A DNA stretch of 64,000 nt from Rhododendron vialii (taxonomy: Eukaryota > Streptophyta > Magnoliopsida > Ericales > Ericaceae). The notes beneath the pieces are model-generated. The model ran no database searches. It saw nothing but the letters and a program-made list of their open reading frames with translations, and was not told where the DNA came from. Location: contig NC_080568.1 of assembly GCF_030253575.1 (NCBI RefSeq), positions 21,413,501-21,477,500 on the forward strand. Direction: 5' to 3'. This document shows positions 1 through 64,000 of the stretch, in pieces. The first letter of the stretch is position 1. Every line of letters starts with the position of its first letter. The position numbers and the translations under genes are program-made.

Positions 1-1770
1 TCCCCACCGCCGGCGAACGCCACCACTACCGACTTCTGGGCAGTCCGACTTTGCCCCACCACGAAGGTCTCTCTCTCTCTCCTTGTTTCAATTAGTATCC
101 TTAATTGAGTTGCTGAAAAAAATTGAGTTGCTGAAAAAAAAACCCCAATTCGAAAATTAGGGCTTCAATTCGAAAATAAAAGTTTCATTTTTTCTGTTAG
201 TGAAAGAGTTTATACTTTGGATGGCTGTTAAATATCGAGATATGGTTAAAGACTGTGCTTGGGTATTTCTCAAGTTTTTGTGCAGTAAAAAGGAATAGAT
301 CTCACCTATAATTATGAACCCACGAACTTTGTACCCAGGAGAGAAATAAGCTGCAATAAGTATGTACCATGGTTCAGTTAACGGATCAAGGTAGTTCCAT
401 AGAAGTAATGAAATTATGACTCAGCTGTCTAACATGCATTTACAAGTCTTACCATAAATTTGTTCCATAGAAGTAATGGAATTCGACTTGCAACGAGACC
501 AATCTCGCACCCAAGAGGAAGGAAATTCGTCCCTTTCTTAAGTAGTAATGTTTGTAAGGGAGAAACAATCACCGTGCTATTATCGACCAAGTTGACCTTC
601 ACTAGCTGTTTTGCTTTAGCATTTCAAGTGCTATAGATTGGCTGTCAAGAGATAATCCCGTTTTTTTTCTAATTTCTTGTGCGGTCATCATATAGTTCAG
701 CTTTATATGCATTCTGTGATGAAAAATTTGCTGATGAAAAATTTGCTGGTAGACTCGTAATGCTCTCTCTTTCTTCAAGAAGTAAAGTCTACACAGCCAA
801 TTTTTATGCATAAAAGAGAAGTAATTTTTTTGTGATCTAAGTGTGAAGCAATACTATCACCAAATTGTAAGCAGAAAGAGTTTTTGTTTGGAAAAAGCTG
901 CAGCGACCAAACTGTAATTCTACAATGAGCACATTTATGTGTTACACAAATTTCATAGTAGAACTGTAATTCTTTCACTCCCTTGCAAAGAATAACTTTA
1001 TTGGCCAAAAGTTGATGAGCTTTATCAGTGGAGGCAATGGCTAATCTATTTTTCTCTAAAAGTTTTCAATGAACCATTTTCCTGATATTCTACAATGACC
1101 ATAATTCAAATGTTGATGTGCATTCGAATCCCACTGGCTATACCATTGGCAGCTGAGAAATGGATACGAAAACAAGTTCTGAAATACCTACTTGTCATTT
1201 GTGCATTCTTCATTTGTTTACCAAGAAACAAATTTCTGATGGCCTACCATTCAGGTATTATGATTTGAAGGTCGAGGGTGGAGCTGAAGCTGTGAAGGGA
1301 TCTCGAATGCTGGCTTAAACATCACCTGTTGCTGCAAAGAGATCGTCCTACCCAAGAAGAGATCGCCCTAGCTGAAACATCACCAGTTCCAATGTCGGCT
1401 TCTCATGCAGAGGGAGAGCCTCCACTCTCGCTTCCTCTGCCGCTTCCATTGGCAATGACTTAAAATGCAGCTCAACATAAAAATTGGGACCCATTTTCCC
1501 CTTATACATATACTTGGAGCAACAAAAGAAGGGTTTTTGGTTGGAAAATTGGATGAAAGAGATTGAAGCTATGATCAAATATTTGTTGTAATTTGGAATA
1601 TGAAGTTGTAATTTGTTGAAATATCAAGTTGTAGTAACAAGTTTGAGTTTTTTGAATCCTAACTTCGATTGTAGCCTATTTGTGTGACTATATTGCTTTA
1701 TGGTTTTTGTTGTGAATGGATAATTTGGCAATTGTTTTTTGGCTATGAATGTGACTTGTGAATGGTGATT
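1..1770. other. Intergenic, no gene recognised
   Basis: AT-rich sequence without a recognisable coding domain on either strand. Short open frames are present but carry no known motif. The start (about 50-85), with CCACGAAGGTCTCTCTCTC, is an inverse match to GAGAGAGACCTTCGTGG near 3728-3745, so the first 4 kb may be bounded by a short inverted repeat. This link is weak. Confidence 0.4.
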
Positions 1771-1771
1771 T

Positions 1772-2140
1772 AGAATAAGAAATGTTCGATGTGGGCTTGT
1801 GGGTAACCTGTTGTTATTGTTGTACTGACTGAGACGCGAGACATCGGGTTAAGACGAAAAAAATAGGGGAGACTCTACCAAATTTTTTCCAGAACGTACT
1901 TGACTAAGTCCATTTCCATAAATTGGTTCAAACTTGTTCCGGTTGGGCATAAAGTTGGAGATGAACATAGATATGGTATAATGTCAAAACTAATCACAAA
2001 GGTAGGTTTTGGAAAAATTTTGACAGAGTCTGCCTTGTTTTTGGTCCTAGCCCGACGTCTCGCGTCTCAATTAGTAACAACAATAACAAGAAGAACAACA
2101 TCAGCTTACGCACAAGCCCACGCCGGGCATTTCTCATTCT
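1772..2140. repeat. Foldback (inverted-repeat) element with about 120-130 bp arms
   Basis: The left arm (1772-1890) and the reverse complement of the right arm (2011-2140) share long matching stretches, including GTGGGCTTGTG, TTGTTATTGTTGT, GAGACGCGAGAC and AGACTCT, with a loop of about 120 bp. A transcript across this would form a long imperfect hairpin. It could be a MITE or a hairpin RNA locus. No coding function is seen and no clear target duplication was found. Confidence 0.75.
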
Positions 2141-2639
2141 ACATGCTCATAGTTTGGCATGTCATAAACTGCATGCTCGGAGTTTGGCATCTTTTACATG
2201 TGCATATATATTGGAACAGAAGCACAATATCAAGTAAATGAACCAAGCAATGGCAATACAAGTTGCTTGATCGGCAACAAGATTTTATTAAAAACTCGAC
2301 AAAGGGTACATCGAGACGAGACCAAATACTAGCCACAGAAGATAAGGCATAGTAAAAGGCCAAGGAAAGGAAACAAAAGAAAAGAAAATTACATCCAATG
2401 GGAAAATTGAATGAGCCCATAACCGTTACAACTTTCTACATAAACGGACACAATTAGCCACTCCTCAGGATACATATCAGCAGCAATTGAACTAAGTCTT
2501 GGCAGCACTTGAGTAACTCCATTCACAGCATATGGCAGAGAATGGACATTATCATTGCAGAGCCTTAGAACTAGCAGAATGCAATAACTGTAGCCAAAAT
2601 AGGAACTTCTAGCCTCTTAGCCCTCCAAGTTTGGGAGTA

Positions 2640-3190
2640 AAAAAGAGGTATCAAAGAAGATACATCAAAATTGCAGGATGTATGCCCAGCAAACACAGCA
2701 GAGAAGATTTCACTTTTAGCACAACTTCAGCATTTTCATTCATTCGAAACCCTCTTAGCCCTTCCAAACTTTCTCCTGAACTGAAACTTCCACTGTCCTT
2801 GGTTTTGGTTATCCACCATATCTGCTATCATTGCATCTTTTTGGGTGGAGAGCTTCTATAATCTTGGGAATACAGCTTGCAAAGAATCCTCTCCCAGCCA
2901 CATCTGTTCCAAAAATTTGATAGAAGTACCAGAATAAACCTTGAAAATGAAATCTTGAATAATACAATCACCCATATCAGCACCCAAATTACCTACTGAA
3001 CAAATTCCTTTCCATAAGTTGGATGATTTCCTACTTGGAAGATGGGGTAGCCAAGCTCCATCACACAGATCATACTTACTAGAAACCACAATCACCCACA
3101 ATGCAATCTTCTCTTTATTGAAACTCCACCACCAATTAGTCAACCAGTCAGTTAAAGATTTTAGTGCCTTTGCAAATTAAAGGAGCAAAG
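2640..3190 (-). pseudogene. LINE (non-LTR retrotransposon) reverse transcriptase C-terminal fragment
   Basis: On the minus strand 3143-2856 reads like the region after the reverse transcriptase core of plant L1-type LINEs (zf-RVT region): a WWWSFNKEKIALW motif, then VGNLGADM, then WLGEDSLQAVFPRL. Just downstream the frame meets a stop where a Tyr codon would be expected (PRL-stop-KLS) and continues with an AMIADMVDNQNQGQW-like stretch before decaying. The gag part, the endonuclease and most of the reverse transcriptase are missing, so this is a dead 5'-truncated fragment. The family call rests on motif resemblance only. Confidence 0.7.
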
Positions 3191-3199
3191 GAGTTAATA

Positions 3200-4800
3200 G
3201 AAAAGTCAAAAGCAAGTGTGATTGTGAACTTTGGGGAATCAGTAATGTTACCCTTAAGGTCTTGAACTTGACTATTTAGGGAATCAGTAATGAAACCCAA
3301 TTCAGATTTATCTCTCCTTAAAGATCCAGTTCAAAAACATGCCACAAACAACAAAAATTCTTCCTTAGAACAGCCAAAATCCTAAAGAGAACCAATACCA
3401 AAAGCCACTAACTGTGGTTTGGTGGTTGATTAACTAAATGTACAAGTTCTTGCAAACCATTCATATAGACGCACAAAATGGTATCAATTTACAAAGATTA
3501 CCAACACATTAAACGACTATTCTGGGGTTAACAAATCAGATTATCAAAGCACCACAAGCACTCCAATTTAGGGTTTCTCACATTTTCAAATCAGGGGTTT
3601 CTCAAATTTTCGAAATAGTTTTTTTTTTTTTGCTGCAGCACAGTTTCTCAAATTGAAACCCTCTAATTGATGAGGATGAGGAGGAAATAGTGGGGCTAAT
3701 CTATCTATCTGAAACAAGAAGAGAGAGAGAGAGAGACCTTCGTGGTAGAGGTAACAACGTCAGAGAGCTTAGAAGCCGATGGTGGCTGTAGCCGACGGTG
3801 GTGGAGCGCTGGGTTGGGTTGTGGTGGTTGCCGGTGGTGGGAGCCCCTCTCTGGGTTTTTTCAACGCTGGGTTTTTGATCGTGAGAAGGGGAGGAAGGAG
3901 AAAGCCGCAGGACCTGGGTTTTTTTTTTTTTTTTAATAATCAAAACGACGTCGTTTTGATGATGACGTCAGCGGTTGTGTGAGTTGTTGTGCGTCCGTAC
4001 GTTGTGTTTCTAGCATTTTTGTTTGCTTTATTTGTGCCAATTTATTTAGTACTTTTAAACTTCTTGGTGTTTCAAAATACTTTCCCGGCCATTTGACTTT
4101 TGAATGAGACAAATTCTCATTTTACCCCTCCTCTTTGGAGACAAATTAAGTTTTTGAAAAATATCAAGGGCAAATATGGAAAAATTGAATTTTTTTAAGT
4201 GTAATTATTATGTTTTCTAAAATGGTTGGATTTTCGAAATTAGGAAAGAGAGAATATTTATATAACAGAATTTAAAATCTATTCTCTTATATATACTCTG
4301 ATGTCCAATTAATTTGATTTTTTACATGAACGTTCATAGATAAAATATTACAAATTATAAATGGCTCTAGCTAGCAAATACATAAGACTGTTGACTTTTT
4401 CTCATGTTTTAAAAGTGATGCAAAGTTCAGGAGGGTTGTTTGACTTTAATTTGTTCCTTGGTTAGCACTCTGAATATTGTAACAAAACAATATGCTTGAT
4501 ACATACTACAGTAGCCAATTGGGATTGGAAAATTTGTAGTGCAAGGCCCTGCAAGGTATTTTGTAGAGCGTACACGAGCCATCGATCTTGATAATGAATG
4601 GTTGAATATAATTCGAGCTTCTACAAGTCCTACCCATCCATTGTTTGGATGAAAATCCGAGCCGTCCATTGCCGAGATGAACGGCCGGATTGGCTACACT
4701 ACACGTGTAGTGCGGGAGTGCACTACAGCACCCCTGGGTCCAAAATTAAAAAGAAGTAGGATAAAGAAAAAAGAAGGTGGTTCTCCTTGTTTTTAAACTA
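3200..4800. other. Intergenic, short repeats only
   Basis: No gene recognised. It holds a GA run at 3719-3736, a perfect palindrome AAAACGACGTCGTTTT near 3942-3957 in a GC-richer patch, and a palindrome CACTACACGTGTAGTG near 4697-4712. Open frames at 3700-3980 are low-complexity and probably not genes. Confidence 0.45.
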
Positions 4801-4805
4801 GCATT

Positions 4806-5062
4806 TGTACCCATTTTATGCACGTGATAAAATAAAAATTGGTTTTTTTTTACTCCATGTATCGAATGTACCTATTCTATGCACGGGATAAAAAAATAAC
4901 ATTGGTTTTTTTTTTACCCCGTGTATCGAACGTACCCGTTCTATGCACGGGATAAAAAAAACATTGGTTTTTTCAACTCTGTGTATCGAACGTACCCGTT
5001 CTATGCACGAGACAACAAAAACGAGTTTACATTTATTTTTTTTGTTTCGTATATCGAACGGA
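4806..5062. repeat. Tandem repeat, about four units of roughly 60-65 bp
   Basis: A unit containing TATCGAACGTACCCGTTCTA, then TGCACGGGATAAAA and a T-rich spacer, recurs near 4806, 4860, 4924 and 4984, with a degenerate end at 5050. The units diverge from left to right. No protein motif is seen. Confidence 0.75.
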
Positions 5063-5221
5063 CACAATGCTAATTCTAATTTCTTTCAAAAGAAACTGTA
5101 ATTCACAAAGAATGAATATAAGTACCAATCGTGAAAAACAAGATACTACGGAGTAATCAATAGAATGGGGAAAACAGTTTATACTTGCACAGTTATTCTC
5201 CCCTCCCACCATCCCACGTCA

Positions 5222-5248
5222 CCCCCCCCCCCCCCCCCCCCCCCCCCC
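5222..5248. repeat. Poly-C run (about 27 nt)
   Basis: An uninterrupted C run followed by a CT-rich stretch. Runs this long are hard to sequence, so the length is uncertain. Confidence 0.9.
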
Positions 5249-5399
5249 GTTCTCTCTCTCACACATCATCCCTCTCCCCCTCTTTCTTGCTCCCAATTTT
5301 AAAACATTTTAAAAAATAAAAAAATCTAATAAATTAAGAATTGAGGTTTGGAGGCTATTGAGGACTCAACTATATTTTTTTATAAAGAGCTTTAGATAG

Positions 5400-5880
5400 A
5401 GAGAGAGAGAGTGTGCGTGCGCTCTAAAGAGAGAGCGCACCCTGGGGGAGGGTTCCTCCTTGTCCCCTTTCCGCCTCCCACTTCCTTTCTTCTGTGTTCC
5501 CCCTTTTTGCTTCTCCTCCCGCCTCTCAACCTTTCAATCCCCCTTTCCTCCGATCTCTCTCTCTTCTTCGGTCTCTTTCTCGTCTCACCTCTTCTACTAT
5601 GGTTGGGAGGTGGTTGAGACTCTCTCATTTGGGAGTTGAGACTCTCTCATTTGGGAGTTGAGATCTCTTACTCTCCCTATCATTTTTGGACTCTGGGGCT
5701 AGATCTAGATTTCTAGATCTGATTTCTTGGAACCAGTTCAACGGCAACGATGGCAGCGTCTGCAGCAGCTTTGATAAGCACCCGATAATGCAATGGAGGG
5801 TGCTCTAGTTATCTAGTTTAGTTAATTTTATCGTTTAATGAGTTGTTTTTAATTGCTTTCTGCTCGCAAGGTATACTGGT
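5400..5880. other. CT-rich region, leader-like, no gene
   Basis: Pyrimidine-rich sequence with a 22-bp direct repeat (TTGAGACTCTCTCATTTGGG twice between 5613 and 5660). It looks like a plant 5' leader, and an ATG at 5751 opens a short frame (MAASAAALIST) that stops after about 12 codons. No gene continues from it, so I treat it as non-coding or as a remnant. Confidence 0.35.
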
Positions 5881-5885
5881 TTTGT

Positions 5886-7465
5886 TTTGTAGGAAATCAT
5901 CTAATAACAGAGTTTTAAGACTCGATGGCTAAGGCAAGGTGACCCGTCGGCTCGAGAATGGCCGAGGCAGCAAGCAAATGACCAAATGCTGGAGATAGGA
6001 GCTCGACATCGATAGAAAGTATTTAGTTCAATCAGTACCGAAGCAGCTAGCAGCAGCCTTGAAACCGCGTCGGCATCGATAGGAAAGAATACATTTCATC
6101 GGTACCGAAGGTTCTTACACCAACCTCTTACCTAGATCGGCATCGATGGACCTAATCACGTTCAATCAGTAGCGAAGCCTTTAGCACAACAACTTAAGGT
6201 CGTCGCAATCGATGCCGAGGGCTTCAGGAGGGGATTTTTGGATCTTCTGAAGAATATTCTGTGCGCGTACCTTGGAAGTATAAAAGCCCGTAATATCATT
6301 GTACAAACAAGTAGAATAGAACTTTTGTATTGCATAATTTAGATCTAGCCGAGATTTACTTATTTTTTGAATTGTTCTTCATTGTTTTTCATTTTTCAGC
6401 ACTTTAAATTTAATTTTCTGTCTTAATTAGTTAGTTTTTGGTGCTTTCGTCTTCATTAAAGTTGTAGCCGCTACTCCGATTTATCGTTTAATCTAATTTT
6501 CTTCTAGCGTTGTTATTTCAATTATGCTAAGTAGATTTTTGCTTGCTCTTATCTTTATAGATATGTGTGAGTAATTTTCCAAGGTAGGTCATGGGGTGAT
6601 TAGCACCTCATGACTCGAGTAAAAATTGCATTTTTCACCAATAAAGTTTGGATTTTTGGTTCGAAAATCAATGTGGGGTTCGGGTTTATTTGTCAAATTG
6701 CTAAGGTGTTAATCTCCTTGATTATGTGTAAGTAAAAACATCACCTACTTACCACACATGATGCTTGGAGCTCTGTCGCACGAGGCATTTGCTAAATAAA
6801 TTCTAGAGTTAGCTTGGTAATCGAACCATCTTATTTTCCGGTTTGGGAATCTTAATTGAGTATCTTAAATCGTGTAATTGGGTGAAAAATGTAGTTCAAC
6901 TCGAGTCGTGGGTGTTAGTAATTCCTAGACCTAACCTGCTTTTTATCCCAGTTTATTCCCGTTTAATTTAGCCCTTTTTACTTTCCACCGCAAACGTAAA
7001 ACGAAGTTGGTTGTCTAAAAGCCGAAAACCCGTGCTTACATCTACAAATCCAGCAAAGCCGTATTAATTATTTCCGTGGGTACGATCCCGGTCTTCTGGA
7101 TTATTATGCTTCAACTGACGTATTAAGTCCTACTCTTGGGCGTTATTCCTTATATCGGAGCGAACGAAGCAAGCTTCAGCTTTCATTATGCGGCAGGAAC
7201 GAGCTTAAGTTGGTGGGGTGGGTCATCCAAGAGAGTTACTCTGTGTCCATACCTAGTCACTTCAGTCTTGGCCACTCCAACCCCCATCACGAGCATGATC
7301 GACGGGTTTGACTCCAACGTCTTGCTCTAGGGGGCTTTTCTTTTATTTTGTTTGTTGTATTTTGTTTATGGCCGGTTTGTTGTTTTTTGTATTTTTGAAC
7401 CGGTAGTGTCCGCTTTTGTTGTACTATGTTTTAATTTAATATATAGGATGATCTTGTTCGTCAAA
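5886..7465 (+). mobile_element. Probable LTR-retrotransposon remnant
   Basis: Between 5998 and 6215 about four diverged copies of a unit with GGCATCGAT and CAATCAGTACCGAAG occur in tandem, as in some LTR enhancer regions. They are followed by a TATA-like TATAAAAGCC (about 6279) and a transcribed-looking stretch. At 7071-7095 the phrase TCCGTGGGTACGATCCCGG resembles the leader or internal border of Gypsy-type elements. No gag-pol coding remains. An A-rich end follows near 7462. The element type and exact ends are inference. Confidence 0.4.
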
Positions 7466-7515
7466 AAAAATTATATTTTTATAATATATTGATAGATAGA
7501 TAGATATCCCTATCT

Positions 7516-8624
7516 CACTGCAAGAAAAATGAAAATTGGTGACGAAAAAGTGGCGATGAAATTTAATTTCGTCACTAAATGAGTATATTTGGCGACGAAA
7601 AAATAAATTCGTCACTGTTTTGACAACTTCCGTGACAAAATAATTTCATCATCAATTATATTTGTTTAACGACGAAAAAAATATTTTTGTCACCAAAGGT
7701 TCTCATTTGGCGACGAAATACATTTTTCGTCACCGAAAGCTTAATAAAGGTGACAAAATTATTTTTCGTCGCCAAAGATAATCATTTGGTGACAAAATAT
7801 ATATTTCGTCACCAAATGAGACCAATTTAGTAACAAAATATTTTTTTTGTCACCAAATGCTTAACTTTAGTGACGAAAAATAATTTTGTCACCATTATAA
7901 CACTTTTAGCGACGAAAAATATATTTCGTCGGCAAATGGGTACATTTCGTGACGAAATTTATGAATTGCGCTTTGTCACTAAATGTATTTCGGACATAAC
8001 TCTTTACTAAAAATTCTAATTGAAATAATTCAAATTGGGTTTGAACAATAACTCAATTGCCTACAACTTTCATGTTTATCAAAATTGCTAATTTTAATGT
8101 TTAAAGGTTCAACATTACATTCGAAATATATTTTCATGTTAAACATATATGTTATATATTAGATATTTCAAATATTTACTGAAAAGTGTGTGTGGTGCAG
8201 TTGGTCAGAGCTTGCGCGAAAAACTTAAGCGACTTGGGTTCGAAACCCAGTAGGAGCAAGAAAGAAGGATTTTTTTTCCATATGAAAATGTCTTTTGCAA
8301 CGAAAAATTTCGTCACCGATTTCTTATATTAGTGACGAAATTTTTTGTCACTGTTGAGACCCATTGGTGACGAATTTTTTCGTCGTCAAAAAGCACAATA
8401 AGTGATGAAAAAATTTTCGTCACAAATTATTCACTTTTTGGTGACGAAATATTTCGTCATCAAAAGGCAATATAGGTGACGAAAAGTAGATTTCGTCACC
8501 AGGTAGGAATCCTCGACAACCTTTAGTCGACAAATTAGTTTTCGTCACCTATATTATTTGTGACGAAAAACATGCAATTTGTGATGATTTTCAGTCGTCA
8601 CCCAATGCAAATTTTCTTGTAGTG
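7516..8624. mobile_element. Non-autonomous CACTA (En/Spm-type) element
   Basis: It begins CACTGCAAGAAAA and ends with the inverse TTTTCTTGTAGTG. It is flanked on both sides by the exact 3-bp target duplication TCT (7513-7515 and 8625-8627). Many copies of a subterminal motif (GGTGACGAAA and its inverse TTTCGTCACC) fill both halves, as is typical for CACTA transposase binding. There is no transposase frame, so it would need a partner in trans. A tRNA-like segment sits inside (8187-8260). Confidence 0.93.
8187..8260 (+). other. tRNA-like sequence inside the CACTA element
   Basis: It has an A-box-like TGGTGCAGTTGGTCAGAGC and a B-box-like GGGTTCGAAACCC forming a perfect T-arm. The anticodon arm is poor and the acceptor stem does not close well. 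Probably a tRNA pseudogene or SINE head carried by the transposon. Confidence 0.5.
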
Positions 8625-8627
8625 TCT

Positions 8628-10320
8628 CTCCCAAACTCCCACCACCTCCACCCCACTCAGAGAACATTATTGATTATATGATAGATAGATATCCCTACCT
8701 ATCATTAACTGAAGCATTCATGATCGCGTGAGAAAGAAAAACAAAAACAAAAAAGAAAATGCTACAAATTAGACGTCTTGGGTCAGCTTTGGCCATGTGA
8801 GAGATTAGGTACTCATCCTGGTCATGCTTTGTCACATGCATGAATCTCTCACACGACCTGGCCTGATGAAGAACTAGATCGAGCTAGGAGCTAGCTAGGA
8901 ACTCTTTAATAGATCGATCAGAATCAAACACAAGCTTACAATTGTTAGCTTTAAAAAAGTGGATAAACAAATACCAAACCATGTGTAATGGCTGAACATG
9001 AAGAAGAGGTGACAAAGGATCGAAACACATTAATTATTAGGAGTAGTAGAAAGAAAAGCTTAATTCTGAATGAAATTATTTTTGCCGATCGATAAAAAAA
9101 GAAAGAAAGAAGCTTCTTCCGATAGGAACTTAAAAGAGTAAATCCCAACATCTCCAAAATCTGGCCTTCACAGTTCCAAACCCAAATGATATATACTAAA
9201 AATTCTAGACTCACCCAATGTTATATTTTTTGAATAAACTAATAATAATTCGTAGTCGTAAATAAGGTGTCACGCCCTCGATTTTCAACATAAATAAATA
9301 AACCAATTGAAAGAAAGATTCTCGCATAAGATAAATAATACCCAAAAGAAGTTCCCACCTGTTTAAATTACAAATCAAGTCCCCAAGTTTCATAAATTAC
9401 AACATTAGCACACCGGCCACAAAATGAGCTTAAGTACGAATACGAACAAGTTGATAACTTATAAACTGTTAATCAAAAGGAAGTTCTCGAATTATAGTTA
9501 CAAACCCATCTTTATCAAAAGAAGGTTAATTACAAAGATGAATGAGTAACTAAATGTAGTTAGCTTCCAAAAAAAAGGGTCTTCACATCTCAACACTCGA
9601 TGCAGACATGTTATTGACCAGCATTTGAACTTGAAAAGAAGGATTTTGTTAAGCTATACTAGTCTAGTAGGAAAATCTCAACTAAATCTATATGTAATGA
9701 GATGATATACATGGATACGGTGAGTCAAGCTACATGGCGAATTTAATGACAACACATATCAACACCATTTACTAATATTGAAACATTCTCACACATGGAC
9801 ACACACACACACACACACACTTCTTCCAACCAATTTCCACCCCTTGCGACTTTGTGTTTTCACTCCTTGCGTCACAATATACTCCACCCCTTGCAACTTT
9901 GTATTTCCACCCCTTGCGTCACAATAAACTCCACATTCAACTTCACATCGACAACCACATTATCAACACTATCAAACACGTTATAAATAACTCATGGATC
10001 ATAACAACCGAGATGAAAATATAGCATTCCTAAGCATAAGCACTCCTCAAGCTTTAAAGTGTTCCACCGAGCCATATATAGCATTCAAACACTAATATCA
10101 CATGAGTTCACCACAAAACATGTAGAGAAAGAGAGAAATTCCTACCAAAGTGGATTTTGAGCAAAACTCTAGGTCTATCGAGGGATCGATATTTGCTTGA
10201 ATCCTCCAAAAACGAGCTCCACCCAAGCTTAGATACAAGATCTAGAGTGAATATAACCCAAAGATAAGATAAATGAACAAAGATCAACAAGTGATTGAGA
10301 GGAGAGAGAGAAAAACGTAG
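8628..10320. other. Intergenic, no gene recognised
   Basis: AT-rich sequence with an (AC)n run at 9799-9820 and a repeated phrase (CACCCCTTGCG) near 9838-9920. Open frames are short, without known domains. Confidence 0.4.
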
Positions 10321-10322
10321 GT

Positions 10323-10980
10323 CACTACTACAATAATAGATATGCGTCACACTAAGGAGATTCACAAAGATCACGGTGGTTTTCAATGAAAGCGTGATAA
10401 AAAGTGGTGCTTAAATTTTTTTATCTCAGTTTCAGTCCAAAGCTGAGATAAAAAGTGGGTTTTAGCGTGAAATAAAAGATCTTGCTCTTGCAGCGAGATA
10501 AAAAAAAAAAAACAATCTCACCCTTTGGGGCGTAATAAAAGATTTTAAAGCAGAAAAAAATGAGATAAAAGATCTCACTCTTGTAGCGAAATAAAAGAGA
10601 AAAGATCTCACTCTTGTTGCGTGATAAAAGAGTTTAGGTCGGAAAAGAATGAGATAAGTGATCACACTCTTTCGGCGGGATAAAAGGGAAATGACGTCAC
10701 CCTTGTAGTGTGATAAAAAACTTTAGCGCAGAAAAAAGGGAGATAAATGATCACACTTTTGCAGTGAGATAAAAAGCCTACCTATTTAGACGCGCAGTCT
10801 GAATTTTCACGTAGGCGGACTGATATGCATTTAGGCAGATTTTGAAAAGTTATGTGAGAAAAACGATGTCGTTTAAGAATTTTGAAAAGTTCTGTTTTTC
10901 TTTTTTACAAAAGATAAGAAGATAAGCCCTAATTGCAATCATCCCAAAAAATCATTACGTTTCATCTTTATCTTCACGCC

Positions 10981-11020
<40 letters not shown>

Positions 11021-12027
11021 AAATCCAACAACTGGGTTCCACCAGTGCTCAGTTGTTTCTTTGATAATGGGCAGATTGTTCCACTAGTGCCCCGATTTTT
11101 ACATGGGCGAGCCGCGCGTGATCTTTATGATTTATTGCAATAGTGAAATTTAGTTATTTCGGATGTTTTCCATGTATACGTTTGACACATTAGGTAAAAA
11201 AGCAATTATATTATTATTGCTTAGCCTTATTTGAAAAGGATTAAAATCCAATTGAGAAGCCACCATTGAAAATTGAAATTCAATATAAACACAAAATCCA
11301 TGTGAAATGGTTAGTTTATAAAAAAAAATCTAAAGTTTGTCTATAATGTTACAATCTGCAGGTTGTGATAATTTTCATAAAAATAGAAAGCGCACACTAC
11401 AACAAAAAAACACTATTGTCTACTAAATTTACTAGCTAAAACTAAATTTTTCGCCCCAAGAAAATCTTTTGGTGACCAATAACTAATTTTGATTGGCAAA
11501 AGATTTGTTGTCATATTTTTAAAATTTTTAAAAAAATATTTATATATGTATTTTTATATATTTTATTATCATGTTAATTGCATTTCAAAAAATTCAGCAA
11601 ATTTTAAGGGTTTAGGAAATTAACTAAAGGTACGTGGGTTTGAAACTTGGCATTAACAAAAAAAGATGGTCTAGTAGATACAAAGAAATGATCACGCGCA
11701 ATGGTTTTCCATCTCAGTTTATGGTGGTGTGATCATTTTGAACTTTCAATCACGGTTATAGATTGTGATCTAAAGTGACATACAATCACACCCAGAAAAG
11801 AGAAATGATCACGCCCAAAAGAAATAATCACAGCTTATAACCGTGATAAAAGAGAAACGATCACGCCTTTTGGCCATGATTGTTTCTCTCTTTCAATCAC
11901 GGTTTATAACCGTGATAAAAGAGAGTGACTTACAATCACACTCAAATCCATCACGGTAGCAAAAGCGTGATAGAAAACTTACAATCACGGCCAATAGCTG
12001 TGATCTTTATGGTTTATTGTAGTAGTG
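10323..12027. mobile_element. CACTA-like non-autonomous element (possibly composite)
   Basis: The left end CACTACTACAATAA and the right end TTATTGTAGTAGTG are exact inverse copies for 14 bp. The flanking triplets are GGT and CGT, so a 3-bp target duplication is not exact. The inside is full of GTGATAAAAG, GATCAC and related motifs in both orientations. Second end-like sequences occur at 11120-11145 (TTTATTGCAATAGTG) and 11396 (CACTACAACAAAAAAACAC), suggesting two elements or a rearranged one. A GA run lies at 10984-11016. No transposase frame. Confidence 0.7.
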
Positions 12028-12957
12028 CGTGAGAGTCCAAAGGTGAGAGCAAGAACACAAAACTTACCTATTGTTCTCCAAATGCAAGATTCAAGTGATT
12101 TTGAGGTTGGAAACCCTTGGATCTTGAAGATTTAAGGTTGAAATCAAGAGTTTTGGGTGAGATTGGAGTTGGGTAGGAGAGAGGGAGTGTTTTTAGGGTT
12201 ATTTCGTGGGTTTGGATGTGAAAAATGACAAAAGGGGGTATTTATAGACGTCTGAAATGCGTGCTGAAAATTGCAGAAAAACACAGCATGTACTAATACT
12301 GGGTGGCTCCCAGTACCTGTTCAAGAGCCTTCAAAATGCTAAAAACACAACTTCTGGACATTATGTACCGGTACTGGGTGATAGCCAGTACCAGTTCAAG
12401 CTGGATAGAAAATGAATTTTTTTGTAACAGTTACCGAATCAACCCCACTCGTTACCAACACTTCCAAACATCAATACAACCTCAAAATACAATATTTCAC
12501 ATATTTAAATAATTAAAAAAACATAATAATTCACGAGTCTCTACATAAGGCTTCCATATGAGTTTTTTCAATATTCATGAGATCGTGACGGGTTAAGTTT
12601 CTTCCTATAATTGTATAAATAAATATCCTATGTTACCCACATTTTGAAATTTACACGTAGATAAGTACATGTGGTATATATAGATATTGATCCAGTTACT
12701 TACTGTTCCATTTCTTTTTTTGGGGAATTGCTTATGGTATGGCTAAGATATTGGATAGACTGATGATACAATATGGGTTTTGAATTTTGGAGGGTTTTGA
12801 ATGCGAGATACATGTTTTCCGTATAAAACATGTATCTAGCCCCCAATCATTAGGGGTATGGGCGGAAGGGGATTGGAGACGGACTTAATTTTTGGCAATA
12901 TATGCGCAAAGTGGCTATTATCAGAATACCACTGAAACATCAGCCCCCTTATGCCTA

Positions 12958-13101
12958 GGGAAATGATAATGCCAAAACTGCTTTTGTTGATGCCAAAACT
13001 CTAGAGCACAAAAGGCTAGCTTGTACCATTTGCAATGTACAAGACTTTTATGTACTGAAATTTTGACACCAACAAAAACAGTTTTGGCATTATCAATTTC
13101 C
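12958..13101. mobile_element. Small MITE (144 bp) with 8-bp target duplication
   Basis: Ends GGGAAATGATAATGCC and GGCATTATCAATTTCC are inverse copies. The 8-bp direct repeat TATGCCTA flanks both sides (12950-12957 and 13102-13109), which suggests a hAT-type MITE. A related but more diverged element is near 63.80-63.96 kb. Confidence 0.85.
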
Positions 13102-13109
13102 TATGCCTA

Positions 13110-14120
13110 ACATCTCAACATCTATAACGATAAGCTATTCGCAAACCTTGTTGTTTGCAAGAAAGGGGGTAAATATCTTCAAGGTGTAATGGTTTTGCAG
13201 ATACTTCTATCAAATGTTATCGTAGGATATTTAAGCACATAATCTCTTAATGAGTTACCGTTTCTAAAACGTGTTTTTATTATCGTAATATATATGAAAT
13301 GTTATAGAATGGAGCTTTAATAAATTTATCTTATGTGTTCAATAGTCTTACTACATTGTTATGTTGTGGCGGATATGATAAATTCATCGTATTTTTTTCA
13401 AATGGTTTTTTATGTTCATATTTTTTCAAATAGTTTTCCAGACATTTTTATGTTGTGGTGACTATGATAGGTTTCTCACATTTTTTCCGGTGCAATAGTT
13501 TCCCGACACTCATATGGTAGATTGACGTTGTGGTGAGTTTATCATATTGTCTTGTCATGACCAAATTTTGGTATTGGTAAAATTGAGTGACGGCTCTGTG
13601 TAATTGCTACGACGTAACGGCTATCATTTGATTACCACTCTAGTGTTGGTGAATCATATTTCATTCTAAAGTTTAAGTTTGGGATTTTGTTTTACTGAAC
13701 TCGTCGACTTAATTTTGAGATGCACTGAGAGAGTATGCAATACAACAAGGGGAAGGCATTAAGTTAGTAAAAAAAAAAAACAGAAGCTAACAAGAGGAAG
13801 AGCGATTTGTGCTAACAGAAGATGCAAAAGGGTTGTGTTTGGGCTTTACTCATGCAGAGGTAGAATACATCTCATATCGACACATCGGAGGACAAACACA
13901 CTTTTACCAGATCTTTTATGTAACAAACAGATATGCTATAAGTAAATGTTTGATTTCTGGAAATTGGAACCGGAAACCATTATCAATGTCAAAACTACAA
14001 CTAAAGTTCCCGAAACCTGGGGATGACAACTTGACTGCGCTGCGCTACTTGATGGAAAGGAAAAAACTTGCAGTGGAAACAGAGAGAGGATAGGTTAGAT
14101 CAATAACAAGATTGACAAAT
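13110..14120. other. 3' flank and probable 3' UTR of ACLA, otherwise empty
   Basis: From 13110 to about 13800 the sequence is AT-rich with no gene. A plus-strand open frame at 13809-14093 lies directly beyond the ACLA stop codon and shows no domain; it is most likely opposite the 3' UTR. Confidence 0.4.
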
Positions 14121-17100
14121 TTATGCAGCTGCAGTGATGCACTCAATTGCCTGTTTGCATATGCCAGTCATTGTGGCCTCAGGTCCGTAAACCTGCAATA
14201 AAAACCACAAAAGAAGAATGTTTCAGGACAAGACTTTCCTATCCGATCACTTCGCCCTGCTGCCTTACTTTCTCGAGTCAGGTCAGTTGGGTACGTTTTC
14301 TGTGTTCTGTTCTAAAACACAGCTTTTTGTTTTTGAAAACAACCCATTTAGTTGAAAAACAAAAAGATAATACAATAGATTCTCAACACCCGATTCCTCC
14401 CAAGAACGGATACTATACGCCAGTAATGGGGTTTTCACTTCAAAAACTGTCTAAAGAGTTGTCTGCGACACCTTATTATACAACGGCAAAAGAAATGTTT
14501 CAGGTTCCAGTTGTATACTAGTACCTCAATAGGAATGCCAATTTCCTGTCCAAGTGTCCGCATTTTGGCGAGGCCCCTTTGGTAATTTGGCCCTCCTCTC
14601 CGAACATATATATGCATTCTTGCAGCTTTCAGCTTTGACTCCTGTTTCGAGAAAATACAAATTCAGTTATTATGGCTTTTGCCAAACGCATGACCCGAAA
14701 ATATAAGAAGAGCCAGAAGAATGAGCTCACCTTCTCCTTCAGTGCTCTAATTATGCCATTAAACGTAGCCGCTACGTCAGTGAAGTTGGCAATTCCTCCT
14801 CCTATTACAAGAGCTCTCTGGCGGCCATCAGGATCTGCTGTTGCACACTGAAGAGGATTCAAGAGATTATTAGCAAAGATATAAAGGAAAACCATACAAA
14901 AATCTGTTTGTTACCAAGCTTCGTCAGTTATCTATTTTGAATAAAGGACCAAGTTTTCATTTAAGTCCATGAAAAACAAAAACCAAAACCATGCTTGACG
15001 CACATGTATCCATAAATTTTATTACAACCACATGAGGGGTGGCCTGAAAAGTTGCCGACCGAGGAAGTTGGGGGTGGAACATCCAAGGTTGCTGGTTACT
15101 TGAGCGATGAACAAAGGTTTAGGCACGATTGGCTGGAGCTGGCTGCTGATTGTCACCCACTGACCCACGGTCATAAGGGGTAATTAGAGGTAGGGTGGCT
15201 AGTGGTAGAGCAATGCATTTACCGACAATGACTAGGTTGTAGTTTTTAGATTTCTTTGAAAGAAAAAGTAAAAAGCAGGAAACGAAAACTTTATCAAAAT
15301 CAAAAGTAAAAACCAGGAAACGAAAACTTTATCAAACAACACCAAAAAGTTGCAAGTGATTCACTCATTACAGTCACAATCACCATTGGGCAGGCTAACA
15401 GAGGTAAGTTTTTTAAGCATAATAACTTGGCCCAATTTTCTGTTCGAGTAAGCGTCTATGTAATGCAACAATGCTTACATCAATTACAACTCTGGCATAC
15501 TGCAACACCTCATCTTCATTTGGGGCTCCGCTGTATTCAGCATAGTTTCCAAGCTCAGAAGCAAAGCCAAGATCTCCAACCTGATGAAACAAATCAGCCA
15601 GGATGCAAGAAGAAAGGGCAATCAACTGTCTTGATTTACTTCAGAATAAGAACAATGATAATTGGAAGAGACAGGATCAACGAGAAATATGAGAGAAAGT
15701 AAGTATGCCAAGTGTAATGTACCCTTTATATTATTAACTCCAATTTGCAAAAGCATGAGAATCATACCGTATCTGCATAGATGACACTAGCACCTCCTCC
15801 AGCTACCATTGTCCAGATTCGACCCTTTGGGTTCAAAACTGTGAACTTCAATGATGCACTAGTCTTCAAGCAAATAACAAAGCTTAATAAGATCCTCATG
15901 CATGAAGATATTCAATGAACACCGTGGCATTAAGTACACCTTAAGCAAATAACAAATGCCACTAAAGTTTAATAAGATCCTCACACAAGAAGAGATTCCC
16001 TGAATTTATGTAAAATCCAATAGGCTTCGTATACCCAAGACGACCACCAAAGAGAGAAGGCCAACATAAACAAATAATTACCTTAAAATTGTGGTATTAA
16101 TGTTATTAAAAGATCACCTTAATCTCTTAGTTTTTTTAAAGTTGGTATATATTAGAGCTGAAAACAAGCCACAAATCAAATTCAGACATGGTGTACCAAT
16201 TTATACCTTCTCATCTAGCCCATGAATAAAGCTTTCTGTAGAACTCATAACTCTTCCAAAAGGCATTGGAAAATCAATACTGCCCCACCTGCAAAAACAA
16301 TTTGTGGTATAAGGAGACTTGAGAAAATGAAAAAATGGTGGCACATGGTTTCTAATTTTCTACATCGAATTGACAATCACTTGAAATTCGGAACATACTT
16401 CTTGAAGTTCTTGAAGGTAGCAGTATCGTCAAGTTCCCCTCTCATATCCAAAGGATAAGGCTTTCCGTTGACCAATGTAAAAGGATTCATCTCCAGGAAA
16501 GTGAAGTCCAGATCTAGTTGAAAAAATAGTAAGATCATTGATCACTCTTATTCATGTTAACAACTTGAGAGGGAAGAGATACATTAAAGATCGTCAGCAC
16601 ACCTAAAAATAGAGCGAAAATCACTTTGATGAACTCCTCAATGATCTCTTTGATCTGAATCACAAAATATAAGCATCTGTAAGTTACTTCAGATTAATAG
16701 CATAAAAAGTTTCTAAACCAACAGGTGGCTTTAAATTCCAGACGGCATAACATGTATCCTCATGACAAAATGAAGTTCAAACCAGCTAACATGGAATTTA
16801 AATGTACATATTGCAACGACCCTAAGATATATTTCTTGGCAAGAATGTTACATGGACTCTACGAAACATACGAGGTACCAATGTTGGGCACTCAATACGA
16901 GTAAAGGCTTGTAAGATATGTATCTGGCATTCTCAGTTGAACAGTCACCTAGAAAGCGTTTTTGGTACTCATTTAAGTTTACTATACAGAACAATCCACA
17001 AAGCTCTTGTACTGAAATGAACTATAGAACCTTGAAACCACAATTTAGCATAGGAAAAAAAGGAAATAGACAAAGAAATGAAATATAATTAAAAAATTAG

Positions 17101-20066
17101 ACCTTTGAAAACCAATTAACTTGAAAATCACCATCTAGCATAAAGAATAAAAGAAATATAACACAAAAGTCTGCTATCACTGTTTTAGCAAATGATGCGA
17201 GTAGTGACATTGATCCACAAGAAGCTCAGCAAACTCTTGAAATAGCATAAGCTAATTTGAAGAAAGCGGAAGGCAAGAGACAAATAATTGAAGCAAATCT
17301 AGAATGTGATTTCCTAACTAGTCTAGTTTTTACATTGGAATAATGTAAAGAAGTTATTTTTATACTTAATACACCCGACTTTGATTTGATTCCCTTGTAT
17401 GAAATGCAATTTAATACAATTAAATAAAATCAAGCTGCAACGAAAAAAATAAATAAATAATCAATAAAAAAAGAAGGTGGATAGAAGAACTTATTAGATA
17501 TCTTGGCAATATAATGTTGAGGTTGAAACTGTCTAGCTTTACAAAATCCAAAGGAACTGAAAAGATGCATGAAAACGTCCAAGAGTGATACCATGCCCAG
17601 AAATTACCTCCAACGGAAGCGTTGCAACAAGTGGAGCACACGTCTCTGCTGTAAAGTCCAACCCTGTAGGGACAAATATGGTCTTGACCTGGACAAAGCA
17701 GCAATCTTATGTAAATTGTAGATATAAGAAAAACCACTTACGAGGAGCTTCCAATTACCTAAAATTAATATCATGTTTAACATTCATGCATACCTTGTCC
17801 CAGTTCTCTTCAATCTCAATTCCTCCACATTCTGAAAAGCTTATGCTATTGCCAAGTCGGTCTGACACAATATTAAGGTAAAACTCTTCCTTGTGTGGGA
17901 CGAAAGGTTCAACAATGAAAGTTGTAATTGGTCCTTTGCATCCTCCCATCTCAACCTGCTTATCAAAATAGATGACTGTAAGTAGCATGTTTTGTCCGCA
18001 AAAATTATGTAACCCGGTAAGATGAGCCAAAAAATTTAACATGAAAATTTTCAACTACCTCTTTGCCAAGGCGCTCTTTAACGAAAACAGCAACTTGAGC
18101 CAAATCCAGATTCAAGGCAACAAGCCCACTCTTTCCACGCTTTCCAAACAACATATCGGGTTTAACAACCAGTTTCTCTGATGAGAGCCAAGGCTCCTTT
18201 TTGACTAGCTCATTGACATCAGTTGATTCTGTGATCTAATTGAGACAAGAAAACAAACACGTTACCTAAGTTCACCAAAGATAACAGTGCAGTTTATGCT
18301 GTATAATAGGCATCATTTCGAGCAACTTTTGCTCTTCTGTATGTGAACAAACAAAACATAAAATATCACAACACAACAATATGTTGCAAGTTCCTATTAG
18401 TGGTTAGGAATGCAGACCAGACCAAATTGTCGAAGGCTACGAACTTTCACCCACAGGGGTTGAAGATTTTCGAGTCCCTTTGTTATTATATGCAACTAGA
18501 TATGTAATCATGTGTGAATGTCACACCATGCACGATAATTTTACATTCAACGCCCATCAGATAAGTTTCTCATCAGGATAATAAAAAACACCCATCAGAA
18601 AATTTCTCTATTTGTATTCGACACTTTTGGTCTACAAATTGGCAGTCCTTTTTTATGTCGGTCCAATTTCAGTAACAACGGCTCCAACATACTGCTATGC
18701 AGCCCTAATAGGAAATCCGTTCCGAGAGAATTAACTTTTTCAAGTCCAACACCAGATAATGCTAAAGACAATTAAATGCTAGTACCAAGATCAATCTTAT
18801 CCAAAATATGATAGTCGATGAAGCCATGCAACAAGGTAAACAAGGCTCGATCTTTAACCGTTGGCTCAGAGTTGTATACTTGTATGAGGGTCCATGATGA
18901 GACCAAGACCTTCTTATATGCAATTCTATTTCATCCGCTAGGTGATGTTTTAAACAGAGGACTCCAAATTGAGAACAGTAGTATTAAAGCAGCTGTTTCA
19001 AGAATAAGGCTCTTATAATATTCTCCTATAACTTATTTTTTTGCTTACTCTATTGCTTTTATTTCCAAATCTGGTTCACTCCTAGCTACCCGTTTCACGG
19101 CCCCTTCTCCCACTTGGGAGTGGATTTGAATGGCTGACACAAGGATTTTCAATCCTTTGCTCAAAAGGTCAAACCAGCTAAGCCACCTGAACCACTCTCC
19201 TTCTAATGTAAACACCAAATAACGCCCTACCTTACCATTTCATTAGTAAGGGATACACCGATCCTTCTGAACATCATTTAACAACAATTCCTGAAGAAGT
19301 AGTTTTAGTAGGTTGTACAACTACATACTGGTTAGGGCCCGTTTCCGCTAAACTACAAGTTATAGACTACAACTTTTTTTCCTTTTGTTAGTTTTGCGCC
19401 AAACTTTTTATGTACCATTGGTTCGTAAAAAATTATGACTTTTACCCAAAAAAATTTAGGAAATATCCAAGAAAAAGCCTAAAAAGTCAGCTTTTTGGGA
19501 TTGTTGTTGGATATTTTCAAAAATGTGTGTAAAAGTAATATTTTTTTACTTTCCGATTCCTCTCATTGGTATGAACTAATAATACATAGTAAAAATTTGG
19601 CGCAAAACTAACAAATGCGAAAAAAAAAAAAATTTGGCGCAAAACTAACAAATGCGAAAAAAAATTGAATAGAGACAAAACAAAAAAGTTGTAGTCTACA
19701 ACTTGCAATTTACCGGAAACAGGGGCCTAAGATTAGTTACCAAAACAAAACTAGACACTTGTATTACTTTGTTCCACACTTGTAGTAATTGGATTTTCTT
19801 TCCACAAAACCAATAGCTCTAGAGTATAACAAGTATCATAAGCTAACATGATCCAAAACACATTTCCAAGAACTACACCCAATCCCAGAAAACCATCATA
19901 AGGATTTCATAATCTATTCCAATCAAAGAATACAACAAATTTCAAAATCTAAGAAATGGCTCCTTACCTGCGCAGATTTAATGCCCAATTCGGCGCCAGC
20001 GAACCGTTTGTAGTGCTCCTTCAACAGCCTCTTGGAATCATACTCTCTGATCTTCTTCCGTGCCAT
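14121..20066 (-). CDS. ACLA: ATP-citrate lyase subunit A (alpha chain)
   Basis: Plant ATP-citrate lyase is a cytosolic A/B heteromer that turns citrate, CoA and ATP into acetyl-CoA and oxaloacetate, feeding cuticular wax, flavonoid and sterol synthesis. Coding exons, read on the minus strand: 20066-19968, 18235-18059, 17955-17794, 17688-17608, 16654-16603, 16513-16399, 16288-16207, 15863-15768, 15580-15479, 14847-14731, 14641-14525, 14192-14121. All phases join and all introns are GT-AG, giving 423 codons, the same length as the Arabidopsis protein. Recognised parts: start [21 protein letters not shown]-grasp [11 protein letters not shown] (about residues 64-74); VEPFVPH and [38 protein letters not shown]; and the citrate-binding region [20 protein letters not shown] (about 338-357). 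Exon 5 ([16 protein letters not shown]) is the least conserved. A 5' leader intron is likely (about 20300-20080). It appears intact. Confidence 0.97.
19117..19200 (-). other. tRNA-Ser-like sequence in ACLA intron 1
   Basis: On the minus strand GGAGAGTGG starts a tRNA-like fold. There is a strong anticodon stem (AAGGATTGAAAATCCTT) with TGA in anticodon position, a T-arm-like CATTCAAATCC and a closing ACTCCC. The long variable arm of a real tRNA-Ser is missing or poor, so it is probably a tRNA pseudogene or SINE head. Confidence 0.45.
19335..19727. mobile_element. Tourist-like MITE in ACLA intron 1
   Basis: Left end GGGCCCGTTTCCGCTAAAC and right end (inverse) GGCCCCTGTTTCCGGTAAA are matching terminal inverted repeats, continuing through CAAGTT and TAGACTACAAC. 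TTA lies on the left and TAA on the right. It contains a direct duplication of about 33 bp near 19593-19660. PIF/Harbinger-type by end sequence; exact ends may be off by a few bases. Confidence 0.7.
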
Positions 20067-20400
20067 TTCTCTCTTCCACCTGTTTCCAAGAAAACCCAAA
20101 ATGACCACAAATTCTTAAACTGAGATCTACTTATTCCCAGCTCATAGGCATAAAAAAAAAATAAGCAAAAGTTTAGACGAAATATGACACTGTTATTAAA
20201 GTGGAATGTCTACTAGTCCAGTGATTCGCATCAACATACAGATCAATTAACAGCATGAATTGGGAATAATAAAATGCAATCATAAGTACGAGTAGATTAC
20301 CGTAGAAATGAGACGCAGAAGGGGCTTTGGGCACGTCGGAGTGACGGAGAGAGAGAGGGAGGGAGATTCAACACGAACTGAAATCAGAGGTTTGGTGGGT

Positions 20401-20409
20401 CTATTTATA
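20401..20409 (-). promoter_or_regulatory. TATA box of ACLA
   Basis: TATAAATAG on the minus strand. It lies about 100 bp upstream of a splice donor at 20300 that would end a short leader exon, so transcription probably begins near 20370-20380. Confidence 0.65.
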
Positions 20410-20992
20410 GTAGTTGTAAATTATGGGTTCCCCCCTGAATATATTAAAACATATACTATATATTACTACTATTTATCATTTTAAATTCGTGTTAAGTTTG
20501 AATCAATCAAGGTAATTTTAGAATTGATTTTATTTTACAATTGGATTCATTTAAAAATAAAACTCATACACAATTCTAACCATATTTTATACTCCATCTT
20601 AGCAAATACTTTTGCATGATTCGTAATATAAACGCATTTGTAGGAGAATATGTTATATACTTGAATAAATTTTGTTTGTTTTGTTAGAGTTTCTGTTCTA
20701 TATGTTCAACAGATATAAAATTGTGTTATTATTCTTAAATAACATTGGAGTAAAGAAAATAATTTAATTCACTATAAATACATTTTAAATCTATCTTTTA
20801 GTACTTTCAATTATACACGATATAATTTTCGAAGCACACCGAAAAATAAATTTAACGTACATTTATGGGAAGGTAGGGTGCAAATATATTTTCTCTGAAC
20901 AAACCAAGAAAGTATATGTGGCCACATGCGTCAGTGCTATCTACCCACTATGGCCAAACCGGTGAGATCATTTTTTCCATTTACTATTATTT

Positions 20993-21300
20993 GGGCTAAA
21001 TTACATTAACCTCCTTTAACTATCATCTATTTCCGATTTTTCCCTAATGTTTAAACTCAAACACTTACCTCGTCAATTGCACGTGATAAATGTGAGTTTT
21101 CCGTTAATGGCGTTTACTCCATTTTGGGTTCACATACTTCCTCAAAAGTCTGTGAGTAATTTACCCAAAATGGAGTACACGCCATTAACAGAAAACTCGC
21201 ATTTATCATGTTCAATTGACGAGGTTCAGTGTCTGAGTTTAAACACTAGGGAGAAACTCAGAAATAAGTAATAGTTAAGGGGGCTTAACGTAATTTATCC
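20993..21300. mobile_element. Foldback MITE with arms of about 150 bp
   Basis: The left end GGGCTAAATTACATTAACC and the inverse of the right end (GGATAAATTACGTTAAGCC) match. The whole element is nearly palindromic: GAGTTTTCCGTTAATGGCG and TACTCCATTTTGGG in the left arm recur inverted in the right. No coding frame; no clear target duplication. Confidence 0.8.
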
Positions 21301-21309
21301 TTTTTTAAT

Positions 21310-23185
21310 TAATTTTTCCATCTGGTGAGTACTCTCCTGCTGTCTGGTCCAAATTGGAAATTAATAGCACACCTTGGTAGGTAGAGTAGTATTTTCGGGT
21401 TTTAATTGTGAAAAACGAAAATATGGATTACAAGCACAAAGTCATGTGATTATGAAGGCCGCTCTCACGATGTTCACGAGGGGGTTTGGTACCTACTAGG
21501 CCACTACCCAGCTCCCACTAGTATTTTTTCCTACCTCTCCACTCCACTCCCCTCCTCTCTTTTCTTTTTGTTTCCTTTTGTTTTTTCGGAACAATGAAGG
21601 GGAAAGAAAAACAAAGGTTTCAGACTGGACGAGACAGTTCATGTATGGACTGTCTATTTTCTGCAAATGAATGATTGAGATTTGTTCAAAAACTCTTTCA
21701 TGGAAAAGTTAATTCTTGCATAAAAGAGTTTCTGAACAAAAACGAACCATTGATTATACCAAGACGGTTTTGAACTGGACTGTCTCGTCCAGTCTAAACT
21801 TTTGAACCGAAGAGGTTCGGAACCCTTTCTACATTGACATTCAACTATTGGTCCTCTCATAAAAAAACTTATACTGTAGTATGTTAAAAGATCGACCCAA
21901 TTATTAATTTTATCTTGGTTTGTGGTTAGTAAGTGACGGGAAGAAGATTCTCTCCTCTCCCTTTTGGAGATTGAAAGTTTCCGTTAAGGGAAATGGATTC
22001 TTTTTAGGTTTATATTTAGACAATCAAGATTTGTTTATTTTTCTGAGCTCATTGAGAATATTAGTTTTACTAAAAAATTATGGCGACAAACACATGTCCA
22101 CAACATATTTATTTTCATATAATTAAACGAGTAATTCCAATTCTCTATGTGCATGTATTCTTTTTCAAATTAATAATTTCATTATGCAATCATATCTATT
22201 GAAATTTAATCGACATGGTTTTAGAACGGTTATTTTTTTTAAAAGAACTAAAAAATAAACAGTTTTGATTAATGACATGGGTATGAATATGGTTTGCAGT
22301 AGTTTTAATTTATGGTCCAAATTAGGAAGGAAATCAGATAGAGATTTAGCCTGCTATATTATTTGGTTCTCTTAATAAAAAGTATCCTAACCAAGTTATT
22401 AAATAGCCGACCGTTAGCTTTGCTTTTAGTTCGGGAATGTTTTACGTGTCTTCATACGTGGTTTATGTCTTATACTCTAAGTTCTCTAACAATCATATTA
22501 TGGTCATCATATCCGATGCCCACTCTCACATGATATCTGGTCGTCAAATGTGATTATCATTGCCAATAAAAAAAATGTGATCATCATATGTTGTCGTATT
22601 TATAAACAATTTTTTTGTCACAAAAGAAAAAAAAAATTTGGTACCTTTAGGTCACAGAGCCCACCAAAGAAATTATACCTTTGACAAAATGCTCAAATGA
22701 AAATGGGCAGAAGTCCAAATGAAGCAAAATTGGCTACTTTGTGAAAACATTTGTATTGTAATCCTATTTTAGTCACGAGACACTCCTCTAACTACCTGCT
22801 AAGAAGATTGGTTTCCTTCTATATAATCAATATTAATTGCACAATTTTGAGAAACGGAAATTTCATTAATTGCAAATCCGAAACCCAACCGGTAAATTAC
22901 ACGGAGTACAAAGAGGAGCCCCCAAAGCAGAGAGGGCTCAAATATTGCACAATTGGTTTCTTGATTTTGCTCTTTATTCATATCTTTCCAGTCTTCGATT
23001 TTAGTAGGAGTATTTAAATGCACAATAGTCAGCTATTCATTCATGCTATTCTCTCTCTTGAAAAAAAAATAAAAAAAATCCATGCTATCCTCAAGTAGAG
23101 TCCAATATTTACCCTTAAAATTTGGTCAATGCAAGACAACGAAAATGGCTGGTTGGTATCTGCAAATGACGGTCAATTCTGTACT

Positions 23186-23224
<39 letters not shown>

Positions 23225-24090
23225 GACTTAAAGTTCTGCAACTAATACCATTCACATTTCGCATTAATGGAGTGAAAAGTTTGGCATCAGTTGGTAAAAG
23301 TCGTAACTTGTAAGGCATCCACCAGATTGTTAATTAACTCTGTTTTAGTAAACGTGCGCGCCTTTGTGGAAAGAAGGTTATTCAAAGAGTGGAAGTTAGC
23401 AAACAACCAATCAAAAAACAAAGAAGTTAGCAAAAAAGGAAGCGGAAAAAGAAAAAATATATACACTAGTCAAGATGGTACAAATTGAGATGGCTGGTGA
23501 AATGTGTTAGTCGCACGTTGCTCTAAAAGTTTACCTTTCGTCTCTGAACAAACATTTGTGCGGCAAATGCGCTATAGGGTTTTAGCACGTGCCGACGTGG
23601 CCTTATGGTGTACAACCATCACGATCCGAACCAATCATTTTATAGAGTTTGTGGAGCACTACAACTGTACGGAAAATCAGGTTAATCGTTTTTTTAAATA
23701 TAACATTCACTGAATCATACTAAGTTACTAACCATCGATATATTTCTTAAAAACTTATTTTGTTTGACCATATGCCTATCGTTATCCGATCAATTATTTT
23801 CTTTATAAAAAATAAAGTGCTCAATGAACTCAATAAAATAACGTACTCGAATCGTAATGATAATTTTTTTGAAGAAACCCTTCCAAGTGCACTACAAGGA
23901 CTCCAAACCCAATTGACCGGAAAACGAAACGTTATCATACCATGATAAATTACAGACAGAAGCTTGCTCAAAATTTGTGTATATTTGACTTAAGTATCCT
24001 ATCGTTGTCCGAAATATGAAAGGTATGTTTTAAGTCATTTTTTGGTTGGTGAATAACTTTGAATGGGTCAAACTGTAGAAATACTCCAAT
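21310..24090. other. Intergenic, no gene recognised
   Basis: AT-rich DNA. 21620-21800 contains an inverted pair built on AGACTGGACGAGACAGTTCA and its inverse near 21775-21798. A (CT)n run lies at 23189-23221. Open frames are short and without domains. Confidence 0.45.
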
Positions 24091-24094
24091 TTTG

Positions 24095-24625
24095 ACTTGG
24101 AAATCAGTTCACGGGTTGACGGTACATGAATTGCGCTGCTTTTGTTCTCATTCCTATTGTGGTGTGCTGGTTTATCATCGAAGGCTTTGGTGTACCCAAA
24201 GCATAATACGGTTCAGACAGGGAGACCCGGTTGCACCGAATAAGAACCGAGCCTTTTAACCTGTAGACAAAGGATCCACGGCCATAGGTTCGGTAAGGAC
24301 CAGTGATTCGGTCAGGCCTAGTTCTTGCATGTTCCATGGCCTGTAGTTCGCCGAGCTCTTAAGCCTTAAGGATCGATGCATGGTTTGGACCACTATCACT
24401 AAGGCTCCAGCGTTTCGGCTCACTACGCCTAGGAGCAGAAGTGAAGCCATTTCTGCAAAAGAGTAGTAGCAATCGAATATGAACAATTGTGGGTTCAAAT
24501 TTTCCAAATTGGGCTTGGGGCGCATTGAGTGATCAGTTAGGGCGAACCTCTGTGGGAAGAGCCGCTTCTTTCTTGCTTGATAGGGGGCTTGCATTCACCA
24601 GTGCAGACTAAAAGTGCTCTCTGAA
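24095..24625 (-). other. Possible organelle-derived insert (NUMT candidate)
   Basis: This block is more GC-rich than its flanks and keeps overlapping open frames on the minus strand (4594-4256 as offset in the 24-kb block, i.e. 24594-24256, and 24337-24104), with phrases such as MASLLLLGVVSRNAGALV. The texture resembles plant mitochondrial intergenic or intron DNA transferred to the nucleus. I do not recognise a specific organelle gene, so this is inference. Confidence 0.35.
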
Positions 24626-24629
24626 CCGT

Positions 24630-25540
24630 GCATGGACAATCATTTGGTTATGACCTGGGCCTCACTAATCCGCATGCAGGAGCGCGAGTGTGAAAGCGTT
24701 TTTGAAACACATTCCAACTTACTAAAATTCACGAGAGTGAAGATTGAGAGTGCGAGCGCAGTTTGAGTATTAATAGTACAAGCACTTTGAAGGATTATGT
24801 AACTAAGACCCGGGCAAGTGTTTTCGTAAAGAAAATTCTACATCTTATACTATGTGGATAAACTTACAGCACGTACCAAAGAGTGCATAACCAAGCAACT
24901 AGAGAAGACAACGTACCGACGCTAAATGCTCATAGCTTCTTCTTTTTTATTCTCAGTTATTAGCTTCACAGCTTTACCATACAGGTTTTCATTCTGTTGA
25001 AGAGATCGAGCTTTAAACTCGATGATGAAAATCACTTGTTAAACCTTTTTGCTCGCGGTTGAGTCTTGTTTTCAACTCAAGCATATCGATGCGTATCGGT
25101 ATGCAGTTTAATGGAATGTTTTCCCATATCAACTGGAGTATCTGCTTCTCTGGCATTGCTCATATTACAATTGGATCTGCTCATAACTATTATGTCATTT
25201 TACAATGACATAACAAGCTTAGGGCATCAAGAACCGCAATATCAGCAGCAGATATTGCTGATGAGTGCAGGCTCAGTGTACCCAGTGAAGACAGAGTGAA
25301 GCTTCTGGTTTGACTGGTGGAATATCTCTCGATCAGCTGCAACAGTTCACCTTGGGAACATGTGAAAAGTCTTAATTTGATGTTCTATTCGATTCTGGAA
25401 AATTACGAGGTCTCTCTCTCTATGAATCACAAAATAAATCGTTTTACGCCGAAGAAATACAAATGAGTTCTAGTGGAACTGCTCAGTGCAATAGTGTCAT
25501 TCATTAGGCATCAATCTGCAAGAGTCATACACTGCTTGTT
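24630..25540. other. Intergenic, one unassigned open frame
   Basis: A plus-strand frame at 25066-25299 ends in QYQQQILLMSAGSVYPVKTE and is followed by ordinary flank. I could not assign it to a family and no upstream exon was recognised. It may be a remnant of a gene end. Confidence 0.3.
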
Positions 25541-25791
25541 TCCTCAAAATTCTAAAGCTTTACACATTCCACATATTAACAGTCGCAGAGTCCTATAAAG
25601 AATATCAAATCCTCTATCCCATATCTCACATACCATATAGGGACCACAGGTACAAACCTGGTGAAAGAGAGAAGCCTTGTTAACTTCGGAGTAGAGTTTA
25701 GTCGGCCTTTGCTTAACACATAAATCTTTCATGGCGGGAAAATCCCATATGAGCAGTTAAACTAATCCAGAGAGAAAGTAAGGCAAGGCGT

Positions 25792-28700
25792 TTATAATGC
25801 ATCTGGGAACAATCTTGACAAGCACAAGTGCTTCATCCTTACTATCATAGCAAAAACGCTATAGCATGGAAGATGTAGCAACCCCACGCCCAAATACCTG
25901 TGACGATTGTAGTGACATAAAAAAAAAAAAATTGAGTGAGCTCATGAGACAATTAACTTGGAAAGTTTTTTGTTTTGCCATCAATTTAGCACCATACAAA
26001 ATTATTCAGCCACCTCATATTTTAAACAATGAAATCTAGTGGATGTCGCACTTTTAACAAAACCTCGATCCTCAATCAGCAAAGGATTTTGGTTTCTTCT
26101 TTGGGTTGATTCAGAGGGTTCAATGGAGTTCAGCGATTCTTGTAGTGGTTCCAGTGATTCAAGGACCACATCCACGTTCAGTGACTCAGTCAAGCAGATC
26201 ATAAGAAAATCATCTCAATTCATTTTCTTTTTGGCAAGTAATATTAATAGGGGGCATTTTTTTATTTTTTTTATATCATGGATCGCTTCTTGAGCTTGAA
26301 GCCCCGAGTTCCACAAATTAGAATTAGACATTCAAAATATAGTGGTTCGTAGCTCAGGTTGTTACATACGTTTTGGGCCTTGAGAATAGCTCTTGTTTGC
26401 TTATGTTAAAGGCAGGATATGATTGCTAGATCATTAGAAATTATAAGCAATAAAAACATGCAAATTTGGAAGTGTGAGGAGATGAAGACCAGATAGGAGC
26501 ATATGGCAACGACAAGTCCAGAAATGGATAAGGCCACCTGCAACAATAAAGAATTAGTATTAGAGTTAACAAAGGGTGTTAGCAACGTCCAATGTCCACA
26601 CAGAGACAGAGAGAGACGTGTGGGTGGTCCCGGGGAAAGCGGGCAGGCGGGGTGGGAGGGGGAGAGAAGAAGAGATGGAAAAGAAATTCAGCGTACCACA
26701 TTGAAACACAAGCATGGATGATCCATTGAAAGATGACAAATATTCCCGTCAATAGAATAAAATAAGCTATTCGGAAGAAGGGAAACCGCTGGAAGAAGAC
26801 AAATAAATCTCGTCAGTCACAATTGACATTTAATAAATGAAAAAATCAACGAACATACAAGGTATACAACTCACCAAGCCATTCAAAAAGACATCACCGA
26901 GGAGAAAAACAGCATTGATTGAATGCATACTTACATCCATCTGCAATTTAAAGAGATTTTCAACTTGATGCATAAATGCAGAGTTAAGAGGACAATACAA
27001 GAGATGCATCTAGAGTAGGTAATTGATTGGAGCACGCTTGTTATGCACATGATATTCTCTTGCGGTAGTTATGAAGCATATGCTGATCAAAAGAAAAAGT
27101 AGTTCTGAAGCATATGTATATGTTATATTCCACTCCAGTCATATTTATTGGAATGTAATAATTACCAGTACAAGAGAACATCTACCTAATTTTACACAAA
27201 CAAGCAGCCACTATCATCATCAATTTTCTGAAGGCATCATGTGTTTCATTTGCTTCCATTCCGAGGTTGTGCAGCATATCTAAATACCTAATTGCAAATC
27301 TAGGAACTAACCGTGACTGTCCAAGCCGAAAATTTTCTTGTTTTGCTTTCAAGGATCCAGGGGCAGGAACATTGTAGATTGCATATCCAATTTATGAGGC
27401 TATCTGGTCTTGTGACTCTACGAACTAAATCGTTACGATTGGTTATTTGGTTTTCTCTACCACCATATTTAATTTTGTTTTTTCTTTTTCTCAGGGCCTA
27501 TCCAGGAGAGTTTGGGGAAGAGGAGAGGAGGGAACACCAAGATTTGGCCCTAAACAGGAGAATGGTTGAAGGCTCTTTCACCACATGAGCCACCCATTCA
27601 CTCAGCTGTCACTAATTCACTCTGCACACAACTGGGAAAAAAATGAACAAACAGGACTCCAATGCCGATACTTACAAAACTCAATCTGTAATCAGCGGAG
27701 GTGAGAAATGGATAAAGTACGAACCAAAAGACGCAGTCTGTAAGCGTCACAGCACCTGCACAAACCTGCTCAGGGAAGAACGGGAAAATAAATTACATCA
27801 TAGCCATTGATTTTGATAATTAAACAAAAAAGAAGATACAACTACAAAAATTTTGACCTCTAAATGTTAGGTTTCTGCGATAAAGTGCTTCTGTTTGGAC
27901 AACATGTACTAAAAACAGAAATGCTACACCCACATACAATCTGTGCACAGATTGTGCACAGATTTTGTTGTGGGGCCCACCACGGGTCCCACACAAATCA
28001 TCCGAGCCGTTCATTAAATGTAAAATATTTTTTCAAGGGTCCCCGTAAAAAATAATCTCAATCCGATACCTATAGATGCTCGATCCAATCGTATAACTTT
28101 TCATTATCCGAAAATCTGAATGAAAAGTTAGATGGTTGGATGAAGCACCTATAGGTATTGGATTGAGCTTATTTTTTACGGAGACCCTTGAAAAAATGTT
28201 TTACATTTAATGAACGGCTTGGATGATTTGTGTGGGACCCGTGGTGGGCCCCACAACGAAATCTGTGCACAAAAATCTGTACCGGTAGCAGGACTCTACT
28301 AAAAATGTGGTTTTGAATCTTTTGATATTTTTGGCCTATTCATTCTACCTCATTCTGTACAGCTGGTTAGTAAATTTTGTCCACACATAGACGACTTTAA
28401 ACAGAGTTAAATTTGTTCTTGTTCTTTATTTAACCTTTTTTTTTTTTTTTTTGTTCTTTATAATTATCAGTACCTAACAGTACCACATTCTTTTCACTTC
28501 AGCTTCTAAGAACCATAACCGCAGAATCAAAATCCAAACATTGACAAAGAGAATCCAAAATGATGCATTCACATTTACTACGGAATGACACTGCCGCAGC
28601 AGCTGCACTATTGTACTAAAAAAACACCGAAAATTAATACTGCTGCATTCTGTCGACTACTCCTCACATATAGGGAACATGCAGATAACAACAAAATGAA

Positions 28701-29988
28701 CATCTTGTCCATGATTCTGTTTTCCTACAAAATTGTGTTGAATCGTTCAAGGACAAAATGATACTGTTGGAGAACGCTTACCTGGTAAATGATTTGAAAG
28801 GCATAGCCCCATGTCCCTGCAGTTTTCCTAACACGAGTTTCTTCATGGGAATTCACGTTTTTAGACATATTTTGCAGCTTGGCATTTTCCTCCAATGCTG
28901 GAGCCACATAAGTGCCTCGCTTTGCATCTAAAGCGACAAGATCAACCCCATCACCAACTTCATGACAACATTGGCAACACCCATAAATGGAGAATACAGA
29001 CGCAAGCTACAGAACACAACTGAGAATATAAGCAGCATATAGGTGTAAAAAAAGAAACACTATTGTCAAATTCAAATAAAAACATAAAGACATAAAAACA
29101 AAAGGAGGGAATACGGATTTGATGATATACCCCAAAATACATGGTGAGCAAGGTGAAAGTCCACCTGTTCAGCACAGAAAACATCACAAACAAAATAATT
29201 AGCAGGGTGGGTTAATACGCCCCTCAAGGTCACCAATGATTCGACATTTCCCATGTCATGATTTGAAAAAGTTTTAAAACCCTCGCATGAGGAAGTAGAT
29301 AGAGTTTAAAGAAAAGCCATTCCAGCTTCTTATAGGCAATATGGGCATTTTCACAAATCGTAGAAGCAACAGTGATCAAGAAGCCTGCTTAGGCTAGTAC
29401 AACTGTACAAGTGACAAGTTAAAGATGCAGACAAGAGAACTAGGATTTTGCAAATTGCATAGTATAATAAGAACATCTCTTGCAGAAAGCTAGATCTGTA
29501 AAAAAAGAAAGAAAAGTACTGCATGGATCTGCCGAAAAGAATCCTAAATGGGCATTCAGGTAGGGCTTTGCAAACAAGAGAACCACTTTTGGACGTCACT
29601 ATATCAACTTCAAATTGAAGCAAGTTTGGGAATAAGGATGAACTTAAGCAAGCTGCAAAACTTACTGGGTATAAAAGTAGAACATTCCAAATCCATGAAG
29701 AACAACACTGGCAATAAGCAATGCCAAAAGAGTGCTGAAAGCAATGACTCTGAAGGCAAGCAGCCAAGCAGGATGGACTACTATCAAAGACGTCTTCCAA
29801 GCTTCATCCTTGTACAAAGATCCTACTTTATCTCGGCAGTTATCTCTTCCCGCTGTTTTTGATTTTTTGGAGCCTTCGAATTTCCATATTATAATTGCCG
29901 ATACAACAATGGAGGTTAAGACCCATATTGCACAGAGGAAGAACCTCCAGTTTAACCAATAACTTGGGGCAGTTGTATCAGTTGTCAT
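25792..29988 (-). CDS. Plant multipass membrane protein of unknown function
   Basis: Minus-strand coding exons: 29988-29666, 29164-29131, 29006-28782, 27765-27676, 26940-26875, 26788-26697, 26537-26490, 25897-25792. Phases join and all introns are GT-AG, giving 327 codons. The protein starts [19 protein letters not shown] and has about seven hydrophobic spans: residues about 17-38, 77-102, 109-129, 195-216, 232-246, 252-277 and 293-312. A polar loop lies at about 130-190. Motifs include [44 protein letters not shown] and [11 protein letters not shown]. It resembles an uncharacterised land-plant family that databases place near 'rolling stone'-like membrane proteins; that link is from memory. 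No enzyme motif is seen. The start is the first Met after a 5' leader intron whose acceptor lies near 30018. The donor of exon 7 (GTCTTC) is weak but needed for the frame. Confidence 0.9.
27922..28290. mobile_element. Foldback MITE in intron 3 of the membrane protein gene
   Basis: Two arms of about 170 bp are near-perfect inverse copies: TGTGGGGCCCACCACGGGTC and GCCGTTCATTAAATGTAAAA on the left recur inverted on the right. The centre is GATGGTTGGATGAAGCACC-like. The ends are TGCTAC and GTAGCA. A transcript through this intron would form a long hairpin. Confidence 0.88.
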
Positions 29989-30183
29989 GACTGACTGCCA
30001 AGTCTGGTCTGAGGATCCTGTTTAGAAAACTCAATGAGTTACACTTATAAAAAATAAAACATAAGTTTCATATGACTGCAGTATGAACATTAATATCTAC
30101 TTTGCAAATGACTAAGTCTGCAAATGACTAAGCTATTTGCAAATCTAGTGATGGAATATTTCTAAAGAATGCTAAGTAACTCA

Positions 30184-30386
30184 TTTTTTTGGTTCGACGG
30201 TCAGGGGTGTCCGGGCCATCTTATGCACCTTTACTAATCCCTTCCCAGTCCGGTCAAAGGCAGGTCATCCGTGTCATGATTAGGGAATTCACAAGAAATA
30301 CATTTTGTAGCCAGGCCCCAAGAATTGAACCCTTATCAATTGTGTGGAGAGAAAACTCACTAACCCCCTAACTACCCCTGGGGCTT
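30184..30386 (-). mobile_element. tRNA-related SINE, copy 1
   Basis: Read on the minus strand it starts AGCCCCAGGGGTAGTTAGG, has a B-box-like GGGTTCAATTCTTGG, then TGACCTGCCTTTGACCGGAC, and ends GGCCCGGACACCCCTGACC plus GTCGAACC and an A run. It shares this layout with copies at 31.3, 53.6 and 58.9 kb. Confidence 0.8.
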
Positions 30387-31305
30387 TTCTAATTTCTAGG
30401 TAACCTTAAATAAAATGACATCCGCACGAATAGAAGTGTTTATACACTAATAAGAGACCTAACTATTAAAATCATAAAGTCATCAAATTGACATACTGAG
30501 ACTGATGACATAGCCATGGAGTGGTTAGACAAGTTTCATAGGCTTTGGAAGCATACACCAAAGGCTAAGGATAGCACGAGCATCAAGAAGGCTTTTTGGT
30601 CCGAAAATAAGTGTCCTTGGTAGTTGGTAGTTCAAGGGTCATCTATGGTAGTTTGGTAGTTAAAGGGTCATCATGAATTAAGTGTTTGCATTGATAGTTG
30701 AAAGGGTCATCATGTATTTAGTATTTGCATTAATACTCATCTAGATGCATTAAACACATGCTAGTAGGTTCAATGTACGCATATATCTAGGTTCAGCCTC
30801 ACATCTTTTTTTGGATGTGTTCATTAATTAGGTTCATTTCATTTAAAGTTCTAGGAATTCGAAGAGTCTTTCTCATGGATTATAAATTGAGATGTAATCT
30901 TTCATTTGGAATAGAGTTGATTAATGAATTGAGTTTACAAGGTTAAGGCCTTTGTAATTGGGGTTTGGGCTGCGGTCCTTCCTTGCAGAAACTGCCTAGC
31001 CCTTGCGAGGGTAAAGCACATCTCTCTCTCTATCTCTCTCGACTTCTTCTATTCTCTCATTTCTTCTACTTTGCGCACTTATCCAAACAACATTCTTATT
31101 TCCCCACCCAAAGCACCACGATTTTAGTTGTAGGCAGCGATACGCTAAGGGTTCTAAATCTGTCCTACATCAGAGACACAGCAATTTAACCATGTCATCT
31201 GAGAAAACAAAAGCTGAATTTCCCAAAGGAAAGAAACACAAACTTATTTGAAATTCTGTAATAGCTGACATGTACAGAAACCAAAACCAGAAAAAACAAA
31301 AACAA

Positions 31306-31512
31306 AGCCCCAAGGGTTGGTCTGGTTGGTTGGTGGGTTTGCTCCCCACACAATTGACGAGGGCTCGATTTCTGGAGTTAGACAGCAAGAAAGTATTTTC
31401 TTGTGAATTCCCAAGTCCTGACGTGAATGGCATGCCTTTGACCGGATTGGGGAGCGGATTAGTCGAGGTGTACGTAAGCCGGCCCGAACTATCCAAACCA
31501 CCGGGGGGGAAA
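31306..31512 (+). mobile_element. tRNA-related SINE, copy 2
   Basis: AGCCCCAAGGGTTGGTCTGG at the head, GGCTCGATTTCTGGAG at the B box, GCAAGAAAGTATTTTCTTGT in the body and CCTTTGACCGGATTGGGGAG towards the tail. Same family as copy 1, opposite strand, about 1 kb away. Confidence 0.8.
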
Positions 31513-32456
31513 AAACCCCGAGAGAAAACCACAAGAAGAACAGTGCGGGGAAAATAGAATTTGGGCAAAATTGGCGTCCCAATGGAAACAACATCAGAAG
31601 CACATTTCAATCACAACCTTCACGAATCAGGGTTTAGACAACTTACATACCTTCACAGAGGCAAATTAGGAAAAGAAAAAAAGGAACAGATACAAAAACC
31701 CAGGTTGGTACCGGCCAAAGTAATGCACGGAAATTGAATTGGCATTGTAACGGAAAAAAAAAAAAAAAAACTGCCATGTATGTGAGGTCAGAAATTATTT
31801 TAGACGGTTCCAAATGAGATGCAGAAGAATTGAAACGGCCACCTAAAAATAGGATGTCGTACTATTTCAACCTAGAAACATAGTAGTAATATATACACCA
31901 TGGACTTATCGAATCTCTGAATATCTTCTGCATAAACAAGAAGGCTAAAGACACAACTTTCCAACACAATTCCGGATACAACTGTGTCCTAGACCATTAT
32001 ATGAACTTAGGTCCATCGTCCACCAAACGGTTCCGGACCCTATGGTGTCCATAATTGTGTTTTAAAGATGTACGCATAGGCTTTCTGAACAAGGAAATCG
32101 ACTAAAGAGAAGCAAGTTTTTGAATTACCTGTGTGTTTAACGCGATCAATTTGCTCTCTCTGAAGGATGAAGGAGGAGGGCCTTCTCTACTCGAGCGATG
32201 ATATCTCGGATAGGACGAAACCAATTAGGAGTAATATTCCTGTAAGGAATTTGGTGGGTCTAGGACTCTGGTGGGAAAGAGAGACAAGAAGGTTGAGAAA
32301 TTGAGAATGTAGTAGTTTCGAGAGAGAGCAGAGGAGAGTGAGCCACGTAAACCATGTCCCAATAATCGAGTTTAAAAAAAAAAAGTTACAGGAAAAATCC
32401 CAATATCCCCCTTCAATTTTCTAACTACTACATGTTTACGTGGCTCACTACATTAC

Positions 32457-32679
32457 GAGAAATTTTTCAGCGCCGAGCGGGTATCTTACATGGTTTCCGC
32501 TCGACACTCTTGAGCCGTCTGATGCACTTTTAAACAACTTAGATTAAAATCTTCTCTCATCCCCGCCTCTCTTTCTTTTTTCTTTCTCTCCAAATTTGAG
32601 CCGTTCAAAATCACATCGAATGGCTCGAATGTGCCGAACGGACACCATGTGATACCCTCCCGGCACTGAAAAATTTCTC
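32457..32679. mobile_element. Mutator-like MITE (223 bp) with exact 9-bp target duplication
   Basis: Ends GAGAAATTTTTCAGCGCCG and (inverse) GAGAAATTTTTCAGTGCCG. CTACATTAC is repeated exactly on both sides (32448-32456 and 32680-32688). No coding frame. Confidence 0.9.
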
Positions 32680-32689
32680 CTACATTACC

Positions 32690-35125
32690 TTTTCTCATCA
32701 AACTTCCTGATGGCAAATCCTATTTCATCCTTGTCCAAGTACCCCATGAACTTCTCCTTTCCTAGGAAAAAGTTCTGAACAACTAGACTGTGTTGGATGT
32801 GTTTTTTGAGATAATGATTATATAAGATTATATTTTTTCAACTTTAGCCTCTCTCTTTTTACATTTTTATAAACTTTTTCACTTTTTTAGTACAAATAAA
32901 CTAGACACACTTGAAAAGTAAAAAAAATTATCAAAAAAATATTAAAAGAATTAGCGTTGACTTTATTTATTGGTCATTTGACATTTTTTAATACTCCTAA
33001 ATTTTTTGTCCGCGGCGAATAATTTTTTGTCGGAGATTTTTATTTTTTAACTTTCTAGATAGAGATGTGGTATGTATAACCAAAAAGTGAGAAGCAAAAT
33101 AAGTTGTAGAATTTCAGAAAAAAGAACCAAAGACGTCAAAGCAATCAAAAATTTTGAAAATAAGTTTTTGGAGAAGAGAACCTAACAAAGGAAAGATTTT
33201 AGCCTTTGTCATCTTCATAATTAATTCTTATGCGAACATCTTGTTTATTTTATTTTATTTTAAATTTACTAGTTACTTGGCTTGTATGGCAAAAATTCTA
33301 GAGTACCACGGTTACTATCAAAAGTTTAAGATATTCAAGGAATAAAAATTACTACTCTTATCTCCATTCATGAGCCCGAGTTTGCAATTTTTTTCTGTTC
33401 TAATAAGATTATCCCACTTCAAAACTAAATAGGCAATAGTGTCACCATTAAATAGGCTATAGTGTCAACTCATAATCTGCCAAGTGTTCCCATTAATTTC
33501 CGATTCATTGAGCGACTAGTGTTTACTCGTACCTACGGCACTACGCACCTCGATTGGAATTGTCCGTGCCTATGACACTTGCTAGCTAATGGCTCAAACA
33601 CTAAATCAATTCATTATTACGTAATATGTGATCCTCTTCTTAGTGACATGAAAGAAAATTACCCATACTTATGACACTTTTCTAACTAAACTTTTAAGCT
33701 AGTTACAAAAAACTATCGATTTGCTTATGGAATCCTAGTAAATACCAAGTAAAAAAGTTAAATTAGCATTACTATGAATTCCTCACCGGTCACCACATAC
33801 GTTAAACCCATTTGCAGAAATGAAACAACATATTAGAACCTATAAATCAAAAACCTCAATGTAACTTCAATCATTAATAGTTATCAAACGCCATAAACTA
33901 ATCATATAAAGAGTAAAAAAAAAATTAGTTCAAACCGCGAGAAAAAAAAACAGGCTATCGAAAAAAGTTACAGAGAACTCAGGCTTTGGTTGAAATACCT
34001 CAGTGTAAGCGATCACCAGAGGCATAGTGTTTGCCCGTGCATATAGTACTATCCACCCCCGATTGGAATTGGCTCAATTTGCAGAAAAATTTGTACCCAT
34101 GGAGTTACTCTTCTGAAATTCAATTTTTGCTTAGACTTACATAAATTTCTACCCATGTAGGCATGGGCAACCCAATGATAACAGAAAAAGGAAGAGAGAA
34201 AAAGAAAAAGAAGGGTCTGAAAACAGATGGACTTGGACGCGGACTACACTACTAAACTATTATTCAAAATGGAACGTCAAGAAAAGTCAAAATTATAAAA
34301 CTCGATATGTGTAACATTTAACAATATACCCACCCACTCATACCAAAAAAATCACCAAATTTCTTGAGCACTCGAAACAGGCAGAAATTCCACCCGGAAC
34401 AGCAGTTAAATTAAAATTTAAACAATACTTACACCTTGGAAGAAATAGACACCAAAAAATCTCAAAGGAATATTTCACACGGCTGGTTTCTTTGTTAAAC
34501 CCATTACCTTTGCTTTCATGGAACTTTCTTAACTTAACTTTTATGCAGCTTTCTTCAACCAGCAACAGGAGTTGGAATTTATTTATTTTATTATGCCAAC
34601 AACAGAAGCTGGGTAAAAAGAAGAGATGTCATTTTTGTGAAATATTTAAAAAATTGTGGGCACTTTCTTAAGAGAATTGGAAAGCACACATCAATCTTTG
34701 GATCAAACAAATCTAAGCTGTTACAACAACTTGTCACCATATCATTTTGTTTTATAATAGAGATAGAGATGTGTTAGAATTTTTTTAATCATTTTCTTAA
34801 GTTTAATTGTCCTTTAATTGTTGTGCATAGCTATTATGGATACCTTGGAGAATTATTAGGATTTGTGCGGAATTTTTTATACTCCGTTACTCCTTTTTTT
34901 TATTTATTTTGTTTTAGATTTTTGTAAGAGATAAGTACATTTCTAACTTAAAACTCAACCCGTTGAATTATGGGTGATAAATAAGCCAAACAAGCCAAGA
35001 AGGGGTTCATAAACTTGGTTTGAAAATATAACGAGCTTCAAAAAAGTATTTAAGCTTAGCTTGTTTAAGAGATGAGCCGATCTCAAATGAGTTTTGATCA
35101 AGCAAAACACAAATTTAAACACAAA
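32690..35125. other. Intergenic, no gene recognised
   Basis: AT-rich DNA between two divergent promoters. A repeated phrase (CGATTGGAATTG...) occurs at about 33551 and 34059. Open frames are short and have no domains. Confidence 0.45.
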
Positions 35126-35134
35126 TTTGGAAAT

Positions 35135-36123
35135 AGGGAAAATTTCACTTAGGCACTCGATCTTTCACACAAATCACACATAAACACCTGATCTTTCTTA
35201 AATTTCATATAAACACCTGAACTTTCTAAAAACTCATCAATTCAACACTTGACATTTCTTAAATTTCATATAAACACCTGAACTTTCTAAAAACTCATCA
35301 ATTCAACACCTGACATCACCCCTTCGTCTAAAACCAAAGGGAAAAAAAGTTTTAAGTGCTCCAATTTTTTATTTATTTGAACCTGTGCGAAGATCTTATT
35401 TTTCTGATCATTTTATCCTAAAGAATCATAATTAATTTTTGACTCTAAAGTTCTCGTTAGTCAGCCCTAAGAAAGTCATAGAATCAAATATCTCTTAGGA
35501 CTAATTAACGAGAGCCTTAGAATCAAAAATTAATTATGATTTTTTAGGATAAAATAATTAGAGAAATAAGATCTTCATACCGGTTTAAACGGATTGAAAA
35601 TTAGAGCACTTAATTTTTTAACTTTATTTTTTAATATATAAATGATCTATACATAATTGAAAAATTAATTGCTTCAATTTTTAATTCGTTTGAACCGATG
35701 TGAAGATCTTATTTCTCTGATCATTTTTTTCTAAAGGGTAATAATTAATTTTTAACTTTAAGGCTTTCGTTAGTTACCCCTAAGGGATATTTGATTCTAC
35801 GACTTTTTTAAGGCTGACTAACGAGAACTTTAGAGTCAAAAATTAATTATGATTAGAAAAATAAGATCTTAGCACTGGTTCAAACAAATAAAAAATTGGA
35901 GTACTTAACTTTTTTTCAGTTTTATTTTAGACGGAGGAGTGACGGCCGGTGTTGAATTGATGAGTTTTTAGAAAGCTCAGGTGTTTATATGAAATTTAAG
36001 AAAGGTCAAGTGTTGAATTGATGAGTTTTTAGAAAACTCAGATGTTTATATAAAATTTAAGAAAGGCCATGTGTTTATGTGTGATTTGTGTGAAAGGTCA
36101 GGTGCCTACGTGAAATTTTCCCT
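35135..36123. mobile_element. Mutator-like foldback element next to the eS31 promoter
   Basis: Terminal inverted repeats AGGGAAAATTTCACTTAGGC and (inverse) AGGGAAAATTTCACGTAGGC extend into arms with repeated ATAAACACCTGA. A 9-bp target duplication with one mismatch flanks it (TTTGGAAAT at 35126-35134, TTTCGAAAT at 36124-36132). Inside are two further palindromic blocks (35390-35580 and 35700-35880) built on GAAGATCTTATTT and TTAATTATGATT. No transposase. It ends about 235 bp before the eS31 start codon. Confidence 0.87.
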
Positions 36124-36275
36124 TTTCGAAATTTATGCGTAATTGCTTAATTCTAATTTTTAAATTTAAACACAAACCACATCACGGTCCCACCTGGAAA
36201 CCAATCAAACGTCAGTCCTACTTGCACCAACACCAACTCTCATACACTCGCACCACACCACAAACACCTCACCAC

Positions 36276-36827
<552 letters not shown>

Positions 36828-38480
36828 TTGCGCGCCTCTCTCCTTATGTTTTAATCGTATCGCTATGGGTTTTGTTTAATTTTGGATGTTAGTTTCTGGA
36901 GTTGGATTGCTGGTCATCCTGGACTAATTTTGGTTAAATGAACTCAATTTTTGCCTATGATGCTTGATGATGTGTTTTTGTTTCGGCCTTTGTTTTGCTT
37001 AATTGGTGGTGGATTTGCAGGGTTTTCTTTGTTGGGGAAGCATATGTGGTTTAGAAGTAATAAACCGGTAGGGTGGTGTTTATTGTTGGATTTTAATTGC
37101 TAAGAAACTCGGGTAGTGTTGCTAAACACGGATAAATTAAGGACTCAATTTGGGCAGGTTTATGCCATAATTGTTGTTTTGCGGGTTTTGCTAATGCTGA
37201 CTAGCATGCTTAGCTTTATATACTTTGTCTGAATGGTGGTATGATGCTATTTGCATTGTTATGCTTATGAGGTTGTGTTGAATTGATTGAATTGTAGACA
37301 TGAATTAGGTAATGAGCCTTTTGTTAAATTGATTGGTTTTAGATAAGTTCCTGGTGTTGTTGCTCAATCAGTTGGAAGTGCTTGATGTGGCCAATATGGG
37401 GAGAGAGGAATTGAAGGTATTTTGATGGGGAGAATAGGCCTTTGTTCAATGTTAAGAGTATTTTGATTTCTCCTTTGTTTAGTTGGGAGTCGAGGGAATG
37501 CAAGAGTTTTGTTATTTGTCTTCTTTTTCTTCTATTCCTCGCTTTCTTTTGTACATGGGTGGCATCCCCTTGAAGCCTTCTCAATAAAATTCTAGTTCTT
37601 ATACAAAAAAAAAAGAAAAGAAAAAAAGTTGGCAGTGCTGTTTTTTATTGTTTGGCTTGGTATTACCTAGGGTGATAGAAAGTTTGAGGCAGTATTCAGT
37701 GCTGTCAATGGTTCTCTGGGACTTTTTGATCTATGTCATACTATGGTGTAATATTGGGGCTGCCAGGCCGGGAAGAGGAGAATGGATTATGTTTGGAATT
37801 AAACTGGGAAGTAGGACCATATGGCATTGTCAAAATTTGCTGGATTAGTCCAGTTTTAAAATTCATTTAGGTTTGTTGAACTTCTACGTTTTTGTTAAGT
37901 TCCTTGTGAACTAGTCTATAGCTCCTGTTTCCATGTTCCTCTTAGTGTTTTCGTTTCCGAATTTTATTTATCACTCACTTATTGGTTCTTCTTAACGTTG
38001 ATTCATATGGTGGTCGTTAGGGGACAGTAGTAGCCACCTTTGCCGTCGCGCTCGATTGTGTTTAAGCCCTGTCTTCTGTTTCCTTTCCCTGCCTGTATGA
38101 ACCCAACTTTGGTCGATGATATGTGTATGATATCTTTTTTCGGTTCATCTGTAGCTTTCTGTGCTTTTGTTATCTGAGTTATGTTGGGGTCATATTCTCT
38201 TTCATCTGTTGTATGTACTAACTGTAAATTGAGATTTATGACATGTGCATGCTGGTATGATGGTATATTGTTGTTTTTTAGTTATGTTAATGAGGTTGCA
38301 TTGCCTTGTTTCTATTGTAGAATTGAACTTGGTAATGAATCCTTCTGTTGAATTGATTGGTTTTCGTTAAGTGCCCTGTGTTGTTGCTCAAGCATTTGGA
38401 AGTCTCATTTGGCTTGGTAGTGTCTAGGTTGATGGAAAGTTTTAGGGTTCACTCGGTGCTGTGATGAATATCTAGGAACT
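36828..38480 (+). repeat. 3' flank of eS31 with a diverged tandem duplication
   Basis: After the 3' UTR, a block at about 37250-37740 (TTAAATTGATTGGTTTTAGA, GTTGTTGCTCAATCAGTTGG, then TTTGGCTTGGTATTACC) recurs at about 38285-38480 (TTGAATTGATTGGTTTTCGT, GTTGTTGCTCAAGCATTTGG, TTTGGCTTGGTAGTGTC). A third copy of the second block, with its upstream part from 37985, is at 54.70-55.16 kb. No protein-coding gene is seen. Confidence 0.65.
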
Positions 38481-38489
38481 TATTCATTG

Positions 38490-38625
38490 TTCGGTCTTGC
38501 TGTGGGCTGACGATAAACACACTAGAAGACAAGGAAAACACATATTTCTATGTACTTTTTATATCCATTAATACACGTCACACATTCACTATTGTCAGCC
38601 CATTAGGTTGATTTTAGAATTTTCC
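38490..38625. mobile_element. Small insertion (about 136 bp), absent from the 55-kb copy
   Basis: It contains the inverted pair TGGGCTGAC (about 38505) and GTCAGCCCA (about 38594). Flanks TTCATTG (38483-38489) and TTCATCG (38626-38632) look like a 7-bp target duplication with one mismatch. In the paralogous block the flanks are joined directly at about 55054 (CTCATTGTTATATTACGG). Confidence 0.6.
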
Positions 38626-39250
38626 TTCATCGTTATATTACGGAGTTATGGTTGATTTGGTGTGTGTGTGTGTGTGGGGGGTGGGGGGTGGTTTTGTCTG
38701 GGAAGGGGGAGAATACTGGCCCCATTGTATATGAAATTCTGCTCCCGTCCTAGGGGAAGATTGGCTTATTTTTGGAAGATACAGAAGAGTACTGCAGAGT
38801 AGGACTTCGTTGCAATTTTTGAAATTTTCTGGTTCCATTTGTTTTGACAAATGGTGCGTGGTTACAAAAAATGCTTCATGAAAACGTTATTCCACCTTGT
38901 TTATAAAAAGCGTGATTTAAAAAAAAAAAAACGCCTTTAGAAAGCGTTATTGACAAAGAGTTTAGCGGGCTAAAAAATAAGACTTGTCCACCCTAGTTTT
39001 TACCCATACTCCGATTCTCACCTCCACACCATTTCTCCTCCTCGCTCGTCACTCCGGGGACCAGACATAGGCCAGCGGGGTAGCTCCGTTCGCTATCTGG
39101 TAAATGCCTCTCTCACTCTAATCCAGTGCAGGGAGCGATGTTGAAAGAGAAGGCTCCGACCCTTGGAAGTCGATTAGAGCGAATCGGAGGGATCAACAAT
39201 ATGCAATCGATCTCGAAGTGTTATTCTGATGACGAAAATGATTTTTTGTA

Positions 39251-39466
39251 CTCCTTCTGTCCCTAAATAAGTGTCTGGCGCGCAAAACTAGGCCTTCAAA
39301 AAGATGCATTTGTTTCGTTAAAAAAATTAATTTTTTTCCACAAATCAATAGATAGTAATGAGTTCTATTAGACTGTGAAAAAAAAATTAATTTTTTTAAT
39401 GAAAAATATGCATGTTTTGTAAAGTTTAGTTTTGCGCACCGGACACTTATTTAGGGACGGAGAGAG
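39251..39466. mobile_element. Stowaway-like MITE
   Basis: Ends CTCCTTCTGTCCCTAAATAA and (inverse) CTCTCTCCGTCCCTAAATAA, flanked by TA on both sides (39249-39250 and 39467-39468). This is the Tc1/mariner-related Stowaway signature. Confidence 0.87.
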
Positions 39467-39693
39467 TATTTCTTTCTTTTTTTGTTTTTTGTTTTTTGTT
39501 TAAAGGAAGTTTTTAATGAAGTATTGTTGTTTAGTGGAAGTTCTTAATTAAATATTGTTAGATGCTTAGATCCATATAACACAAAGTTATGAGTTCTATA
39601 GATACAATGGGGAATTGTTTTCTTTTTTTGAATCTTTAAGCCTAAAAAAATCAATGAGTCACATACTAATAAGCAAAACAATTAAAGAGTATA

Positions 39694-40215
39694 CAGTGAC
39701 GGCTCCAGGAATTTGTGATAGGGTGTTCAAAAATTACTTTAATTCTACTAGTTGATATATTAACCAATAATATATGTACACAATCTCATATAGCTGTATA
39801 AATAGTACGGTCAAAAAACATAACTTCTATTCTAAAAAAAAATTAACTACGAGGCGAAATAAGAACTTAAAAATATATACTATTTTTTTAACAAAAAATG
39901 AATTTTTTTGAATGTTGGAATTTGCAGTAGATAGTGTTTTGAGAATGGAGGGGTTAAAATTTTACAGTTGACCTAAATAAATTTTTATATTTTGTGCCAA
40001 CGTTTAACTAGCATATTAATCTACTAAAATCCTTGTGAAAGAAATTGTAGGTAGTACGTTGGGATTGCCCTTCTCAAAAATATGTTCTTTAGGATGACAT
40101 GATGAGATTTTCTATCGTAGTCTTAAATTCGAAAAAATATTATTCAAGTTAACGGGATTTACAATGTAGTTGATTTTTTTTAAAATCTTTGTCTGTAATT
40201 TTATAAGCTACCTCG

Positions 40216-40257
<42 letters not shown>

Positions 40258-40622
40258 AAAAATAATTGTCATGAATACGAAATTAACATATTTAGACCAT
40301 TGACAATAAAGATGGACAAAGAACGCAGAGCATAATACTTGCCCCAATAGATTCTCCTTTTCACTTTGTTTTGACAAGTTTTTTTATTATGATTATGATG
40401 GACTGTAAATTGGGTTGTGATAGAGTGTTCAATTAGTTTTGGGTTAGGTGTTCAATTCTTTTTGGGTTAGGTGTTCAAGACTTTTAGAATTGGGTGTTCA
40501 TTGATATTTATGTTGTGTGTTCAAAGAAAGATTAGCCCATAATTTTCATATGAATTCTAAACAAAAAAAATTTGTTCGGATGTTCAGTTGACCATGGAAC
40601 TCTCCATGTGGAGCCGCCTCTG
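39694..40622. mobile_element. Non-autonomous hAT-like element
   Basis: Ends CAGTGACGGCTCCAGG and (inverse) CAGAGGCGGCTCCACA. The 8-bp flanks AGAGTATA (39686-39693) and GGAGTATA (40623-40630) differ by one base. A run of repeated GGTGTTCAA phrases (about 40425-40505) and a poly-C/poly-A run (40216-40262) lie inside. No transposase frame. Confidence 0.82.
40216..40262. repeat. Poly-C (about 32 nt) followed by poly-A
   Basis: Thirty-two C directly followed by about 15 A. Exact lengths are uncertain for technical reasons. Confidence 0.9.
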
Positions 40623-41441
40623 GGAGTATATCAAATTGTGAATCGCATTTTTATTCACCCTCTATAAAATACTGAGCAAAAGAAAACTTCCTATATTGAA
40701 TAGCTTATTTGTTTGTTTGATTAAAGGAGAGAAAATTAAACGAATTTTTCATTTTTGGAGTAGAAAGGGAAACCAGTTGTTAATAATAGTAAGTAGTAAA
40801 CATAGAGTGCGGATAAAAAAAAAATACATAGAGTGCCAATAATCGAAAACCATTTGTCAAGGAAGTAGGAAACATAGTGCCATTTATACTTTTTTCCCAA
40901 GCATAAACCATTTGTCGTAATGATTTAAAGAATGTGCAAAACTAATGAGAATATTATGAGAAATTTCAAAATGGCACTTGAACTTTCAACCCAATGTTCC
41001 ATAAACACCTGAATTTTAATTTTATTTTAATTAGCACCTATACTTTACAAAATTCTCAAATTCAGGCACCTGTCGTTATACTTCGTCCATTTTGTTCAAA
41101 CAAAGGGCTGACGTGGCATTTTTTACCCAGTAACTGGCTTCACTGCACATGGTGGGAAGTGGAGAAGATGTACACAATCAAAACCTCACCCTTTTACTTC
41201 ACGTTTTCAAAGAAACGAAAAGGAAATTGATATTCGCGCTCCAAAATTTATTGCTGGCGCTCCACCTTTTTGTTTTTATACTGTGATTTGTTTTTACGCT
41301 GTGATGTTGCCAGCAGTGTAAAAACAAAAAGGTAAGCGCCTGCAGTAAATCTTGGAGCACAAATATCAATTCCCAAAGGAAAAATGGGCGAACGCACCCA
41401 TCATCTTTCTTTTCCCACCCCCAACACCAGAAGTCAGAACC

Positions 41442-41442
<1 letters not shown>

Positions 41443-41534
<92 letters not shown>
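41443..41534. repeat. (TC)n microsatellite, about 46 units
   Basis: Uninterrupted TC repeat. The open frames of Ser-Leu repeats across it are artefacts. Confidence 0.97.
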
Positions 41535-41538
<4 letters not shown>

Positions 41539-41929
41539 AGTTTCTAGGAATCCCAAAGAGTACAAACCCAACATTAACCTATTTGATAACCAGAACTTTG
41601 TAGCATACATGGCTTTCTGCAATTTTTTGGGTACAAGAGGAGGGTTTGTAGACTGAGAGAATGAAAGAAGAAAAAGGGGAAAAGAAATAGAGGGAGAATT
41701 TTTCATAAGTCCACTATACCACTTTCCAAACCTACTAAGTCCATTTCTAAATTCTATAACCCCCTAAGTCCACTAACCTATTAATAAGGATATGATAATC
41801 TTGATTAGTCTAATATACCCCCTGTTTTGAAAAAAAAATTTGCCCCGTTATTTCCTCAATTTCAAACATATCCATTTAATCCCCTTATAAAGCCCCAGCC
41901 CATCCCCCCCCCCCCCCCCTTCCCTTTTC

Positions 41930-42246
41930 CGGACGATCCAGCTTCTTCGACAGAAACCATAGACAAATCTCTCATTGCAGCCTCCTGTCGTCGTCGCCAT
42001 CACCACCCACCTCCCGTCACCGTCACATTCCGTTCCTGCCGATTACTCACTACCGTTGGTTCACTCCTCGCCTGCTCGCCACGGTGCACTCCTCCTCCTC
42101 CTCCTCTCCGCCCTTCGTCGCCATCCATGGTTGTTACCACCATGGCCGAGTTCCCGCCCTCCATCACCGCTACCACCGTCGTCGACACCTTCATCATCGT
42201 ATATCTGTTCAAAACATCAGGTGCCCTTCCAAATCGTAACAAATAA
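41930..42246 (+). other. GC-rich gene-like segment inside the nested element
   Basis: A GC-rich, CCN/TCN-rich patch with overlapping frames (41827-42246 and 41975-42319) in otherwise AT-rich DNA, followed by a GT-containing boundary. It looks like a piece of a plant gene (leader or low-complexity coding) captured by the transposon. No protein family is recognised. Confidence 0.4.
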
Positions 42247-42715
42247 CTCGATCTTCGTCACCTTGTGTCCCTCGGTATGGTTCTTTACATTTGAAGGGTT
42301 ATATATTCAGATCTGTTAAGGTTTTGTTTTTTTATACCTTTGTTTAGTTGTTGTTGGGTACCATATATGGTTATATGTTCAGATATATTAGGATTTTGTT
42401 TTTTGTACTTTTGATTAGCTGCTGTTGGGTAACATATATGGTTATATATATAGTTATACATGGTTATGGTTATATATTTATGCATATATAAATATATGGT
42501 TATATATTCAAGTCTATAAACGGTAGTCCAATTGCACTAAAACTGTTTTTTTGCTTGCTTTTGAATGTTTTTTGTACTTTTTTTGCTGCTGTTAAGAAAC
42601 ATATATGGTTATATATTCAGACCTATATGGTTAACATATATGGTTAATTTAGTGTTTTAATTGCGAGTATATATGGTTATATCAAACTCTGATCATTATA
42701 TGTTCTACTTTATTG

Positions 42716-43275
42716 AATTGGTCCGCGCAGCGGCCTTACTGACTTATTATTTGTGCAGTTGTTCAAAGGGTGAAGAGTATTAAGTTACATGTGAAGTCGA
42801 CTGTGAAGAAGGCGACGGTGACAAAAGGAAAGAAGTTACAAGATCTCTTCTTCTTCTTTTTCCCATTTTTTTTAGAGTTAAAAAGGACAGAATCTCATGT
42901 ATAACGTTATAAGATTATATGTTTATTTTTTGTCACACTTATTACGTTTTTTTGTGTGTATTTATTTATATGGCAAAATAATACATATAAGGTTGTTTGT
43001 TTGTTTTTGCATTGTAAACATATATAAAATTATTTATATACGGTTATCAGAAGCAAGTCAATGAAGCCGCTGCGCGGACCAATTCAATAAAGTAGAACAT
43101 ATAACGTTATATGTGCGTTTCTGTGCTGTGAAACTCCAAAAAAATAGAACATATAACATTATATGAAAGCTGCTGACTTGTGTACCTCTCAACAAAAAAA
43201 GAACATATATTGTTACTCGAAGCAAGTCATTGAGGCCGCTGCGCGGACCAATTCAATAAAGTAAAAATATAATGT
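42716..43275. repeat. Inverted and direct copies of a GCGCAGCGG-containing repeat
   Basis: TTGAATTGGTCCGCGCAGCG at about 42714-42733 recurs as its inverse CGCTGCGCGGACCAATTCAA at about 43070-43089 and 43236-43255. The latter two are direct copies about 166 bp apart, each followed by an AACGTT or AATGTT palindromic motif. Confidence 0.8.
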
Positions 43276-43648
43276 TATATGGGAGTTTATGTGCAGCGAA
43301 ACTCCAAAAAAAATATAGAACATAGACCATTTTTGTTAATATATGTACGTTCAGATGTAAATGTGGAATGTTATATGTTCTTGTATTATAATGAAAAAGA
43401 GATTTCAAAAACTCATATAACGTTAAATGCGAGCCGACGAATGAGTATATAACGTAAAATGTAAGTATCGCACGTTAAATGAGAACTGATGAACGAGTAT
43501 ATAACGTTATATATGTACAATTACGTTATATACAGTGTATCAGAAAAGGAGAATCTTCTGTCGCTTTATTCCAACGTAACTGCTGGGATTTCAAACGTAG
43601 AACGGATAATGGGCTAAAAATATGGGATTTGAATGGAAAGGGTAATCT

Positions 43649-43697
<49 letters not shown>

Positions 43698-44094
43698 TGG
43701 ACTCTGTTTCCCTTCTGGATATGGGAACAACGTGAATATGAGAGATTTTATAGGAGTGGGATATGGGAGATTTTATAGGAGTGAGATATATCAGATTAAC
43801 AGTTTTTAAAGGTAAGGATATTTTGGTCCTGAACTAATTCCTTTTTTAATTGAATTGGACTTAAGACCTCACCAAAACCTAATTAGTGGACTAGAGGGGT
43901 TATGAAATTTAGAAGTGGATTTAGTGGGTTACAAATATGCTATAGTGGACTTCCCAACAATTTTTTAAAAGAAATACGGTCAAGTTGCTAAGTTCGCTGG
44001 CGGCGAAGTTGAGAGAGAGAGAGAGATCGATCATCAATCTCGGTTGGGGTTTCTCTCTCTTATTCAATTTTCTCCAAATTCCCTTAAACCCTCC

Positions 44095-44420
44095 ATGGCA
44101 TTGTCTCCCCCGACTATCAAACCCAATTACAGCAACAACAACATCAATCACACCAAAATAGACGAAAAACAGGAGAAGAAGAAGACGAAGAAGTGGAGCG
44201 AAGACCATGGCCACACCTCTACTGATCCAAAACCACCGCCGCGGCCCCCTTATCATTAGGGTGTACACCAGACGATGTTGTCCCAAGAGGCCCAGGCTTC
44301 CCCTTGATTCCTTGGTAGTGGTAAAAGAAGAATTAGAAGAAGACGAAGCTGACACGAGCGTGCAACCAAAGAAAAAGCAGAAGACGAGCAATGAGAAAAG
44401 GGCAAGCAGAAAGCCCTAGT
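44095..44420 (+). other. Gene-like fragment near the right end of the Mutator-like element
   Basis: After a GA run and a CT-rich leader-like stretch, frames start at 44095 (MALSPPTIKPNYSNN...) and 44207 (MATPLLIQNHRRGPL... with an acidic, then a KKKQK basic end). Composition looks coding, but neither frame matches a family I know and both are short. Possibly a captured exon. Confidence 0.35.
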
Positions 44421-44707
44421 CGACACCATAGTTAGGAAATCGAAGAACAACTGTGTCAGTTTGAGGAAGGCTTTGATTCTCTACAACTTTTGGGGCTACT
44501 CTTGTGTGCCAAAGGGGCACTTAATGGAAGAAAAATGCCACATAAGTAATTTTTGTTACATAATGGACGGAATATGAGGCTAGGTGCCTGAATTTTGGAA
44601 TTTTGTAAAGCACATATGCCTAATTGAAATAAAGTAAAGTTCAGGTGTTTATGAGACATTGGGTCGAAAGCTCAGGTGCCATTTTGAAAATTTTCCGAAT
44701 ACTAGTA

Positions 44708-44943
44708 CTCCCTCCGTTCCAATTTAATTGTCCTTCGTTCTATTTTAACTGGCTAAAAAATGAATTATATCTTTAAATCCGTAGTGAATTTTATATCAAA
44801 TATAGATTTTGTTTGATAGATCTTGATTAGTTCTATAATAAAATATTTTTGAAATCACATAAAATATTATAAATTACAAAATATAATCAATTAAAAAATA
44901 GCATAAATTCCCAAAAAAGACGATTAAATTGGGACGGAGGAAG
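44708..44943. mobile_element. Stowaway-like MITE
   Basis: Ends CTCCCTCCGTTCCAATTTAA and (inverse) CTTCCTCCGTCCCAATTTAA, flanked by TA (44706-44707 and 44944-44945). Confidence 0.9.
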
Positions 44944-45245
44944 TACTTCTCAAAAGCGTGCTTACAATTTACGCTTTTTCTGAAAGCGTGTTTACAATAA
45001 ACCCTTTTCTTTATGCATGTGCAAAATGTTTACATTATAAACGTAGTTGCCAAGAGCGTTTCTTATAGGTGTGTTTTGGAACCACGATAAGGCAATTATG
45101 ATTAAGTTAATTTTCTTGCTTAATACGGCTTAACCAATGCTAAAAGCGTGATTGGAAAACACACATTTTTTAAAATGTAAATTGCAAATGCGAGTTAACG
45201 AAATTTGGGAATAAAGAAAAAAAAGCACGCTTTGTTTAATAAATC

Positions 45246-45498
45246 ACTCCCTCCGTACCAATTCTTCAGTCTCTTTTGGGAGTCCGTGCCACTTTTTAAT
45301 TGATTATATCTTGCAATCTATAATCTTAGGTGATTTTGAAAATATCGTTTAAAAGAGCTCATTGAGATCTATCAAATAATATCCATATTGCATATAAACA
45401 GTACTATCAATTAAAAGTTATAATTAATTATCTATACGGTTAGGATAAGATGACGGAGAAAAGAATAAGGACGGAGAAAAGAATAAGGACGGAGAGAG
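45246..45498. mobile_element. Stowaway-like MITE
   Basis: Starts CTCCCTCCGTACCAATTCTT and ends in GGACGGAGAGAG before TA. The right end carries a local duplication of AAAAGAATAAGGACGGAG. The left TA is not preserved. Confidence 0.75.
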
Positions 45499-45719
45499 TA
45501 GTTAAAAAAAAGCCCTGCTCGGTTAATGGGCTGAGAAATGGGGGACGGGGGAGTGGGAAATGAAAAAAAGAAATCGACGGTTTTTTGGTAACTACATTCG
45601 AACAAGTAACGGAGTTATGTGGAGTTATCTGACAGGGGATGTCAGTGTGATTTCGAATAACAAAGGGGTGTGCAGTGTGGTTGATAGTAATATAAAATAG
45701 AAGGGGTGTTAGTAGAATT

Positions 45720-46043
45720 GGGCGCTGCTATTCGCAGCCCTTTATTTTCTCCCATAGCCCGTTAAAAATTTTCAATTATACTCGACAATTAGTTACCGAA
45801 ATTGAGATATATTTTCAGCATCCAATTACCGAAATATAATATTTTTTTCAACAGTTATTTACCGAAAATGTATGTTCGGCAGTTGTTTGCAGAAAGTTTA
45901 ACATATTTTCAACATGTAGTTACCGAAATATAATCTTGTTTTCAACAGCTATTTATCAAAATGTTATGTATGATTTTCAACAACCATTTACCGAAATGTA
46001 GTGGGCTATGGGAGAAAATAAAGGGTTGCGAATAACAGCGCTC
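45720..46043. mobile_element. MITE (324 bp) with exact 8-bp target duplication
   Basis: Terminal inverted repeats of about 42 bp (GGGCGCTGCTATTCGCAGCC on the left; inverse of the right starts GAGCGCTGTTATTCGCAACC; both continue CTTTATTTTCTCCCATAGCC). GTAGAATT flanks both sides (45712-45719 and 46044-46051). Inside, about five copies of a unit with TTTACCGAAAT and TTTTCAACA lie in tandem. hAT-type by target size. Confidence 0.92.
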
Positions 46044-46612
46044 GTAGAATTTTAAACCACTAATAGAAACTCAAGTCAACCACACACGCAGCTGACAAGG
46101 CCTATTGCCACGTGGGAGTATTATGAAACCGATTTTGCGGTGGGAGATCAGTGAGAGTGAGATCTTGTGATGGCCATGTTGGAAAACTAATCAATCGATA
46201 CATATATCCTAGTATAAGAAAGAAAATGCGTTTTTCTTTTAAAACCATCCAAACCCTTCTTAATTTTCTAGATTTTTAATTTTTTTTTGTTTATAAAAAA
46301 AATAGAGAGAGAGAGAAAGAATTTGAGAGACGGACACGTAAGAGAGGGAGGGAGAGAGAGAGATGTGGGGGTTAAATATGGAGGAAAAGGTTCGTACAAC
46401 CAGACAACCAGGGCCGGCCCAAGGATTTTGGGTGTCCAAGGCCAATAAAAAAATGTGTGCCCTTAAAGAGTTAATACTTAACAATTTTTACAGCAACAAT
46501 CACAATACAAAAAAGCCAAACCAATATAAAGTTCTACTAATCATTATATACGAACACAAAATACAAAGTCTCCAAATAGGTAAATACATATTATCTCAAG
46601 AACGCATGAGTG

Positions 46613-49153
46613 TCACTTGAATATTACTCGTCTTGCATTTCTAAAAGCAAAACTATCAATTAAATTTGTATAATCCACCTCTTTCACCAAGTCATTTTCA
46701 ATTGATAACATGGCTAACCCATTTAGTCTTTCTTGTGACATGGTTGATCGAAGGTAATTTTTGATCAATTTCAACTTTGAAAAGCTTCTTTCTCCCGAGG
46801 CAACACTAACCGGTATAGTCAAAAGCACTCTATACGCATTCCATGTATTTGGGAAAGAGTCGGCCATAAGTTTGATAAAATTGAGCACTTCAATTGGTTT
46901 CTGCACTCCCCTTGGCAATACTTGTTTCAAGCATTTCAACTCTACAAACAAATCTCTCCCATCAATATCGGAAACCCCGCCATGCTTTAAAACTTCTTCA
47001 AGGTTGGTACAATGATTTTTCAAGCATTCATCACTCGAACTCGCCTTTTCCAAATCAAACAAGAAACCAAAATTCTTGTCATACACTTCAAATTGTTGGA
47101 ACTTATCTTTGAAGGAAGAAAGAGCTTTATCCACAATTACCAAGAAGTAATTCACTTTCATTGATTCTTCAGCAGAGTGTGTCACCTCGTCCGCAACATC
47201 TTCATCAAATTGCTTCTTTCTTTGAATGATGCGCTTTTCAACAAACTTAGGTTCAATCCCCATTTCATTCGCCATTTCCGTAGCATCAACCATTGCCTCC
47301 TCAAAATCAACTTTTCTGTAGTTCTCAAAATAATCAATCAGGCATTTTAACTTCTCGATAGCAAGGTATATGCACATGTCTTCACTTTGAAGAAACCTGC
47401 TCACAATGTTAACATCAAACAACAACTTGTACCAAATAGCCATGGCAAACAAGAACTCAAAATTCTCAAGTTCGTTCTTTGCAAGGGATTTTGCTTCACT
47501 TTGTGCTATCGACTCTGTCGTCGTGTCGTTCGCCAAGTCTACCAAAGCATCTCTTAGTTTTGAGGGATTGTATCTTATCGGCTTGATGCTTTCAATGTGA
47601 CTTTCCCAACGTGTTTATGACAATGTCTTAAGCGTGAGACCCTTCACATCTTTCAAATTGTCTTTTAAAATTGCCCACCGTTGGACTGAAGAGGAAAACA
47701 ACACATATAGACGTTGTACCACTTCGAAAAATGTTTTTGCTTTAGAACGAGAGTTGGCCATAACACAAAGAACAAGATTGAGACTATGGCAACCACATGG
47801 GGTATAGAATGCTCTTGGATTTACTTCAAGTACTCTTGTTTGCACACCCTTATTTTTCCCTTTCATGTTAGAGCCATTATCATAACCTTGTCCCCTTAAA
47901 TCACCAATATCAAGTTGAAGGCTAACTAATACTTCTTGAAGTGCACAAAATAGCCCCAATCCCGTCGTGTCATCCACCTTAAAAAATTTTAAAAAAAACT
48001 CACTCACCCTCACCTCTATTGGACTTGTTGAAATATCCACACATCGTATGACAAGGGACATTTGTTCTTCATGACTTACATCCGGGGTACAATCAAGTAT
48101 AACTGAATAATATTTAGCATCTTTGATTGTTGCAACAATTTTACTCTTCACTTCCGCCGCTAACATCTGTATCAACTCGTTTTGGATTTTGTGATTGAGA
48201 TAATGGTTATGAATCTCAGCCTTTTCAATTCGCCTCAAGTGCTCTTGCATTACTAGATCAAATTTTCCCATCATTTGAATAAAACATAAAAAAATTTCAT
48301 TATTCCTTTGGTAAATCTTCTCATTTTCTCCATGAAATGGTAAATTATTCTGCGCAAGTGCTTCCACAAGAGCAATTTCTCTCAATAATACCCCTCTCCA
48401 ATGTTCCCTCTCTTTAATGACTCGTTCTTGAACACTTTTGTCAATTGTTTGATTCTTCTGAAATCTTCTTTCCAACTCAATCCATTTGTTCATGCACGTG
48501 AGGTGCTCCCAATTAGTTTCATGACTTTTAAGCCTATCACTAATATTTTTCCAGTCTTGAAATCCATCATTGGCCAATTGAGTCTTGTTTCCTTCATTCT
48601 TGAATAATTTGCAACAAAAGCAAAATACTTTATTCAAAGCCTCCGAGTATACTAGCCATTTTCTATCATGTTTCTCTCCATTGGGTAAATGGCGAATATA
48701 GTGCACAGAAGAGAAATGTCTACTTTTCTCATTGTCATCCTTAGGAAAGGTAGCATCATCATTTCTTCTTACGGGACCTCTTTCAACCAATAAGTCCCTT
48801 AATTTTTGATCCATGTTATCCCAATTACATGGATCATCAATGTTTACAGGAGCGCATTCAACATTCAAGTCTTCATTTAGATTGACATCCCTCGAACTTT
48901 CATTACTACTCTCATTGACACATTGATAGGCTTCCTCACCCCCCAAATCCTTACATTCTTCTTCTACTTGTTCTTCATTCACCAAGTTTTCAGCGACATC
49001 AATCACCAAATTTTCGCGTTCTTCGACTGAACTTTGTACATTTTCGTTGCTTGAAAAGAACTTTTTAATAGCCCCTTTTTGAGAATTTATTAATGCTTCA
49101 GTCTTTTGCTTCTTTATTCTTTTCTGATGACCAGATAGTTGACGTTTAGGCAT
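46613..49153 (-). pseudogene. hAT transposase (TTF zinc finger/DUF4371 type), one in-frame stop
   Basis: One continuous minus-strand frame of 846 codons, broken only by TAA at codon 513 (47617-47615). The two halves are in the same frame. Order of parts: basic N-terminus (MPKRQLSGHQKR); acidic stretch; TTF-type zinc finger region about 145-190 (WLVYSEALNKVFCFCCKLF); the DUF4371 RNase H-like core about 200-510 (VILDCTPDVSHEEQMSLVIR, GQGYDNGSNMKGKNKG, CHSLNLVLC); then after the stop TRWESHIESIKPIRY and, near the C-terminus, the hAT dimerisation region (TIPVSVASGERSFSKLKLIK, RLNGLAMLSIE). The stop sits where relatives often have Gln before TRWE, so CAA to TAA by one C-to-T change is likely. Unspliced, the product would lack the dimerisation domain and be inactive. 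Confidence 0.93.
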
Positions 49154-49204
49154 GATGCACCTAGGTAAGAATTAAAAAAAGAGGCTTATAACATTATTAT
49201 TAAT

Positions 49205-50470
49205 GATGCACTAACCGATAATCAGATAAATCAGATATTTTTAAATTTAAGCACACCAACTAATGTCAACTAAATCAGCACAAATCTAAGCACCACCAGC
49301 CAGGGCTCTGCATTTAACAACACAAATCTAAGCACCACCAGCCAGGACTCTGCATTTAACAACATACGTACAATTCTAAGCACCACCAACCAGGGCTCTG
49401 CATAAGAAGAGAATACTTACCGATTTGAAGTCTCGCAAGTCGCAAGCAAATGGGAGAGAGATACTCTAAGACTCCGCAATGTGTAGTATATTAGTATATA
49501 CTGGTCCTGCATTTCAATTTCCAATAAGCTTAAACATAAATCAAGTGGAGAATAAAAAAAAAGGCCCTAATATGACTATCACTACTCAATTGAACTTAGA
49601 AATAAAAAAAAAAAGCATATAAAATTATTAATTAAAGAAAGTCTCACTTCTCATAAGCAATATTAAAAAAGCCCTAACAAATTTTATGTGGTCCTGCGGT
49701 CCTGCCTATAAAATTAAAAAAAGCCGAACTTTCGAAGAACTACGATTCATCGATGGCGAGAGGCCCAAGAATATACCGCTTAAATGCTTAAACTTATGTG
49801 GTCCTGCCGTCCTGATTTGGCGGTGTAAATTTTTTCAAAAGTCCTAACAAATTTTAAAACCCCTAATCTCAATCTCTCTCTTCCTATCTAGCGTGACCTT
49901 TTGTCCAATTTGTGACGGCATAAACTCATCAGCATAAACTCAGCATAAATAAAAATGCTTATTTATCAGAAGTTTCCTGACTTTCAAAGATCATTAGCCC
50001 CTTTTGTCTTTAAGAGAAGGGAATTGTTTTCAAGGTTCCCAAAACGAATTGTTTTAAGCACTAACCGATAATCAGATATTTTTAAATTTAAGCACACCAA
50101 CTAATGTCAACTAAATCAGCACAAATCTAAGCACCACCAGCCAGGGCTCTGCATTTAACAACACAAATTTAAGCACCACCAGCCAGGGCTCTGCATTTAA
50201 CAACATACGTACAAATTTAAGCACCACCAACCAGGGCAAGAGAATACTTACCGATTTGAAGCCTCGCAAGTCGCAAGCGAATGGGACTCTAAGACTCCGC
50301 AATGTATATTATACTAGTAGTATATACTGGTCCTGCATTTCAATTTCCAATAATCTTAAACACAAATCAAGTGGAGAATAAAAAAAGCCCTAATATCACT
50401 ATTACTAATCAACTAAACTTAATTAAAGAGATTCTCACTTCTCAATGTTCTCATAAGCAATATTAAATTA
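49205..50470. repeat. Internal direct duplication in the hAT element
   Basis: A block at about 49205-49640 (ACCGATAATCAGATAAATCA, GCACCACCAGCCAGGGCTCT repeats, CGCAAGTCGCAAGC, ATACTGGTCCTGCATTTCAA) recurs at about 50063-50420 with small indels, about 860 bp downstream. Within each block a unit with AAGCACCACCAGCCAGG is itself repeated about three times. Confidence 0.87.
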
Positions 50471-51222
50471 CAAACTTCATTACTTCAACAGTTCAACACA
50501 AAGTGGCAGCCGGCAGTGCCCTTCGGGCTTCGAACCTTCCCAGAATCCCAGTTCAAATTAGTTGATTAGTGTTAGTATATTACATTACAAACTTCAAAGA
50601 GAGTGAGAGACCTATTAACTATTGTCTATTGAGTATTGACTACTATAATACTATTGAAAGTTTGAAACTTGAAACTGAAAGCACCGCTGCACCGATCGGA
50701 AAAAAAATTACCTCGAGCTCGAATCTCGAACACAGACACAGACTCAAGGCCAGCCCAAAATCCCAGTTCGGCAGCTCCCCCTTCGGTCTTCGGTCCTTCG
50801 TTTGGTGAAAATCTCGAACACAGAGAAGTAGAGAACTAGAGAAGGGTGGGAATCGATCGTCCGTTTCAGTCTTTCAGATCAATTTCAGCTTCCCCTCTTT
50901 TTTTTCTTCGTTAATTTTTTGTTTTGTTTTGGGTGAGAGTGAGCCGGTGAAATGTTTGAGAGGAAGGGTTTCAATTAAAGACCATGTAGATCACTTATTT
51001 ACAAAAATGCCACCGAGCATTTTTTGGGCTTTGACTGGATCTATGGGCCACAGCCAGATTTTAATTGGAATGGGCCTCTTTTTTCCATTCTATCGGGCCA
51101 AAAAGACTTCTAGTCAAGCCCAAATATAAAAATTAGTGGAGTGCCCCTAAAATTTGGCCTTTTTGGGATGCCCAAGGCCCAGGCCTTTTGGGCCTTGGGG
51201 TTGGGCCGGCCCTGTAGACAAC

Positions 51223-53530
51223 ATGGACTACGTAAACTCAGTGCATGATTGTACAGCTTGAGATCCCAGAGACTGTTGAGAATTATTATAGTGATTTCTT
51301 CTGAGTAGATTGATTGGCTGAAATTGACTAGGATGTTAGCTAACCCTAATATCTTGGGGTTGGGTACGGGATTCTATTTTCTCCATTGAGTCTTATTAAG
51401 GGTATCATGTCCTGTGATTCAATAAACTTAGATCCTTTCAAACTATTGTCTCTAAAATCAAATTTGGTTTACTTCTCCCCTTAATGCAACCTGCTACTGC
51501 GGCTTCTGATCTACAATAGACATTTTCAAACCACATTATCTATTCTCTCTCATCTTATGTTCAATTGGTCCTACGCCTACCATCCCACAAAGGATTTCTT
51601 AGTCGCCCAACGCTCCATAACATACAATATGGCTAGTCTGGTAGCGGTCGGCAAGTATTAAATGTTAGGGGATGCTATATTGCGCTTTTTGTTGGGGTCT
51701 TTGTAGAGGAAAATAACAATGATGACTCTATTGGAAGTAAAACTCTGGTTATGCTGGCTCCAATGCATGTTGTATCCTCAAACTTTGTAATCCATGGTTC
51801 CATCATTCTCTGGAAATACTGTTGCTTATTCACATGCAGAAAGAAATCCTCACAAATACTGAATGAATGTGATTAGAGCAATGCATGTGGAATACATATT
51901 TTGAATGCTTTTCTTGCTCTGGTAGTTGTGTAGTGAGTACTTTTGTCCAACAATTTTTTTACCAATGACTGATGAGTGAAGAATATGATTGTTTGTTCAG
52001 TGAAAGATTTTTGGCATGAAAGCCTTCTTGTTTCAGTACGAGAAATGTAATTCTTTGTGCCCTCCTTTCTTGTTTTGCTTATTCATCTAACTTTTCATGC
52101 TCTCTTTGGTTTACAGGATGGAAAGATATGCTCGCTGGAAGACAAACAGGTATAACATCTCCCATTCCTGATCTGAATTCATTTAAGGAAACATAGCGAG
52201 GCAAAGTTGCTATGAGTACTGTATCAATTTGAAATGCTATGATATGACTATAGAAAGTTTATGAACCCAGTGAGAAAGAGATTAAAAACCTTTAGTGTTC
52301 GTTTTAATTGGCTGCTTATTATTAGTTGCTCAGTATGGGGGTCTAGGCGTCTAGCTTTATGATCATTGTATACTTCCCGGATCTTGTAAAGAACATGAGA
52401 ACATCTCATTCTTGTTTTGCGCCCAAAAATGTGATTTCTTCTAAGAAAGGTGTATTGGTGGTGGTTGAGTTATTGTGGTCTCTTTGCAGCACTGTTCAAA
52501 GTCCATCTCCATTAGGAAAAGGTGCATCAGTTTTGTTGCTAAAAAATGGGATAACCCTCCAATATGCTGTCAACTTTTTTCCTATTGATTAGGCCAGTTA
52601 CCCAACAGACGGGAGGTTAGCAGTTAGACTCAGCTTAACAAAAAGCGGTGAACCCGCCTAAGACCATGCTGAAATGGTGATAGACCCAAAACCCCCTTCT
52701 ACAACAACTCAACAAAAAGAAAATGCATGTTAGCCATAGGCCAATGGGATCAGTCATCCTCGTCGTCCTCATCATCATCGTCAGCTCTAGCCTTGGGTCC
52801 CACAACTAGCTACACCCGAAAGGAAGCATCGATCTCTCTAGGAATCGCTCTCAGTCTCAAAGGAAGACAAGCTCTTCTTTCTTTTTTCGTTTAGTGACAG
52901 TTCATCAAAACAATTGTCCAAGATTGCTAGATCGAGCACGCTACGCGCCTAGTCTTAAGTCCAAGAGCGGGTTGTATCCTCTTCAACATTTCGTGTAGCA
53001 CCTGATTGTGGCGTGAGGTTTTGGGTTAGCCTCTTTGCAGATTGGCACAAAGAGGTTCATTAAATATGCGCATTAAATTTTGTTAAAAAATGCACCAATT
53101 TGTTCAAAAAAATGGACCAATGTAATTTTCGATAGAGTTGGTGAAAATTAGGTGTGAGGATTTGTTCAAAACAAGGTAGTAGTAGGCGAAAAAATGAAAT
53201 GAAATTGGTTCATTTTGGGCCCTTAAAAGTAAGACACTAGGAGCAGAGCTGCTTGGTAGTAAAAAGAAGAAAGTTTGTGGCAGCCATGGATCGTTGTTTC
53301 TGGTGGGCGTTTTTGTTTCATATGCCAATGCATGCAACCTATGTCAGGACTTTTTCTTTTCAAATTTCTTTGTGGTTATCTACAAGTGAAAAAGGTATGA
53401 TTGGTGAAACTATGTGCCAGGTATCTTCCTGGCTTTATAAGCATTTATTTGTTGCTGAATTTAATCAGATGGAGGCTAATTATGTGACAGTGATTCTACC
53501 GTCTAAGGAACTATCTTTAATAAGAAACTG
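51223..53530. other. Intergenic, exon-like fragments only
   Basis: No complete gene. A plausible small plus-strand exon (GATGGAAAGATATGCTCGCT..., about 52118-52150) lies between a good acceptor (TTTACAG) and donor (CAG/GTATAAC). A frame at 52359-52592 follows, and another at 53253-53585 runs into duplicated DNA. I could not connect these to a family. Confidence 0.35.
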
Positions 53531-53532
53531 CA

Positions 53533-54095
53533 GAACTTTGGGCCTCTGCCATATAAAGAGTAGAATATCCCAAAGGTTAGTCTGATTGATTGGTAGGTTT
53601 GCTCTCCACATATTTGATCAGAGTTTGATTCTTGAGATCAGGTCGCAAGAAAGTAATTTATTGTGAATTTTCTAATCTTGGTGTGGATGACCTGCCTTTG
53701 ATCGGACTGGAGAGAAGATTACTTGAGATGTGCGCGAGTTGGCCCGGACACCCCTGACCGTCGAAAAATTACACTTATAAAGAGTAGATTGCAAGTGTTC
53801 TTCCTTTCAAGTTGACTCGAACTTCAAATTCAAAAGAAAGAGAAATTTATATTAGTCAAACTAACATGGTACTAGTGAATTATCTCTTTCACCATTGTAA
53901 AACAATATAAATCCAGTGCTTGGACTTTGATTGCTCAGAATTCATCAACGAAATTTGTTACCCTTTTTTTTGGCAAAGGCGCTGATCACTCTGATGAAGC
54001 CTTGAGGCATGTTTGGTTTCTGTTTTAAAAATCAATTCTACATAACGCTGTTTAAAATTCTTTTTGAAAACAAAGGCACTTATGTTTTCCAAATT

Positions 54096-54139
<44 letters not shown>

Positions 54140-54715
54140 AGGAAAGGGTAACAATGTCTACTACACTAAACCAACTATTTGACCTTCAAGAACAGATTTG
54201 CTATGTGCAATGTGGTTATTGCACCACCATTTTACTAGTTACTATTTGACCTTCAAGAACAGATTTGTTTAGATTTCACTGTTTATGCAATATATCCGTC
54301 TAATCTCATCCCTATATCGTTCTTAATGTTGGTTTTTATTATTTTCTCTATTTTTTTTTTTGTTTCCAAATTGATCAGGTAAGTGTGCCATATGGGAGTT
54401 TGACAATGGTGGTTACAGTGAGATGCGGGCACTGCCTAGCCTCCTCTCTGTCAACATGTTGAAAGCCTCTTTCATCCCTCTCAATCTCTTTGCTTCTCTC
54501 ACCCAAGATCATGAGGCATTTACTCAATACAATTACTACATTAATTAGCTTATCTACAGCTATCTGTTGTCAAATGGCTGAGAATAATAGAAGATTCTCG
54601 AATAAGGTTCTCCTCAGACCCTGCTTTCTGAATTATCATTTAGTTTCTCATTTGACGTTGAAAATTCTCCGTTTGGTTTTAATGTTGGTGCATTTGTTCT
54701 TCTTAATGTTGATTC
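53533..54715 (+). pseudogene. Truncated INO copy (upstream region, exons 1-2, part of intron 3)
   Basis: This block is a diverged copy of 58889-60855. Exon 1 copy 54154-54237 still reads MSTTLNQLFDLQEQICYVQC and ends at the same splice site. Intron 1 has gained a repeat of exon 1 sequence (ACTATTTGACCTTCAAGAAC, about 54241). Exon 2 copy 54379-54515 has a 1-bp loss (CTGCACTAGCC to CTGCCTAGCC) that breaks the frame within the zinc finger, and a 3-bp loss near its end. Exon 3 is gone, while a stretch of intron 3 (CATTTAGTTTCTCATTTGAC) remains. About 165 bp just before the leader, including the TATA region, is missing and replaced by a (CT)n run. It cannot encode a YABBY protein. Confidence 0.93.
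53568..53766 (+). mobile_element. tRNA-related SINE, copy 3 (inside the duplicated block)
   Basis: CCCAAAGGTTAGTCTGATTG at the head and TTGGCCCGGACACCCCTGAC at the tail. It corresponds in position to copy 4 at 58.9 kb, so it was present before the duplication. Confidence 0.8.
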
Positions 54716-55165
54716 ATATGGTGGTCGTTAGGGGACAGTATTAGCCACCATTGCCGTGACAGTCGATTGTGTTTAGCCCTGTCTTATGTTTCCTTTCCCT
54801 GCTTGTATGAACCCAACTTTGGTCAACGACCATATGAGTTCAATATCTTTTTTCGGTTCATCTGTAACTTTCTATTGTCGAATTGAACTTGGTAATGAAT
54901 CCTTCTGTTGAATTGATTGGTTTTCTTTAAATTCCTTGTGTTGTTGCTCAAGAATTTGGAAGTCCTGTTTTTCATCAGTTGGCCTGGCAGCGTCTACGTT
55001 GATGGAAAGTTTTTTGGCTTCACTCAGTGCTGTAATGATTCTCTAGGAACTTACTCATTGTTATATTACGGAGTTATAGTAGGTGGGGTCTGGGAAAGGG
55101 GGAGAGTGGCTTATGTTTGGAAGAGACGAAGAATACTGTAGAGTGGGACTTCGGGCATTTTTGAA
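54700..55165 (+). repeat. Copy of eS31 3'-flanking sequence joined to the INO copy
   Basis: From about 54700 the sequence matches 37988-38840: TTGATTCATATGGTGGTCGT, CCTTTCCCTGC, ATGAACCCAACTTTGGTC, GGTAATGAATCCTTCTGTTG, CTAGGAACTTA and TTATATTACGGAGTTATAG. It follows the INO intron-3 remnant without a gap. It lacks the 136-bp insertion present at 38490-38625. Confidence 0.85.
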
Positions 55166-55169
55166 ATTT

Positions 55170-57140
55170 TGGGGTGGGGGTTTAGGTTTTGTTTTGTCTC
55201 AGTTACATCTAAATTACGATCCTCTAGATGAACTTACGGGGTTTTGCTAGGTTCCTGGTATTTCTAGGCTAGAGAAGTAGATAGTCCTGTTTTTCGTTGG
55301 GTTTTTCAAGGCATGTTTCTAAAGTATATTCTACAACTTTTTACTTTCTCAACTTGCGAATTTAGTTATCAATGGATACGTAGGTTCCCAGATAATACTA
55401 CAGTAAGATACCAAAAACTGTCTTGAAACCCCAAGTTTAGCCACCTTAGCTTCATAATTAACTACGGTGATGCACAATGTTATGGGGTTAGCATGTGAAG
55501 TCAATATTGGCACGGTATGGCGACAAATTAATCCTGTCATGTCGCTAATTAGATTCATACAGCATGTGGCAAAGTTGATTAGTGTAATTTTAAATCGGCA
55601 TGGCCTACCTCCGAAGACCAGTACCAGTAGTGGTCTTTAACAAGTTTAGCATGACAGCCTGTACGTAGTGTATCAGCGTAGCCTCTCTCAAATGTGCAAC
55701 TTATGCGTTTGTGCAACTTATGCGGTTGAAAGGTCGAAACCGGACGCAAATGGTTGATAGAAATATTATTCAAGATATAAGCAAATTAATCAAAAGCCTT
55801 AGTCATACAATCACTGAATCCTCGAATCATCGGAAGAATTCTTAAATGAGACTACAAAACCAATTGTTACTTACTGGAGTATCTTTTAAACCGTAAACTT
55901 TTCATATCATGGATTTCCTCGATATGAATATAGGCAACTCCATTTTCATTAGTTTATTTTTTATCATCATTTTCATTAGTTGTTATTCCAGTCTTTTCTT
56001 CAACCTTCCATTTCAGTAGTGTAACAGGATAAATACGTAGACCTTGGTATTCGTACGTGAATGCAGGCTTGCTGTTCATTCTTATCATAATATCAATGCT
56101 TCGGTTGAAATAGAATCTATCCTTGTGGGTTCTAACTTTCTGTAGACGCCCTTGATAAAAAACTGGTACGAGCCTGGCCTGGTCTGAAACAAATTACTCC
56201 CACCATGTTGTCTAGCAATGGTTTATCCCTCAACTCAGAATGTGGCAGCTACATGTAGAGGATTTTTCGCTCACGGCGGAAGTCTATTTGGCACTTGTGC
56301 CAATTCCAAATGAAAAATAAAAATAGTAAAAAATAAACACGCCAATTTCAAATGTGGAAAAAAATAAACCCGGCAGTTGTGCTGTGATTATGAATTCATC
56401 GACGTGACTAAGATCGAAGTTTAGTTTCTATTTCAGGTCTTGTGTCAAAATAACGTGCCCTTAAGCCTGTGTCTGGATTATGATTTTCAGAGGGACTTTA
56501 TTTGGGAGACAAGTAAATGGAGAAGGAAAAGAAGTAATCGAAGCTTTCTTCGGGGTTTCCCATCCTTTCTGGTAGATCTTTCTACTAATTCCTTATCCAA
56601 ATTCAGACGAGAATGGATGGTCCAAACAGAAATATCCTCCTGGAGATGTTTATGAGTTCAAACAGCTGCTTGATACCCTATATGCCCCCCAAAATACTTG
56701 ATGTTGTACTAGTACTATAATGAAGGAAATGGAGTAGTTGTGAATATTGCAAATCTATAATGAAGGAAATGGAGTTTGAATCTTATGAAGGGTAAGTGTG
56801 AATCATGTGATCAAGGTTTTTGAACTATCTTCAAGTTTTCCTAAAACTAGGCGTTCGGACCGGCTTGCTCGCACGCACCTTGTTTAATCATGAGAGACCA
56901 ATTCCAGGCCCCATTTAAAGGCAGAGCAAAGCTCTAGATGCATTTTATGCAAAGGAGTTGATAGCACTTGAAATGTTTCAAACCTGGGAAATTAAGAAGG
57001 AGCATGCAAACCTTGACCACTAATCCAACCCCTTAGGCGATCTTCAATTTGAATTTGCATAAGTAAGTGAACCCTTAGCTTCATTACGTTGGGGTAGAAA
57101 ATGAACTTATATCAAGTTTCAATTTCCGTAAAGGCGCAAC
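55170..57140. other. Intergenic, no gene recognised
   Basis: AT-rich DNA with short frames only. A plus-strand frame at 56440-56655 and the ATG at 56613 show no domain. Confidence 0.45.
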
Positions 57141-57149
57141 CTTAGAGAG

Positions 57150-57483
57150 CATCTTCAACCCATGACTTCAAATTGGAGATGTCAATTTTTTTTTGAAGGC
57201 TTACGTGACATTTTGACATCTCCAATTTGACATCAAACCTTCCCTCTCCAACCCTTGCGTCAAACGGTTCTTTTTTAAAAACCAACGATAAATTTTTTTT
57301 TTTTTTTGAAGAAAATATAATTTGACATGAGGTGATGGTGATGTCAAATTTGGCAGCCATGAGGCTCCCTTCAAATCCACTTTAATTTTGCATAAGGAAA
57401 GGAAGCTTGGTTGGATAGGTTATAGCTGTCCAAAGGAGCCGTTACTTGCTCCACGTCACTTTTGATATCTCCCGTTGGAGATG
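57150..57483. mobile_element. MITE with GAGCATCTCCAAC-type ends
   Basis: Left CATCTTCAACCC and inverse right CATCTCCAACGGG. The inside carries inverse copies of TCAAATTGGAGATGTCA-like sequence. The 9-bp flanks CTTAGAGAG and CTTAGAGCT agree at 7 of 9. Confidence 0.75.
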
Positions 57484-57843
57484 CTTAGAGCTTGAGGTAT
57501 TAAGTGGGTAGGGGCCAGGGGCTATGGTCCCTCCATGGTATAAATGAGTCCTAGTGGATCACATGTATAGCCAGAGCACAAGGTTACCTAAAATAGGCTG
57601 TTATTATGACTTACAATGAAGTCTTAACTGTTCTTGTTTAGACTAAAACAGCAATCAAAAACTAGTTCATTTCCATGCGATATTTGACTGGATACATGTT
57701 CTTAGCTGTCAATTTGGTTGGTGTGTGCTACTGGGACAGAAGGAGAATCCACAATATGAAGACATTACGCGGAGAGATGGTATTGCTCCATTAGATTATT
57801 GGGTCAGCTAGGGATCTGAAGATGCCACCTCACTGTCTTAGAG

Positions 57844-58110
57844 CATCTCCAACGGAGAGTCGAAGCCATATTTTTGGCTTCCGGACCGAAGTTTTCTCCT
57901 CCAACGGGAACAAATTTGGGAGCCAAAAAATGGCTTGGCCATTTCTTTGACCATGAAAATGAGCAAGGGCATTTCTTGCAAGGGTTGTGATCTAATGACT
58001 CTTGGGAGCAATTCGTGGATGTGATCCAACGACTGCTAGTGGTGGCGGCCATAGAACGGTTTTAGCACCATTGTAGCAAGCCAAAAAAATGGCCAGAACC
58101 ATTGGAGATG
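57844..58110. mobile_element. MITE with GAGCATCTCCAAC-type ends, second copy
   Basis: Left CATCTCCAACGG and right CCATTGGAGATG (inverse CATCTCCAATGG). The inside has GCCATATTTTTGGCT and AAAAAATGGC motifs in opposite orientation. The flanking duplication is not clear. A single related end is at about 63230. Confidence 0.7.
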
Positions 58111-58757
58111 ATCTCACGTTTGAGCCAAATATTATTCTCGATGAATCAACTTTTTATTGCGAAAGTATCATAGAACTCTTATGCTTGAGTTGCGTATTAC
58201 TGAAGGAAATGAAAAATACATTTACTTGTACATGATCATCTTCAAAAATAACCATACGAAAGTGAAGAGAAAGTACAAGGGTTATTTTGTTGGATTCTCA
58301 TCAGCCAGGTACTGTACTGTTTGCATAATCGTAGCCTTTTCATATTCCTTAAAAGTCTGAAATTCCCAAAATGGTGGGGTGTGAGCATAACTTGGTAGCT
58401 CTAGCTAATTAATTTCTAAACTTTGGAGGAGAAAAAAGTAAAACTGCAAAATTAATAAAGGGGTCATGTGCATGCACGTGGGTGAGTGAAGGAGTACTTG
58501 GTTACAGCAGGTGAGTGGGTGTAGGGGGAATTAAGAGGACTAAATACAACACAGAAAGGGATGGTAAAATATAACATGAAACAAGAGAGCACAGAAAGCA
58601 GAGTGTACATCTCTTCCTTGTCAATTCAACCTCCTATCTTTCAACAAGAGACAAATTTCCAAGATGCCTTCTTAATTTCCCTCTGCACCAAGTCCTCTAG
58701 AAACTTCCCATGCCCCTCAAACATGGTAACTTAAACTCATTGCACTTCACTCTCCCA

Positions 58758-58820
<63 letters not shown>

Positions 58821-58888
58821 TTTAATAAGGAGAAAACAACACATGAAACCAAGAAGCAGTACTGCCGGTCAATTTATTTCAAGTCCCA
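58111..58888. other. Intergenic with (GA)n run
   Basis: No gene recognised. A (GA)n microsatellite occupies about 58760-58817. Confidence 0.6.
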
Positions 58889-58924
58889 TAGAACTTTGGG
58901 CCTCTGCCATATAAAGAGTAGAAT

Positions 58925-59136
58925 AGCCCAAAGGTTAGTCCGGTTGGTTGATTGGTGGATTTGCTCCCCACACAATAGATCAGAGTTCGATTATTGGGCT
59001 CAGGTCGCAAGAAAGTAATTTCTTGTGAATTTTCTAATCTTAGCTAGCGTGGATGGGCCTACCTTCGATCGGACTGAAGAAGGGATTAATTGAGATATGC
59101 ATGAGTTGGTCCGGACACACCTGCCTGTCGAAAAAA
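58925..59136 (+). mobile_element. tRNA-related SINE, copy 4, upstream of INO
   Basis: AGCCCAAAGGTTAGTCCGG at the head, GAGTTCGATTATTGGGCTC at the B box, GGTCGCAAGAAAGTAATTTC in the body, TTGGTCCGGACACACCTGC at the tail and an A run. Paralogous to copy 3. Confidence 0.82.
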
Positions 59137-59447
59137 TACACTTAAGTTTAAGATTGCAAGTGGTCTTCAGTTCAAGTTGACTTGACCTTCAAATACAAAA
59201 GAAATGGAAATTCATATAGTCAAACTAATATGGTACTAGTGAATTATCTCTTTCTCCACTGTAAAACAATATTTATCCAGTGCTTGGACTTTGATTGCTC
59301 AGAATTCGTCAACGAAATTTGTTACCCTTATTTGGCAAAGGCGCAGATCACTCTGATAAAGCCTTGAGGCATGTTTGGTTACTGTTTTTAAGAATCAATT
59401 ATACATAACACTGTTTAAAATTCTGTTTGAAAACAAAGAGACACTTA

Positions 59448-59841
59448 GGCTCTGTTTGTTTCGATGTAAAATGTTTTTTCAGAAAATTAAGTTCAAACTT
59501 TTATTTTTCGATGTTTGGTCGACACTTAAAAATATTTTCAGAAATCAACAAAATAGTGTAGAGGGAGGGGGGGCCTTAAACGTTGAAGATTTGAGAATAT
59601 TGAAATTAAACGTGAGTTAGGACTGACGATCGATGAAACTGAGCAATGAGAATTGCAGTAGAAGGCAACATGTTCATTTCGGAAAATAACTTACGAAAGA
59701 TTTGAGGGTAAGTCATTTTCATCCAATTGATGGAAAATATTTTACATGTAAAATATTTTTCTAATTTTTTACACAACCAAATACCGGAAAATAGATAAAA
59801 CATTTTACCGGAAAATATTTTACGCCCAAACAAATGGAGCC
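59448..59841. mobile_element. Tourist/PIF-Harbinger-like MITE upstream of INO
   Basis: Left end GGCTCTGTTTGTTTCGATGT and inverse right end GGCTCCATTTGTTTGGGCGT. TTA on both sides (59445-59447 and 59842-59844). The paralogous position at about 54078-54095 has a single TTA and no element, which confirms the ends. Confidence 0.92.
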
Positions 59842-60064
59842 TTATGTTTTCCAAAAAAAAAAAAAAACACTATTATTTTTTTCAGAATAATATAACTGGG
59901 ATGATCTTTTCGCAAAAAAAAAAAAAAAGTTTTCAAAATTTATTTCTCTTTGGGGGCCTTAATAAGATTTCATTAGCTATAATATTTTACTCTGACTTAA
60001 TAAAATTTCAATAACTGAATAGTGCCTTAATGATTAGTTCTTTTGTTCGAGACCAACAATCTTC

Positions 60065-60072
60065 TATATATA
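60065..60072 (+). promoter_or_regulatory. Probable TATA box of INO
   Basis: TATATATA about 70 bp before the start codon, in a stretch that is missing from the upstream pseudogene copy. Confidence 0.55.
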
Positions 60073-60141
60073 TCTACCCTACCCTTCTACTACTGAGACT
60101 CCACAATCCACTCTCTCTCTGTGGCCAAGGAAAGGGAAACA

Positions 60142-62570
60142 ATGTCTACTACACTAAACCAACTATTTGACCTTCAAGAACAGATTTGCTATGTGCAATG
60201 TGGTTATTGCACCACCATTTTACTAGTAATAATGCTCTTCAGCATTTCTTGATTTCACTGTTTATGCATTATATGCGTCTAATGACTAATCTCATCGCTT
60301 TGTCGTTTCTAATGTTTTGTTGTTATTCTTTAATTTCTCTCTCTTTGTTTCTTCAAATTGATCATCAGGTAAGTGTGCCATATGGGAGTCTGACAATGGT
60401 GGTTACAGTGAGATGCGGGCACTGCACTAGCCTCCTCTCTGTCAACATGTTGAAAGCCTCTTTCATCCCTCTCAATCTCTTTGCTTCTCTCACCCAAGAT
60501 CATGATCAGGCATTTACTCAATACAATTACTACATTAGTTAGCTTATTTACATGTATATTATTCCTACTTACATAGCTCCAACTGATAAAAAAAAATTGC
60601 ACACACACACTCTCTTTCTCTGCAGCCGAAACAAGAAGTTAGTCCTCGCAGAGAAGAAGCTGATGCTGATCAAAAGGCATTGGATATGCGGAGCCCATCG
60701 CTGGTCATCTCATCTGATGACGACGATGATGATGAGGAGGAGGATGATTTCATCCCGATGAATCACATTGTGAATAGGCGTACGTATTAAAGTCACTCAT
60801 TTAGTTTCTTATTTGACGTTGAAAATTCTCACTTCGGTTTTAATGTTGGTATGATTCTTGATCAATTGTGCAGCACCAGAGAAGAGGCCACGGGCTCCAT
60901 CAGCTTACAACAACTTCATCAAGTAAAGAAACTTCATTTATCCAAAAAAAAAAAGCTAGAGAAAGTCTGTGTGGACTGATATTGGCGCACAGATTTTGAC
61001 ACCGATATTGTGTCCGAAAATTTTGAATGCACATGGGGACTCAAAATAATATAACGACTCCACGTGCATCGGGCGATTCCGGAGACAATATATGTGTCCA
61101 GGTCTGTGCTCAAAATTCGACACATAGCATTGTTAAAAAAGAGAGAGTAATTAAACATGTATATTCCTATGAAGATAAAGTTTGAATTGTTAGTTCTAAT
61201 GGAAAGTGTACAAAGCAGAGAAGAAATCAGAAGGCTGAAGGCTAAACATCCCAACATGACTCACAAGGAAGCCTTCAGTGCTGCTGCAAAAAATGTAAGT
61301 TATAAAAACAAAATCTAACATCTGAACTAATTAGTCAGAAGAAATTAATTAAAATTCACATTTCAAGGGGAAACTAATTAGTTGGAAATTTCTTTCAAAC
61401 ATGTTTGAACAATTCCAGTGGGCCCATTTCCCACCAATTCAGTACAAAAAACATGGAGAAATCAGCTGTGGCGAGGGAGCTGATCAGAGGAAGATGCGAA
61501 GCAGCTCAGATGTTGGAGAGATATGAGGTAATGATTCTGTAATAGTTATTGATTTGTTAAATTGTAATAAGTTGGTACCTAGCTATTTCTTAGCTGAAAT
61601 TCAGTGTGATATTGATCAACAAAAACCATTTGAATGGGCCCCATAAGTGGGCGGTGGAGTCGATCCCCAAGAATTAAGCTAGTTGAAATGTGCGCACGTT
61701 TGCGTGACCGGACACCAGAATTATCAAAAAAACAAAAACAAAAAACCCATCTGAATTGATAGGTATACAGGGTACTCATCCCTTGGTCTGAAACCTTAAA
61801 ACTGATCATGGAAATGAACATGTAGTTTGCATGCTTGCCTGTCCTTAATTTTGTGCAGCCTGAGCATTCTAATTGTAGGTTTGTTCTTTTTTTGATTGGT
61901 AAAAGAAAATTTATTAATCATAGGTTTGATCTTGTTAGATAATCACATGGCATGATGGCAAGGATTATTTAGAAACTTCGAATACATATGATCGATTGAC
62001 CAAGTAAGGAACGTATGTTGAATCAAACACGACATCATCCTAAGCGCTCGATGTCTCAAGGCCGCTAACAGTAATATTTGATAGCTCAAGATTTAAGCTA
62101 TATCAAAATCGGTATGGATTCTTGATCTCCCGTCCAAGTTTTGAACTTGACGGGAAAGTCCAAATGCGGACCACACATTGATATAAGCAATAGTTCGAAT
62201 TTGCTGCACAGACTCTATAATTACTGGCAAATGTTTTTACTGAGCAAATCCGAACCATTGATCACATTAACAGATGATTTCAGATTTGGATTGTTCCGTC
62301 AAGTCCAAATTAAGGATCGAATTCCTATCAGAAATCTATTCGTGGCTTTATTTATATAGCTTGTCCCTTTATGAGAGTCGGAGTCAAATTTATGATGCCA
62401 CCCTTATATGGTACTTGAACACATGGCTTTCTGGTTGGAAACAACTTATTAATCACAGGTGCAAGCAGAAGGCGGCAATGGTTTCCATGAAAGAAAAAGG
62501 CTTCGACCAAGCTAGGCATTTCATGATAAGGTCAAAATCACCATTTGAGTACTGCATGGATGCCAGATGA
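60142..62570 (+). CDS. INO: YABBY transcription factor, INNER NO OUTER type
   Basis: INO promotes growth of the outer integument of the ovule in known plants and acts in the nucleus. Exons: 60142-60225, 60369-60509, 60626-60779, 60874-60922, 61219-61294, 61419-61527, with a probable last exon from 62459. The protein has a C2C2 zinc finger (CYVQCGYC at residues 16-23, VRCGHC about 42-47), an INO-typical stretch LLSVNMLKASFIPLNLFASL, an acidic linker (ISSDDDDDDEEEDD), and the YABBY domain (RPPEKRPRAPSAYNNFIKEE, IRRLKAKHPNMTHKEAFSAA, AKNWAHFPPIQYK). The start MSTTLNQLFDLQEQ matches INO rather than other YABBY groups. Intron 2 seems to use a GC donor (CAG/GCATTT). In the frame of the YABBY domain, translation stops at TGA 61524-61526 after 203 codons, shortly before the exon 6 donor. 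Downstream DNA still resembles the INO C-terminus (GNGFHERK, then in another frame ARHFMIRSKSPFE), so the tail is frame-broken or the exon borders differ. Confidence 0.92.
60985..61111. repeat. Inverted repeat in INO intron 4
   Basis: GCGCACAGATTTTGACACCG and the stretch GATATTGTGTCC on the left match, inverted, GGAGACAATATATGTGTCC and GGTCTGTGCTC on the right. Probably a small MITE. Confidence 0.65.
61618..61738 (+). mobile_element. Partial SINE tail in INO intron 6
   Basis: GTTGAAATGTGCGCACG, then GACCGGACACC and TATCAAAAAAACAAAAAC resemble the tail of the SINE family seen at 31, 53 and 58 kb. The head is not conserved. Confidence 0.4.
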
Positions 62571-62837
62571 TAGGAGCTGTTGTTTCTATTTTAGGTTAAG
62601 TTTAGGGTTACAATCAGTTTTCTTACTTTATAATTAGCACTTGTTGGAGTACTCGCAGTTAAAGGAAAAAAAAGTGTTGAAAAATCGACTACCGATGTAA
62701 TTTGTCCAAAGACAACTGAAACGTTTCAGTTCAGCTAGCCCTTGCTATGCATGTTTCTAGCTATATCGAGTACTGCTATGTAAATTCGTAGAAATTTACA
62801 AACTTTTTCATACTCACAAAGTCGAAATGGAGTCAGA

Positions 62838-62990
62838 AAGGGTAGCCGAGGTGGTAAGGTGCTCCCTTAATCATGATAAGGTTCTAGGTTCAAGTCTCAC
62901 CCTAAGGTCCTATTAATCAATCCCTTCCTCTTAGATTAGACTACAGATTTTTACACGTATACAGGAGGGGGCCGGGGGAAAAAAAAAAAA
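62838..62990 (+). mobile_element. tRNA-derived SINE downstream of INO
   Basis: GGTAGCCGAGGTGGTAAGG (A-box-like) and TAGGTTCAAGTCTCACCC (B-box-like) about 40 bp apart give a tRNA-like head. The element ends in a G-rich stretch and an A run (62979-62990). It differs from the other SINE family in the window. No clear target duplication. Confidence 0.6.
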
Positions 62991-64000
62991 CGCAAGAACT
63001 TATTGTGAATCCCGTCTATTTGAGATACCGAAATTTCACATTTTTTGTGCCAAAAAAAGTTTGTTACAGTAGTTTGTTTATTTATTTACCATTTTCCTAA
63101 ACAGCTAGCCATACAAAGCTGTTCTTCTGAGTTGTTGGTGTGGGAATTGGGGGGTGAATGTTTAGTATCTTAAGGTAAACCTCTAGGAGTTGGCGTAGTA
63201 TAGTGACCTCACAATTAGTGGCCTCAGCATCTCCAACGCTACTCTTTTTTTGCCTAGTAAAATTAAACTAAACAAAAGAAGAAGACAATATCTGCTATGC
63301 CTATTCGCTTCTGCCACTCTATCCAAATAATTTTGTTTGAATATCTACCCATATATAGAATTGAGTAGCAAAAAGTTGAGAGGAGGAGGGGGAGGAGAGT
63401 TGCTAGTCTTCTTTACTCTCTCTACTAGTAGCTAATGGAAGTAGACAAATATTGCAAAATGTGTAGCCAAGTATATGTAGGGCCTATTGGTATATATATT
63501 GAAATTTGGGATCGAATTTAATTCGAGCTGTATGTGCCGAAATGACCAACCGGATGCCGCCACTTGACATCCGCTTGGCATCAGGGTTCTTGGTAGCATC
63601 CCCTGATTCTCCAATAGAACCCGTTTTCGACTACCACTTACCTGTCATCACTTCAGCCTAATTTATAGGGGGGGTCTCTAGTTGTGGACTACTGATCAGA
63701 TATGGGAGAAAAGAGGTGTTGTCTTAAGGTATTAGCTCAATGCATGTAATCTGCCACTACAAATTAATTTTGAGGAATGAATTAATGAAGTTTGACAATT
63801 ACTTTTCGGTGTTGCTAAAGCCATAATTGTTTTGGTTAATGCCAAAAATTATAGGAGTGCATAAAAGATCGACTTGTACTATGTGCAAAGTACCAGATTT
63901 TTATACATTTTAATTTCGACATTAATTAATAATTACAGTTTAGACATTACCATTTCTCCCCCTTTTTTTTTTTTCCATGTTTTTTTTCCCCATGTTATGG
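62991..64000. other. Intergenic, MITE remnants
   Basis: No gene recognised. A GCATCTCCAACGCTAC end at about 63229 is like the 57-kb MITEs. At about 63800-63960 (ATGCCAAAAATTATAGG, GACTTGTACTATGTGCAA) lies a diverged relative of the 12.96-kb MITE. Confidence 0.5.

Follow-up and report, generated by a model that had tools for sequence, protein, structure and literature searches.

A block at positions 53532-55170 of the window (the whole 64,000-nucleotide stretch that was analysed, which lies on contig 12 of Rhododendron vialii) joins a partial copy of INO to a copy of the 3' flank of a ubiquitin-eS31 fusion gene. The block is real and can be explained through known processes. In the reading that we prefer, and to which we give an about even chance, a local tandem duplication around eS31 and INO left it behind as a scar, which was later patched and eroded. 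None of the titles or abstract openings found in a literature search names the block itself.

A partial INO copy abuts a copied stretch of the eS31 3' flank

The two halves of the block and their parents are arranged as follows:

36357-36827, + strand: ubiquitin-eS31 fusion gene (PF00240, PF01599)
37981-38828, + strand: parent of the flank copy, 1.15-2.0 kb 3' of the eS31 stop codon, carrying a later MITE at 38503-38627
53532-54689, + strand: partial INO copy (INO'; source 58890-60850), seen by self-BLAST, alignment and genome search
54690-54691: INO'/flank' joint, with a few bases (about 54690-54696) matched to neither side
54692-55170, + strand: copy of the eS31 3' flank (flank'; source 37981-38828), seen by self-BLAST and alignment
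58890-60850, + strand: parent of INO', within and before INO, whose start codon is at 60142

Self-BLAST of the window and pairwise alignment recovered the block, with all pieces on the + strand and collinear inside each part. By self-BLAST, the INO half comprised the pairs 53532-54075 and 58890-59438 (86.8%, E=0), 54123-54558 and 60111-60552 (87.2%, E=4e-151), and 54636-54689 and 60797-60850 (92.6%, E=2e-15), and the flank half the pairs 54692-54873 and 37981-38160 (88.5%, E=2e-60), 54869-55062 and 38309-38491 (85.1%, E=1e-57), and 55097-55170 and 38752-38828 (84.4%, E=8e-15). Along the + strand the order is eS31 flank, INO', flank', INO. A preliminary description of this DNA had reported INO upstream sequence, exons 1-2 and part of intron 3 followed by a match to the eS31 flank, and both methods bear this out; its coordinates and distances hold (5.36 kb to INO and 16.7 kb to the eS31 flank), the INO pairs from self-BLAST agree with its partial INO duplicate on the same strand, and the self-alignment that it proposed returned the collinear match of 54692-55170 to 37981-38828. 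The block is larger than was then described, since a third copied piece adjoins its left side.

In the alignment, flank' lacks parental positions 38155-38308, the MITE at 38503-38627 and further short parental stretches. It possibly extends to 55292-55338, as scored against an older flank repeat at 37877-37975: the score of 55229-55338 against this repeat was equalled by 0.05-0.5% of background segments, and that of the extension alignment was reached in 1 and 3 out of 200 shuffles. Flank' may therefore retain a tail that is absent from its parent, which would then have lost sequence just past 38828 after the copying.

We searched the genome (13 contigs, 532.6 Mb) with three queries. The block gave at least 45 matches, namely itself, 3 to INO, 4 to the eS31 flank and 37 SINE-like ones (40 of 613 candidates scored), so that, the dispersed SINE aside, INO and the eS31 flank are the sole parents among the matches listed. 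The protein search gave at least 12 (5 to INO, 3 to INO' and, on contigs 1 and 7, 4 weaker matches that we took for other YABBY genes). The eS31 region gave at least 64: itself, 3 to the block, 29 to the MITE at 38503-38627 (roughly 125 bp, with at least 29 genome matches), 1 at 37378-37616 and 30 to the ubiquitin part. Positions 54710-54870 had no match in a plasmid collection, a result that tells nothing about their origin. The SINE-like dispersed repeat inside the block (about 53553-53791) has at least 37 other genome matches. Members of this family in the window lie at 30193-31489 (two copies near 30-31 kb), 53565-53775 and 58919-59132, the last being the copy upstream of INO and 53565-53775 its duplicate inside the block.

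The parents are probably old neighbours

The hand-spliced model of the INO parent encodes both the N- and C-terminal YABBY domains (PF24868 and PF04690). From the character of the protein and from the eS31 neighbourhood, we take this gene to be INO and not another YABBY. In the same model, intron 2 would begin with GC, not GT (60509-60511).

The preliminary description emphasised that the block unites copies from two separate places. Two sources there are, but the oddity was overstated: eS31 (RPS27aA) and INO carry the consecutive Arabidopsis gene numbers At1g23410 and At1g23420 in published papers, and the numbering suggests that they are adjacent in that species and probably old neighbours.

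An older repeat also lies inside the 3' flank of eS31: 37230-37798 matches 38246-38828 at about 70-77% (37230-37379 against 38246-38403 at 77% by self-BLAST), and one of the two units holds an additional insertion at about 37383-37620.

Both halves have diverged from their parents to a similar extent

Substitutions amounted to 40/480 (8.3%) in the INO non-coding part without the SINE, 31/211 in the SINE and 44/447 (9.8%) in the flank. The comparison of the two halves suggested in the preliminary description thus gave the same age within error, whether the SINE was left out (Fisher p=0.43) or included (71/692 versus 44/447, p=0.84). Each parent moreover bears a MITE that is absent from the block; the one in the INO parent (59448-59841, 394 bp) is flanked by a TTA duplication, and its empty site is preserved in INO'. 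The missing MITEs argue that the copy is not a recent artefact.

These figures bear on two further explanations. A misassembly at 54.7 kb is scarcely credible, because both halves lie 8-10% plus indels away from their parents and a misjoin would reproduce the parents letter for letter; the assembly, besides, comprises 13 contigs. It is also very improbable that INO and the eS31 flank were duplicated in two unrelated events whose products abut by chance. The older internal repeat indicates that the eS31 flank duplicates independently, but the similar divergence and the direct abutment would then both be coincidence.

INO' is broken as an INO gene, but its exons are conserved

INO' matches INO from a point 1.25 kb upstream of the INO start codon, with two stretches absent, and contains upstream sequence with the SINE, exon 1, intron 1, exon 2, the beginning of intron 2 and, past the skipped exon 3, 54 bp from intron 3. 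INO' also lacks the INO stretch that carries a TATA-like run (about 60060-60075). Its exons and small inserts are:

54154-54237, + strand: exon 1, 84 bp, identical to INO
54241-54267, + strand: 27-bp exact repeat of the exon 1 stretch 54174-54200, adjoining the altered exon 1 donor
54379-54515, + strand: exon 2, with one synonymous substitution and two deletions, one of 1 bp that shifts the frame and one of 3 bp
54560-54635, + strand: substitute of about 76 bp in place of INO exon 3, from the alignment

As an INO, this copy is a pseudogene: exon 2 carries a frameshift, the exon 1 donor is altered, exon 3 is replaced and, with INO' ending within intron 3, the later exons are missing. Assuming INO-like splicing, the 1-bp deletion shifts the frame into a stop after 55 residues. 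Since the copied sequence takes in intron 1 and some of intron 3, copying occurred at the DNA level, and we rejected retroposition (a processed pseudogene). The 27-bp repeat resembles a locally templated insert, and 54591-54621, inside the exon 3 substitute, agrees exactly over its 31 bp with contig 7 (36888330-36888360) and resembles a templated repair insert. Short templated inserts, as in break-repair filler, are thus found within INO' and argue that breaks here were patched. When templates were sought for the unmatched bases, those at 54690 had none, and the 27 bp at 53505-53531 shared just a word of 11 bp.

The exons have followed another course than the rest of the copy. Exons 1 and 2 differ from INO by 1 substitution in 221 aligned sites, a synonymous one, against 8% or more in the introns and upstream sequence, so the label 'decayed INO copy' given in the preliminary description suits the broken frame and structure and the diverged introns and upstream region, but not the exons, where substitutions are almost nil. 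With constrained parental exons and a freely drifting copy, about 11 substitutions would be expected in the 221 sites; the corresponding P is 1.1e-4 by a plain binomial and 0.0026 when real stretches are resampled with half the changes, the latter being the safer figure. At the full rate, with both lineages counted, none of 2492 overlapping stretches of equal length from the non-coding and third-piece alignments had so few changes. By class, there were 0 nonsynonymous changes in about 174 sites (P=1e-4) and 1 synonymous change among about 51 sites (P=0.03 if the full neutral rate is assumed, P=0.26 at half that rate). By contrast, intron 1, between the two exons, differs at 13 of 106 sites, and two exon-like stretches of the third piece show 6 mismatches in 64 aligned sites. 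Two indels did arise within the same 221 exon sites, which counts against a simple reading of the conservation.

This pattern suggests one of two histories: INO' once worked as a second INO, or gene conversion acted on it. A single substitution in 221 exon sites, with no nonsynonymous change, is in keeping with a copy that stayed complete and useful through most of its existence; exons kept by selection for that long would mean a complete second gene that was broken late. Alternatively, INO, 6 kb away, refreshed the exons through gene conversion. Intron 1, being diverged, speaks mildly against conversion, and the scarcity of synonymous changes mildly in its favour. We regard it as possible, though on the doubtful side, that INO' was long a complete working second INO and was broken only recently, or that its zinc-finger exons are still useful; spliced like INO, INO' would encode a 55-residue zinc-finger peptide.

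A third piece and a mosaic spacer lie to the left

The sequence left of INO' contains the following features:

46220-46388, + strand: truncated piece of a dispersed repeat, adjoining the third piece
46409-51214, - strand: hAT transposon inserted into the third piece; the two copies of its 8-bp site repeat (CAGACAAC/TAGACAAC) differ at one position
51215-53504, + strand: third piece, a copy of contig 12 positions 7671981-7674364 (minus strand), with an extra stretch at about 52610-52990
53505-53531: 27 bp separating the third piece from INO'

The first 23 bp of the third piece lie left of the nested hAT, at 46386-46408, and its source is on the same contig, 13.8 Mb away, where the hAT insertion site is uninterrupted. 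The hAT is near-intact in appearance, with its transposase spread across two open frames.

The left spacer is a mosaic of MITEs, the repeat piece at 46220-46388, the hAT, the third piece and stretches without a match elsewhere; it also holds a dispersed element of about 930 bp (39694-40624) and an inverted-repeat element (40952-44701), and its first part, 38829-39129, is neither right-spacer sequence nor a recognised repeat and has no match elsewhere. In the right spacer, just two MITEs, a short dispersed repeat (56907-57037) and minor stretches have matches. Between the two spacers (38829-53531 and 55171-58890), self-BLAST found no pair at E up to 1e-5, and a search at word size 7 (best 40 rows per comparison) returned GA-type repeats and a few short words. 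In ten tests by local alignment, the observed score was equalled by 1-47 of 50 shuffles; the lowest count, 1/50, came from 55171-57130 against 38829-39245 under lenient scoring. The block accordingly shows three marks of a tandem duplicate, namely a single strand, a position next to the parent and tandem order, but homology over a whole unit including its spacer was not found.

This result makes a one-step patch a live rival, in which a break in the eS31-INO spacer was repaired from the distant locus, then from INO and then from the eS31 flank; we give it roughly one chance in three. Such a patch requires no lost spacer, and PMC3445842 and PMC4423477 describe how breaks in plant DNA are filled with copied gene pieces. 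The three pieces stand in a row, with gaps of 27 bp and a few bases. The nearness of the third piece to INO', 27 bp away and of similar age, is what a single patch event would predict and is counter-evidence to the tandem duplication. The ages are indistinguishable (127/1786, 40/480 and 44/447): the third piece, at 7.1%, is slightly less diverged than INO' and flank' pooled without the SINE (84/927, 9.1%), with p=0.08 by two tests, while an earlier three-way comparison that included the SINE had given p=0.016. Against the patch, INO' and flank' would show the arrangement of a tandem joint, in order and strand, only by chance (about 1 in 8, by our estimate), and exon conservation is unexplained if INO' arose as a fragment; the flank parent seemingly lost its tail later regardless of the patch.

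A transposon could also have brought the pieces together. We take the family of the truncated repeat at 46220-46388 to be Helitron-like, and this piece adjoins the third piece at 46388; moreover, those pieces whose sense can be discerned share one orientation. Nevertheless, that a Helitron picked up three gene pieces and delivered them here is improbable. Members of the family continue some 130-150 bp past the break point of the piece in the window. Words of 14 and 16 letters from the family had no match right of the block with up to 3 mismatches, and looser words of 12-13 letters gave chance-level matches alone, for example at 55473. The three candidates for a hairpin plus CTRRT in 54600-64000 lie within the SINE, a MITE and an INO exon (the whole window has 7 on the + strand and, as a control, 9 on the - strand). 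Two of the three sources are also no more than 17 kb from where the block sits, and capture of two fragments from so close by is improbable; nor is the block framed by inverted repeats. A complete Helitron was rejected, as a 3' hairpin with a CTRR end was not found within 54600-64000, and so was a Pack-MULE: the longest of 16 inverted pairs in 53200-55700 measures 17 nt at 88%, and none frames the block. Elsewhere in the window, tandem repeats at 4806-5074 end like the 3' end of the 46220-46388 family (ATCGAACGGACACAATGCTAAT), a terminus that we presume may be a Helitron end.

Discussion

We prefer a local tandem duplication over the patch because INO' and flank' stand in tandem order, two of the three sources are near and the exons are conserved. 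The copied unit would have run from the eS31 3' flank (37981) to an end in, or beyond, INO, and a second unit set behind the first would have created the joint at 54690, where INO meets the eS31 flank on the strand of both parents and between them. Had the joint simply formed in intron 3, INO' would have been partial from birth, and exon conservation would then be unexplained. Probably, INO' was complete initially and selection maintained it, or conversion refreshed its exons; a complete initial INO' requires one additional deletion, which would later have removed its 3' half. As the spacers share no detectable match, this history also needs the loss of one whole spacer copy, presumably that of the first unit, and the gap may have been filled by break repair and transposons, including the 2-kb piece from 13.8 Mb away. 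The preliminary description had invoked two duplications or a template switch; neither is required for the joint, since a single tandem duplication yields it, while patching from several templates stays a serious rival on account of the third piece.

The block resembles known tandem gene duplications with pseudogene decay in its single strand, its nearness to the parent, its retained introns and a joint between the parents, and it is unlike them in that one unit's spacer was not recovered, the joint is intragenic and a foreign piece adjoins. With the filler-DNA patching of plant breaks, reported by Wicker and co-workers and described in PMC3445842 and PMC4423477, it shares gene pieces beside transposons and small templated inserts; it differs in that two of its three pieces come from the immediate neighbourhood and stand in tandem order. 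In Monotropa hypopitys, two similar INO transcripts, MhyINO1/2, are described (PMC5941816), and the authors suggest that they may stem from alternative splicing or from a duplication that occurred recently in the Ericales. There, too, a second INO shows little divergence, although the Monotropa sequences are transcripts and the present locus holds a broken fragment.

The locus illustrates one route to a chimeric gene block, in which a single local duplication is followed by patching, and, beyond the exon conservation, reflects ordinary plant genome turnover. Most angiosperms, according to the literature, have a single INO. If INO' was indeed long a working gene, this plant lineage carried two INO genes, unlike most angiosperms, and conserved exons amid drifting introns would mean that an extra dose of INO was long tolerated or used.
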